A DNA stretch of 64,000 bases from Pezicula radicicola (taxonomy: Eukaryota; Ascomycota; Leotiomycetes; Helotiales; Dermateaceae): positions 36,020-100,019 of the forward strand of contig PDUO01000023.1 in the NCBI GenBank assembly GCA_003008705.1. Reading direction: 5' to 3'. Position numbers and translations under genes: made by a program. Positions 1-64,000 of the stretch are shown here, piece after piece. A model generated the notes under the pieces. It made no database searches. It was not told the DNA's origin and saw only the letters and a list, made by a program, of their open reading frames with translations. The first letter of the stretch is position 1. Each line of letters starts with the position of its first letter.

Positions 1-2869
1 ATATATTATTCTGCAAGAGAGACGAACTGTCGACATCATCTCTAGTTAGAATCTCGTCCAGGACTCCCTCTTCTTCGTTCCTTGTGGGCACTACATATGG
101 ATACTGGGACTTTTGGTTGCTCGAGGTCTTTGAATCATCGTCTGAATCCACCTCATCTTCTGAATCCGCTCCCTCTTCTAAATATTCCTCATTTTCTGAA
201 TATGCCTCCGCTTCTGATTCTGTATCGTTTTCTGATTGTGTCTCTGACCTAGGAGGCCATCGTGGAGGATCATCATAGTAAGGACATAATTCTTCTCTTC
301 CCTCCCAGAGCCTTTCAAAGTCTTCTCTAAGATATATCCCCTTTGTATCGTCTTCGTAAGGCGGCTCAGGGCAATATTGTGGTCTACGAGGTGCAGATTT
401 TCGCATATTAGAAATATCATAACCAAATTCTGCTAGCACAGCATCCCAAAGATCACCTGGATAACTTCCACATTCCATATATCTACCTTTGGGTGTGTAT
501 GCAGCATCGGATACAGAATGTCCCAGATTGTCAACCGCGAAGATGTCCGCACCCTTTCGAACCAAATATACGAGAGACTCTTTCTCTACATGACCTTTGG
601 GAAAGACTAAGTTTTTCAGAAAGATGTGCAGACACGTTCTTCCGTTTTCGTCGCGAGCGTTCAAACTCGCGCCGTGTTTGATAAGAATGTCGCATTTAAT
701 TTGGAAGTCTTCTCTTATGCCACCTTGTTGGACAAATATTAATAGATATTTGTTGAGTCCGGCCTCAATGAATTCTACGCCAAGCTCTAGTATATCTGTA
801 ATGTTTCCTGAAAGAACCTTAGCAACGTGAAGGACTGGTTGAAAACTTATACCTACAGGTTTTCCGATCAGTACAGTGTTATTTATTGCATCGGAATAAG
901 ACCCCGCTGAGTTCACTGGATCAGCACCAGCATTGAGTAAAAGGCGCCTGCATTCATTTATCTTGTTAAGGCTATGCTTGGAGTTATGTTGTTGAAAGTC
1001 TTCGCAGAGATAAGTGCTCAAAGGTGAAACGAACTGGACAATCGTCATTAGTAGCAGCAATGTCAAGGACGACATGGCAATTCTTGGCATACGTACGAGT
1101 TCCTCATAATCAAAGTACTGTCCAATTTCATCAACATCCGCACCATGGTCAATCAAGAATCGACACATTTCTGGTTGTTTAGTAGCGTGCTGCAATATAT
1201 AAGTTTCTCGGATTGAATCAATTTGAGACATAGGTTCTTTACATGCAAGAGAGGCGTCCAATTCGAGCTATATGTCCTTACAGAAGCTTTCCCTTCACTT
1301 AGAATTTTCTTGAATCCATCCAGATCTCCGGATCGCACTAAGTCAAAGATTGGGGAATCCTTGGGTAGGACACAGCCGACGGAAATCTTTGGACTTAGAG
1401 CTATAAAGCCTGTAGACATAGTGTTCTGATGAACACTGATGGTGAGCATTGACCGAGAGTTTGGATGAGTAAGCATAGCTTTGATGGTATTGGTAACCTC
1501 CATAGTGTCTCGAGCAGTTGTGATATCATCGGATGATGTTTCCTGGCCTGCCAAGTAGTTTCTCGTCCTTCTTGTTATCTCAATAGTTGCGTATTTTGCG
1601 GAAATCTTTCTGCTAGTGAATCTCTGGGTAATGTGTCTACCTGTATGCGATAGGGGTTGTTGTGCTGTCGTTAATTGTTAATCATCACAACTCATGATGG
1701 ACCAGCTGATAAGACTAACCTCCTTTGTTGACTGCTAGTGAGTGGGCTGAGGTGATCAGACCGTGTAGGCGTTTCAACTCCCGTGTATCAATTTCACCGT
1801 CATTCGCAGCTGTATTAAAGACCGTTTCTTCAAACTAGAGGACTCCACGTGTTTAGGTGATAAATTCGTCGAAGCATAATTAACGATCCTATCAAGATCA
1901 TCGAGAAGACTGTAAGTTGCTTGTCCCTGCAATAGATATCCTTCTTCTTGGTGAGCAAGGTTAGAAAGCCTCTTCATGCTTTCGAGTATCTCATCGGTAT
2001 CATGACTATCATCTGGGTCTTCCTCCTGTCGGGCTCCAGAGGGGTCACATTTTCGTCTTTTTGGAAGTTGTTGCTGGGTATATTCGCTGGATAGTCCACG
2101 TACCTGCTCCTGGAGTGCTTGAAGGAGGGTGCCTATGTTCTCCAACTGAATGTTTGAAGCTTGTGGGATTTGCACTATTTGTTGTGTGATTGAAGACACC
2201 GCTTCGCGCAAGTCCTCTTGCAAGTGTCGTATGACATTATTGGAACTCTCCATCTTGTCACCAATAACAGTCAAGTCTGTACGGTGTTGTCGTAACAAGG
2301 ATATCTGCGTTTGGTCGTCGATGGCTCTTTCCGAAATCGCACTGCGCAAGTGCACAAGATCATCTTTGCAACTTACGCTTATTTGCCTGTAGAGATAGGT
2401 CAGCAATTGCAGATTATATCGGCCTTGGGCAGGACACCGACGATTGTGTTATATTCAATTGAACTCCAAGCTCAGCGACATGGTAGTCCACCTTGTCCCG
2501 TATTCGTTGCAAATCCTTTTCCCGGAGGACTGTTTTGATCCTCTTCCATATTTTCCCTGCAGTCCCAGTAGAAAGAATCGGTCGAACCTTGGCCAGCTGC
2601 GTCTCCCATGCCAATGCGTCTCTTTTGCAGTTTTCGACCAGGGTTGACATCAATTGAAGGTCTGACACGGAGACATATTCAGCTCCCCTAGTTGGAGTCG
2701 TTGAGACCTGCTCTAATACAGACTGTAGATTCCGAAGTGCCGAGCCAAGTTCTTCAACCTCTATCGGCCCGTCCCGAATTCTTGAAATGATCTCCGAGAT
2801 AGCTTTGGCTGATTGCAAAGCTAGCCCAGCAAAAGCCAGGACGCTTGCACCAGCGCTAACAGCATCCAT
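1..2869 (-). CDS. Ankyrin-repeat protein with Fungal_N-type N-terminus (3' end beyond window)
   Basis: The gene starts at ATG 2869 and is still open at base 1, so the C-terminus is missing. The N-terminus (MDAVSAGASVLAFAGLALQ) is the hydrophobic helix typical of Fungal_N-type fungal proteins. A Gln-rich coiled-coil-like stretch and a link (FEETVFNTAANDGEIDTREL) follow. The segment SPIFDLVRSGDLDGFKKIL opens an ankyrin region with units such as CRFLIDHGADVDEIG, CRRLLLNAGADPVN and LVYLVRKGADIFAVDN. The tail is very acidic and rich in Ser and Glu. Frame-closing introns: 1190-1242, 1641-1719, 1835-1884, and about 2387-2441 (this last donor is weak and uncertain). Such proteins usually act as protein-interaction scaffolds, sometimes in NLR-like self-recognition. 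No catalytic domain is visible and the partner is unknown. Confidence 0.8.
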
Positions 2870-3910
2870 GGTAGATATCTGGCTGATCGTGGCTGTCGTC
2901 CGTTATCGAAACGTACTGGACGTGGATGGAAAGTCTGGTAAAATCCACAAGAGGACTGAAATTCGGGAGGTGGAGACGAGGGGTTGAAAAGTCAAAGAGA
3001 GGTGCCCGAATGAGCGTTCAAAATTGTGGCTGTGTATTCGGTACGTCCAACACATCACGCATTTGAGGCTGCAAGAGGCTTTCTATGTCACCACACTCAA
3101 GGCTGTGTAGGCTGACTGCTCAAGATAACAAATTTTAAGCGAGAACGCCCAGCCGTAATCCAGCCTTCCATGCAGAAAGATAACGACTGGAAATCAGCCT
3201 CGTGCATCGGTTTACAATAGACCATTTATTGGCCCTCTAGTTACTGTGACAATTCAATTTTTGAAGACAGCCTGACGCGATGTCTATATTTTTCGCAAAC
3301 TAAACTTTAGCAACTAAAAATTTGAACGTGAACCCGGCCTTCTTGCTGTAGCACTATTTCATGAGGTCTTGAGAAGACTCGAACAAAAGCCCCGACTTCG
3401 CTAAAGACGCGCTAGTCCCCCCTTTCTTGGCCTAGGCACGAGCTTTTTTGCCAAGTCACGCAACACCTTAGACCTGGGCCCAGAACAGCGTGCAGACATC
3501 ACTTCATCGTCTTGTAACGAACAAATCACTGCAACTTTGACTTGACATTCTACTAAAATTCTATACATTCTACGTTTGAAGAAAGATTTTCATTGCGTCC
3601 TTGGCTGTTGTGGTTGACCACAGTATTCTATCTTATGTGGCATCTACAAACTATATTTTCTATACATACCTACCCTTTACCACCCTAGTTTCTAAGAACG
3701 CTGTCATCGTGTATAGTTTCTATATCTTCACTGCAATACCCGAGTGAGAAGGAGGTGAATATGCTGACACTATGCCCTATTCGGGTTAGTGTTGCTCCAA
3801 TGCCAAGTCAGGCCTCGACTCTTTATAACTTAGTAACCACAATATAACTACTTTCCAACCACGTTTCCAGCATATTGATTCGTAGTTATCCGAGCGAACG
3901 AATTCCCGTA
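2870..3910. other. Intergenic, no gene seen
   Basis: About 1 kb lies between the ankyrin start codon and the 3' end of the DUR3-like gene. Both strands carry many stops and I see no conserved protein fragment, tRNA or repeat. The half next to base 2870 presumably holds the ankyrin gene promoter. Confidence 0.5.
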
Positions 3911-6340
3911 TTACTCCTTGCTTTTACCAAAGTAAGCTCTAAGGCCTTGCCAAACACCCCGGGAGCCTGTCGCAATCTCATGCCGGCCATCATAAAGCGG
4001 ATAGACAACCACAGCGAAGAAAGCGAAGAAAGTCCAAACAATAGACACAACTACCCACCCAGAGAAGAAACTTTTGCTGAAGACATAATTTCGGTACAGC
4101 GGCATTGGCCATGCGACAAAAGTAACCAGGACGATGACGATCCAGATAACCCAGGCAATCTTCTCCCATCGATAGAGCTCCTGCAGCGTTTCTTCGCTGA
4201 AGGGATGGTGTATATCGTCTAGGCTGATGATTGTCGACGAGGATGATGATTCTACCACGGGTGAGATGGCGGTTGGTTTATTCTCGATGGCTGCTGTATG
4301 TTCAGGGTCGCCGAGAGTGGCTTTTTCAATCGGCGACAGTTCAGGGACTGCGGCCGCAGTCTCATTGAAGGCTTTACTTTCGGGGGCCCGGTCTTCGTCT
4401 TCAGGCTCCGTGGGCGGAGTGGCGGCGATTTTGACTTCTTCTGCTAGCTCTACTCGGAGGAATTCACGCCAATCGAACTTGTATGGCTTATATTGTGAGA
4501 TTAAAATTGAGTAGATGGCCGGAGAGAACAGGGACCCGCACGCGCCATACAAGGCGGGATAGCCTGATTCGGTGGTAGTGAGATTTATTGACCCGTACAG
4601 CCTTTTTGCCGCGATGAGCCAGATAGTGACACCAGTGGCAAATCCCAGTATAGGGGACAGAATAGCAGCAAGACGGGTCTGGCCACGCCAACAAAGAGTG
4701 AAGATCAATGGGATAATACCAGGACAAGAAAGGATGGGACGGAAGTAGCCGATCCAGGTCATATCTGCTCCGCCGTAGTTCAGAATCAAGGAGATAGCGA
4801 CAATTAACACAGCATGAGCAATGACAGCTAAGTGGCTTATATGCACCAGCCTCTTGTCGGATACCTTCGGGTTGATGTAGGTTTTGTACAAGTCGAAAGA
4901 CAGAATACTGCTGACAGCAATCATAGAGGAAGATATCGTGCTGGTAAGGGCCATGAACAGCAGAACGAAGAAAGCAATAATTCCTGAGTCTCCGATCAGG
5001 GCCTTGACAACGTACGGCATGACCAAACCAGCGTTGACTGCTTGGATTGTGAGCTGGCCGGGATAAGTAGGGAAGATGGGCGTGTTACGAATAGCTCGAG
5101 CCGTCAGTCCGATGACTGTTCCAAAACCCCATGGAATGCCAAATATCGCTAGGGCAGCAATATCGTAGCCCGGGACTGTTGCTCTGACTTCCGTAGCGAA
5201 GGATTTTTGCCAAAACGCTGTATCCTAGTGGTCGCGAAAACAGCCGATGTCAGCTACAGCAAAGATCTTGAGGAGGGTCTTTTGAACGCTCACCATGACC
5301 ACGAGAGCCAAGTTTCCAAACTTGAGGAGCAGGGCCCAGATAATGGCTTGCTTCGATTTCATCGTGAGGAGTGATCCCTCGTAATTGCCAGCAATATAGT
5401 TATCAGCGGCAGTCGCCATAACCTTATCATAGAGGCCTCCGAGGCCTCCAACATGTTGATTGGTGAGGACGGAAAGAGTGAAGTAGATGATCAAAATGAG
5501 AGCGATGGCAGTGTGGAGAAAATCAGTAAGGAAGGTGGCCTTGAGACCCCCAACTGCTGTATATAGGACAACTAAAGCATGTTTATTAGTTCATGTTCAT
5601 TTCACTCTCATTTTCCATTGCAGAGCTAGCTCAATGCTTACCTCCGAGAGGAATCAGAATGGTAGCAGCGACAATATGCATGCCTGAAGTGCCGTGAATT
5701 AGTTGTGAACCTGTTAAAATCATGGATGCACATCCGAATACGTTATTCGTGAGGTTCAAGACAATGAACACAACATGTCCGATCTTGCCATATCGCTGCC
5801 GAATGATCTCTAGAGAAGTATGCGCGTAGGGCACCCGGATTTTGGCTAGCACGCCCAGCGCTGCCATCAGAGCGATCTGAAAGCAGAGGCCACTTCCCCA
5901 CCACTACATCAAAGGTTAGCTGGATGCTCTGAGCTAAAGAATGTACCAATACTAAATGCTTCTATCTTGACATTTCCAAGAAGGACAATGTGCACGTAAT
6001 CGATGACAACCATTGGCTTGAAAAATGCAGAAATCAAAAGGACACTTACCATAGGAACCGCCAGCCCGAATTTATAACACATCGCCGCCGCAAAAACTGT
6101 TTCATTGATCCACATCCAGCTACTGAACACTGCGGAAGCTGTTAATCCTGTCCCAACCGACCGATTGGCAACCATAAACATTTCTGACGTGCCAGAGTCC
6201 TCTGCCAGATAACGCTTTTGGATCTTGATTGCGACCAGAATAACACCGCAAAAGAAGACACTGAGACCAATAAGCAAGCCATAGCCCGTTCCTTGCGAAA
6301 CCAGGTCAATGCCTGAGAAACCTAGCTGGAGGTTAGACAT
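3911..6340 (-). CDS. DUR3-type urea/polyamine active transporter (sodium:solute symporter family)
   Basis: This is a predicted plasma-membrane symporter for urea, and perhaps polyamines, of 714 residues. It starts at ATG 6340 and has four exons. Introns at 5904-6049, 5572-5641 and 5225-5293 close the frame exactly. Family landmarks are SSWMWINETVFAAAMCYKFG near the start, PYAHTSLEIIRQRYGK, DTAFWQKSFATEVRATVPGY after the third intron, and AIFGIPWGFGTVIGL. Many hydrophobic segments match the roughly 15 helices of the family. The long hydrophilic stretch rich in Glu and Pro before the last helices is a variable cytosolic loop. The length is normal for fungal DUR3 proteins. It is divergent from the flavin monooxygenase at 7149, which suggests a shared promoter and a role in nitrogen scavenging; that link is inference. 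The substrate cannot be read from sequence alone. Confidence 0.88.
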
Positions 6341-7148
6341 CTTGCAACAGTATTTGACTGAGAAGAAAATTGTAATCTCTGACTTCCGCTGCTGGGCAAG
6401 CCATCAGATTAAGTCACATTTTCCCATATCGAAAATATCGATATCGGTCGGTTATTTAGCGACGCTAAGGCATCACGAACGAGTGTTTAACAATTGCGTG
6501 AGTTTACTCCAAGAGCTGCGCCAGAAAACGTGGTAATCCTGAGATCAGCGTTCAAAGGGTGCCTAGTAGACATCATTGCTGCGTGTAGAGAGTGGGATCT
6601 AAGGCATAGAAAGTGGGATTAAGAGCATAGAAAGGTGAAATGAGAGCAGGGAAGGGATTGCGTGCACTAAGTAGTATATTGCGAATATGATGGGTCCTCC
6701 AAAAACTAGTGGTTGATAGCCGTTCTATTAGTCAGCTTCACTACGATATGGGTGATTCCTAATCCAAGATGGAGTGATGATTCGAGAAAATATAGAGATC
6801 CCGGAAACAAGCATATAGACATACGGGGAATAAGAGACGAAAGAAATGGCGACATCATCGCCGTCTCTCCAGAGATCGCGCATAAGACCCTCCTTGTAGG
6901 CTCGCTGAGGAAATTGAAATTGGGACACTGATCAAGCGAAAATCGAAGAACATATACAAGAAACAAACAAAAACAAAACAAAACAAATACCAATAAGTGA
7001 GTTACTGACAATTCAAAACAAGTCTGTTGCTTAGGCAACTCAGTTTCTCGAACCAAGTGAGTTACTCAGACAAGTCAATTGCTCAAATCAAATAGGTTAC
7101 TTTGTTTAGCCTTGACCTCGAAATCAAGCAACTTCCTACCACAGGGCA
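6341..7148. promoter_or_regulatory. Divergent promoter region between DUR3-like gene and monooxygenase
   Basis: This 808-base spacer separates two divergently transcribed genes, so it must hold both promoters. Visible structure: a run of close TATCG/GATAT words near 6427-6450, a short near-repeat (agtgggat...gcatagaaag) at 6591-6634, and an A-rich block at 6955-6990. After that come repeated words gagttact and gttgct at 7000-7085. No convincing HGATAR (AreA) cluster was found, so the nitrogen-control idea stays untested. Confidence 0.45.
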
Positions 7149-8693
7149 ATGGCGGACGGTGATACTACTGCACCCACCGATGGGTCCAATAATGGGAATG
7201 TTGAAACTGCTACAAATGGCAAGAAACAGATCATTCTGAATGCCTTCGTCATGAATACCCCTGGCCATCTAGCAGCCGGGCAATGGCGCAACCCAAAGAA
7301 CAAGACCGACCAATACAAGAAACTGTCATTCTGGACCGATTTGGCACAATTGCTTGACAAAGCCAATTTCCATGCTATGTTCATCGCCGATACGTTGGGA
7401 CCATATGATGTGTACAAAGGCCCTGCAAACGTGGTCCCAGCTTTATCATCTGGGGCACAATTCCCGGTCAATGATCCTTTATATACGGTACCGGCTATGG
7501 CTGCAGTTACCAAGAATCTAGTCTTCGGGGTCACTGCCAGCTTAACATACGAAAAACCATACGCACTCGCTCGTCGGCTTTCTACCGTTGATCACTTGTC
7601 CGAGGGCCGTCTCGCCTGGAATATTGTCACTTCATATCTCGATAGTGCAGCTCGGAACCATGGCCTGAAAGAACAGATCCCACACGATGAGCGCTATGCT
7701 ATTGCCCATGAGTATATGGAGGTGCTATACAAGCTTTGGGAGGGAAGCTTCCGAGACGACGCCGTCTTGGCCGATCGGGAGCAGGGCACGTATATCGCTA
7801 GTGATGGCGTTCGACAAATTCATCACAAAGGAAAATATTTCGAGGTCCCTGGCCCTCACTTTTGTGAGCCATCTCCGCAGCGCACTCCATTTCTGTTTCA
7901 GGCCGGTGTCTCAGAGGCCGGTAATAACTTCGGAGGGAAACACGGAGAAGCTATTTTCATCGGTGGGCAAACGCCTGAGGGCGTGAAGGCAACGGTGGAC
8001 AACATCCGTAGCGTCGCAAAGAAAGAAGGTCGAGACCCAAATCACATAAAAGTGATCCTCGGTATTACAGTGATTGTCGCCGCAACCGATGAAGAGGCAC
8101 AAGCGAAACGGGATGAGTATCTGAAGTACGCCGACCCGGAAGGTGTTCTGGCACTGTTTGGTGGATGGACGGGAATTGATCTCTCTCCTTATCCCGACGA
8201 CGAAGATTTCCGTTTGACCGAATCGCCTCGCGTTCAATCTCTTGTTCGGCGGTGGGCTAGTACCGTCCCTGGTACAGACAATCTTCCATGGACTAAAAGA
8301 CGGGTTGTTGAGTATTTGAGCATTGGTGGTTCTCAGACAAAAGTGATTGGTAGTGCCGCGACCGTAGCTGACGGATTAGAAATTTGGCTCGATCAAACTG
8401 GTATCGATGGATTCAATCTAGCTCATATCACCAACCCAGGCTCTTTCGAGGATATCATAGAATATTTGATTCCCGAGTTGCAGCGCCGGGGGTTGTTTAG
8501 AACAAAGGTCGAAAAAGAGGGCGCAACGGCAAGAGAAGCCTACATTGGATCGAGAAGGCTTCCTGAAGACCATCCTGGAAGTAAGTTTAAATGGCGTGCG
8601 GGTGAGAAAGTTCCCAATTATCAGTTGGAAGAAGAAGCTGCAAAAAAACAATCGGAGGAGAATGGTGAAGTGGAAGACACTACTGAGGCCTGA
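7149..8693 (+). CDS. FMN-dependent NtaA/SnaA/DszA-type monooxygenase (luciferase-like family)
   Basis: This is a single-exon gene of 514 residues beginning at ATG 7149. After a Gly/Thr/Asn-rich leader of about 25 residues, the luciferase-like fold starts at KKQIILNAFVMNTPGHLAAG. Family hallmarks follow: FWTDLAQLLDKANFHAMFIAD, ARRLSTVDHLSEGRLAWNIV, FLFQAGVSEAGNNFGGKHGEA and GIDGFNLAHITNPGSFED near the C-terminus. Members oxidise small substrates (nitrilotriacetate, EDTA, dibenzothiophene sulfone, pristinamycin) using FMNH2 from a separate reductase. No reductase gene is seen nearby. The charged, Glu-rich tail after about residue 470 is probably a fungal extension. The true substrate is unknown. 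The absence of introns and the family's abundance in bacteria would fit old transfer, but fungi commonly carry these genes. Confidence 0.9.
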   Translation: MADGDTTAPTDGSNNGNVETATNGKKQIILNAFVMNTPGHLAAGQWRNPKNKTDQYKKLSFWTDLAQLLDKANFHAMFIADTLGPYDVYKGPANVVPALSSGAQFPVNDPLYTVPAMAAVTKNLVFGVTASLTYEKPYALARRLSTVDHLSEGRLAWNIVTSYLDSAARNHGLKEQIPHDERYAIAHEYMEVLYKLWEGSFRDDAVLADREQGTYIASDGVRQIHHKGKYFEVPGPHFCEPSPQRTPFLFQAGVSEAGNNFGGKHGEAIFIGGQTPEGVKATVDNIRSVAKKEGRDPNHIKVILGITVIVAATDEEAQAKRDEYLKYADPEGVLALFGGWTGIDLSPYPDDEDFRLTESPRVQSLVRRWASTVPGTDNLPWTKRRVVEYLSIGGSQTKVIGSAATVADGLEIWLDQTGIDGFNLAHITNPGSFEDIIEYLIPELQRRGLFRTKVEKEGATAREAYIGSRRLPEDHPGSKFKWRAGEKVPNYQLEEEAAKKQSEENGEVEDTTEA

Positions 8694-9078
8694 AAAGTGG
8701 TCATCGAAGGCAGGAAATTGAAAACTGAGGTCAATGGTTATCCTGACTCAATAAGCTTGATCATGCCTTGTTCTTTTAATAACACATCTATATAATTCTT
8801 CGCCAGCCGTGGTGCTTGCTCATTTCATTGCATTTGTTCTAGTGCGGTTATGGAGCAGTTTGAGTTTGTACTCGTACGAGTAAGCCTTCGCGAAGATAAC
8901 TACAACCCGACCTGTGAAGATACCTAGCAGCTAAGACGCTCAAAATGAATGGAGAAAAAAGAGAGGATGAGGAGCTCGAAAGGAAACACAACACAACAAT
9001 GCTTTGACGATGCGTAACATTCATTAACGTAATCTCAAAAACGAAAACATTAGTGTGCCTTTGGAATTATCCTATCCA
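8694..9078. other. Convergent 3' spacer
   Basis: 385 bases separate the stop codons of two convergent genes. It presumably contains both 3' UTRs and polyadenylation signals. No gene, hairpin or repeat stands out. Confidence 0.5.
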
Positions 9079-12000
9079 TCAAGCCATGGCAGCACCCATT
9101 CTCGGCGCCTCCAAATACAACGTGGAGAAGACCTTGCTATCCAGCAACTGAGCCGGTGCCTTCCCACTCAACACTCCCACATCCGCCGGCGTCACATCCC
9201 ACTGGCAGAAACTCAAACTTGCCCAGAGGTTGACCACTGTCTGAGCAGCATTATTTCCCAGTCCTGGTGTGCCACTCCATTGTGTTCGAACCTCTTCCCA
9301 CTCGTCTTGACTTGGGTCCTCGACGGTTGGATACCAAGCTGGATCTTCTGCCACGATAGCTGGAAATGGAAATGGCGATCCAGTGACGTCTTCAATGAAG
9401 AATGTGTTGTATGAAAACGCTAGAATTATATCACCTGATAGCACGGGGTTGGGTGATGATACGAGTAAACCCATCGGAAGAGGCACAGAGGGATTGGATC
9501 CATTGAGAAGATTCCTGTTCTGGTTCGGATTGGGATCTTCTGATTTATTTGGATCATCGGCTTTCTTATCTGAGAGCACTGTCAGCTGTACATTACCCTT
9601 TAAGCATTGAGAATACAATGACTTACAAATTCCCCACAAGGCACTAGGTACAGATTTTATGATAGTGCTTGCTTCATCCCATCTTGCTACTTTCTCATCA
9701 CTAGCTCCAGCCAAATCACTGGTGGGTGGTGCCACGGGGGTGATAGTTACGGTGAGCAGGCTAGACAGTTTATCAACAAGTTCCATTGGCTTTGCATAGA
9801 TCGGTTGCCCATTACCGGGCACGAGCAGTGGGTCGATTTTCGGCGCATTTGGATCAAGCTGGCCTGTGATGATCGTTGCGGAATCAATGGCGAACTTACA
9901 CGCAATGGTAAATTGGAAGACGGCCCCACGCACATTCCATGGTAAGTTCTGTGTGTTAGGCGATGAGGTAGTGCTTCCATTTGGAATGAGGCCATTGTTA
10001 CAAGAAAAAACGTGGGGGACTGGTCCATCATCGTCTATTGACACATTGGTAATACCGTTATCCGCTGCTATCGCAGAGGACGTGATGGCCTTGGCTGCTG
10101 AGGCGGCGCTTGGTAGAGATGACTGTAACACGAGCTCATAGAATGGTTCAAGCAGGAGAGCATCGATGGATGTACCGTCAAGAGTATCTCCAAAGTTGAT
10201 ATCAAACCCAAAGACCCAGAAATCAACATGTACTCTACCCGCTAGGGGTGGTCCTTGAAGGTAAAGGGTGGCACCAATTTCGACATTAATATGCAAAGTG
10301 CAGATCCAAAGATCGAGTGTGAACTAAACGCCAATGCTCAGCCCCCCTTGAGCAGCAAAATGGAAAGGCTTGTAGTTAATCAGAAAATCGGCATAAGCAT
10401 CGAAAAAAGCGTATAAGGGACCTAACGACAAAGAGACGTCAAGCCGACCTCCACCCATGCACACTTTTGGGGTAATAGCAAAGTAAGCCTCTCCTTTAAT
10501 GCTAATAGAGCTATCATACGCCCAGCTAATACCTAATCTAGGTGGATTGGGGTATTGATCTGGGCGATTGTAAGACTGGTGATAGCCACCAATGGTGAAA
10601 ACCCAGTCTCCTTTGAGTGTCGGGTCATCGGAAGCAAACCAGCTGTACAGTGCAAACCCACCCGTGAGATGGCAGCTTGGATTGAGCACATATGATGCCG
10701 GAGTAAGTTGACCTTCAATCTTTAATATCCCCGCGTTGAAATCGACGGTTGCGACTATGCCAAGTTGTACATGTAGGAACTTCATTTTGTTCTCGACTCC
10801 GGCAGGCATGTCAGCTGTGGCTACTCCAAACAGGCCAAGGGTGATTTGCGGGTCCCATTGAATAACTATAACAGCCTTAACCTGTAACATCTCAAATGCT
10901 GTCACTGTGAGTCCTGCTGCCAGCCAAAAAGAGCCATCTCGTACAGAGAACCAGCCGGTACTCATAAGTGTGGACAAGGCACTGTTAGGGTTCGTATCGG
11001 TGGGAGAAGCGAGGAATGGAAAGTCTACAACATTTGCTGCGTTAGGATATTGCAGGTCTGTGTTGTATCCAAAGCCACCGGTAATACCGTCAATTTCAGC
11101 AAACTCGAATGTTATTAGTGGGCCGTTGAGTATGAAGTAGACGAATGTAGATATGAACGATGGCTTATTTTTAGGCGTTGTTTTCCCGTAATATCCGGCC
11201 GCCTGGAAGAGGTACGGGACAAATGTAAGAGCAATCGCCCCTTGGTACGCTTCCGTCTTTTGATCTAGGGTGTCGGTCTTGATGCGCTCAAACATGCCTG
11301 CGAGCAGGAGTGGAGGTCGATCAAAGGCAACCGCAATGCCATTGAGAGAGAATCCTGGCTCCGGAAGGGTATGAAGAGTTATCCCTTTTGGAAACGAAAT
11401 GTCCAGACTAAATCCTATCAGGCCCAAACCAATGGGCCCTAGAACAATGGAAGCATCCATCAGGATCGAAAGTGTTTGAGGCGGTCCACTAGCATACTTT
11501 AGTCCCATGTTTCTGATGGTGATTGGTCCTATAGTTTTTTCGTAAGGTGTCTTTGCAGATCCTGGATTTCTAGAATCTGTAGAGCCTTTAGCCAAGATCA
11601 ACGACATCTCACCTAATTCTATAGAAGATGGCGGATCTGGCTTGAAGAAGACGTAATCAAGCACCACAGTTGACTCGCCTTTGGAATTTTTTAGCACAAG
11701 GATGAAATGTGCGCCAGCAGAAAGAACAACATCAGAATCTGTGTATGACTTCTTGGTCACTCTATACGGAAGTTTCTTTCTGTTTTCTTCCGTTTGTTGC
11801 GAATTGATAGCATTTACATCGCCATACGTCAGACCAAGATTAGCACCATCACCTGTCTGCGGCTGGACATACAGAAACAACATCTCATCAAATGGTTGCG
11901 TGATATTTCCAATGAGATCGATATCAATTTCTGGTAGTCCGCCAATTGAGACGGCAAAAGCCCTTTGCACCAGTGGCCTGTTTATTTGTCCGATTGGGGT

Positions 12001-15000
12001 AGCAGGTTGATACTGGAATGCCTGGAATGATATACCATCGAAATCCAAATACGCTGTGAAGAACAAACTTTTGTTGGAACAATTAGGGACTGTTGCAGAT
12101 TTAATGTCAACACCTACTGCATCTTTGACCTTGGGTGGCTTCACAGGAATATCGCTGACAAAGTCTGGTAATTCGGCCTCGCCAAAGATGTGCTGCACGA
12201 TGGCGCCAACTGTCGTTTCCCCCGGGTCATCAGTGCCAATCAGTAGATAAGCATCGAAGGTCCATCCAGAGCTGTCGTAGTTAAAGTTCAGTGCCAGTTG
12301 TAGAGATCCGAGCATTAGGACTCCGTTTATGAGGAAGCTTGAAGCAGCTCCGCCAGGTGCGTAGCTGTACACAATACCAAGCGTTTGGATTTCAATGTTG
12401 TCCAGAATTGAAGCAACGGCACTTTGTGAGTCGTTGTCAAAGAACTGGTACAGCATAGAGCCATAAACCCCAGTCACCATCGCGAACACCTTCCAAGTCC
12501 CGTTGTCAAAAGAGATCTCGCCTTGGACTTGAGCTGGAGTCCCGTTGTTGGATCCTGGAGCTGGCATGATCACAGCTGTCATTCCTAAAGAGGCGTGAAT
12601 TGGGCCTTGGTTCCAGACGTATGCGGCGTCGAGGTAAAGCTGTCCTAGATAAAGGCGAGGTACAACTCCTCCACCAGCAGCAGGATCACACACCATGGTA
12701 CCACCAAATGCTATTCCAGTCTGGCTGATCGATAAAGTTGCTTGAGTAACTTCATTTGGAATCTCCTTGGGTATGTTCTCAAACCCTCCAATCTTGCTTA
12801 AATCAAGAAAAGCTGGCCAAGGATCCTTTGTGGTATCGATGGTGACTGGTTGCATATACGAGTATGCTTCATACTCCGGCAGCATTGATCTCTCCTCAAT
12901 TGCAGCCGCGCTTCCAGGTGAACACCAAAGTTGAGCTAAGAGATTACTTCCTGTACCTTGAGCCCATTGGTAAGTAGCCAGGAAAAGTGCTACTTCTCCG
13001 GATGCAAACTTCACTCCGGTCTCCAAGTCGATTGTGACGCTAGAGACTCCTGGGATAGCATTGGCGGTGGGAGTGGCCGCAACTCCTTTTGAGATGGCAT
13101 CATAGTTCAGCACAACAGTCATGCGTCGTAGCGCGGGAGATAAAAATGATGTATTTCCCGCTGGTTGCTTCATCCAGTCTGTAAAAGGAAACCTGTCGCC
13201 ATCCAGATTCAAGATCGGCTTCAAGAAATCAAAGATCATCTGGAGGGCATCTTGACGGGTCTCCAGGATCAGTTCCAGCTTCACTTGATCCTGATAAAGC
13301 TCCAGGACAGTAGAAAACTGAATGTTGGAAATGCTACACATCATATAGAATGTCAAAGAACCATCATAATTTATCGTAGCACCTGGAGTACCATCGTCCA
13401 TAACATTGGGTGCCCATTTCGAGCTCCTCCTAGCTATCATGCTGGCGCTCACAATAGATAGTCCCTTTAAAGCTCCCAAATAACTATTCAACTGTGTTCT
13501 AGCGCCGTCATCAAGATCGAATTGTAACCTGACTGTGATCTTGTAGCTATTCAGAGGCTCAAACCAGACAGAATTTCGACGACCTTTCGTTTGGTCCTTA
13601 TGTATCGTGAGTTTGATATCTCTCAAGAACTGTATTACTTGAGAATCCATCAAATATTGAATGCGAGTGAAAGTCACTAGCTGAAGGAGTGTGATTGTAC
13701 CAGACTCGGTCCATGGACTCGTATCCAATCCAAAGACTAGGATATTGCTCCTCGGTAGGAGACCACCAGGCAATGGACTTGTTGTAGCGAAAGCGTCTTG
13801 TACTGCGTTTGTACTAAAGTACAAAACCGTCGACGTTGGATCTGAAGTCGAAGGTAGATGCTGTCCAGTAGATGCCACTATGCTTGACTGGCTGCTTGTT
13901 AGAAGCATGGCGAGAGAAAATCCGCTGATTGAAGGCCCATCCCCAATCATAGCCGAGAACGAGCCCTGTGCATCTACAACCTGTTCAACATAATTTCCAA
14001 ACTCGTCTGAGTCAAGAAGCTTCATAGTGTTATTGGCAACTGGTGCATTTGGTCCTGGAAGACAGATGTTTCCACAATGCAAAGCACCAATAAATGTATC
14101 CAGTGCCGTTCCCGAAGTTAGCCTACTATACGCGCTTATTTTGATGGAGACTGGATCGATTCTACTGGCATAAAAACAATATTCGTTGTTGTTGTCCAAT
14201 AGAAGGAGCTTTCTTGCAGGGAGATTGCGGAGAAGGGTCAGGGGATCCCAAAATGCTGTGCTTCCGGCTACTGTTCGGTCAGAACCATCAATTTCATCCT
14301 CGTTTGGATCAGTTCCTTCAGTGTCATTGTACGTTCCGGTGATAACTGCAGCTCGTTGCATATATAGATACGTACCATCATCTCCTTCACTGGTGGCAAT
14401 AATGGAGGCTGATGGCGGTTTTGATGCTGTGAACAAGTTTGTTGTGAAAAAGTTAAAGGGACCACCTGCACTGTTTGCATTCGTAGTAGTAACAGCGATG
14501 GGAACCACTGACATGTTTGTAAAGCGATTGTATTGTCTAGGCTCTGGCATGTTGTAAAATTTATGGGAAACAACACCGTCCGTGTCATCATTGTCTCGGC
14601 ATTGAATGATAATGCAATCAATACTGTTATTCTGAGTCAAGTTTTGCATCCCCGGGTATACATAACTAGAACCAAAGGCAGGATGTGAAATGCGCCCTGG
14701 ATGGCAGAGATCACCCCAAAGTTGAGAGAGTTGATCCGCTACCCATTGCTTCATCTCGTAGTCTGAACGAGTTCCGCCCTGGACCCAGTTGTACAGAGCC
14801 AGCTGGTTCTGAACAGGCTGATTGGGAGGTAAAATCTTCTGATTGAGTAAATCGTATAGCTTCGCCATATAATTCCAATACGGTGAGTAAGGACTCTGCT
14901 TACTTTCCTGGAAGGACTTGATACTAATTCTGTAAGCCTTCGTATACACAAATCCATTGGTGTTACGAGGGCTATGAGCTACGGCAAGAAAATGCGGATA

Positions 15001-16220
15001 TTTAGTAGCGAGGACCCTGGGCTGAAAATTTTGGTAGAGCTTCCAGAGCCGGGTCCAGAGAAAGAGATATAACATAATCTCACATGCTGAAAATTAATCA
15101 GTCTCCTGAAGTGACACACAAGTGATTGGCGTGACAATGAATTTGCACCAAATGGAGATTGGAGTAACTCACAGGGATGGACATGACGAGAACTTGGATT
15201 AGAGATTACTATGTTGTATGGTTTCGCAAAGAAAACCATATTGAGAGGTGTGGACGAACGTGAACCATGGTGACTAAGTTTCATCGACCTGAATGCTGGT
15301 TTTCGATTATTTCCTTGGAGCCAGTTTAAGATCTTGTCTTCGGTGAGTTGATCTGCATCACCTGCAAGGTAATGAGATATTCGGTATGATTGAGGCCACA
15401 GAGTAATACATGCGATTGAAACTCGATTCGTTATCGTAGGGTCCTCGAGGATAACGCCAAGGTTGTTGGGGCCTAGTACTTGTTGCTGAACCGCTATACA
15501 GTACATTTGGGGAGGTAGGGGAACTGTTGTTGGCAGCCCATAGGGGTCCGGCGGGTTGTTCTTCACTAAATCATCTAGGCTTTGGACTGCTCCAATATTG
15601 TTGCATTTTCTGTGACCAAAAAATTCGACACCAAGAACGTTGCTTATATTTCCCTTACTGGGATCTGGATCGGCTGAAGAAACTAAACAGAAGTAAACCC
15701 AAGTGTAAGCTGTTGTGTATTTTGATCCTTTCCAGCTGGTGTTGATGCGGCCATATCCGTTTTTCACGTCTAAATAGCCAACAGGAGCTCCATTGAGTCG
15801 CGTTCCGGAGTTCCAGTTGGGACAGTACAGAAAGGTCGCTGGTACTGTGTTTCCTCCCATTTTATCGTAGAAGAGGTACGGGATTGCCATTCCATATTTG
15901 AGAGCATCTTCAGCTATGGTTCGAAAAACTCCGCCATAGTGATCCTCGTCCCAATGCGTGATGACTATGCTGTTGAACTTGCACGAGCCTTGGGGGCCCC
16001 AATCGTAACGTATATTCAGCCAATTAATCGTTTTACGAATCGGATTCACGTCCACGATCTTGGTGTTCGGATTGAGGCTGGTCATGGTGGATCCTCCATC
16101 TATGAGCACGCAGCGAATGCCGAATTTCTTCCCATTTTGGTCCGTCCAAACTAGCACATGAATGGAACAGTCACCATTACCAAAATTGATATGATGGGAG
16201 TCAATCCCCCAGTACGCCAT
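9079..16220 (-). CDS. Giant metallo-beta-lactamase / DUF6603-like protein, interrupted by one in-frame TAG
   Basis: The start is ATG 16220. One intron (15087-15172) joins ...RHVHP to a 6 kb exon, and the coding total is 7056 bases, an exact multiple of three. Residues 1-350 form a ComEC-like metallo-beta-lactamase domain: THWDEDHYGG (His89, Asp91, Asp93, His94), LAGDADQLTEDKIL and KLSHHGSRSS. No ComEC channel helices are present. A very long beta-rich body follows. Around residues 1500-1936 is a region I recognise as DUF6603-like (GGFGYNTDLQYPN, FWLAAGLTVTAFEML, GGFALYSWFA, FTIGGYHQSY, FHFAAQGGLSIGV). Immediately after, TAG at 10324-10326 (codon 1937) breaks the frame. The same frame then continues for 414 more residues in the same style (FWVFGFDINFG) to the stop at 9079. 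No splice pair removes the TAG. An optional in-frame 48-base intron with donor GTAAGT lies near 9585-9632. Function unknown. Confidence 0.72.
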
Positions 16221-17594
16221 GTTTCTACAGCAGTGTTAGTAGATGTGGTATACCGGGCGAGGCCCTTATTCGTTATTACATTTGTTTATCAAATAAAATA
16301 CCTCACGGGGAGTTCAGTTCTGGTGATTGTATTGATGGAGAGATTTGAGAACAACCATCTAGTAAGTCAAAATTGTAAAATTCTTTTTGAATCTCGTCTT
16401 GCTCAAGGACATTCTCTTGAGAGAGTGAAGTGAACGGGGTTGAACAGTAAAGAATACGATATGGAGGGCAACCAAATTGATTACCTCGTCAATTCTGAAA
16501 GCCTGATGTTCCACAGTGACAAAACGGTTCAAAAAGCCACTGCATTCCCGATGCAAACCGATCCCATTACGGTGGTGGTGCTGCTGCTGAAAAGCAAGGC
16601 GTCGCAATTAAGGGCTTTGATAAAAACACCCTGGAATGTGGGAGAACAAGGGGACGGGTGCGACGGACCACAGAACATTGAACTTGCTATCGCGTGGTCC
16701 ATTACAGGGCAAGAACTACCCCCACATTTCACATCTGGGTGGCGGTAAACCTGAGCGAATGCCGAAGTTTTACAAGATCCCGAGTAGCTAACCTTGATTC
16801 TCTTGTTAGCAAAGTATGAAGTCTTTCGAATTAAAATTACCACAATGACTAACTAAAATTTATTCTAATTTGGCGAATGGCCTTTAATCAGCAAGCCTGA
16901 TGTAATTTCTTGATGGTCAATTCATCTCCTCATTTTAGACAAATTCATCGCTTAAATTACTTCTAGCTAATTTAAGCGAGACATCTGGGAGGGAACAACC
17001 CAACTAGCTAATGCATGTTGACAAGAAGGCCCCATCAAGCCACACAACAGTTGTTACCATTCTCCGAATTCACCAGGTAAGACAGAGTAGCATCATAGCC
17101 GAAGAGAGATAGCTACGCCCGTTGCAAGGGCTCAGTTGCAGGAGTGGATTCTTAGACGGAATGAAAATAAGGCGAATACGTTCAAGTCAACTGGCTGCTC
17201 TAAGAAGGCAGACTCAAATCCTAGATGAATGCATTCCACAAATTTGGGTCTCTTGATCTTCAACCTGCCTTGTCTTCGAGGTAGTAATGGAATGAGAGCG
17301 CTACCGCCGGAGATATCTCGTAGAGATACAGATGTAGGGCGGGATGAGGGGCTAGGAATGAGTCTGGACTTCCTCCAACTGCAAAATTTACACATCCTAG
17401 AATTATATTGTAAATCCCAACACGAGCTTCTTTTAATCAATAATTTTGCTTCTAAAGTAGAATAATAAAATTCCGACTCCATGACCTAACAAGTTACTGG
17501 TTATAGTGAGGATATTAAGCAGACTTATAATCAAAACTTCCAGCGCAGCTAAAAGAAAATTTGGTCTCCTCGATTGAAAGAATTCTAAAAGAAA
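16221..17594. other. Intergenic between two giant genes
   Basis: 1.37 kb lies between the giant metallo-beta-lactamase gene start and the 3' end of the 1385-residue gene. I find no coding stretch that resembles a protein. It contains a strong hairpin at 16948-16979, listed separately. The part next to 16221 should carry the promoter of the giant gene. Confidence 0.5.
16948..16979. repeat. Perfect 12-bp-stem hairpin, A+T-rich
   Basis: The arms tcgcttaaatta and taatttaagcga are perfect reverse complements, separated by the 8-base loop cttctagc. The hairpin lies in the spacer 728 bases upstream of the giant gene start and 647 bases from the stop of the tandem neighbour. It could be a transcript-end hairpin, a protein-binding palindrome or a mobile-element scar; nothing favours one of these. 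Confidence 0.6.
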
Positions 17595-20500
17595 TCACGC
17601 TGGATCTGTCGTGGGAGAATCTGGTCGCACAATTGGTGCTTTTAGTTGCAAGTAACCCTCGATAGCTGTATACGGACCCTTCTCAAACTTTGGCCGATTG
17701 TCCACTTTTCCAAGTCCTAAAGCCATGTACTTTTGCTTGTCTCCATCTGTACTATCAACAAAGGGCTGAAGCCAAGCCCAATCTGCAATTGGCAAATTCG
17801 GAATACACACTGTACTGTCTTTGACTGTTTGATCCTCTGAAGGCGGGTCTAGTTTGTAGGCTTGCGTAAGCGTGTGCTTTGGGTCCCAATATTGTTGAAC
17901 ATCTGAAGTAACCATGACAGGGCCCATGTGGAAGACAGCTGTCATTTTCTTCATGGCATTCTCCCAAGTCCAAGAGGGAAGCTGCAGATTCTGGATAGGC
18001 AAGATACTACTGTACGTTGTTATAGGCACGAAAGGATCAATGATGGTCCCGAAGACAGTGAGGTTCTCGTTCCAGGTTTTGGTGAACGCCTTTGCATTTA
18101 TCAAAGAGTCGGTAGATTTCTCGTAGTTGGCTGGGTTGAGCCAAGTACATTTGAACTTCGGGTAGTTGCCTGTGCTAATTGGCTGCATTGGCCCGGTAGC
18201 AGGGTCAGTGGCAAAATAGGTATATAACTTGTCAAGATCAAGCTCGTTTCCAGGCACGAGTGGTTGGTTTTGGTAAGTATTAAAGTATCCAAGGAGCCCA
18301 TCTGAAGCTCGGTTTTGATCACCAAGCTTGACGAAGAATTCGTAGACTGGATCATCAAGTAAATTCAGTGGGACCTGAGCCCCTAAATTACTCGCTGGCT
18401 GCTGTGTATCAACATTCTTGGTTGTAGCTTCACTTACGGCTGCGGTTTGATTGCGACCATCAAGTGTGGATTGATTTCTTTTGGGTACGGATGACAATTC
18501 AAGTGAATATCCGGCATTAACAAGTGCCAAAGGTCTACCGACAAGAGAGTTGAGAAAGCTGGCGTAGGCACTTGGTACGGATGAAGAAAATTGAAGTGAA
18601 TTGTTGACCATCTTTAGGAACGCAAGTAAGTAGGTCTGGTCACTGTTTGCAAGCTTTTCTAGCAATTTATCCAACTGCCCAGTGTTGGGAGGATCAGCAG
18701 GAGGATCAAATGGCAGCCATTTTGCACTTGTCGAAACGACCTTTGGAGCCGTAGGAGACGCAATTCGCACCTCACGGTAAAAGGTGCCATCTGGTAGGAA
18801 GACTTGCAATCCGTAGTCCACATAATTCAACACGAGCCAACCCCAAATTGGGTTTTCCCATTCCGTCACTGGTCGCCAGTAAGAGTATTCAGAGCCGGTG
18901 GTCGGTTTGTCAAACCGGGTATCGTGGATAACAAAAGCCGAGTTTAGACGTGCTGGTTGATTGATTTGAGGAGGGATCTGGACAAATTCACAATAGCCTG
19001 GCTTGGCTGCTGCTCGGACAAGATTTGGCTGTTTATTGTAAAGCTGAGGCGCATAATAATCGCTGATACACGGGTAAACCGGATGATCACTCTCGTGTCC
19101 ATATCGAGGATCAATTGCATGGATTGCTTGACCAAATTTATCGATAACATTCAATTTGGTGAAGCTAAATTGTCCATGGGTGACCGGTTTGAAAGGACTG
19201 TAAGTGTCTTGAGAATTGTTTCCCGCTGTCGGGTCAATAAAGCGAACAAGTGAGCCGTAAGGCGTTACGTCTGAGTTCTTGCCAATAAGACTTAGATTTT
19301 CTAGCGTAAAAGGTCCAATAACAGCGTCCGGAAGTGGCTGAATTCCATGCAACGGATACTTTCCATCGGCTGGATATCTAGTATTTGGTTTGATATGTGT
19401 TCCCTGAACGAGAGTAAGGAGATGATCACGAAAACCGTCCAAAGGAGCTGACAAGAAAGGCAACTGATAGGTATCATTCAAAATCTTCTCTCTCTGAGCT
19501 GGGTCTGGTAGGATTGCATGTAAAGCATCTTGGTTGACTTTGTTGAATAGCTGTTGGATTTGTGCTTGTAGCGAGAAGTTGGGTTGTGGGAGAAGCATGA
19601 TTCTTCCAGACACAGTACGAGTATCGTTGATCAAGGGATCAAGGAGATTGATACCACTGTTGATGCCTAGTCTCCAACGAGAGTCTGAGATGTCGGTACG
19701 CTTTCCATTTAGTGCCCAGTCTGCATAAGGTATATGGAAATACTCTGCTTCCCATTCTACAAACAGAGGAAACCAAGCCTGTGTATTTCCCCACTGATCG
19801 CGTAAAGGATCACTATCGGCTCCATGTAGGCCATGATCATGATAAAGTGGAAAATAGGGTCCCGGAGGAGGTACAGGCCCACTGCCAGGTCCCGCAAGTG
19901 TTAGGAACTCTTGTGCTAGAGCCAGAGCAGTACCCTGAAGATCCAAGGGTAGCTTGTCGGTATGGAATAGTGACATGTCCGTGTTTATCAAAGAGGTGAG
20001 TGGAATCAATTGTGTATCTAGACGAACTTTCAAGCTGTTGAGGTAATCATCGGGCCATCCGGCTTCAATACCTCCTATTAATAGCGTAGGATCCCGGGGT
20101 TCCCAATATTCTGGGAGCACACCGGCCTTAGGAAGCTGAGTGAACATAGAACTGTTTGTCGAATAATAGTTGACGGTTTCTTGCTGAGCTGTAGCAAGTG
20201 CTTGAAGGTCAGTTATTTGCTTGCTCAAGTCATCAAGGGGTGGTTTGCCCTTGGTGATTGAGCTCGCATACTGCCACCAGTAGGAGAACATATTCCACTG
20301 TAGCTGAAGAGTGACACGAAGAGTACTATCGAGCATCCTTTGCGCTTGGTTAAGAATCTCTAGATTATCAGCCTGAGACTTATCGGGATCAACAGCTGGT
20401 TTGCCGGCTTCACTTTGAAAATACCAATGCTGTCCTCCTGAACTTCGTGCAAAATTCCAGTTTTGGACCTCGTCATTGGCCGCCCTCTGAGCTTCTACAC

Positions 20501-21752
20501 CATCATCTTGTGCTCTCAGTAAAGGTCCAAGAAGCTTGAGATCCTTTTCCAGATCTGTCAGCTGATGGGCATCAATGAACGTGAGAAGAGAATCGATGGG
20601 AGTAGTGCCAATTGCAATCTGCATATCCTCATTCAACACCTTTGACTTATCATTCGCCGGGACGTTCAATGGAAGCTTCTCACTATTCCAAGATACTTGG
20701 TACATGGCTCCATGACACAAGACATTCGCAGTCTTATCAGATTTTAACCACGTCACGATGTCATCAGGCTGTGGCATGGTCCCATTCAGAATCATGTTCA
20801 GGCTTTTCATGCGGGCATCTCTTGTCCCTGAAGTCATGTTACCGAATGGACCGTCGTTTTCAGCTGAATGCCAGCCAATAACATAGTAACTCGCATCAGC
20901 AGCTGTTAAGGTCCCGGGCTCACCATTGATGGTGCAATCGAAGGTATCGAGCATTGAAAAGACATTACTACAGTGTGGCTGATAGTCAGGGAATAGGTGA
21001 TTAGAGCTACTCAGGACGGTAAGATCAACGCACTCTTGTGTAGGATCCTCTGACCAATTTTGCGCTAGCTGTCGGTAGCCAATAAATATCTCAGCCTGGT
21101 CAGCAATGCTGATATTTCCCGGGTCTCCCGTCTTGCTCTGGGACGTGATATATGGAGAAACATCGACTTGGAGATCGGCGTTATCTAATGAAACATCGTC
21201 GATCTTGCGCATCCTGTCACTCTCAATGACCCATGCTTCAACAGAGTTGATCTGGACACCATCAGATGCGTTTGGAACAGTAGTTGCTGCATTTGGGTCC
21301 AAAGTGCGGATGATCAACCATCGATTTGGGAGAGGGCGAAAGCTAGGTGCACTATAATCTCCCGCTGGAAGATCACCGGCAGCTCCAAAGCCTTTTGCTT
21401 GTCGCTGCGAATCGTGGTCCTTTACTGAGGGTGTTGCTGCCACACCACTTCTATAAAATCTTGGAAGGGTCCAATGTACATATACTCCGATTCTGTTTGT
21501 TCGAGTCTTTCCATCTGGTTGCTGGCCCAAATCCGTGATCCGTGAGTTAAATTTATGACAGCTGGAATTATGAAGATCTGCGTGGTCCAAAATGTCATTT
21601 TGAATTAAGCTGTCATCGAGTTGGAGAAAGGTGTAGTTTGGCTGAGTGATAGGGGCAATCTTTGCATCCGTCGGCCCTCCATCACAAACTGGCGTGTTGA
21701 ACACAAATGCATCCAACTTCATGGGTATAACGAGATTTTTCGGTTGTGCCAT
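17595..21752 (-). CDS. Giant single-exon protein of unknown function (1385 aa), module partner
   Basis: An uninterrupted 4158-base frame starts at ATG 21752, with good composition and no intron. I recognise no named catalytic domain. It has a strongly patterned N-terminus: MKLDAFVFNTPVC, then GVYVHWTLPRFYRSG, PLPNRWLIIRTLDPN and VEAWVIESDRM. From memory, such strings occur in large uncharacterised bacterial proteins, which is not proof of origin. Trp-rich blocks follow: PEYWEPRDPTLLIGG, FPLFVEWEAEYFHIPYADW, YSYWRPVTEWENPIWGWL and FHMGPVMVTSDVQQYWDP. A helical stretch near residues 490-520 separates two mostly beta regions. There is no signal peptide or membrane helix, so it is probably soluble and cytosolic. 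It lies between the DUF6603-like giant gene and the lectin-like gene in the same orientation, suggesting a shared module. Confidence 0.85.
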   Translation of the reverse strand: MAQPKNLVIPMKLDAFVFNTPVCDGGPTDAKIAPITQPNYTFLQLDDSLIQNDILDHADLHNSSCHKFNSRITDLGQQPDGKTRTNRIGVYVHWTLPRFYRSGVAATPSVKDHDSQRQAKGFGAAGDLPAGDYSAPSFRPLPNRWLIIRTLDPNAATTVPNASDGVQINSVEAWVIESDRMRKIDDVSLDNADLQVDVSPYITSQSKTGDPGNISIADQAEIFIGYRQLAQNWSEDPTQECVDLTVLSSSNHLFPDYQPHCSNVFSMLDTFDCTINGEPGTLTAADASYYVIGWHSAENDGPFGNMTSGTRDARMKSLNMILNGTMPQPDDIVTWLKSDKTANVLCHGAMYQVSWNSEKLPLNVPANDKSKVLNEDMQIAIGTTPIDSLLTFIDAHQLTDLEKDLKLLGPLLRAQDDGVEAQRAANDEVQNWNFARSSGGQHWYFQSEAGKPAVDPDKSQADNLEILNQAQRMLDSTLRVTLQLQWNMFSYWWQYASSITKGKPPLDDLSKQITDLQALATAQQETVNYYSTNSSMFTQLPKAGVLPEYWEPRDPTLLIGGIEAGWPDDYLNSLKVRLDTQLIPLTSLINTDMSLFHTDKLPLDLQGTALALAQEFLTLAGPGSGPVPPPGPYFPLYHDHGLHGADSDPLRDQWGNTQAWFPLFVEWEAEYFHIPYADWALNGKRTDISDSRWRLGINSGINLLDPLINDTRTVSGRIMLLPQPNFSLQAQIQQLFNKVNQDALHAILPDPAQREKILNDTYQLPFLSAPLDGFRDHLLTLVQGTHIKPNTRYPADGKYPLHGIQPLPDAVIGPFTLENLSLIGKNSDVTPYGSLVRFIDPTAGNNSQDTYSPFKPVTHGQFSFTKLNVIDKFGQAIHAIDPRYGHESDHPVYPCISDYYAPQLYNKQPNLVRAAAKPGYCEFVQIPPQINQPARLNSAFVIHDTRFDKPTTGSEYSYWRPVTEWENPIWGWLVLNYVDYGLQVFLPDGTFYREVRIASPTAPKVVSTSAKWLPFDPPADPPNTGQLDKLLEKLANSDQTYLLAFLKMVNNSLQFSSSVPSAYASFLNSLVGRPLALVNAGYSLELSSVPKRNQSTLDGRNQTAAVSEATTKNVDTQQPASNLGAQVPLNLLDDPVYEFFVKLGDQNRASDGLLGYFNTYQNQPLVPGNELDLDKLYTYFATDPATGPMQPISTGNYPKFKCTWLNPANYEKSTDSLINAKAFTKTWNENLTVFGTIIDPFVPITTYSSILPIQNLQLPSWTWENAMKKMTAVFHMGPVMVTSDVQQYWDPKHTLTQAYKLDPPSEDQTVKDSTVCIPNLPIADWAWLQPFVDSTDGDKQKYMALGLGKVDNRPKFEKGPYTAIEGYLQLKAPIVRPDSPTTDPA

Positions 21753-22660
21753 TTTGAGATGGCAATAAGTTGAACGGCGTCCAGCGAAGGCAACCTGGTA
21801 AAATGCTGCTGGTAAACTGGCGGCTTCGATGCTGGTGAAGAAGCCCCCTCTACCTACAATCTTTGAAATGGGATGATGAATGGAACTGAACTTGAAGGTG
21901 GGGTAAGATACTCAAAGGAGGCAAGGGGAGGTAGAAAATAGAATGCCCCTTCGGTTGATCGCTTATTGTCTCAAACTATGGAATCCAAGACACACGAGGC
22001 TTTCACAACTTCCGGGATCTGTGGATCTGCTATTATGTGAAACATAGACAGCTGTATCTTTTCAAGGAATGAAGCCAGAGGAACGGACCGCAACTTAGAA
22101 CACGTATGCGGGGCTTAATAAAAACCACCAAAAATGTTTCAAGATATTTATCCTCGGAACGTAGGTAGCCTTGATAAAATATGTTTTGATATATTAGGCT
22201 GAACTGGGCGGAAGTGCCAAGCTTGATGCTGATTACCTCTAATCACTGAAAAACAATCCTTGCGTTTAAGGATATTCCCCTGCATCACCAAACTGAATTT
22301 CTTAATTGTGATGTACTTGGTGAAAGCCATTCTGCACAGAACTAGCTCTCACCCCTTCTTGCAGTGCTATCGGCTTCTATATTCCCTGAGGCCTACAAGA
22401 CTCTTTGGAGAAGAGGGTTCTTCATGCCAATCAAACATAGATTCATCAAACACCTGTTTTTAAGAACACTCTAAATAAAAGACGTCTTTTTCTATCCATT
22501 AACGACTACCTATACTGGCAAGGAGTTGTTCCAACTTCTCGCACATTAACACAAAAGCGAAAGAGATTGTAGTTCCTGGCCCAAGAATCAACCCGAAACA
22601 TTTGCTCATCTACTCCACAATCAAATCTCTCAATGGCCGTTTGACTCGTTTGACTTGAGC
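21753..22660. other. Intergenic, promoter side of the 1385-aa gene
   Basis: 908 bases lie between the start codon at 21752 and the stop of the lectin-like gene at 22661. No coding fragment is convincing. Pyrimidine-rich tracts on the minus strand near 21840-21960 are consistent with a fungal promoter of the gene at 21752. Confidence 0.45.
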
Positions 22661-23747
22661 TTAGTGGTCTTTAAACATCTCATTGTTAATGGGATCGATG
22701 TATGGGGTGAACTTAGAGGCGCCGTCAGCAATATAATAGACAAAGTTCGAGTTGCCATTAGATATGGCGGTCATCAATGTCGTGTTCTTCAAAGCAGGGG
22801 CACCAGTGACTGTCTGTGGAGCAAACCATTGAATTGTGCTGCCGGATGCAATACCCACAACTCTGTTCAATGCTTGGTTTACGTCCATGTAGTACAAGAA
22901 GATCGTAAGGTTTGGTCCAGTAGGAGACTTTGCAGGGACTGAGCAAACGGCGAGGGGGCTGGAGCTGACAACTCCTGCGGTTCCTGGAATAGGGCTCTCT
23001 ATGCCGTAATTAATAACTGTAAAGAGGCTTTCAGGTCAGTGAATTGACTTACGAGCCTGAGTTTGCGAGCCGACCCAGTAGATCTGACGCTTCTTATCAG
23101 TGTTCGAAAAGAAGATGAACCGCTCTTGAGTCGCAGGGAAGAAGACGGATGCAAGGTTTGTGTTTTTGCTAGGAGTGGCACCAGGCCAAACTGAAACCGT
23201 AGCTCCGGAATTGCCAACAACAATTGCCTCGGCAAGCTGGTAGCTACTTCCGCCACTGGAAAGCAACATCAGTATCTAGTAATCAAATCACTTTCAATGT
23301 TGCTTACCTGGGCAATTGCAAGTAGTAAACGTAGTCAGTTCCGGTTTCGTTGGAGCATGCTGCAAGTCCTGGTTGTGTTGTGACACTGGTCGAATCCTTG
23401 GTAAGAGGATTGAAAATTGGGCTCACTTGGGAGACATATTGGTTCATGTCCCCGTTGAGCTTGGGCTGTGTGATACCATATACAGTGAGCTTTATCACAG
23501 GTTGTCAGTTAATGAACGAATTGATTGAATAGCAATTACATACCAAGCCTGCATGGAGGACAACTCCAAGGGAGGCAGGGTTCACAATGACGCCTGTAGA
23601 AACCCCATAATTGATGTATTCATCCCAGCTGGTAGGTTTCACTTCGGAGCGATGCTCGAGAGCAAGTTGCTGTTGGCCATTCAACCAGAATAGACAATGA
23701 TCGCCCGCCTCATTTGGGTTGACGATCACAGCGACTGGAGAAGCCAT
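22661..23747 (-). CDS. Fucose-lectin-like (AAL-type) six-bladed beta-propeller protein
   Basis: Four exons with introns 23490-23543, 23256-23307 and about 23017-23052 give 314 residues, the usual size of Aleuria-type fucose lectins. Blade-like repeats show an aromatic pair and a Trp or Tyr strand: DHCLFWLNGQQQLALEH, DYVYYLQLPSGGSSYQLAE, RFIFFSNTDKKRQIYWVGS, TIFLYYMDVNQALNRVVG and NFVYYIADGASKFTPYI. There is no signal peptide, which is normal for these cytosolic lectins. They bind fucosylated glycans in defence against predators or in host contact. I cannot confirm the Arg/Glu sugar-binding residues in every blade, so binding is unproven. The third intron is only 36 bases if acceptor TTTACAG is used; the in-frame acceptor GGCATAG makes it 54. 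Confidence 0.75.
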
Positions 23748-24476
23748 AATCGTATAGAAGTCAGATGATGATTTTTGTACGGGTATAATCTTAGATTTTG
23801 AACATGTATGAGTTAGTGTACCTGTGTCAAAACCAAAATCATTCGATTAATTTATACTGTACAGGATACAAATATGTTTACTTCTTATTTTCAACCACAG
23901 CAACAGCGTACCTCGTTGAAATGCGTAGCTAGGTCAACGCTTGAGAGGAGACTAACATTCCAATTTCTGTGTCTCTATTTCTGCCTTGCCCCAAGGGTTG
24001 AAAAGGGGGAAAAGAATGAGGTGCGGTGCGAATGATACTCCTTGCTCAAGCCACATAGCGAAGATGCACCAACTTCGTAAGGATTTCTCGGCTAATGATG
24101 TCTTCGTTTACGTGAATTGTTAATAACCTACGCTGATGAGGGTGCCTCGATTGAACATCCTCAAGATATGCAATCATCCGTAGAAAATCGTCGCTAGTGG
24201 TAAGTTGATTCAGGTGAGTCTCAGTTTTCGATCTCATGACCGTGGCTAAGGGGTCAGCTTTAGGAAGCCTGTCGCCCCTTTTCGCTGCGGAAATATTTTC
24301 CCTTGGAAAGTAAAAGAACTGCTACGCTGTCAACTGAAGATCACTTCTCCTGTTCAATTTCAACTATTAGAGCGTTGTTTCTCCAATATTAGCATATCCT
24401 ATTGAATTTAATATTGTTAGAGGTCTCGCGAGAAAGAACATTCCCTGCCCATTACAGCTTGTATGAGAATCAGCCT
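23748..24476. promoter_or_regulatory. Divergent promoter between lectin-like and 1121-aa genes
   Basis: This 729-base spacer lies between divergent start codons (23747 minus, 24477 plus), so both promoters sit here. If the lectin-like and giant genes form one system, this is the most informative place to look for shared regulatory motifs. A 63-codon minus-strand frame at 24046-24237 has no recognisable relatives and is not called. Confidence 0.45.
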
Positions 24477-27400
24477 ATGTCAAGATCCTCAGTCATGAAC
24501 CTCCGACGCTCTCGAACGAAACATCTCCCATCTCCTAGACGCCTTGCACTCCGTCACGGTCAGAGAATCCTCGCGCGTCTACAGGCAGCCAACAAAGACA
24601 ACGATGCTCTCGCCCCCGGTCAAGAAAGACTTTACTCCATCTATATTCCTGGTCTCGAGGCAGGATTACATCAAATTCATGTTGAGCAGGATATCATTGT
24701 TGACCCTCAAATAACACCAGTTCCTTCCGAAAAGAAAAAGAAAGTTGAAAGCTCCTTGCAATTCAATGTAATTGCACCTCGATTCTCATTGCCCGACAAT
24801 GCTATCAACTCAGTATACCCGCCAGAGAGCCATGAAGACCGAGCCGAAGTCCTCCCACATGTTGTATTCAATGACCCTACTTTACCATGGGAGAGAATTG
24901 CTAGTTGGAAATCGGAACAAAACCACCCAGACGACTACAACAACAACCGCGTCCCATGGCTTGCCGTTCTACTATTCACGCAAGATGAACTTCGGCTTGA
25001 CGACTCGACCCTTTCAACCATTTTTACAAATACAAGTCTTACAGGAACACCCACTCAAAGCACAACTTTTACAATCACGTTGCCAGTCGCAGATGTTTTT
25101 AAAACAAAGCAGACAGCTACTTCTATGGTGTACGATGCTACAACCGACGGCGCCGATGTAACAACGGATGCGATCTTCTTGAAGGCAAACCTGTTCAACA
25201 GTATTTTCACTAAATACGACAAAAATGGAGTTCCAGACCGGACACAAACTACTGGGCAAGTTTATCAGCATCGCTTTTTGTCACATCTCCGACATATTCA
25301 CATGGGAGATATTACTGCATCAACAGTGACCGCTGGAGAAGACGACGTCTTCTCTGTTGTCATCTCCAATCGCGTGGGACCTCTTACAATCACTCAGCCA
25401 ACGACAGTTATTGCCCACTTGGTGAACATCGAGGGCGTTGAAGCCATGCCATTTCCCGTCACTCAAGACTTTGTAGCAATGTCCTCACTTTATTCTTGGC
25501 AATATACATGCCTGCCACCAAAATCTCTGAACGTGGCTGACGTATTTTCTAACTTGGGCGAGTCTCAGGATATGCTGCGACCACAAGTTGATGACGCAGA
25601 TACAAATCTTCTCAATGGAGCAGGTGAAATTGGATCACGTATATCTAGGCGTCTCAAAGATGGTTACTCTTTGGTAAGATATCGAGTACAGACCGGTGAA
25701 GTAACCGCAGCCTTCACTAGGAGCCCTTTCGCCCCATCAACAGTCACATTTCCAACCAATATTCCATGGCCAAAGTCTTCTACAACCGGAACTAAGCTTC
25801 AAATCTTAGACCAAGAATTTAACATCATGGATATTACCTATTCAGCTGCTTGGAGCATTGGGAAAACACTAGGACTTGCTGATCAGACATTTGCTACAGC
25901 ACTCTCTCGTGTACGAAAGCAGATCTTTGACATTGCTATGAACAAAGCCCAGATTGATGCTATTAAGAAGCGATCTGCAGATCTTAACAAGCCAAGCGCG
26001 TATAAATCGAAGCTCGAGGTCTTGGAGTCTATTGCTCATACCGTCAAGAAAGTTGGTCTCTTACCATCGCAGAATGGTCTGAGGAACAATCCTCAAGGCA
26101 TGGTCAATCGCTGGTATCGGGAAGAACCTCCCCACCTCGATCTCACATACCAGGGTGATGAAATTGATCCCATTATTGATAAGTATCTCCCAGATGCAGC
26201 CAAGAGGGTGGCAAGTACATCTGATGTAGACTCGGGAGGAGATCCCACCATGTTACAACCATACAACGAGTACAACACCCCATATTCAACCGACTGGATG
26301 ATTGTACTTCAGTGGGTGCTGAATAGATATTACCTGGTTGATGTGCCACCTCACTACCTCATCACGGATCCCAGTCACGTCCCATTGGAGAGTTTGAGAT
26401 ATTTCTTAATCGATCCAAACTGGATCAACGCAATGATCGATGGAGGTCTAAGCCTCGCAAATCACCTCGACCAAGAGGACGATCGTTTGAGAGATGCAAT
26501 CAAAGCTGCGATAAATTGGTACCTTACCACAACCATACCAAGTCTCAATTATCTTCCGCCGGTTCCAAGATATGGCTTTTTCCTGCGATCTGCTCTAGTC
26601 ACCAAGTTTCCGGACCTTATCGTAGATATGAAGCCGGCCCCAAGTCCTACAGCTGCACCGGTCATTCTCCGCCATGAAGTTGTTGATCAAGGGACCATGC
26701 TCTGCATGTTGCGAGAAGCACCTGTTGCTCCAGAATTCACTTCCTTACTTCTACGAGAGCCTCCACATCAGCAATTCTTCACAGCAGCAACCACAATCAC
26801 CACTCAGCATATTGAGATGGACTATAAACGAGTCTACACAAATTCTAATGCACAAGATCCGCTAAGCCAGAATCCAATTGCATTTACTTATAATAATGGG
26901 TCGCTTGGTCCACACGGATCTCTTTTCATCTGGGGAAGCTCTACAACTACTTTTGATGTACGGATGTTGAATGTAGAGCAATTCGCCTCTGATTTGTATC
27001 ATACTATTGTTGATACATTCAATCAAGAAGGTCATTCAGATTGGTATACAGAGCCATGTCCCACATCCGGATTAACTGGTATCCAACTTAACGAGAAGAA
27101 CTGGCAGCTGGAAATTGCTCTCCCGAACCAGGCCGTTACGTCTGAAAGGAATTTTGATAACAACATACCAAGAACATTGCCTCTAGGATCCAGGCCTGCC
27201 AAAGCACGGCCAGTCCTCAATTTCAAGTCCTTTCAGCTCGAATGTGCACCCCATCCCTCTTTCGAAGAACGCAAACGCTTGATGCCAGTCAAATTGACTC
27301 ATCCACCACCACACTATCGCATCCCACGCTTTAACCCTTCAATCACCAAACCCAACATAACAGATGATCCACCAGCAGACGCACCCGTTTTCAGCTATCA

Positions 27401-27842
27401 CATATTTCCAATTGGTTTCCCAACAAATCCCATATCCATGCTTCAAGGAAAACAAGATCTCATCTTCTCAATCATATACCAAAGCGGAGCACAAAACTTC
27501 AACATGGTGAATACACAAATTCATATCCCCTTAGCACTTCCAGCACCATTAATAGATATTAACAATAATATTGGACCTCGTGCAACCATCCTGTCCAACC
27601 TTCGCTTCAACGTCATTGCCCAATTAACGACTGATGAATTGGTTCTCACTTTGAAGCCGAGGAGTAGTACGAAGAAGAGTGTGCCTGTTTCTCGAATACC
27701 GGAGATGAGTTTTATGTTGAGTGGTGTTGTTGTTCATCGGTTTAAGGATCCTACGTCTATTAATGTTACTGCTTATGAGGCTTATGATAGTCGGAATCCT
27801 TGGTCGAGGACTTTTGCGGTATTGCTTACACCACCTACGTAG
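24477..27842 (+). CDS. Giant single-exon protein of unknown function (1121 aa), module partner
   Basis: The frame is open from before 24402, but the first in-frame ATG is at 24477 (MSRSSVMNLRRSRTKHLPSP), giving 1121 residues; the earlier TTG is not a eukaryotic start. Patterned strings are LYSIYIPGLEAGLHQIHVEQ, LPWERIASWKSEQ, VPWLAVLLFTQDELRLDD, RFLSHLRHIHMGDI, RYFLIDPNWINAMIDGG, GPHGSLFIWGSSTTTFDVRM and SYHIFPIGFPTNP. I do not recognise a named domain. I recall similar wording (PWLA-LLLF near the N-terminus) in large uncharacterised bacterial proteins. There is no signal peptide or membrane helix. It is divergent from the lectin-like gene and ends 198 bases from the convergent SRPK-like kinase. 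Size, lack of introns and style match the 1385-residue gene, suggesting that they act together; this is inference. Confidence 0.83.
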   Translation: MSRSSVMNLRRSRTKHLPSPRRLALRHGQRILARLQAANKDNDALAPGQERLYSIYIPGLEAGLHQIHVEQDIIVDPQITPVPSEKKKKVESSLQFNVIAPRFSLPDNAINSVYPPESHEDRAEVLPHVVFNDPTLPWERIASWKSEQNHPDDYNNNRVPWLAVLLFTQDELRLDDSTLSTIFTNTSLTGTPTQSTTFTITLPVADVFKTKQTATSMVYDATTDGADVTTDAIFLKANLFNSIFTKYDKNGVPDRTQTTGQVYQHRFLSHLRHIHMGDITASTVTAGEDDVFSVVISNRVGPLTITQPTTVIAHLVNIEGVEAMPFPVTQDFVAMSSLYSWQYTCLPPKSLNVADVFSNLGESQDMLRPQVDDADTNLLNGAGEIGSRISRRLKDGYSLVRYRVQTGEVTAAFTRSPFAPSTVTFPTNIPWPKSSTTGTKLQILDQEFNIMDITYSAAWSIGKTLGLADQTFATALSRVRKQIFDIAMNKAQIDAIKKRSADLNKPSAYKSKLEVLESIAHTVKKVGLLPSQNGLRNNPQGMVNRWYREEPPHLDLTYQGDEIDPIIDKYLPDAAKRVASTSDVDSGGDPTMLQPYNEYNTPYSTDWMIVLQWVLNRYYLVDVPPHYLITDPSHVPLESLRYFLIDPNWINAMIDGGLSLANHLDQEDDRLRDAIKAAINWYLTTTIPSLNYLPPVPRYGFFLRSALVTKFPDLIVDMKPAPSPTAAPVILRHEVVDQGTMLCMLREAPVAPEFTSLLLREPPHQQFFTAATTITTQHIEMDYKRVYTNSNAQDPLSQNPIAFTYNNGSLGPHGSLFIWGSSTTTFDVRMLNVEQFASDLYHTIVDTFNQEGHSDWYTEPCPTSGLTGIQLNEKNWQLEIALPNQAVTSERNFDNNIPRTLPLGSRPAKARPVLNFKSFQLECAPHPSFEERKRLMPVKLTHPPPHYRIPRFNPSITKPNITDDPPADAPVFSYHIFPIGFPTNPISMLQGKQDLIFSIIYQSGAQNFNMVNTQIHIPLALPAPLIDINNNIGPRATILSNLRFNVIAQLTTDELVLTLKPRSSTKKSVPVSRIPEMSFMLSGVVVHRFKDPTSINVTAYEAYDSRNPWSRTFAVLLTPPT

Positions 27843-28040
27843 TTATAGTAAAGAATGTAATTTTAATTAGCTCTCTATTGGCTGAGCTAAAAGTAACTTT
27901 TGTAACGTATGAATTGAATGTATAAGGTATTAGATGTGCTGTATCTACCTCATTGTTTAACTGCTCGCTTACAAGCGACAAGAAAACCCACCTCAACTTT
28001 AAACACCAAAAAATACTTAATTTGCATCCACCCCCGTAAC

Positions 28041-29458
28041 TCACATCTTAAACCAATCATGCTCAAGAGCCTCCTTAGCACTCAACCTCTCACCCGGTGT
28101 ATAAGCAAAAAGCTTTCGAAGTAAATCGCCACATAACTTCTGCTCCTCCGCATCTATAGCCAAAACCTTCTTAGCCCGATCACTTCCAACCTCAATCTCC
28201 AATTTTCCATTCGAGAATGTCTCCAATGTATAAATCTCAGGATCCATTCCTCCAACACCAAGTCTCTCCCCATCCTCATCAAAGAACTCCCCCCTCGCTC
28301 CCCACATCCCCCACCATTCCTCGGGAAACTTCCCAACAAGTTGTACCATTTCAGCAAGTAATTCATCCGTCGAGTTAATCATATAAAATAAAGGCATCTG
28401 CCGTCTAATCTCAAAAAGTGTACAACCTAGAGCCCATAGATCACATGCTGGGCCGATGGATAGTCTCCCGTCTTCTAGAATCACTTCGGGTGCTAGATAG
28501 TTTTCTGGGATTCCGAGAGAGGTAGGTGGTGAGGATATTTGGTAGGATTCACCGAAATCTATGATGCTGATTTCGTATGTTATATATGAGGTATCTAGAC
28601 TTGAGAGGTCGGTGCATGCTACGAGGTATTTTGGTGTAGATGGTGGGGGATCTTCTCCTGATTCGGTTAGAACTATGGACTTTTCGGGCTCTCCAAGTAG
28701 AGAAATTATTTGCTCCTCGTTGAGATGGTCGAGATTTGTGAGTTTTAGGAGGATGTTTGCTGGGCGGAAGTCTGATAGTTGTGTATGTTAGTAAGTAGGG
28801 AATTTTAAAGTAGATGTATATAGGGACAGAAACCTCCATGGCATATGCCGTTCTGATGCAAGAACTTCAAGGCTTGAACAGTCTGGCGACACATGTTTCT
28901 CAAAACCGGGCCGGGATTGTCCATCTTGAACCATATACTGGGAGAAACAGGGGGGCCAAGAAGTGCGAACACAAGACATTGATGTGTCCCGTTTGGGCCC
29001 TCAAGTGCGAAATTTTTCTTAGGGATGTTGATATATTCTGCTCCAGGAGTGGACTTATCTAAGTTCACTAGACGAAGATCCAGTATGTCTTCCGTGGTGA
29101 CGTCTGCTGTGTGGACTTTGACGGCTACATACTTTCCTTCCTTGGTATCGCGACAGAGCCATACTGTGCTGAAACCGCCGTAGCCTAGCTTGTGAAGAAC
29201 GTGATATCGAGATATATCCTCTAGACTTCCTAGGCGATCGCCTAGATGAATCGGATGGTATCCACCAGGCTGGTAATTCTCGAGATCTTCAACACCGTCT
29301 TGGACGCCTCCGAGATAGGTACCGTGAGAATTGGCGGGAGCATGATCGAGGGTTCCGATTGATATACCATCTAGGTACTCGTTATCATGCATAAATTCAT
29401 CGTCACCGGAAGCTCCACTCGCAGCTGAGTGGGATTGAGGCTCTCCGTTCTCTAACAT
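28041..29458 (-). CDS. SRPK-like serine/threonine protein kinase
   Basis: 451 residues in two exons. The intron at 28772-28833 has a TACTAAC branch site and joins CHG to DFRPANILL. Landmarks in order: a leader with GGYHPIHLGDRL, the Gly loop KLGYGGFSTVWL, VAVKVHTAD (catalytic Lys), FLHQNGICHG-DFRPANILL (catalytic loop), ISIIDFGESYQ (DFG), ENYLAPEVILE (APE) and DLWALGCTLFEI. This order, and the long insert between the catalytic loop and DFG, fit SRPK-type kinases that phosphorylate Arg/Ser-rich proteins. The usual Lys of HxDxKP is Arg here (HGDFRPAN), as in many fungal SRPK-like proteins, so activity is likely but not certain. Such kinases are numerous in filamentous fungi and the substrate cannot be named. 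Confidence 0.88.
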
Positions 29459-30054
29459 GTTTAATACTGGTTATCTTCTTTGCTTGGATAAGAAGGCTGT
29501 ACCACTTGTCGGGCAAATGAACCGAGCTAAAGGACAAACTCTCCAGTCCGTGTTGTGGCTCCGACAACAAAATACATTACAACTATCTACATTTATGGCG
29601 CTAATAATTCTGAAATAGTATATCGAAGGGCCACTAGATGTTTATCCTTAACTTTGTAGTCCGTTAATCATCTGATGCTAATATTTTGGCATGTTGTCCT
29701 TTAGGCTTCAAAAAGAAACATTCAACGGCAAGGTATGTGAGCTATTCCCCATTTGGTAACGCCAAGCGTTACGTAATAAAAGAACCTTCATGACCAATCA
29801 CATATTATTTCTCTTCACACAAATAGCAAGAACAGAAAGAATAAAAAAGTTGGGACCAGCACTTTTGTATGGATTTGGAGGTATTACTTTATTCTCTTCA
29901 GCGCGCATTAGCATATATAATGCACGCGCTTTTTGTTTCTTTCTTGGGTATCCAGGGCGACTTGATTAGGTACAGCCAACTCATTACAATAGAATCATTA
30001 GACGGATCAACCATCCCGTTTCCTCTCCTCCTCACTTCCCCTTTACATATGTAT
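29459..30054. other. Intergenic between kinase and wall-protein genes
   Basis: 596 bases hold the kinase promoter side and the 3' side of the Ser-rich wall-protein gene. An imperfect hairpin at 29900-29930 is the only structure noticed. Confidence 0.45.
29900..29930. repeat. Imperfect G+C-ended hairpin
   Basis: The arms agcgcg-cattag and taatgcacgcgct pair over 11 positions if a two-base bulge is allowed. The loop is the A+T-rich word catata. It lies 125 bases past the stop codon of the Ser-rich protein, so it could mark its transcript end. Confidence 0.4.
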
Positions 30055-31131
30055 CTACAAGAACAGTGCAATCAAACCCAATAAACCAGCTCCCGACACA
30101 CCTACTGACAAATGAGAGGCAGCTCCAGTAAACTGTGCCGCAGCGGTTGCAGTGGCAGTTCCATTGGACTTAACCAGCGAAGTGGTGGAGTTGGTCTTGA
30201 CAGTGCTGAATGATGGCGCAGCAAAGGTTGTGACTGCAGCAGCACCAGCTTGAGTTGTGGTGGTGAGGGCGGTCTTGGTGCTGGTCTTCTCTGCAGCTGT
30301 TGCACTGGCTGTCTCGTGTGAGATAATGATTGTAGTGGTCTCTGCGCTTGATTGAACTGAAGTAGTCTTAGAAAATAGTTAGCTACATGTTATTTATTCT
30401 GGAAGGATGGAGCTTACAGTCAAGGCATGTGTCTTGGTTGTAGTTTCGGTCTTGGTCGAGTTCTTCTCTGACTTGGCAGTGGTAGTCTCCTTAGCGGTAG
30501 TAGTCTCCTTGGCTGTATATGTCTCCTTGGCCGTAGTAGTCTCCTTGGCTGTATATGTCTCCTTAGCGGTAGTAGTCTCCTTGGCCGTATATGTCTCTTT
30601 AGCAGTAGTAGTCTCCTTGCTAGCACTCTGCTGGGTCAATGTCGTAGTTCCCATCTCCTTGGCGGTAGTGGTGTGCGACGACTTTGTTGTCGTTGTCTCA
30701 GTGGAGTTCTTCTTGGAGCTCCCGCTGTTGCTGCAATCACTGCCTTTGCTCCAGGATGAAGATGATCCAGAGCAATCAGATGATGAGCCTTTGGAAGATG
30801 AAGAATCACAGCCGGAGTCGGAATTGCAGGACGACGATTCTGAAGAGCCCGAGTAACCTGAGGAGTCTTTGGAGCCTTTGGAGGATGAAGAATCACAGCC
30901 AGAGCTGGAGCTGCAGGACGACGATTCGGAAGAGCCCGAGGAACCTGAGCCTGAGCCGGATGACCAACTGGAAGAACCTTTGGACGAGGAATCATATGAT
31001 GACGACGATGATGAGTCGGAAGACGAGGATCCCCATTGGGAGGCTGAATTGCCTCCAGAGTATGATGAGTCTTGTGTGGCTAGGCCGGTAGTGGCGAGTG
31101 CAGCCAAGGTAAGGAGAATTGTGTAACGCAT
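30055..31131 (-). CDS. Ser/Thr-rich, probably GPI-anchored cell-wall protein
   Basis: 341 residues in two exons. The intron at 30367-30417 runs from donor GTAAGC to acceptor TCTAAG. Residues 1-18 (MRYTILLTLAALATTGLA) form a clear signal peptide. A very Ser-rich region follows, with two near-copies of a block containing GSSESSSC and GCDSSSSKG; its Cys residues may be disulfide-linked. A Thr-rich stretch holds tandem hexapeptides ETTTAK and ETYTAK. The second exon is Thr/Ala-rich and ends in a short hydrophobic tail (GVSGAGLLGLIALFL) directly before the stop, as in GPI-anchor signals. It would be secreted, heavily O-mannosylated and tied to membrane or wall. Function is structural or adhesive at most; no enzyme domain is present. 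Confidence 0.82.
30481..30618 (-). repeat. 18-bp tandem repeat coding ETTTAK/ETYTAK
   Basis: Within the wall-protein gene an 18-base unit repeats about seven to eight times, alternating between two forms that code ETTTAK and ETYTAK. Such coding repeats expand and contract easily, so strains probably differ in repeat number. Confidence 0.75.
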
Positions 31132-32343
31132 GTTGATGGCTGATAAGTTTTGTTGATATCTGAAGTTATGGGTAGAAGATAAGTGTGCTTAATGACTGTG
31201 TTGGCGGAGTTCTGGTCGTTGGTATAAAAGTAGTGCAAATTGGATAAGGTTAATAACAAGTACTTCAGAAAAGAATGAATAGATTGACCAGCAGTAAAGA
31301 ATGGATACCAGACAACGACAGTGTAACGATGGAAAGCCCTTGAGAGATGCTATGAGGGTAGGAAAGATGACAAAAAAGCAGACATTAAAGTAAATATATC
31401 GTCTACTGCTCGCCGTGGGTTTGTTCTTTCGGATAACTTCAAACCCGTCCTGCCTCGAATGGAGATCCAATCTCCGGATTAACGCCAGTGATCCTCAAAA
31501 GGATCTTGGGTCAGACGAACCAGTGACGAGAGACCAGGTGCGGCTGTGAGCTGGCTGTGCCCAAAAAAGGGCCATTGAGCTTCCATTAAGCTTGCTGTGA
31601 AGCAAAGGGTGTTTTGGGAGACCAAGAACTCATGGTATCTCGAGTCGATGGGCCGAATCATGGCCCTGGAGAGCCCTTTGTTGGCCATGGCTGTGTTGAG
31701 CCCCCTTCGCTTCTGTGAGGCTCGTGCCATTAAGCATAACAGAAAGGTTAAGGTGTTGATGGCTCGTGCACTCTTGGTAGATATCAGATGGTTTCTATGA
31801 GATGGGTGCTAGCCAATCAGAGACGAGAATTGGTATTGTGAGCTGCATTATCTTCTCGAAGGGGGAATGAGTTTTGCATGATGACCGAGGTTATCAAACG
31901 TTGGAAGCCTCAGACGGCAATTCGAAACAATGCGGTGAAAAAATAGGCGAGAAGCTGAAGAAATTAAGGAGAGTCGAGCCGTGCAGCAGCAACCACAGCC
32001 ACTGTGGCAGTGACAATCATCATAATTGATATCATTGAGGCCGTGGGGATGCTTCTTCTTAAGCTGGACGACGAGGACACTTGCGAGTGCTGGTACTGTG
32101 TAGCTGCCGATGAAATACAAATAGTGAAAGCGACCCAGAAATGATGCACTGTACTGCCTGCCTACGGTCACCTACGGTGCAAACTTGCTTCGCAGTGGTA
32201 TGATAATTGAAGGATGTTGTACATCATAAGTATGATCTCCATTATTGACGGGGCGCAGGTGTTTGATGTTTCTCGTGGGCAGTTGTTTTGACGGCAGCGA
32301 GGTCAAAGCCAAGGCATGTTCCGCCGGACTCTACGAAGTACGG

Positions 32344-32502
32344 AGGTACATGGGTTAAGTATTGTACCTTGCAACGTCTGTGAAGAACCGTTTGGAGCAT
32401 AAATGACTAACAATGGCCAATAACAGTCTGTATTTCTAGGATAAATGGCGCGCATAAATCTTGTACTGACTTGGTAGGGAACAATACTTAACCCATGTAC
32501 CT
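32344..32502. repeat. 22-bp perfect inverted repeat, 115-bp spacer
   Basis: Arm 32344-32365 and arm 32481-32502 are exact reverse complements over 22 bases. The shared core reads gtacatgggttaagtattg on the left arm. The whole unit is 159 bases and codes for nothing, like a short non-autonomous inverted-repeat element, although clear target-site duplications were not seen. Confidence 0.65.
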
Positions 32503-32524
32503 TAGGTTCGCACTCTAGATGGGT

Positions 32525-32554
32525 CATGTGATGAGTCATGTGATGGATCACGTG
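32525..32554. promoter_or_regulatory. Three E-boxes at exact 12-bp spacing
   Basis: CATGTG at 32525-32530, CATGTG at 32537-32542 and CACGTG at 32549-32554 repeat with an exact 12-base period inside repeated gtCAtGTGat words. CACGTG is the classic bHLH site. The nearest gene start is 1.07 kb away (33621), so the target is uncertain. Confidence 0.35.
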
Positions 32555-33476
32555 ACTAACTCCACAAGGCCTGGGCGTACACGCTAGATGGCTGACTAAG
32601 TTCACCTGACCCAAGTTCCTCTTTTGACGCACATCGTCAATCGCCTTGTCGCCCTGCTTCGCGGCGCCGCCCTTTTCATCGAAGCAGAGACGGCAGAGAT
32701 CGGTGATCTAGATGAGTGAGATTTGCTGTCGTCTCTCACTTTGGGTCCCTCACAAGAACACAGATTGCCAATACCAAACTCATCGGCGTTGAACTCCTTG
32801 TGGGGAAAAAAAACCAAACCTTAGACGACAGCGACTAAGCATCTTCCTTCTTCCATACAGTCAGTCCCATCATAACATTTGAAGATATAATAATTCAATT
32901 CAATCAAATGCTCGGCTTTTCCGCTTCAGCTTCTTATCAGCTGCAACCTTGCCGTCGGCCAACTGGTCCTGCCCTTCGCACTCCGCTCCACGACATCCGC
33001 ACATCAGCACATCAGCTACAACAAAATCCACTCGAATGACAATCCCTTCTTTGTCAAGCTCTTCTTCTATCTTCCTGGTATCAATTAGGGCTCTAGTGTA
33101 GTGACACACCTGCCTGATCCAGCAATACACCACAGAACTCTTTGACACATCGTTTTCGCTCCGTCTCTCCTTTCCTTGCATTTCCTCCCCCGCAGGTCGA
33201 TAGGGTAATGCATAGCACGAAACACTGCTGGGAAGTAGCATGCAACCTCAGCATCGCAGATATGCAACAAAACCTTCCATTGGTGTAGCGAGAACCCTGG
33301 GTGCGCCTATCTGTGCTATCTACTGTCAATGAATTGACCATTCGATCGATGTCCCAGCGTAATGATACGAACCTGGGAGCTTCCCGACGTCATACCGACC
33401 CCGCGACCGTTGGACAGTACATAACGGCATCATTTCTGAACGCCGCACCCGTGAAATAAGAAGTTTAAGTAGATCT

Positions 33477-33483
33477 CTTATCT
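33477..33483 (-). promoter_or_regulatory. GATA-factor site (AGATAAG) upstream of Dal5-family permease
   Basis: CTTATCT on the plus strand is AGATAAG on the minus strand. This fits HGATAR, the site of the nitrogen regulator AreA/Nit2, and it lies 138 bases before the permease ATG. Purine-related permeases are often nitrogen-controlled, but a single site is weak evidence. Confidence 0.25.
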
Positions 33484-33620
33484 GCCTGCATGCTGTTTTG
33501 GTTCTCTTGGTTCTCTTGTCTTGCTTGTTTTCAATTGGCAACCTTGGCCTTTCTTGGGATATTTAGTGATATTCCAGGGCTATCAGTTGCACGGAGAATT
33601 GCCCTCGCAGATCCAACACA

Positions 33621-35330
33621 ATGGCAGACATCGAAAAGTCAACGGAGGTGACGCCTGCGGATATGGAGAAGAACCCAGACGCACTTGAATATGTGAAATC
33701 CAACGTCCCCGGGGCAAAGGTGGCGGAGAACGGTTCCATTGATATCATGTTCAAACATGCCGACAAAAACGATGCCGATGAGGCTATGAAGGCCTTCTTG
33801 GGTCATGAGGGAGAGGTGATGGAGATCACGCCAGAAATGGAGCGAAATCTGTTGCGAAAGATTGATATGAATCTCATGCCTGTACGCCTAGAACCATTGA
33901 TTGTTTAAGTAATTCAAGGCTAACCACTCATCAGATGTTGTGCGTCGTTTACGGTCTGAATTACCTTGACAAGACTACACTTTCATATGCCAGTATCATG
34001 GGCATCAAAACTGCAATCCACCTCACAGGCGACAACTACCAATGGCTGAGCAGCATGTTTTATATTGGTTACCTGTTTTGGGAATACCCCACGAACCGAC
34101 TGCTACAACGTTTGCCCCTCGCGAAATATTCTTCCATCTGTATTATAATGTGGGGTCTGACACTGTGCTGTATGGCAGCAACCAAGAATTTCGCTAGTGC
34201 AGTGGCCGTTCGTTTCCTTCTCGGTGTCTTTGAAGCGGCAGTCAGCCCCGGATTCGCCCTCTTCACCTCGCAATGGTACACACGGAAGGAACAGGGTTTG
34301 CGCATAGGAATATGGTTCTCTTTCAACGGATTTGCACAAATCCTTGGAGGCCTTGTTGCATACGGAATCTCTGTTGGAGTTAAAAGGCACGGCGCGGCAA
34401 TCGCATCCTGGAAAATCGTATTTTTGGCTATTGGACTCATCACGGCTGCTGTGGGATGCATTTTCCTTTACTTCATGCCTGATAACCAGTTGAACGCGAG
34501 GTTCTTGAGTCCACTTGAGAGATTGATGGCTGTTGAGCGAATCAGAAAGAATCAACAAGGTGTTGGCAACAAGCACTTCAAGTGGTATCAACTCAAGGAA
34601 GCTTTACTTGATCCCATGACCTGGGCTATCTTCTTCTATGCTCTCGTAGCAGACATTCCCAATGGTAAGCAACCACCACTTACTCTACTTTCTTTCAGCC
34701 CAAGTCTCACATGAAACAGGTGGCATCTCCAACTTCTTTTCTCAACTTATTGTCTCCTTCGGCTACACAGCAGACGAGTCCCTCCTTTACGGTACCCCCG
34801 GGGGTGCGGTTGAAGTTGTCACTCTCATACTCTGCGGCTACTTAGGCGACAAACTCAACAACCGAATCCTAGTCTCCATGTCCGGCCTTATCATCTCCAT
34901 CATCGGCATGCTCCTCATCGTATGCCTACCACTAAGCTCTAATTCCGGACGACTAGCAGGCTACTACCTAACCCAAGCATCACCAACACCCTTCGTAGCA
35001 CTACTTTCCCTAATTGCCTCAAACGTCGCAGGATACACCAAGAAAACAACCGTAGCAGCAGTATATCTAATGGGCTACTGCATCGGCAACATCATCGGAC
35101 CTCAAACATTCCGTCCTCAAGACGCTCCCAGATACAAACCAGCAGAGATCGTCATCATCGTCTGTTGGAGTGTCTGTCTTATCGATCTAGCTTTCATCTA
35201 CTGGTACTACAGACGTCAGAATAAGAAGAACGAGAAGATTAGAGCGGCGCCTGGGTATGTTAGGTTGGAGAATCAAGAGTTTTATGATTTGACGGATAAG
35301 GAGAATCATGAGTTTGTCTATACTCTTTAG
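33621..35330 (+). CDS. MFS permease, allantoate (Dal5)/anion:cation symporter family
   Basis: 533 residues in three exons; introns 33882-33934 and 34665-34719 keep frame. A hydrophilic leader of about 85 residues ends in RKIDMNLMP, the standard entry to helix 1 in this family. Then come GLNYLDKTTLSYASIMGI, YLFWEYPTNRLLQRLP, RFLLGVFEAAVSPGF, WYTRKEQGLRIGIWFSFNG and LSPLERLMAVERIRKNQQG before the central loop. The second half includes GYLGDKLNNR and SNVAGYTKKTTVAAVYLMGY. This is the order seen in Dal5, Tna1 and related plasma-membrane carriers of allantoate, ureidosuccinate, nicotinate or similar anions. The substrate is not determined by sequence. A cytosolic tail with ENQEFYDLTDKEN is also characteristic. 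Confidence 0.9.
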
Positions 35331-36571
35331 AGTGGCTGGAAAGATTGTATTGTATTGTATGTGGATTATTAGTAATGCAAAATTTTGAACTAAACCTTCA
35401 CTGCCGATTGGAAAGAATACATATATTCCAAGCGGGGAAAGGTTGTATACTAGCGAGAATTCGCTACTAAAAAGTCCTGTTGGGAGATTTAGACTATTCT
35501 GTTCATATAAAATATTACTTTCCCACTTGTGACTTGTTGGAATATAGGCTATTAGTTTTTACGTACTTGTACATATTTCGTATTTAAAAGTTCTTCACTT
35601 AAAAAAGGATCTCTCTACACAGAGTCATTCCGTTTAATTATGTAAAAAGAAAAGGCTCATCCTTCCTACTAAGTATTTTCGCTTCCGCAAATTCTCCCCC
35701 CTATTTACGTACTCTCGCTTAAATTTAAATTGCAATTAACCTACTAACGTGCATCCCTGCGTCGAGAGACGCACCCCGTGACGAGACAAACCATCGGTAC
35801 TTTGGATTCAATCGATTTTAAATTTCTAAATTCATTAAAAATTCCCTTATTTTTATATCAATCATATTGTATAACTACTCTTGAACAGTCCAAACTCCAG
35901 CTACTTTAAAATTTATAATCGCGTCGTCGCCGTTATGCCTGATTTCCTTGCAGCAAAAAAAGCAAATCAAGCACAGTAACAGCGCTTGTAAAATTAAGCC
36001 TTCAAAGGCTTGTTACTAGTTTTCGAGAGTTGAGTAGCGTACGAAATGCCAAAAGCGACCCAGTAGAAATGCGTCGCTCGCCTGGCGGCATATCACTTGT
36101 GGCACGCCAGCCACTGGAGGGCAACGGACATCGAAAAATAATCGCGATCGCATTATTGACAATCGTATTATACAAGATTGCGGTCTGACTTGATCTGGTA
36201 GGCTCAGATCATTCTTGGTGATCCAGGGTGATTGATCTAAATGGGTCGCTATAGGATACCACGGTTTCCGCAGTCCGACATGCTACTGCCCCCGATGCAT
36301 CCCATGGAAGCACTGCCACACTAGATTTCTTCTTCGAGGCATTGCGGATTGGTTTGCCAAGTCACTCTCAGCTGACTAGGGGCTGCACCCGTCGTAAGGC
36401 GAACGAAGTGGCTTACTCCGCCCTCAAGGCAACCTTTTTAGAGAGCCTTCCGCGACCTGTCTATATCTATATCTCTACCGCTTATAGTCCTCATCCAATT
36501 CTCTTTATGCCCAAAAGCGCGCTCGAAAACTTCTTTCATATCGGAAAGACCGTGGATATACAATTGAGAAC
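35331..36571. other. Intergenic, no gene seen
   Basis: 1.24 kb. The first half is A+T-rich and stop-laden. The second half (about 36050-36340) is richer in G+C, with words such as gcgtcgctcgcctggcg, but no protein-like frame was found. It may be an old insertion scar. The end holds the promoter of the gene at 36572. Confidence 0.4.
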
Positions 36572-37904
36572 ATGCATCTTAAGCCCATTCCTCCGGAGAA
36601 AATTGAGCAGGCGAGAGAGCTGTACAGATGGTACCGCATAGCGACGGAGAATGCAGAAAGGGACAGGTTGATTCGTATGTCAACGGAAGGTCATCCGGTT
36701 TCTAAAGATGAGAGTATTTCTGAATTAAACAATAATGGTTTACGTTTGAGGCAACGGAAGCCTCTCGCACCTGATGCGCGGGCTCAGGCAGCGTTGTTAC
36801 GGTTTATCGGGGCATGTTCGCATTGTCGAGATAGAAAGGTTCCGGTAAAGTCTTTCATACCTTCTGCTATCGAATTCCACTATTGACAACACTCACAAGT
36901 GTCCGTTGACTCATCATGATCTTGCGAGTCTGCAAGAGAACCATCGTTCCAATGATGCCAACGCAGTATTTCCGGAAAGCTCAAATGATGCGTTTGAGAT
37001 GGCAACCACCATGGCTGGCCAGACCGCTACTTCAGCAGAAACCACAGCAACGCCTAAAGAAGACCAGTGGTCTTTTGAAGGACCCTTTGGGACGTCTTCC
37101 TCCTTGGACACGCCGTCAATTAGCAGTTCCGGACGACAGTTCTGGAACGACGCATATTTCTTTAATACCCCGCAACGCAATGTCATTCTTGGTGTTATGT
37201 ACCTGGATTCTTACCTGACATGTTTATATTCCGACTCATGTTCCGATACATTTGACACATTAGAACAACTCTATATCCATTTCGATGCTAAGCACTTCTT
37301 AATCAGGCGAGTTGAACACCCGCTTCGAATCATCTGCTCCCAATGCAAAGCTATGAAGGCTTGGCGACCTCAGATGCTGCTCTCGACAAACTTCTTACAG
37401 AACGAAACTTGTGACTGGTGTAGGGTTATTGGTTCCAACTCCATCTGGATTTTTTCCCAACTTGAGAGCGTTCCTGGCTTTCCGGACGATCAGGATGCCA
37501 GATCAAAATCTCAATCTCTGGTTCTACATCGCAATCATGAGCAGTTCAAGCAACTTTGTTCTAGCACGTATCGTGGTAGCAATGAGCCAAGTCCTCAAGA
37601 GGAATCCCAGCTAGGATTAACTCGACGCCCTCAAACATGCATAGGTTTACTTCTTATGATGCTTGGAACAATTTTCCTCGGGTGTTTTTTTGGTATCTTC
37701 TTCACTATTCACAAGGAATATGGATATAGTATGGGAGATTCTTTTACATTGGCCGGCTTCCTGATAGCAGTGGGCACCCTACTCTGTGGGGTGCTTTCTG
37801 CTTTCCATTATCCACATTGTCAATGTTGGGGGGGGAAACGGAAAAAGTCTACCAATACCAGGAACTCAGAAACAACCTTGGGTCATGCGAATCACAGAAC
37901 TTGA
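36572..37904 (+). CDS. Cys/His (zinc-binding) protein with C-terminal membrane helices; probable frameshift near the end
   Basis: Two exons with intron 36845-36899. The join makes GACSHCRDRKVPCPLTHHDL, a compact Cys/His motif common in fungal proteins. The start ATG 36572 opens a basic helical leader (KPIPPEKIEQARELYRWYRI). A middle region carries further Cys/His pairs (SDSCSDTFDTLEQLYIHFDAKH, split over more sequence; RIICSQCKAMKAW; ETCDWCRVIG) that may bind zinc. Two membrane helices follow: CIGLLLMMLGTIFLGCFFG and LAGFLIAVGTLLCGVLSAF. As written the protein ends at 37904 (425 residues). A run of eight G at 37828-37835 lies just after the last helix. Shifting by one base there opens a protein-like tail to 38142 (ITELESELWKLYWRGRSKLA), so the true end is probably 38142. 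Function unknown. Confidence 0.7.
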
Positions 37905-39076
37905 GAGCGAGTTGTGGAAGCTTTACTGGCGCGGTCGCTCAAAGCTTGCTGTAAGTGATGGAGACATGACAATAATGCTGGACAAGCAGCTGCAAGCAGC
38001 AGAGCGAAAGCAACACGTGGCTGCTCATTGGAAACTTCTAGAAGAACGCCACACTTCACGCGATTCGGTATATTCTCCAATAAATAATACTACTAGCATA
38101 GCTGTAAATATTATTTTCGATAAATCTTGCCTCGCTTATTAAGACGCTTGGCGTTTTGTTTATCTCCTACTTTGCCCGGATAAATTCGGCATGGAAGTTT
38201 TCTTGCGCTCTATGTCTTCAAACCTTGGAGCCATATTCTTTTTTCTTAGAAGCTCTGTGCTGAAGCTCCGAAATTCGGAGATAGGGTAATAGTTATGATA
38301 GAGCAGGGGGAAACAGCTATAGCCGCTTTAACGTGATTAATAGAACGATCGACAGTATAGTCAAACCGTAGTAATTTTCTTATTGCAAACTGAATTCTTG
38401 TGTAGAAACAACTAAAGAATAATAGCTAACTGACTATAACTTTATATATTTGTGTGGTAGAGATTTGAGACTTCTAAACCATTGACTTGTCTCGGCACAC
38501 AAGGTGTCTCGCTACGTGGGGACGGACGTACCTGCTATCTTTGCGAGATTTTAAAATTGCTTTTACAGGATATCGAGATGTTATATAGGGACTGGAAATA
38601 TCGCGTTTATGGTTTCTGGTTGTGGTGGGGGTGTGATAGACACTAGGGTTTAAAGAATGCTGCCGATGGTTTTTATGCAATTCCTTATATTCAAGTAGTT
38701 GTACAGATATGAGAGAGAGATGTGGTGGCAATGCGCATAATATAAAAATTAATTTGCATGCGTTACACAAGGAGATACATTAATACGATTCCTACTCTAG
38801 AATCCAGTTATCCCCTATCTATGGCCCTATACCTTCCGTAACTCTATTACCACCAGCCATCATCATTACAAAAACGCCAGGTATACCGACCCAATGAAAA
38901 TGATCAGTCCCGTGATCAATAACACATGTTCCATCATCTTTCCACGCTTAACAGGGCCGATTTCCATTTCGACCCTCCCCCACTCGCCACGCTCGCCAAA
39001 CAAAAATCGCTGAAACACCAACCCAATGAAAATGAGAAATAATCAATCGACAATTTCAATATCCGCCATCGCCTCC
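37905..39076. other. 3' region of zinc/membrane gene and convergent spacer
   Basis: 37905-38142 holds the frame-shifted, protein-like tail described for the upstream gene. 38143-38865 shows no gene. 38866-39036 on the minus strand holds a short two-helix frame, listed separately. The rest is the 3' flank of the DHA2 pump. Confidence 0.4.
38866..39036 (-). other. Possible small membrane-protein exon downstream of the DHA2 gene
   Basis: A short minus-strand frame has two hydrophobic helices, LIFIGLVFQRFLFGERGEWG and later LLITGLIIFIGSVYLAFL, before the stop at 38866. A basic/acidic loop (GRVEMEIGPVKRGKMMEH) lies between them. There is no ATG upstream in frame: the first Met is inside the loop and a TGA lies just upstream. 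If real it must be spliced from an upstream exon, or it is a relic. The bases coding the two helices share the repeated word attttcattgggt. Confidence 0.25.
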
Positions 39077-41003
39077 CTATCCAGCATGACCAACCTCCAT
39101 AAACAACCTCTCCCTCTTCATGCCCGCACTCAACACCAAAACCAAAGCCCCCGCAACAATAACCAAAATATAAGTCAAACTCATACTATCAACAATAGCC
39201 TTCAAAACACCCTCCTTCTGCACACCACTTAAACTCTGCACAAAACTACTACCAGCACCAGAGATAGCCTGTTGAATCTCCTCAGTCGGCGTATTCGGCA
39301 AAATAGCCGTAATCTTCTCTTGTGATTTATTAAGAAAGATAGAATTAGCAATTGCTAAAGAGATGGTAACACCTGTTACTTGAGCGCAGGTGATGAATCC
39401 AACTGCTGAAGCGATGAGATGATATTCCACTATTGCTTGTGCTACTGAGAAACTGGCTTGTAGGAATAATCCATCTCCGAATCCGATTAGGACGCTGTAG
39501 CCGTATACGCGGCTTGTGCTTGTTGTTGAATCGACGGTATACATTAATGAACCCCCTATGATTACTAAGGCTCCGCCTACTGCGTACCATGGCATGTAGA
39601 AACCGTACTTTGAGAGGATCGCTCCGTTGGAGATGACTGCGAAGATTAGGAGGAATATAAATGGTAAGAGTCGTACTCCGGCATCTAGTGCTGAGTCGGA
39701 ACGCGTGAATTGAAAGAAGATCGGTATCATGTAGATGGGTATGAACACTGCTGTTCCACCTGCTGCTGTCATTGCGAACAAGATTAAGATGGTTCGTGAT
39801 TTGAAGAATTCGACAGGGAAAATGCGACGTGAGGTTGTTGTAAAGATGGTCCAGACTTGTTGGATTCCAAGCAGGATGAATAATACTCCTGAGCAAACGA
39901 AGAGTCCGATTATTTTTCCTGAGTTCCAAGGGTAGGTTATTCCACCGAAGGAAACGGCCATTACTCCAGAGACGAAGGCACCACATGTAAGGACTGAACC
40001 GACGTAGTCAAGTTCCTTGAAGCGTGCTAAGAGTGGGACTCCGGGTCGAGGGTCTTTGCTTGGAAGGAGGAAGATGTAAACAGGTGCGCAGAGACCCCCA
40101 ATGCACAGGTTTATGTAAAAGGACCAACGCCATCCAGCCGAAGAATCAGTAAAAGCACCACCGATAATAGGACCTAGTACTGTTCCCAAGCCCCATGTGA
40201 GGCCAGTGCCTCCTATATACAATGGACGTTCCTGGATGGTTGTCGTGAAAGCTAGGAGTGTCATGACGCCAACTGTCCGTAAACGAGGAGTTAGCAATTA
40301 CTTCTTCTGTAGGGGATTTGGAGTTGTTGCTCCCGAGACATGTCTCGAGAGAAAATGTCTTGAGAGAGGATATCTCAAGAGGAACTCCTCTTAAAATACT
40401 CCCGAATAGGAATGAAAGTGCTCCCCCATACGCACCATACGTGCCGGCACCTCCAACACCACATATCACTCTTCCGACAATAAGAGCAGACATGTTAGGT
40501 GCAGCACCGCAAAGCGCTGACCCGACTTCGAATAGAGTAAGGCAGAGTATGTATGTCCATTTCGCATTGAACTGTCCAAAGACCTTTCCCCAGATGAGAT
40601 TCGTCGCCGCGGCGCCCATCAAAAAGCCTACCGAGAGCCAAGAAAGCTTGGAGACGCCATTGAATTCGAGAATGATAGCCGGTTGAACATCAGCTACAAT
40701 TGTATTGTCGAGTGCGAAAAGGAAGGTTGAGGAAAGGATTGCTGCTACGACCATGCCCCATTTTACGCCGCTTATATCTCGGGGCGGTGGCTCGCTGGTT
40801 ACTTCTGGTTCAATCTGTTTCTCTGCATCGAAGTCGGTTACTGATGTGTTTTCGGAGGCAATTGGTCCTGTTGGGACTTGTGGCGAAAGGAAACTCTTGT
40901 CCATTGTTTTCTCGCTGCTGGGGTCGATATCTTTGTCTGCGACGATTGTATTCTCGGCCGTGCTGTGCGCCTCGAAATCTTTCTCCGATTCCGCGGCACC
41001 CAT
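39077..41003 (-). CDS. DHA2-family MFS multidrug/toxin efflux pump (14 helices)
   Basis: I chose ATG 41003 (MGAAESEKDFEAHS); an in-frame ATG 66 bases upstream (41069) is possible. With intron 40273-40399 removed the protein has 599 residues. After a charged cytosolic leader of about 95 residues come family strings: FLFALDNTIVADVQPAI, SWLSVGFLMGAAATNLIWGK, GRVICGVGGAGTYGAYGG, then across the intron ERPLYIGGTGLTWGLGTVLG, motif C (LGPIIGGAFTDSSAGWRWSF) and SALDAGVRLLPFIF. This is the pattern of DHA2 proton antiporters that export drugs or self-made metabolites. No biosynthetic cluster lies beside it, so general drug export is as likely as any specific role. The intron is long for this locus (127 bases). 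Confidence 0.9.
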
Positions 41004-43150
41004 GGTTGTTGAATCTGGGGATTTTCTGTACCAAGTACCAAAGGTATGAGATAAAGTGATGCGATCCACAATAAGGGTCTACCCAGAAGTTGTTGGTTAA
41101 GGGACAAAGAAGTTTAGAGCCAATCGCCGTTTGTAATGAAGTACTAGCCAGTTCGCTCCAACTCCTAAGTCCGAGGGAGTTATTTTGCTCGAAATGGTGA
41201 CTTGGGAGAACTTTGGATACTAATCTGGAAGGCCCACTGGGCATATATAATTTTTCTGCTCGGCATGCTCACTCTAACGTTGGTGCAAGGCATGGAAGGC
41301 TGTCAGCGATCCAAGCGACACTAATCGTCGGCTTTCGCTCCGAAGCGAAAACCGACGATTATAATGAAGAATTCTATTTATAAGCAGAGAGCATCAAAAT
41401 GCGTGCTCGAGCTTCATGTCGCAACAGTAGACCAATTGTTGGCAATTGTTCTCTCCCATATCGTCATGATTTAGGGTCACGAGTAGTGTCATTAACTTTG
41501 TGCTGTTAACATGAGTCACGGCCGTGGCTTTTTTAGCGGTATCTCGTTGAAGATTCTGTATAAAGAAAGAGGATGCGAGAGTAGCCCCTGCTACGTCCAT
41601 AGCTGATTCGCTTGCTGTCAGACTGATAACGGGGGTGCAAGTGCGAGTAGCGCTTACCGAGACCACATCTCCTGTCGTGATAGGACAACGTGGCCAAGGT
41701 GTATAATTGTTTGGCACATGGCTAAGACTAAGAAAATACCAAGGAATCGGGACATCTACATTTAAATCTCTTCATCAAATCGGACAGTTTTTGAGCCGCG
41801 TCAAAGAGGCTGATCCTTTTGGACCTATGGGAGAGCAAAGAATCAGGGAATTTCCCGTCCGCCATGTGAAAATCCATGGAGTTTGAGGATGTAGAGACAT
41901 ATATTCCCTATATTTAAGCCTTCCCCACCACCCACAGCGACATGATGCTCAAGGCGCTAGTAGATGATTGTTCAGCATCGCCGAAACTAAAAGGTAATTG
42001 TCTCGTCGACTTGCGAGGATTTGTAAAGGCGAGGAATGTGCGAGCCCTCTGGTCCGCCGAGAACGGTGGAGTTACAGGCAGAAGAACCGAAAGCCGAAAG
42101 CAGAAATACTTGTCAGAAATATAACAGAATAGTCGCATTCATAGCAGCCCAACCATACGACTTATAAGCAAGCTTACTACAAGCAAAGTCTCTACAGTTC
42201 AGACCCTAGCATCGGTAACAGGAAAAAGATGACAGCGACAGCTTGTCAGCTCGACGATCCACCTTTTTGTACAGCACAATAGGATATACCCAAGTAGTGA
42301 GTGAGATACGAACAAATCAGTACGAATTACTATACAATGCCAACCACCAGCTTCATTCCAACCTGTGTCGTGGCCTTGGGGCGTCCGATAAAAGAGAGGC
42401 CTGCTACACTGGTGGCGCGCCTATGCCATACAAAGTACAGTCAGATGAATCGGAGGTTCCGGCTTCAAGTCGGCGACTTGCAACTCGCAAGAAGTATCTG
42501 AGCACAGGAGGGGAAGCTGGGCATATGTTGGAGACCAAAAGTAGGAAGTCAAGAAGTAAAACAAGCTGTATAATTTGGGTTGTTTTGCATTGATGGTTGT
42601 TGAAATAGAGTTGTAGAAGACACGCTGATGCGGAGAGGTAGAGCTTTGCTCCGGGCCCCACATGATCTGCCAAGCATCACATCACGTGTACGAGATTTAT
42701 GTCAATTTGAAATGCTACTGACATTGGGGCCATATTGATATCCCGAGTTACTTGGGTATAAGGATAGCATAGACGAAATTTCTTTCTTGTATCTTTCTTT
42801 TTTCGTTTTACTCTGAAGAGAATAACCTGTGAGTATTATCTAGTAGACTAAGCAGTCGACTAACTACCTAGGTGTATTATTCAAGAGTTCCATAAGTCAT
42901 GAGTTTTCGTAGTAAAACACAATTTTTTAACTAGTTAGATGAAGCAATATAGCCAAGGCATGTGATATGTAGGCAGTGTCAATACAATACAAGTGGTCGA
43001 GATAAACCTTTTTGAAATGAAGGGGAAGGTCACATGACGAGACCTAGAAAATACCCGCCAAATCACCATTCAACAAACACTGCTCAATAGTAGTGTTACA
43101 TATTTACTTACTATTCTTAAATTAATGCTACTATCGAGAATGTGTGTATT
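41004..43150. other. Intergenic upstream of the DHA2 pump; no confident gene
   Basis: 2.15 kb. It contains the promoter of the DHA2 gene with a strong palindrome at 41323-41360 (listed separately). Frames such as minus 41394-41717 and plus 42243-42593 have no domain, signal or codon pattern that supports them. The part after 42700 is A+T-rich and is the 3' flank of the ZZ-kinase gene. Confidence 0.45.
41323..41360. repeat. 38-bp near-perfect palindrome in pump promoter
   Basis: Arms aatcgtcggctttcgct and agcgaaaaccgacgatt pair at 16 of 17 positions around a 4-base centre (ccga). It lies 320 bases upstream of the DHA2 start codon. A cgg...ccg half-site arrangement inside it resembles binding sites of Zn2Cys6 regulators, but the whole could equally fold as a hairpin. 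Confidence 0.6.
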
Positions 43151-45585
43151 TTACCGGAACGGACGCCCAAAAAAGCTCTTTCTTTTCTTCTCGGTAACTA
43201 TCGGAGGTGGCGGAGGGTCGTACTCATCGTCGTCTCCCCAATCTTCTCCTCCGTAATCCACAGCCTTTGCCTCGACCCATTTCTTTATCTTCTTCAGCTG
43301 TGGCGATGGTGTTTTAAGCTTCTCGAGCTGTATCTGAGCCTTATTTTCTTCAATTTGCCTGCGTTTATATTCCAACTGCTCCATCCATTCCCTGTACATT
43401 TTATACATCTTGTCTTCCCTCGTTTGCATCCTATCCTTCTGCTCTTTCACTTTCTCATCGAACACTACCAATTCCTCTTCTATCTTCGCCATACTCTTCT
43501 TGTGCAGTTCTACCTCTTCTGGAAGAGTCATCTTTACCAATACTTGTGTTGGAACTGCTGCTGGTTTTACTTTCGTGGAGTCATCTATTGGTTCTTGAGC
43601 GGGAATGTCCACTCTACAGTGCTGCTCCCATACGTGTCGATTGGGTGGTGCAGAGATTGGAAAGGTGACCCTGCATTGAAAACAGTAATCGTACATATCC
43701 TCTGGGTAGCTAAGCCGTCCTGTTTTATACGATGGTCTCCACCTTCGGGAAGACAACGTGATTGGTAGTAGTCCCTTGGACTCCGGTTCACCGTTGATGT
43801 AGGACATAACCCATCGCGTCCCTACGGTCTCTGTAACACTGTTGACTGGCTTTCCGTTTCCAACATGTCGCTTCACCATCCAATGATCTTGGAAGTGGCA
43901 ATGACTACCCTCTCTCACACACGCCAAGCAGAGATCAAATATTCCATCGTTGCAAAGGCTGCAGTGGTGATAGTCCCCAGTGATTGGTTGTTGACAATTA
44001 TTGCAAACGATAAGGGCAGTGACTCTATTGGGGTCCGCATCGGTTGCTGGTAGTTGTTCTACCCTCTCTGGCTCTCCCACCCTCGTAGTTCTGAAAGCAA
44101 GGTCTGTCTCGCTTCTGGCTCCATAGTCACTAGTATCAGCAATACCCGGGGTCCCAGGTACAATATATTCGGATGTGTTTAGGGGTCGAAATGAATCAAA
44201 CGAACGATCAGAATCTCGAAGCTCATCGGTAGGTGGTATGTACGGACCAGATTCAGTAGTCATATCTGATTGCGGTCTGATCTCAGGCGGAAAGGGTTCA
44301 GGACGTGAAGTTCGACATATTGGCACGTGCGCCGATTCAGATGAAAAGGGTTTTCGGGCCGTGAAAATCATAAAGGGTTCTTTGTTTGAATGAAAAGTTG
44401 GGTCCTTGTACGAGGGCGCGAATCCTTGCCTAAGTGTGATTGGACTATTTGAGCCACTATTTGTAGTTGTGATTTGCTTGCTCGTGGGAATTGATACATC
44501 GCATGCATTCAGAGTCTTAGCACAGAACCAAGAAGAACCTAAGGCCTCTTCCGCAGTAGGTCGTTGTGATGGGAATGGAATTAAGACACTTTTAATAAAA
44601 TTAATTCCCGAAGAGCTCGTACGGCTCTTCAGTGGGTCGACTGGAAATTTGCCACCACGGCAATAACTAACAAGGTTCCTGGGCCAGTCGACAAATGGCA
44701 CTTGTAGGGCCATCATCTCGTATAACACGCATGCAAATGACCAAATATCAACGGCGTTGGTGTATGTTTGGCTTTCTTCGTCCAGGAAAGGGACATAGTG
44801 AAAAATCTCAGGAGCAAGGTAATTCGGCGTGCCTGTGCTAGTTCGTAGTGCCGTATCACTATTGGAAACGCGCTTCGAAATTCCAAAGTCTCCAATTTTC
44901 ACCCACCAGTTGGGTGAGTGCTGAACGACGAATACATTCTAGTTGATTGGCATTGCTATTGCTCGTAGAGTATGTGTGAACGGCTTACCTGAGGCTTTAG
45001 ATCTCTATGTGTGAATTGTTCTTCGTGCATAATTCTCAATCCTTCTAGCAGTTGTAAGGCAATGATGCGAGCGTCGTGCTCCGAGAGAGCTTCGGTGATA
45101 AATCTATCCAGAGTTCCATGCTGGAAGTACTCCATGGCAATAAAAATATCATCATCATTTTCGAACCATCCGAAGAAATTAACAAATGCTTGGGACTGAA
45201 CAAACTGCGCCTGTTATTACTGTAGCTGAGACGAATTGAGTTTGAACAAACGTCTACTAACCTTGGCTCTTGAGAACTTAGTCAACGCTAGCAGCTCCTT
45301 CCGAAAGTCAACCTTTAAACGTGCCATATCCATTTTTCGCAGTTGTTTGACTGCTCGATCTTTGTACTGTGTCTCGCCATCCACATTCTGTAGTTTCTCC
45401 AGCCGCACAGTCCCAAAGGACCCCGCTCCGAGCACTGGCTTCTGAGGAGCCCATTTCTCTTCGACAACGACTTTTTGCCTCCCGCGGCCCCAATCTGCGC
45501 GTAATGATCTATGCAAAACAATATCGGGTCGCGTATAGAACTCAGTCTGGAGCTTGTAATCATCCAGATCTTGTAGGAGAGACAT
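43151..45585 (-). CDS. Serine/threonine protein kinase with ZZ zinc finger and coiled-coil tail
   Basis: 775 residues in three exons; introns 45205-45261 and 44939-44988. The kinase domain comes first and is complete: LGAGSFGTVRLEKL (Gly loop), KDRAVKQLRKM (Lys), THRDLKPQ-NVFVV (catalytic loop, split by intron 2), KIGDFGISKRV (DFG), GTPNYLAPEIF (APE) and VDIWSFACVLYEMM. After a Ser/Pro-rich linker comes a ZZ-type finger: CNNCQQPITGDYHHCSLC and later DLCLACVREGSHCHFQDH. Next is a second Cys/His pair region (YDYCFQCRVTFPI, HVWEQHC), then a long Glu/Lys/Gln coiled coil and a basic end (KKRKSFFGRPFR). It should be catalytically active. ZZ fingers often read protein N-termini or ubiquitin-like partners. 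It is head-to-head with a HeLo-like pseudokinase gene. Confidence 0.88.
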
Positions 45586-45935
45586 TGCTAAGCTCTAAGC
45601 GCTAGCCTTGTGGGGGAAGTGGTTCGCCTGGATAAGGAGTTCGCGTACGACGAGTACCAAAGAGCAGCATCAACGGACTTGCTCTGGCTTGCTGTTCGAC
45701 GATCGATTGCTCATTGATTGAGATGTTCTTGTTGGAGACAAAAAGCAATAAATCCATTTTGCTGCTGGTGAGGAGCACAAGGCCTCAGCCTCATATCGGT
45801 GCCGGCACATATAGGTTCAGCTCGCTTAGAAGGCCAATAATGGATTTACGACTATTTTGAGGCGTTTAGACCCCACACCCCACGGACTATTAAACTTCCT
45901 AAAGTCCTTGGAGCTGTCCTCAACGACAGTATAAT
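45586..45935. promoter_or_regulatory. Shared divergent promoter of kinase and HeLo-like pseudokinase genes
   Basis: Only 350 bases separate the two opposite start codons (45585 minus, 45936 plus), so the genes likely share control elements. No specific factor site was recognised. Confidence 0.5.
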
Positions 45936-47598
45936 ATGGATATCGCGGTCTCCGCCATCAGTCTTGCTGATATATGCATCAGGTTTGTGGGTATCGCTAC
46001 AGACTGTACTAACGCTAATATTATGTATCAGATATGGCGCTACCCTTGTCAAAGTCTGCAAGTCGTACAGGAGTGGAGATCAAGAAGTTCGGGAAGCCAT
46101 CTTGAAGATTGAGGCTCACTGGCTAAAAATTCAACATCAGTTGGAATTTCTACGGGATATATGGCCAAATTTAGATGAGGATTACCAGATCCACCAGAAC
46201 AGTGTTTTGCAGGTGCTGCAGGGAAAATGTGCTGCTGCAACAACCATTATTGATGGGCTCATTGGAAAGCCAGATGACGAGGCTTCAACCAAAACCATCA
46301 TCTCAAAGAAAGGCGACACCAAACGGGCCAAGTATGCTGTGTGGGCAAAGACTAGACTGACAACTGTTCTTACTGATTTGAAAGACTGGAGTGAGATTTT
46401 CGATATGTCCTGGTTTCTGATCATTAGACAATTCGACAAAACTATGGATCACGAGCTGATGCTAGTTAAGGCAGCGGATGACACAGCACTTTCGACGCTA
46501 AACGAGTTGAGAAAGGCCATCTGCTCTACTATCAACAGTGAAGTCGAGGCAGAAAAGACGACCATATTTTTGTCCTCTGTATTGTTTGAAGAAAAGTCAA
46601 TAAAGCTGGAATACTCTTCAGTGGAAATCTGGCATAGCGCCCAAGGGTCTAGTAGGTTCCTCGTGGATCCTCCAAGCGACACCTCTACACTCGCTGATAT
46701 ATGCAACCTTGCAAAGATATTGAAAAATGTCGAGCAGGCTCAACTCGGGATTCTCAGCTGTAACGGGGTTTTAAAGTTGCCTCCAAGTACCAGCGACACA
46801 AAAGACCCATGGTCCTTTCGATTCGTTTTCTCAATTCCAGCTCAACTCACATCACCTCAGAGTCTTCGAAAGCTAGTCATCGCTGGATCAGAAAGTCAAC
46901 CGTTAGATGAACGCTTTTCAATTGCGAGACAACTTGCCAAAGCAGTCATGTTTGTGCATTCCGCAGGATTCGTGCACAAAAATATCCGCCCAGAAACGAT
47001 TCTGGTCCTGCGCGAGGAAAGTAAAGATCCACATGTTGTTCTCACAGGGTTCCAAAGCTTTCGACTAGAAGAAGGAAAAACTCTACTTCAAGGCGATGAC
47101 TTCTGGGAGAAGAACCTGTATCGTCATCCTACGCGGCAGGGTATCCTACCAGAAGAAGACTATGTGATGCAGCACGATATATACTCTCTGGGAGTGTGTC
47201 TGCTGGAAATCGGGATGGCAAGCTCACTTGTAGCTCACTCGTCTGACTCTGAGGAAGCACCAGCAGCTGGGCCATTGCTCTCGAGTGTATTTGACCCTCC
47301 AATCAAAGACAAAAGGAAACGAGCTTTTGAGATGAAAAGACATCTAGTCAAGATTGCAGAAAGTCAACTACCCCCCAAAATGGGCCGTAAATATACAGAA
47401 ACGGTTGTAACATGTCTTACATGCTTGGATAAGAGCGATAATGCATTTGGGCTTGAGGCCGAATTCTTGGATGAGAATGGTGTGCTGGTTGGAGTACGAT
47501 TCATTGAGAAGGTGAGAGAAAAATCAGCGCTTAAGTTACCAAGAGGTTATTACTCACAACAGCAGATTCTAATGGCACTTCTCGACGTCAAGATTTAG
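45936..47598 (+). CDS. HeLo-like domain fused to a pseudokinase
   Basis: 537 residues. The first exon is only 47 bases (MDIAVSAISLADICI). The intron 45983-46031 has a TACTAAC branch site and joins to RYGATLVKVCKSYRSGDQEV. Residues 1-190 form an all-helical region (AHWLKIQHQLEFLRDIWPN, IIDGLIGKPDDE) that resembles fungal HeLo-like N-termini, linked to membrane-active cell death and prion-like switching. From about residue 240 a kinase-like fold follows, but key residues are lost. The catalytic loop is HKNIRPETILV (His331; Asn in place of the catalytic Asp), and DFG is replaced by TGF in VVLTGFQSF. It is therefore a pseudokinase, while YSLGVCLLEIGMA keeps the helix-F shape. It probably acts as a signal-binding or effector protein. 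Helical bundle plus pseudokinase is also the layout of animal MLKL; this is analogy only. Confidence 0.8.
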
Positions 47599-50482
47599 TA
47601 CTTACAAAGCACTTCATTAGTCGCGAAAAGGAACTGAGACTCTACAGGAGCAAAAGGACCAAATTGCAAAGTCAACGACTTATGCCAGAGCACGAGCAAT
47701 GATGATTAAATCGTTGCAGCGCTCGGGGATAGCGTCAAAGTCCAAGTCACTAGTGAGGCAACAAGCCCTGTGTCAGGCTAACAATTTGGAAGCCGAAATT
47801 GGGTTTGGATCTAGGTCAGCAGTGTACACTATTTATTCACTGGTTTCGATTGAAAACATCAACAGAATCAATATATCAACAATTCTCCTAGTCTTCCAAA
47901 CTCGATATCGAGTGGCGATCAGAAAATTTAAATTAGGAAGGAATAGTGAGGATCCTGGCCTGATAAACCACGTTCCCGCAAAAACCATCATATTTGACAG
48001 CAATAACAGTCACTTGAATGTTAACTAGATCAGCCTTGGTCGTAAGTGCTAGACTAGCCACAAATAAAAAGACTACAGGTCTCCACAAGCCACGGTGTTT
48101 TGCGTGAGAAGCGACAAACAATCAAGCTTATCTTTAAATCGAATTAGATTAACGTCATCTTTTAAATTTTCGTAGAGGTCAGGCCATAAGGACTAACCTA
48201 AGACTCAAATCTTAATCTGCTATTACTAAAAAAAAATCACTCGCCAAAATCTAGAACCGAATAGGAAGTTGACGGGTTACCCTACGAATCTCTAAAGTAC
48301 GTTAAAATCTCTTTATAATATATAGCACCAATTTCAAATACTAAAGCATTTCATTCTCCTATGGTGTAGGCCATCTAGGATAGCAGGGGAGGGGAGTACA
48401 GGGGTAGTGCCAAGCTTTTCCCTCTTAAATATTTTGTTGTATCCCCGTATGTAAGTGCGTAAATGCCTTGTATTAGGCCTTAGGTAGGCCTAAGTACTAG
48501 GGGTGAGTAAAAAATTAACTATACAATCCTTAAAATTTTTATTATATCCTATATTAGGGTTTATAAAAAATTATTTCTCTACCTATCCCCTAGTGCCTAT
48601 AATTAGACACTCACAGACCAATGGGACGTACACGAGAAAACTCATATATTTTTTGGTAGTAAAATTCTCGGGGTGTCGAATCCCTTTCTAAATATATCTA
48701 ACTCTAACTCTATTACCCTGTCTTCTTCCTATATCGACCTTAATATTCCCCTCCCTCTACTTCTATCTCTACCTTATCTGTTTCGTAGATTTGTTATAGT
48801 ACGGGCTTAATAACGTCCCTAACGACAGTCTTAATAAAAGCGACAAGGACGCACTATTGCAACTTCTCTTATAACCGCAGCAAAATTGCAAGATGCTTGA
48901 TCTAGAAGATTTCAGGGTACAATTCGAGCATCTTACGATAAATTCTAGCGCACGTACAGACATACGAGTAATTTTCTGCTTTGCGTAGGGAACTGGCCTT
49001 GCAGAAATCTACTGTTGGTAAATACCACTTCTTCCACTCGTTATAGTCGGAGGCTCGGGCACACAACCGCCGTTACTCAAGGATCGTTGTCTCAACCGGA
49101 GCCTATCACGACGCGCAACTGCCATCTCAACTCCTCACAGACCTAGACAAGATGGATTTTGGGGATGTAAAAGCTAAGGACAGATGCAGAAGTTGCAGAA
49201 GATCACATCTCGCCCCCATGGGGTGACAGTGATCTATGCAAGTCCACGTAACACTAGTCGAATGTGCGAGTGATTTTTGAGGTTTGGCGGCACTTGTTTG
49301 TTGCTCAGAGTTTGCTTTCGTGTCCATTCTCGAGTAGTAGGCGATTTATTTTAGAACCACATCTCCAAGAACCAAAAAGCATGAAAAGTCAATCGCCCAA
49401 GGGACACTAAAGTAAACTCTATATCTACGAGTTCGTAGCTTACCCCCGCGTCCACGGACTCAATGACTCGTAGCGAGCCGCCGCACTCATCCCTTAGACT
49501 ACACAGCCAAGGTTCTAGATCGTAATCAAGCCTTCGCTATAATGCTTGTTTAGAGTTGCTAGAGATCTTCGGAGAGAAATCAAGGATTTCTGAGCCTGCT
49601 TTCTATCTACCGCATGTTCTGAGAGATATGGGGTTACCAATGGTCTGATCGCGGACGACGTGAAGGCTGCTTGATTGGCGAAATCGATCTTAGACTCGTC
49701 CCGAGAAGCACACTTTCACAACCCTCGAGCGAGAGAAGTTACTTTTTACATTACGAAGTAGAATTTATAGTTACGTGCTACTGCGGTCAGACTACTGACG
49801 AACTCCATATCTCTCAGAGCATACGGTATCACTTTTTAAGTCTAGAAGACACCAAGTCTTTAATAGTACCAGAACTACTAATTCAAGAAGCCTAAGACTT
49901 GAAAATATTGTTACTTACATAGTTAAATTTGTTGTTCTAAAATATCTAGGGAAAAATCCGGAAATAAGACCACTTTAATTTGGAAGACCATCAGAGTGCC
50001 ACACAGGCCAAAATTGAATAACGCAATTCACGCATATAAGCGTAGCTTTATAGCCTCTAGTGCGGAAGTCTGAGTTTCCCTGTTTATCTGGGCTTCAATC
50101 CTTGGATCTAGAAGAAATTAGACTCCACCTAGTGAGACAAGATCCTCAATATTAGTCAATGGGCATATGATCGCTTCGTCAAAATCGCACAGCTGGATAC
50201 TCTCTTTGAGAATGGTCGGATACACAGCACAATATGCCACGCAATACTATGCACAACAGAAGCTCAGCTTCAAGACGTGGCATAGAATTAAGTACCGAAC
50301 GACTCATGGCGTGGTAAAAATAAATGTGTATGGCTACTAGTGTGACTATGAGAATCACCTATATAAGGTTGAGAAGAATTGCAACTCGAATAATCGAATA
50401 GTCCAGTCAAATCAGACAGCCGATCTTTCTTCCTATTCTAGATTTAAATACACACTATCGTTAAAGCTTTGCTAGTTCCACC
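47599..50482. other. Gene-poor region with decayed sequence
   Basis: 2.9 kb, A+T-richer than its flanks. 47599-48030 follows the pseudokinase gene and has only short frames. 48200-48700 is stop-laden. 48750-49330 is richer in G+C and holds a decayed coding relic, listed separately. 49330-50400 shows nothing protein-like. The last 100 bases form the laccase promoter. Confidence 0.45.
48750..49020 (-). pseudogene. Stop-riddled coding relic
   Basis: Read on the minus strand, protein-like segments appear between stops: RARIYRKMLELYPEIF, IKHLAILLRL, CVLVAFIKTVVRDVIKP and IYETDKVEIEVEG. The breaks are TAG or TAA where CAG or CAA (Gln) would read naturally, and the frame shifts once near 49000. C-to-T decay on the coding strand is the RIP pattern. 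The parent family is not recognised. Confidence 0.45.
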
Positions 50483-52394
50483 ATGCGGTTCACAGTACTT
50501 TCGTTCCTGGCTCCGCTTATTCCTTGGTGTTTGGCATCTGTCGTTCCTTCCACGGCCAACAATCTTATCCCTAAAGCAACTTGTGAGAACACGGCTACTA
50601 CTAGATCATGCTGGGGGGAGTATTCGCTCGATACAGATTGGTACAGTGTGGTCCCTGACACTGGCGTTACAAGAGGTACGAGAGTGATTTGGCGATGTAC
50701 TAAAACTATGAGCTAAGAACTTGTAGAATACTGGCTTTCAGTCCAGACTGCTACTCTTGCACCAGATGGATATGAACGGCTCACTGTGACCTTCAATGGC
50801 ACCATACCAGGTCCATTGATCTGGGCCGACTGGGGCGATAATCTTGTCATTCATGTCACGAACAATGACCAAGTCAATGGAACTTCTATTCATTGGCACG
50901 GGATTCGACAACTCAACTCAGTCGAATACGACGGTGTTTCTGGAGTAACTCAGTGCCCGATTCCCCCAGGTGCGTCTATGACGTACAAATTCCAAGCAAC
51001 TCAATATGGCTCGACCTGGTACCACTCCCATGTTGGTCTTCAGTATGGCGACGGTCTTTTAGGTCCGTTAATCATCAATGGGCCAGCTGCTGCAAACTAT
51101 GACGAGGATCTTGGACTCCTTTTTCTTAATGACTGGTCGCACGAAACACTAGACTCACTCTGGACTACGGCAAGAATTGCGATACCTCCATCCTTAGAGA
51201 ATGGCCTAGTCAATGGAACCAATACCTATGACTGTTCAAACTCTACAGACGCAAATTGCATTGGGAATGGGACGAAATTCGAGACCACCTTTGTGCCTGG
51301 GACGAAATACAGAATAAGACTCGTAAACTCGGCGGTATATGGCTATTTTCAATTTTCAATTGATGGGCACAGTTTTACAGTCATGGCAAATGACATGGTT
51401 CCAATTGTGCCTTACGAGACTGATAGTATACTTGTCTTGGCAGGCCAACGTTATGATATCGTTGTTGAAGCACTTGCAGATCCAGAGGAAGACAACTACT
51501 GGCTACGAGCTGGTTGGTTAACAGCCTGTTCGCCCAATGAAAATGCTGCAAACATTACTGGAATCATTATGTACGATGCAAATAGTACTGTCGATCCTAC
51601 GACATCGAGCAACGTTACAGTCAGCACGACTTGTGGTGACGAGCCCTTGGCAAGTCTGACTCCGTATTTGGCCATAGACGTTGGTAACTATTCCGAGGTG
51701 GTGGAGCAGGATCTACGTATTGTTGAAAGTGCCACCAACTCTACGTGGACTATCAACAACAGCAGTTTGTTGGTTGACTGGTCGGATCCAACTACCCTTC
51801 AGATCCTCAATAACGAGACCATCTTCCCAACTGACTATAATGTCATTGCCGTAGACGTGAGTGGTTTCAAATCTTGCTAACCCCCGATATCTAACTGATG
51901 GTATGATAGAACACGACCGTCAATGAATGGGTGGTCTATGTACTTCAAGATCTGTCAGGTCTCGGGTAAGTGACCATGTTCCAGAGTCCCGAAAAACGTC
52001 CTTAGTTCTAACGTAACGTCATAACTTGTGTAGACTAAGTCATCCAATGCACCTACACTGCCACGACTTTTTGATCCTTGGTCAAGAAACAGCCACCTTC
52101 GACATCACCAACACAAGCGCCCTAAATCTCATCAACCCACCACGTCGCGACGTAGCCACAGTGCCAGCAAACGGTTACCTCGCCATCGCCTTCAGGCTCG
52201 ATAATCCAGGTACTTGGCTCATGCATTGCCATGTTGTCTGGCATGCCTCCGAGGGTCTCGCTTTACAGTTTGTAGAGAACGAAAGCCAGATTGTGCCGAT
52301 AATTACAGCGGCGGCAGACATGGAAAGCTTGTGTCAGGCATGGGATAGCTATGTACCTGGCGAAGAATACGCGCAGGATGATTCTGGGATTTGA
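50483..52394 (+). CDS. Secreted laccase (multicopper oxidase)
   Basis: 579 residues in four exons; introns 50676-50726, 51857-51909 and 51966-52033 close frame exactly. Residues 1-18 (MRFTVLSFLAPLIPWCLA) are a signal peptide. All copper sites are intact: HWHG (His120, His122), WYHSH, HPMHLHCHDF (about 463-472) and HCHVVWHASEGL (His524, Cys525, His526, His530). The type-1 axial position is Leu535, which usually goes with medium to high redox potential. The C-terminus ends DSGI, close to the DSGL/DSGV plug of ascomycete laccases that blocks the solvent channel. Many N-glycosylation sites (NGTS, NSTD, NNSS) fit secretion. It oxidises phenols with reduction of oxygen to water; roles include lignin or phenol breakdown and pigment formation. 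No pigment genes adjoin. Confidence 0.95.
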
Positions 52395-52817
52395 ATTTTA
52401 ACTCATTTTTGTGTATCTACCTACATTCAGTCAATTCAACACACATATAGAAAGGGGCTCAGGTGGTTTTAGCTCGAAGATTACCCGCTCGCTTGATTAC
52501 AATTTGTTCTTTTATACGAATATCACGTAACTATTATTTCAACCTCAATCTTCAAATCAAGGCTCTCCATCGAACATGCTGTAAAATATATGAGCAGCCT
52601 TCTTGAATACACGACTGCGCTAAAGTAGCACATTTTAGACAACCGATACTCACTTAGCAGTGTAGCTTACAACCTTGCCCGGCGGCTCGCTTGTGGTGAA
52701 CTTCTTACTTGGATGTTCCCCTTAAGAATACGCGCGTTTTTGATGAACGTATTATGAAATTGGTAGTGTTTCTTCTTTTTACGCATTTGTAGCCCCCCCC
52801 CCCTTTTTTTTTGACTG
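52395..52817. other. Intergenic with a C/T homopolymer tract
   Basis: 423 bases between the laccase stop and the DUF3632 remnant. A run of about 11 C followed by about 10 T ends it near 52793-52813. No gene is seen. Confidence 0.5.
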
Positions 52818-53132
52818 TCATTCCAACAATGTGTTGGCTATGCCTCTTTCGATCGTCCTCATAGTCTGCGCGGCTTCGATCGCAGCCTTCCGACTCTCCT
52901 CGCTCATGCCGGATTCTTTCTTTCCAAGCTCTTCAAACCCGGCCTGCCAGAAGCCCCACTGTTGCAGGCACATAGTGGGTGGCCCATGGTACAAAGTGCC
53001 TCGTTCAACGTAGTTTGCCTCATCCTCCACTGTGACATCCATGTAGCCAATGTTATCCCGCGTCCACCATAGAAGAGGCTTAGCGGCATGAGAGATCCAT
53101 TCACAGGCGACTTGTACTCTACATTCCGTCAT
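52818..53132 (-). pseudogene. DUF3632-like C-terminal remnant
   Basis: A 104-residue frame from ATG 53132 reads like the C-terminal third of fungal DUF3632 proteins: CEWISHAAKPLLWWTRDNIG, YVERGTLYHGPPTMCLQQWG, and a final helix (SEESRKAAIEAAQTMRTIER). The family is normally about three times longer. The sequence upstream (53133-53380) has no matching frame, so the 5' two-thirds are missing and this is probably a truncated copy. A short functional protein cannot be fully excluded. The role of the family is unknown. Confidence 0.6.
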
Positions 53133-53381
53133 ATTCACCTCATGAACTGAGACTTATATTTTTTGGTAGCTTTGCCTAATCTAGAGGTAGGAAGGTAGCA
53201 AAAACAAAGGTCTTTGATTTACCCCGAGTCCCATATTAAGTCAAGCTTAAAGAACATTAGTAATACTTCATCGTTTTCGTAGACTAAGTAAATATTTTAT
53301 TTTCACCACTTCTATCTCAGCAAACTACTACGCCAAATTCCAATTCTCATTCCCTTAAATTTAATTCGATCCATAAAAAAA

Positions 53382-55166
53382 TCAATCTGTCAAGTAGATT
53401 CTAACAGGTATCCTCCCTTGTCCAACAAACCACGAATTTCGCATAGTCCAATCTTTCTCCGGCTCTACTAATTCAATCTAGAAGTTCAGTAAGCATACAT
53501 CTATTACCACGAGGTGCAAATACATATTACCTTAAACCTTAGTATTATCGAAGGAATCAACTTGTATATCTCCAGAAGACTGATATTCTTCCCTATACAA
53601 GTTCGCGGTCCAGCACCAAACGTAAACGTTGCCCTTGTCATTTCAAGACGACGAGTCTTCCATACTACCTCCGACTCTTCGTAACCTTGAAGCCATCTCT
53701 CCGGAACAAACTCATCCACATTTTCTCCAAATATATCTTCCTTACGATGTATAACCCAAGGTGAAGCTCCAACAATGGTACCAGGTGGAAGGACGACGCC
53801 GTTTGAAAGACTAAGGCCTTGACTTGGAACCACACATTCAAGTGGAAGCCCTACAGCAGGATGTAGACGAAGAGCCTCTTTGATTACAGCATCTAGATAT
53901 GGCAGTTCTTGAGACTGTTTAAATGAGATAGGAAAGGATAGCCTATTCTTCGCTACTGCAGACGTTAATTCCTCTCGTAGTTTCTGCAAGACCGTGGGAT
54001 TTTTCAAAGTATAGTATAAGATAGCTCGAAGTGATATCGCAGTTGTATCCGACCCAGCAAATACATTGGTGATCGTCCACGATAGTATCTGTTTCTCTGT
54101 AGCAATCTCTGGATAGCTATCTCTTGCTTCAAGGAAGCGGTCGAGGAAGTCGCGGTTCGGGGCATTTTGCATCTTGGGATTCTGAAGTCGTTCTTGTAAT
54201 CTTGCATGAGCGAATTGGGCTACTTTCCCTGTTGGTTTGAACATTTGTGCAAGCAAGGGATTCTTTTTGAAGAGATAATCTAACCAAGGCATTTGTCCAA
54301 CCTAGTTGTTGTTTTTCAAGTTAGCTACTTTCTTATTATATGTATGTTGAAGATAATTATAGGAATCATACCACCGCGCTGTACCGGAATATTTTCTCCA
54401 ATTCAGCCATGATACCGTCTATATCCTCTCCACGATCGATGAAGCCAAGTCTTCGACTAAAAGTCAGCTCCCCAATCACATCAAATGCATCTATATTCCA
54501 TAAGCGCCGTCTAGGCAATATTTCAAAAGCTCAAGACTTACAAAACTGTAGCCATTGTGCGATGTCGCATATCTTATTTGCATTTTCTCCACTTGCAAAT
54601 CTGGCAGTGAGTTGCTTGAACAAAACTTCGATTGTGCGGTCAACGAAGGGTTCAAATTCAGTTAACGTAGTCATTGAATATGCATGTGAAATTGGGCGTT
54701 TGATAGAAGCGTGGAAATCCTCGTCTGTTGATGTAAAGAGTGTCGATATTGCCTTGCCATCCTTTAATTGTTTTTGAACGCTATAAAAATCGCTCTAATA
54801 TAATATATCAGCAATATCACCTTCAAACATAGGTAAAGAGGTTGGATTTACTTTGTTGTAACCCTTATTGATCCCATATACCTCTTTGATAGTCGTTAAG
54901 TTGGAAATGCTGATCACATTTGGACCTAAGCGGATATAGTCTCCATACTTGCGATGTAGTCGGTTATGAGTAATATCAGCCCGTCCATTCGAAACATCCC
55001 ACAGTCTCCAGATGTTGGTAAATTTGGCTATGAACGGGCCAGGGATTCTTCGCAGTCCAGGCGCTAGAAAGTTCCGGAGACAGAACACCAGGAAAGTGAT
55101 CAGAGACGCTGCGAAAGCAAGCTCGCCATGCTCGAAGATGGCGTGGAGAATTGGAGATAGAGGCAT
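53382..55166 (-). CDS. Cytochrome P450 (pisatin demethylase-like group)
   Basis: 517 residues in five exons; introns 54795-54851, 54491-54541, 54302-54371 and 53478-53530 give an exact frame. A membrane helix (LAFAASLITFLVFCL) anchors it to the ER, and the Pro hinge is GLRRIPGPFIAKFTNIWRLW. Next comes HRKYGDYIRLGPNVISI. The I-helix is AGSDTT (about 311-316), ExxR is EALR (371-374), the PERF-like motif is FVPERW, and the heme loop is FTFGAGPRTCIGKNIS with ligand Cys near residue 464. The fifth exon ends NSWFVGQGRIPVRIYLTD. The overall pattern matches the pisatin demethylase-like P450s of fungi, which often detoxify plant phenolics. All catalytic residues are present. The substrate is unknown, and no other pathway gene adjoins except the laccase 1 kb away. 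Confidence 0.92.
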
Positions 55167-56391
55167 CCAGTGTATTTAATCCTGTGTTGGTAATGAGTTT
55201 GAGAAATTGACTGTCAAGAGAATTTAATGACACGAGTGGAATATAATGTATTAACCAAGCAGGCATAAAACCCCACGGGGACCCCGGAATGTCGGAAATG
55301 CCACTCATCGGAAGAAATTGCAATTGGCCTCCCCCGACGCCGAGTTCCGATACTGAAAACGAACGGTATTAATTCCGCCTCCAGCGTGTTGTTTAGGAAG
55401 TTTGATCAGAATATCTATCATCTTGCTTTCGATGGCTTGGCATGTCAACTTGTATATGAGAAACTGTAATAGAGTGTCATGGTCTAGCACGAAGTATGGG
55501 CTTAGCTTTCACTAAAATAGAGCGAAAGCAGAAGTGCCGCACATTTTGTTTTTGTTTTACGAAGAAATGTTATTAAGATTGTATTCTAATTATTCCTTGC
55601 AACGGCGACATGGACGATGCCCCACCGTGGAAATTGAAGTTAGGACAACGAAGCATTCCTTAATAACTCATTTGACTTAGGTAGCTTACTTTGTGTAGGT
55701 AACTTGTACTACCCCAACAGCACCCATCATAGCTAACTCCTACAATTTAGTATAGTAAAAGGCTAGCTTAAGGACTAGTGAACTAACTATAGTATAATTC
55801 TATTTGTAACACTATAAAGGGTTTCGAGCGGTGTAGTAGTTATAATCCTCTATATAGTAAAACCCCTACGACTATTCTTAGTTTCGCTTTCCCCTCTGTA
55901 CTAGACTAGTTGTTTTATTAACATGTAACTTTTTATTATTATTCTTAAGTGAGATATGTTGTGGGTATGGGCCTCTAAAGCAGTTACTTTACTTCATCTT
56001 TGGTTTACATTATGCTGGACTGAATAGTTATGTGACTACCTATGCCCCCGCCCCCCTCGCTTAGCTACTACATGTAGCTAACTTCGAGCTCTCTTTGCTC
56101 TCGATGGAACACAGAATACACACCTTCCGCTCACATACTCCTCCCCATAATCATTCAATAGATTATATTCTCCACTTTCTTCACATGACTTGACAATACA
56201 GCTTCACTCATGCATATATTTCATTCAACTACATTGGTCTATAGTTCCTAATTCATTCGCCAATTATTTTAATATTAATTAGCATCGTTTCATGTTTTAT
56301 AGAAGACTCTCTACAAATGTCCAACTTTAGAACTGTTCCAATTCAATGCTTACTTTAGATTCTGTTGCTTAATGAAATTACATTTGCCGGC
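55167..56391. other. Intergenic, A+T-rich in the middle
   Basis: 1.2 kb between the P450 start and the 3' end of the broken HET gene. The stretch 55690-56000 is A+T-rich with many tag/cta words and may be decayed repeat DNA. No protein-like frame or RNA gene was found. Confidence 0.4.
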
Positions 56392-58001
56392 CTATACTCC
56401 ATAAAGTCTCTTGAGAATTTCATCAGGATTCTTGGCTGGATCCCGATTCCCTTCAATGATACACCACGGTCTGCGGTAGGATAGTGGTGTGTCAAGTAAG
56501 TTGACTGATGTTTGTTGGAGACCGGTGCAGAGGGCTAGTCGATTTGGAACACCATCCAGAAGTCCTGACAGCTGCAGAACTCCAAATGGTTGATATTTCC
56601 ACCCAAAGTTAGTGTCTAGAGATGCTAGGGTCTGCCCATGGCGATCTGTTTCAAATTCGAGGAGATAGGTAGGTCCAGAGCCGGTGAATCGGCCCCATTC
56701 CCATCTGCTCCACGTTGAGAACCAGTGATCCACGCTTAGCTCTGGAGGTAGGCTCTTTTGTGGAACAAAGCAGAAGCCGACAGCTTCACTGGATATGGGC
56801 AATGATGGTTTTAGATTTTGCCAGACATAGAAGCGCACAGCCTGGGAGGCTTTAAGGTGGTGGTCAAAACTAGAGGACGTAATATCTCCAAAGACAGGCG
56901 CTGAAGTGAGGTCCCAGCGACTTGAAAATCGAAGAGGCAATTTAGAGTAATTGATACTCATATTGTTATCATTCTCCAGCAAGATGTCTGCATCAATAGG
57001 AGAGCTCCTGTAGTAGAAGCCCATAAGCCCGATTGCATTCCTCCACGAAAATGAGAGAAGTGTGAATAGACAAGCTAACATCATGTGGGATAGGTGTCAT
57101 CAAAAACTCAACATTAACACCTCGACTGGTCAATGTTGCCGGCGTGTTCGTTACCGTTGTAGTGGTACTTGGAGCTCCTATATCTAGCGACCTTGAAAAA
57201 CAGGTTGGAGATGGGGTAAGTAGTCCCCAAAATGGCTTCTCAATTGCTTCCGCTTCTGTGCTGCGCCACAAGAGCAGGGAATTGTCATTCGTAGATTTAA
57301 GGATTGCCTCTTGAAGTCTCAGAAAAGTGTTCTCCGCGCCCTGTCCATACAAAAGTGGAATGTTAACATTAAACACATCAAGAAGGCAGTACGCAGTATC
57401 CTCAGGAACGGTTGTCTCCCTTGAGGATGCCCAAGACATCTTTCTAGACACGGACTCATCAGTCAAGTCTCCGCCAAGAAGAATATTCTCAGGTATTTTG
57501 GTGATGTAATGAATGATGTCCCTCAAACGGCATTAGTACCTAGGTATCCCATTCCTTGTTGTAGAACTGCTGATTCTTAGGGGCAATCAGCTCTTGAAGC
57601 GTCCACCCGCGTGTGAACCAACAAATTTGGCAGAAATCCGAATCACTGAGCGTCAACAGGCTTGGTATTTCGACGGAAGTTACATTGCAGAGGTATGCAT
57701 AGCAAACCTCGGCTTCTCTATACTACCGAAACATGGGATTGATAGCTTCAGACAGCTCTGCGCTGCTAGTCTTGTCGATGTAGCATGTATCAATCCAGAT
57801 GTATTCGAGGCACTGGTGTGCAGTCATAGCGCAGGTAAATCGAAGCCTACGGTAGCCTTTCATGCCTCTGCATTTTCGTCTGGGCTTCATATCCTCCAAC
57901 GTCACTTCATCTTCTTCCCATCGATGTGAAAGAATAGCATATGGCGGAACATTTCCTATGAACCTTTCCACTTCTATGCTCGCAGTGTTCAAGAGCCGCA
58001 T
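56392..58001 (-). pseudogene. HET-domain (heterokaryon incompatibility) gene with several breaks
   Basis: ATG 58001 opens a typical HET start: MRLLNTASIEVERF, PYAILSHRWEEDEVTLEDM and LEYIWIDTCYIDKTSSAELS. At 57723-57725 an in-frame TAG stands where Trp is usual before YREAEVCYAYL. The frame then reads on (CWFTRGWTLQELIAPKNQQF) until about 57540, where it must shift to reach LRDIIHYITKIPENILLGG and SWASSRETTVPEDTAYCLLD. A further shift near 57020 is needed to reach DADILLENDNN and the C-terminal half that stops at 56392. No splice sites explain these three lesions well. HET proteins trigger cell death when unlike strains fuse. This copy looks dead, though one of the breaks could hide an intron. 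Confidence 0.7.
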
Positions 58002-60300
58002 TTTGTGAACCTTTCGAGTGAAGTAGGAGAAGTAGGGGCAGCAGTTTCAAACAGGATTGCTTGCAAGGTGCTGTTTGTTTCTTGACCTAGCACTGTAGAC
58101 TGTATATAAAGCTAGCTATACGTTAGACCTTGTTTGGTTCGCATTTTCAGACGTCAGACGTCCTTTTTAGGTGATATAACTGTTGGTATCACAGGCCTAT
58201 AGGTTAATACAGGGGTTTACGTAAACGTAGGGGTCTTGGTTGTTAGTTTATAATTTAGTTGTATTCTCTAGATAGATAGTATAGAACTCTAAGGATATAC
58301 CTTGCCTCTATACTAACCCTAATTAGGTAAGCGTAAGACGCCTACAAACTATATATATACGTAATATTACTATTACTAGTAACTTCTCTTTTATAGTTTA
58401 TAATATTACTAAACTATTAAACCTTTTTTATAGTAACTAAAGAAAGTCTTTATAATATTAAAAGAATATTATTATAGTATTTATATAAAAGAAAGTAAAT
58501 AATTTAGTTATATAAAAGGAAATCCCTTATTACTTAACTTAACTCTTTACTTAAATTATTAGATAGTTTATATTAAAGAACTTCTTAAGTATCTTATTTA
58601 GAGTAGTTTTTATTATTATATTAGTAGAGTTATCTTAGCTATTAATCTACTAAATCTTTTAAAGCTTATAATATTTATAAGATTATTAAATTATTATAAT
58701 ATTAATTATTAAGTATTTCTCTTTTATAGTTCTAAGTTTAACTAGATATTTATAAAGTAAATATAAATTTATATAAATAATTATAAGTATTATTAGAAAT
58801 CTAAGTTATTTAGTAATTATATAAATAGTTATATTAATAGTATAAACTATATTGTTTCTTATAACTATTTTATAGATTTTAGAAGCTAGAATACTATATA
58901 TTACCTACTTACTCTTAGTTAAACTCTAGTAAATAAGGTTGTCTTTAATCTTAAATTAGTCTTTATTTATAGATTTATTTATAAAGATAATCTTATATCT
59001 AATTTAAGAACTTAAATCTTTATTATTAGTAAATAATCTATCTATAAAAATAAACAATTTAGTATTTATAAGATTAATTATAATATAGTTAATACTATAA
59101 TCTAAGTTCTTTATCTACTAGTTAATCTACTTATTTAGGTTTTTAATATCTTTATTTATAGACTTCTAATATTAAACTATAACTAATAGATTAAATAATA
59201 CTTCTAGTTAGTAAATTATAATAATATATACTATATAAGTATACTATTCTATATACTCTTATTATATATTTATAGATTTAAAATTAATTAATCTAAGTTT
59301 CTTACTTTATTATTTTTATTAGAATTATAGAATCTTATCTTATTAACTTAAGATATATCTATTAAACAAAAGAGGATTTTCTAGAGTTAGTTTCTTTTTT
59401 AATTTAGTTAAAAACTTAGCTTTTTATAGTTCTTCTTCTTTTATAACTAAGAATTCTTTTATAATAATAATTAAAGTATTATTTATTTATATTCTAATAA
59501 TTCTAAAGGTGTCTTTTATTATTATAACTAATAAATAAAGATTATATATTAAAGTAATTATTAAAAGTCTCTTTTTATAGTACTTATAATAAGTCGTCTA
59601 TTAGTAAGTTCTTACTTTTAGGATTTTATATAATAGTTTTTATATAATTATTATTATTCTTTTAGAGTATAGATAACTAATTTACTTTAAAGGGTATATA
59701 AGGATTAATTAATTTAAGAATATAATTAACTAGATATAAGCTTAAATAATATCTTTAAGCTAGATATAAATATTCTTATTATAAAGCTAAAGAAGACTTA
59801 GTATTAATACTATAAGTACTCTCTAACTAGCTCTTTAAATTATTAGTAATTAAGTAAGAATAACCTCTTTTTTAGTATTATTATATACTTAGATAACTAG
59901 TTTTAACTTTTTATAAAAAGATTTTATAGCTTTACCTTTTATCTTATTAACTAATCTAGAATTAAAGATATAAATACTATTATTGGAATAATAGTTTATT
60001 TCAGCTATATCCACACGGTCATATAGTGGTCTATACTCTGTTTCAGGGTAGAGTACAACTTTATATATTATAGATAGAATAGAAGAAGACGAATAATTCA
60101 ATACAATAAATAAACTATAGTAATACAGAGATATTACTATTTAGTATATATATACTATTGAACTATATCCCCTAGTTCAACCAATACTGATTAGTAGTTA
60201 ACTATAACTATGATGTTCTATATACGAATTTATAGAAAACTATAGATCAGAAAGGTGGCCTTATTAGAAGAGATATATATACAAGAGAAGGATCTTAATT

Positions 60301-60450
60301 AGGAACTTATACTACTCTTTAAGAAAACTAGCTTATACGTTTTATACTAATAGATATTAAAATTATAAGTAGGAACTTATACTACTACTTGGAGATACTT
60401 TGGAAGATATTAAAACCAGGGGAAGACTTTAATTAGGAACTTATACTACT
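60301..60450. repeat. Three direct copies of a 16-bp word
   Basis: The word aggaacttatactact occurs at 60301, 60371 and 60435, spaced 70 and 64 bases apart; copies one and three are also preceded by aatt. The repeats lie before the recognisable gag part of the retrotransposon, where a long terminal repeat or leader would be expected. Confidence 0.55.
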
Positions 60451-61269
60451 CTTCGAAGACAACTTCTATATAGATAAGATGATTATACTACCTATTACTA
60501 TATACGAGATTAACTCTGATCTTTAGGGAGGAAAGTTTAGGGTAGATATAGAGGACAAGGATAAGGCTAGTACTATACTTTATATAAATATATATATTCT
60601 TTATATAATTATAGTTTAGGAGAGGAATAATATCAAGGATAATATATTATAGGAGGATTTTTAGGATACTTTTTATGAATAGTTAGTTGAATTATTCTAG
60701 AAGGTATCTCGAGAGGTAATTATTCATCTCTATATATTTCTACTAAAATATAGAGTTTGGATTAAAAAGAGGACAGGGTCTATAATGTATATTATAATAT
60801 TACTGGAGGTATTATAAGTGGAGGAACAATATAAGTGGATAAGGGAGGAAGTAGAAACAATTGTTTAGGTATATAATAAAGAGTTTATATTAAGGTTTTG
60901 ATAATTACTCAAGGATAAGGGGAGGATATATATATAAGTATAGGACTAAAGAGATAGAGTATAATAAATAGTTGAGATAGAGGAAAACCAATGGGAGTAT
61001 AAGCTCTATATAAGGGAGAGGGATAATAGAGAAGTTTTATATCTCGATCCCAAGATATAAACCTAATCTCGACTTATACCTACAACTACTTAGTACAACG
61101 GTCTAAACCTAATAATTGAGTAATAGATACAAGAAAGAACTCTATACGAACTATATCGTTAATTCATAACTCTATAATATTCATTTATAACTCTATCACC
61201 TCTAGAAACAAGGATATAGCCGTAAAATCTTCAATTTAGTAACCTAACTCTAGAATAAACTCAAAATCC

Positions 61270-64000
61270 CGATAATATATAATTTTAACAGAGGATAGTA
61301 AAGTTACTTATAGATCTAATGAAGATCTATAGTAATAATAATCAGAAGTATAGAGGAAATATATACAATATTCTTGATATTAAATTATAGGTCTTCTATG
61401 ATTATTATATAAAAATTAGATTAGACGAAGATAGATACTACCTTATATTTTCTATAATACTTAAGGATAAAGCTTCTGAATTCTACTATAATAAGATCTC
61501 CAGACGAAGATATAGCTTTACTGAAATAATCTATATAACGAAGATATACTTCGAGACGGAGGAGAAAAGGTAGTTGTATCTTATAGAATAGAGAGATACA
61601 AAGCTTGGAACTATTATCCAGAAATACCCTGACTAGTCAAGACTTGAATACCTTGAAATACTCTTTAATAAACTTTGTATAGTATAACGAGGATTACTGA
61701 ATAAGTACTAAAATGAATATAGCCTTCGAGACCAAGTACTTAATACTTACTAGGATATTAAGGAGTATAGCTATATACTATTTAAACCATCAATGACTTT
61801 TGAAGGACTATATACTAAACTATATACTATAGTTAGTACTAAAGTATAAACTAAATAATCTTCTTTTTATCAAGGTAGAGAAGAGGACTATAAGGTAGAA
61901 TAAAACTAGATAGATAGAACCTATAGAGACCAACGATTAAGATATCTACCCTATATAAACCAAGACTTTCGTGGAAATAGTAGTAAAGGAGGAAATTTAC
62001 CAGGGAATTACCAAAGGAACCGGAATTTCTAAGGAGAATCAGATAAGAAATACTATATATATAAAAGACCGGGATATTGGTCTATAAAGTATACTAAAGA
62101 AGAATATACAAAGGTATATAGAAAGTTCAAGGAATAACTAGTTATAGAGTATAGAATCATAGATATAAAGGAGCTCCAATAATTTCTCTATAACTATAAA
62201 GGAATACTATATACTTTATACAAAGATAAAGAAGACAGGGACAAGGACCAACCCTTAGTCTCTAATATATATATAATAACCTTAATTACTGATATACTAT
62301 ATCAGGTCTTCATAACAGAACTTAGTGAAGTAGACGGAATATAAATAGTTACTAAATTAGAGGACTAGTCTACTACTTATATTATAATAAGAGAGGATTT
62401 AAGATAGAAGTATATTCCATATAATATAGACGCCTTTATATATAATCATAGATAGTCGTCAAGTATCTTCCAAGGAATAATACTAGATATAGGAGTATCA
62501 GGAGTTTCGATAATTAGGGAATAATAATTTATTATACTATAAAAGCTTGATCCAACTATTTAACTTAACTATATAAAAGTAAATAATAATATCATCAAGT
62601 TTAGAAAGGGATCAATAATATCAATGGGAATAATTACTATACAAACCCTAATTAGCCTAGTTACTACTTATATCATAGATATATTAACTCTGTTTTTACT
62701 ATATATCCAAGATATAGATTAAATGAATATATATTTTAATAATATATAGAACTATATTATCTAAAATAGTAAGAGAATACCGATTATTAGGAAATAGGGA
62801 CACCTATTTATACTATTATAAGACAACGAGATAGCCCTAGTATACTACTATCTAATAGAAGCAGAGATCTATATACTATATCGCTGATTTAGATACCCTT
62901 TAGCCTAAAGGTTGAAATCAGTCCTAGATAGGGTAGAATATAAGGTAGATATAGAGATAATATAGAAAATAATAAAATTCTATAAATATTATTAATTATA
63001 TTTGAAATCACTAGGGAGATTCAAGTTCTTAATAAAAGATAAGATCGATTTCAATTACTCTGTACTAGTTGATATTATATACTTGGATGGTAAACCAGTT
63101 CTATATATTATAGATAAAGCTACTATATTCGGTATAGTAAGGTTTCTGAAAGATATTACAATAAAAATAATATAGAATATACTCTGTATATACTAGATAG
63201 ATATATACCTTGGTCTACCGGACTACTTTATCTACGATATAGGAAAGAACTTCTCTTTAGTAGAATTTAAGTAGAATACTCGAACCATAGCTATAGAGGT
63301 AAAAGAAATTCTAGTTGAAGTTTATAATAGTATTAGTAAAGTTGAGAGATATTATACTCCGTTAAGACGTATATATAAAATACTATAAAAGGAGTTAAAA
63401 GATAAACTTCTTGAAAAAGAATTTATCCTTTAGATAGTAGTAAAAGCTATCAATAACTCTATAGGACTAAATAGACTTATCCCAACCCTTCTTATATTTA
63501 GTACTTACCCAAGGATATACAAAGATAATATACCTTCGCTATCGATGGTAAAGAGAGTAAAAGTACTTAATAATATAATAAAGGAAGTATATAAGATATA
63601 TATATAAAGATAAATCAATGATATAGTATTAATATAGAATAGTCCTTATATAACGGAAATACTAGACCTACTACTCCTCTTAAATATTAAAGTTTGGAGA
63701 GAGGATAGTAGATAGAAAGGACTATATAAACTATTAGTAATTATAGGGGAGATATATACTATAGATATACTATATAGACCTACTAATTTTAGATCAACTA
63801 TAGTAAAACCTTTCTTTATCAAAGAAATTTGGATAAAATCATAGGCTTTGGAAGTAACGGATATAACTCTAGAGGTAGCTCAGAAAATAATATAACCCTA
63901 GGAGTAGACCCAAGGATAGAAAGTACCTATAGTTGTAATACCTCGGAAGAGTATATAAAACCTAGAATAAAATATATCTAAATTATTTAGGACTATATTA
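61270..64000 (+). mobile_element. Decayed Copia-order LTR retrotransposon (gag, protease, integrase), continues beyond window
   Basis: Plus-strand frames, interrupted by many stops, show a gag-like helical part (61300-61850). A zinc-knuckle region at 62045-62110 has its Cys and His positions changed to Tyr (KKYYIYKRPGYWSIKYT). Next come a protease-like site (ILDIGVSGVS, about 62480), a pre-integrase region (about 62880-62960), an integrase core (FNYSVLVDIIYLDGKPVLYI; ATIFGIVRFLKD; IDIYLGLPDYFIYDIGKNF) at about 63000-63400 and an integrase tail to 63850. The order protease-integrase without an intervening reverse transcriptase fits Ty1/Copia-type elements; the reverse transcriptase should lie past 64000. 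Stops are TAG, TAA or TGA where Gln, Trp or Arg codons are expected, as after RIP. The element is dead. Confidence 0.75.

Follow-up and report, generated by a model that had tools for sequence, protein, structure and literature searches.

A giant-protein locus of Pezicula radicicola that seems to be a fungal copy of a bacterial operon

Do four neighbouring genes in the genome of the leotiomycete Pezicula radicicola, three of them very large, belong to one module, and what might such a module do? The window analysed here, a stretch of 64,000 nucleotides from contig PDUO01000023.1 (positions 36,020 to 100,019; assembly GCA_003008705.1, 152 contigs, 61 Mb), holds these genes at positions 9079-27842. 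A sequence-only reading had proposed that they form an apparatus for delivery, attack or defence obtained from bacteria, made of a nuclease-type hydrolase head, huge beta-rich bodies and a glycan-binding protein.

The first gene (9079-16220, minus strand), here called MBL-DUF6603, encodes a metallo-beta-lactamase-fold (MBL) head followed by a body with a DUF6603 domain. Its two exons (16220-15173 and 15086-9079; 1048 and 6008 nt) flank an 86-base GT...AG intron (15172-15087) and give 2352 codons including the final stop, or 2351 with an internal TAG counted as a codon. The ORF of the head (14979-16220, minus strand) carries the motifs THWDEDH, GDAD and SHHGS, while the body (10324-15086, minus strand) matches positions 2-387 of the Pfam family PF20248 (DUF6603) at residues 1179-1583 of protein P0002. 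With 443.7 bits against a Pfam gathering cut-off of 27, the window protein is a clear member of this family, although the Pfam entry assigns it no function; no paper on DUF6603 or PF20248 was found in the literature searched. The protein of 1385 aa, which we call GA, is encoded by 1385 uninterrupted codons (17595-21752, minus strand), and a four-exon model at 22661-23747 on the same strand gives exactly 314 aa for the gene between GA and GB. The latter, a protein of 1121 aa, is read in a single open frame on the plus strand (24477-27842), its ATG at 24477 lying within an ORF of 1146 codons (24402-27842). All four lengths agree with the sequence-only reading, as does the presence of an MBL-DUF6603 gene, but that reading had overlooked an in-frame TAG.

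This TAG (10324-10326) ends the assembled MBL-DUF6603 gene at about four fifths of its length, and a genome search likewise gives one TAG. The gene may be broken, misread or read through. Because the C-terminal part of the frame past the TAG (9079-10323, minus strand) still matches the end of DUF6603 (PF20248 positions 397-498), the break, if real, would be recent. The listed protein of a relative from Aspergillus wentii (P0257) has no such stop. The same genome as the window also contains a decayed DUF6603 on contig C129 and, on contig C140, decayed pieces of GA (minus strand) and GB (plus strand) that lie head to head, as they do in the window.

Relatives of the large proteins were found in bacteria. 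A scan of GTDB genomes with a GB alignment gave eight loci, from Streptomyces (four), Nocardia, Saprospiraceae, Blastocatellia and a gammaproteobacterial MAG, and a plasmid search with a bacterial GA gave eight records, from Streptomyces, Embleya and Paenibacillus; GB matches the identical eight, and five of them were retrieved for analysis. Profiles of the three families, run on the resulting 13 loci from five phyla, detected GB and GA throughout and DUF6603 in 12 of the 13 (absent from L011), GB being present by construction in L002-L009, which were found through it, and GA in L010-L014 for the same reason. In all 12 loci with DUF6603 the order is DUF6603-GB-GA on one strand, so that the relatives of the window's GA are the third operon gene. 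The DUF6603 protein of one gammaproteobacterial locus (L008) starts with an MBL domain, which is the architecture seen in the window. A genome scan with the GA alignment gave 52 pattern matches, none of which was confirmed although bacterial GA exists, which places fungal and bacterial GA far apart.

Linkage was then counted in Streptomycetaceae, the family of S. roseoverticillatus, with genome counts that are lower bounds. Among 150 genomes, DUF6603 was found in 33, GA in 20 and GB in 23 (here three matches were short and weak), and all 20 genomes with GA also had DUF6603 (P 1.6e-16 for genome co-occurrence). The locus survey took in all 41 DUF6603 rows; of the 35 rows each for GA and GB it kept 27 and 29, respectively, as the rest were further pieces of those genes. 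DUF6603 lay within 12 kb of GA and on the same strand at 27 of 27 GA loci, and GB at 26 of 27; the standard gene order was seen at 25, with GA upstream in G302 and one locus of G207 fragmentary. Gaps of -8 to +34 bases separate DUF6603 from GB in 18 of 26 cases and GB from GA in 20 of 26, values that are approximate since gene starts were called by a simple in-house script. The claim that homologues of the three large proteins are neighbours elsewhere, which the earlier reading would have given up had they never co-occurred, is therefore upheld: they adjoin in fixed order in bacteria, and GA and GB are paired in fungi. Since the three families adjoin in bacteria, the grouping in the window lies far beyond chance. 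Nothing was seen in favour of a chance neighbourhood of unrelated fungal genes, and since these families recur in one order in several bacterial phyla and as pairs in fungi, it deserves practically no credence; chance grouping is refuted by the Streptomycetaceae linkage.

At 13 loci of the 150 genomes, DUF6603 occurs with no detectable GA. In a set of 14 such loci (12 of these 13 and two others), 13 have at least one of two other large-protein families that escape the GA, GB and DUF6603 profiles; judged by gene content, this looks like a sister type of module. An evenly drawn sample of 198 Actinomycetota genomes had DUF6603 in at least four, GB in at least two (one of them weak) and GA in at least one. 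Such distributions bear on the idea that what travelled as an operon is merely a housekeeping or developmental structure, such as a particle for storage, the wall or lipid handling, and that the MBL is a metabolic hydrolase. The proteins are large and well conserved (159 residues of GA are at least 97% identical among 121 aligned sequences), and developmentally complex genera are among the bacterial carriers, as this idea would have it. We nevertheless think it quite improbable: GA is patchy (at least one of 198 actinobacterial and at least 20 of 150 Streptomycetaceae genomes), decayed copies lie in the same genome, and the MBL heads described below group with defence-system profiles.

In fungi, homologues at E <= 0.001 number 397 for GA and 422 for GB (7996 best candidates scored). 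Among the best 120 of each, all named matches are ascomycete save one labelled Carpinus fangiana, a tree, which is probably fungal contamination; the assignment to ascomycetes is our own, from genera that we take to span Eurotio-, Sordario-, Dothideo-, Leotio-, Lecanoro-, Geoglosso-, Pezizo- and Orbiliomycetes. A listed GB match could be paired with 45 of the 120 listed GA matches, on the basis of longest contigs of equal size and not of contig names. Sixteen of the 45 pairs bear serial gene tags (by visual count): 11 differ by exactly two (for example D8B26_007692/007694, ETB97_007818/007820 and TWF506_004134/004136), two are adjacent, two are three to four steps apart and one (AA313) is far apart. 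Tags two apart leave room for one gene between GA and GB, as in the window. Pairwise distances of GA and GB were strongly correlated across 43 fungal pairs (42 of the 45, three with fragments having been dropped, plus the window; r = 0.884, 0 of 2000 shuffles as high), and the nearest neighbour was identical for both proteins in 29 of the 43. Five DUF6603 homologues were returned, one of which pairs with a listed GA: MW887_001025 of A. wentii, whose number is next to that of GA MW887_001024 and whose contig has an equal length. With the window, this makes two cases of fungal DUF6603-GA linkage.

Quick maximum-likelihood trees of GA and GB alike unite 12 fungal rows in one clade with support 100; they cover the loci other than L013, L014 and six that are nested or duplicated, with genes inside the length limits. 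In the GA tree the fungi and L008, the locus with the MBL-DUF6603 fusion, stand apart from the other 29 bacterial rows (support 98), and in the GB tree the fungi group with L008, L005, L006, L010 and L011 (support 93). Given the long branches and an arbitrary root (midpoint, for drawing only), the direction of transfer rests on breadth of distribution: five bacterial phyla versus Pezizomycotina only among the named fungal matches listed. The bacterial ancestry proposed for the large proteins thus gains bacterial relatives and a single fungal clade, and the locus seems, on these sequence comparisons, to be the fungal version of a bacterial DUF6603-GB-GA operon. A recent transfer was rejected, as the base composition of the stretch is not distinct from that of its surroundings (GC 0.456 versus 0.451), which is what is expected of an old one. 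A phage origin was also rejected: pattern matches were unconfirmed, a further search gave none, and all that was left was a record of 1.9 kb that matches 6% of the MBL-DUF6603 protein. Judged from its listings, the literature search returned no paper on point for such a bacteria-to-fungi transfer.

The small gene of the locus fared differently. The 314-aa protein had been read as an AAL-type propeller, being similar in length to AAL-type fucose-binding lectins and carrying short motifs noticed in that reading. It differs from them in matching nothing in Pfam (E <= 0.001) or among PDB sequences (E <= 0.1), and an ungapped test showed no more internal repetition than in shuffled sequence (best score 25, versus a mean maximum of 24.2 in 25 shuffles); the AAL-type identity was dropped as unsupported. 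A glycan-binding partner in the wider sense has something in its favour: the window's protein is not recognisably a lectin, but lectin- or propeller-like domains do occur at some bacterial DUF6603 loci. L022 encodes proteins with a ConA-like lectin domain and a LysM domain, the DUF6603 protein of L002 ends in a Lactonase-type propeller (26.4 bits, cut-off 21.7), that of L045, a locus without GA, ends in Kelch repeats, and hemopexin motifs lie upstream in L032 (above the cut-off) and L007 (just below it). A further family near GA, mostly of about 360-570 aa, has 31 copies at 20 loci, with about 270 constant residues and a variable end. In this build, and in lying in rows downstream, these proteins resemble polymorphic toxin systems (PMC3482391); they differ from them in that the six scanned have no Pfam domain, toxin domains included. 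Recognition-like parts of this kind also fit an exported weapon.

Neither GA nor GB gave anything above Pfam cut-offs, and the best result of PDB sequence searches with GA, GB, DUF6603 and MBL was furin (E 0.1). The two were rejected as mutual duplicates (profile comparison probability 0.2%). Structures were predicted for both: the GB model has an alpha/beta core, which is the part matched by bacterial GB, and a C-terminal beta-sandwich at residues 967-1120, and the GA model a long helical hairpin. Against the earlier picture of huge beta-rich bodies, the models are not beta-rich throughout. Foldseek gave no credible match for the GA model in the PDB (best E 1.1), and the best match of the GB model in a viral library (E 2.2e-3) led to no fold assignment.

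A sandwich of this kind could be imagined as part of a released particle or toxin complex, aimed at competitors, nematodes or insects, in which the variable-end proteins, the lectin-like parts and the GB beta-sandwich would bind victim surfaces and the MBL nuclease would be the payload. We consider this unlikely. Sandwich folds are common and say little on function; no match to phage-tail or injection-system families (PHROG) was seen in the DUF6603, GB or GA proteins scanned, while a downstream protein weakly matched one family, whose function is not known (E 0.014); a crude hydropathy scan showed no clear N-terminal signal stretch; and the six downstream proteins scanned had no toxin domain. 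At one plasmid locus a baseplate-V gene lies about 9 kb from the module.

The head of the MBL-DUF6603 protein points to a possible activity. The MBL piece had nothing above Pfam cut-offs, and it matched the PADLOC profiles LmuA (E 4.6e-14), RTasMBL (3e-9) and Avs1a (1.8e-8), all of anti-phage nucleases, in support of the hydrolase head proposed earlier; its score with the NCBIfam Avs1a model, 39 bits, is far under the cut-off of 420. The GA, GB and DUF6603 pieces matched no PADLOC profile. LmuA was matched by seven of seven MBLs (E 1.1e-8 to 1.1e-21, the latter in L008). In three of them (window, P0257 and L008) the MBL is fused to DUF6603, and in the other four (L013, L022, L023 and L028) it is a separate gene less than 30 bases upstream of DUF6603. 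Genes that are fused in some lineages and adjacent in others are classically taken to be functionally connected, so that MBL and DUF6603 are probably linked in function. An MBL profile run over 55 loci, six of them nested or duplicate, found the MBL fused in L008, adjacent in four and once more as a weak match; L008, L022 and L028 match by construction, having been used with the window to train it. Absence from most bacterial modules rules the MBL out as the core activity. An M48 peptidase gene adjoins the MBL gene in L023, while no partner protease was recognised among the scanned genes around the window's module.

According to PMC12799240, the MBL nucleases of Hachiman and AVAST are DNases whose gating by a protease has been demonstrated, related nuclease-protease pairs occur in Lamassu and DRT, with a caspase version termed Canu, and the nuclease is always encoded as a separate gene. 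The module's MBL resembles these nucleases in its HxDxDH-type catalytic motif, in its similarity to the LmuA, RTasMBL and Avs1a profiles and in the separate upstream gene of four bacterial modules; the peptidase gene of L023 may be a further parallel. By contrast, three of the MBLs (window, P0257 and L008) form one protein with DUF6603, the window has no recognised protease and the rest of the machine is unrelated. From the MBL-DUF6603 linkage and the gated nucleases of that source, we infer a model in which a scaffold controls a nuclease.

The reading that we favour, and hold to be slightly better than an even bet, is a complex for biological conflict that has a nuclease arm and was transferred long ago. 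The DUF6603-GB-GA operon would have moved as one block, either ahead of the spread of Pezizomycotina or in its early phase, and its three products most probably come together in one large complex, in which they would act as a scaffold. Small exchangeable partners, such as the 314-aa protein, the actinobacterial variable-end family and the lectin- or propeller-like domains, would recognise a target, and the MBL, a head domain here but encoded by its own gene in some bacteria, would act as a putative DNA-cleaving effector held off until recognition. Such a complex would serve in biological conflict, and the decayed second copies and the patchy, sometimes multicopy, plasmid-borne spread agree with conflict genes. 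As to its direction, we lean slightly towards intracellular defence over outward delivery, because of the relatives of the MBL and of neighbours such as a CHAT/CATRA pair in L012 and a PLD-type, weakly DrmC-like protein in L010. This lean is kept small because the crude hydropathy scan, with peaks of 1.95 in the DUF6603 body and 1.77 in the 314-aa protein against the usual mark of 1.6 for a membrane segment, allows that both may contain one.

Taken together, these data define a giant-protein module common to bacteria and fungi, absent from the papers reached by our search and with one recognisable catalytic part. Two families of giant proteins without a domain model and a DUF, whose genes keep a strict order in bacteria of several phyla and remain linked in many fungi, make up an as yet unstudied machine that is well defined genetically. 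To our knowledge, multi-gene systems that cross from bacteria to fungi whole and stay linked are rare. The MBL joins the module to the protease-gated nucleases of bacterial immunity and gives it a first testable activity, for which the compact Streptomyces and Paenibacillus copies are a starting point. A bolder claim, of which we are doubtful, is that an entire immune apparatus of bacteria passed between kingdoms to Pezizomycotina as a multi-gene unit: a sensor made of giant proteins, placed inside the cell and armed with a nuclease, which is still used against viruses, mobile DNA or foreign nuclei. If true, this would add a new class to the known immune systems, and a complete effector complex, as opposed to a single domain, would have crossed from bacteria to a eukaryote.

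Within the window, the frame of the DUF6603 gene (PF20248 family, here fused to a metallo-beta-lactamase domain) is interrupted by an in-frame TAG at 10324-10326, past which it stays open for about 400 codons. Elsewhere in the same genome, outside the window, there are second, decayed copies of the module genes, carrying stop codons: homologues of the 1385-aa protein (family GA, minus strand) and the 1121-aa protein (family GB, plus strand) lie head to head on contig C140 (13726-19763), and a DUF6603 copy lies on contig C129 (66648-67699).

The module is adjoined in the window by a luciferase-like monooxygenase ORF of 514 codons (7149-8693), and a Ser-rich low-complexity protein with repeats of ETTTAKETYTAK type is found at 30394-31188. 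At 58001-64000 the sequence is very AT-rich (GC 0.20-0.28), bordering a region of 45% GC, and this segment may be a RIP-affected repeat.

One GA homologue, P0057, is catalogued under a tree, Carpinus fangiana; its presence in that assembly is probably fungal contamination.

Near GA in bacteria, proteins with a constant front and a variable end stand in rows (31 copies at 20 loci, among them L012:19501-21991 and L027:1-3688). A gene upstream of DUF6603 at L024:2057-3193 combines TerD and CAP domains. On Paenibacillus polymyxa plasmid p-YT9A (L010), genes for a GH-E nuclease and for a 'phage baseplate assembly protein V' lie about 9 kb from the module. Among the fetched DUF6603 loci that lack GA (L042-L055), 13 of 14 hold at least one of two further large protein families, which the GA and GB profiles do not reach. 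Loci of this type probably represent a sister kind of module.
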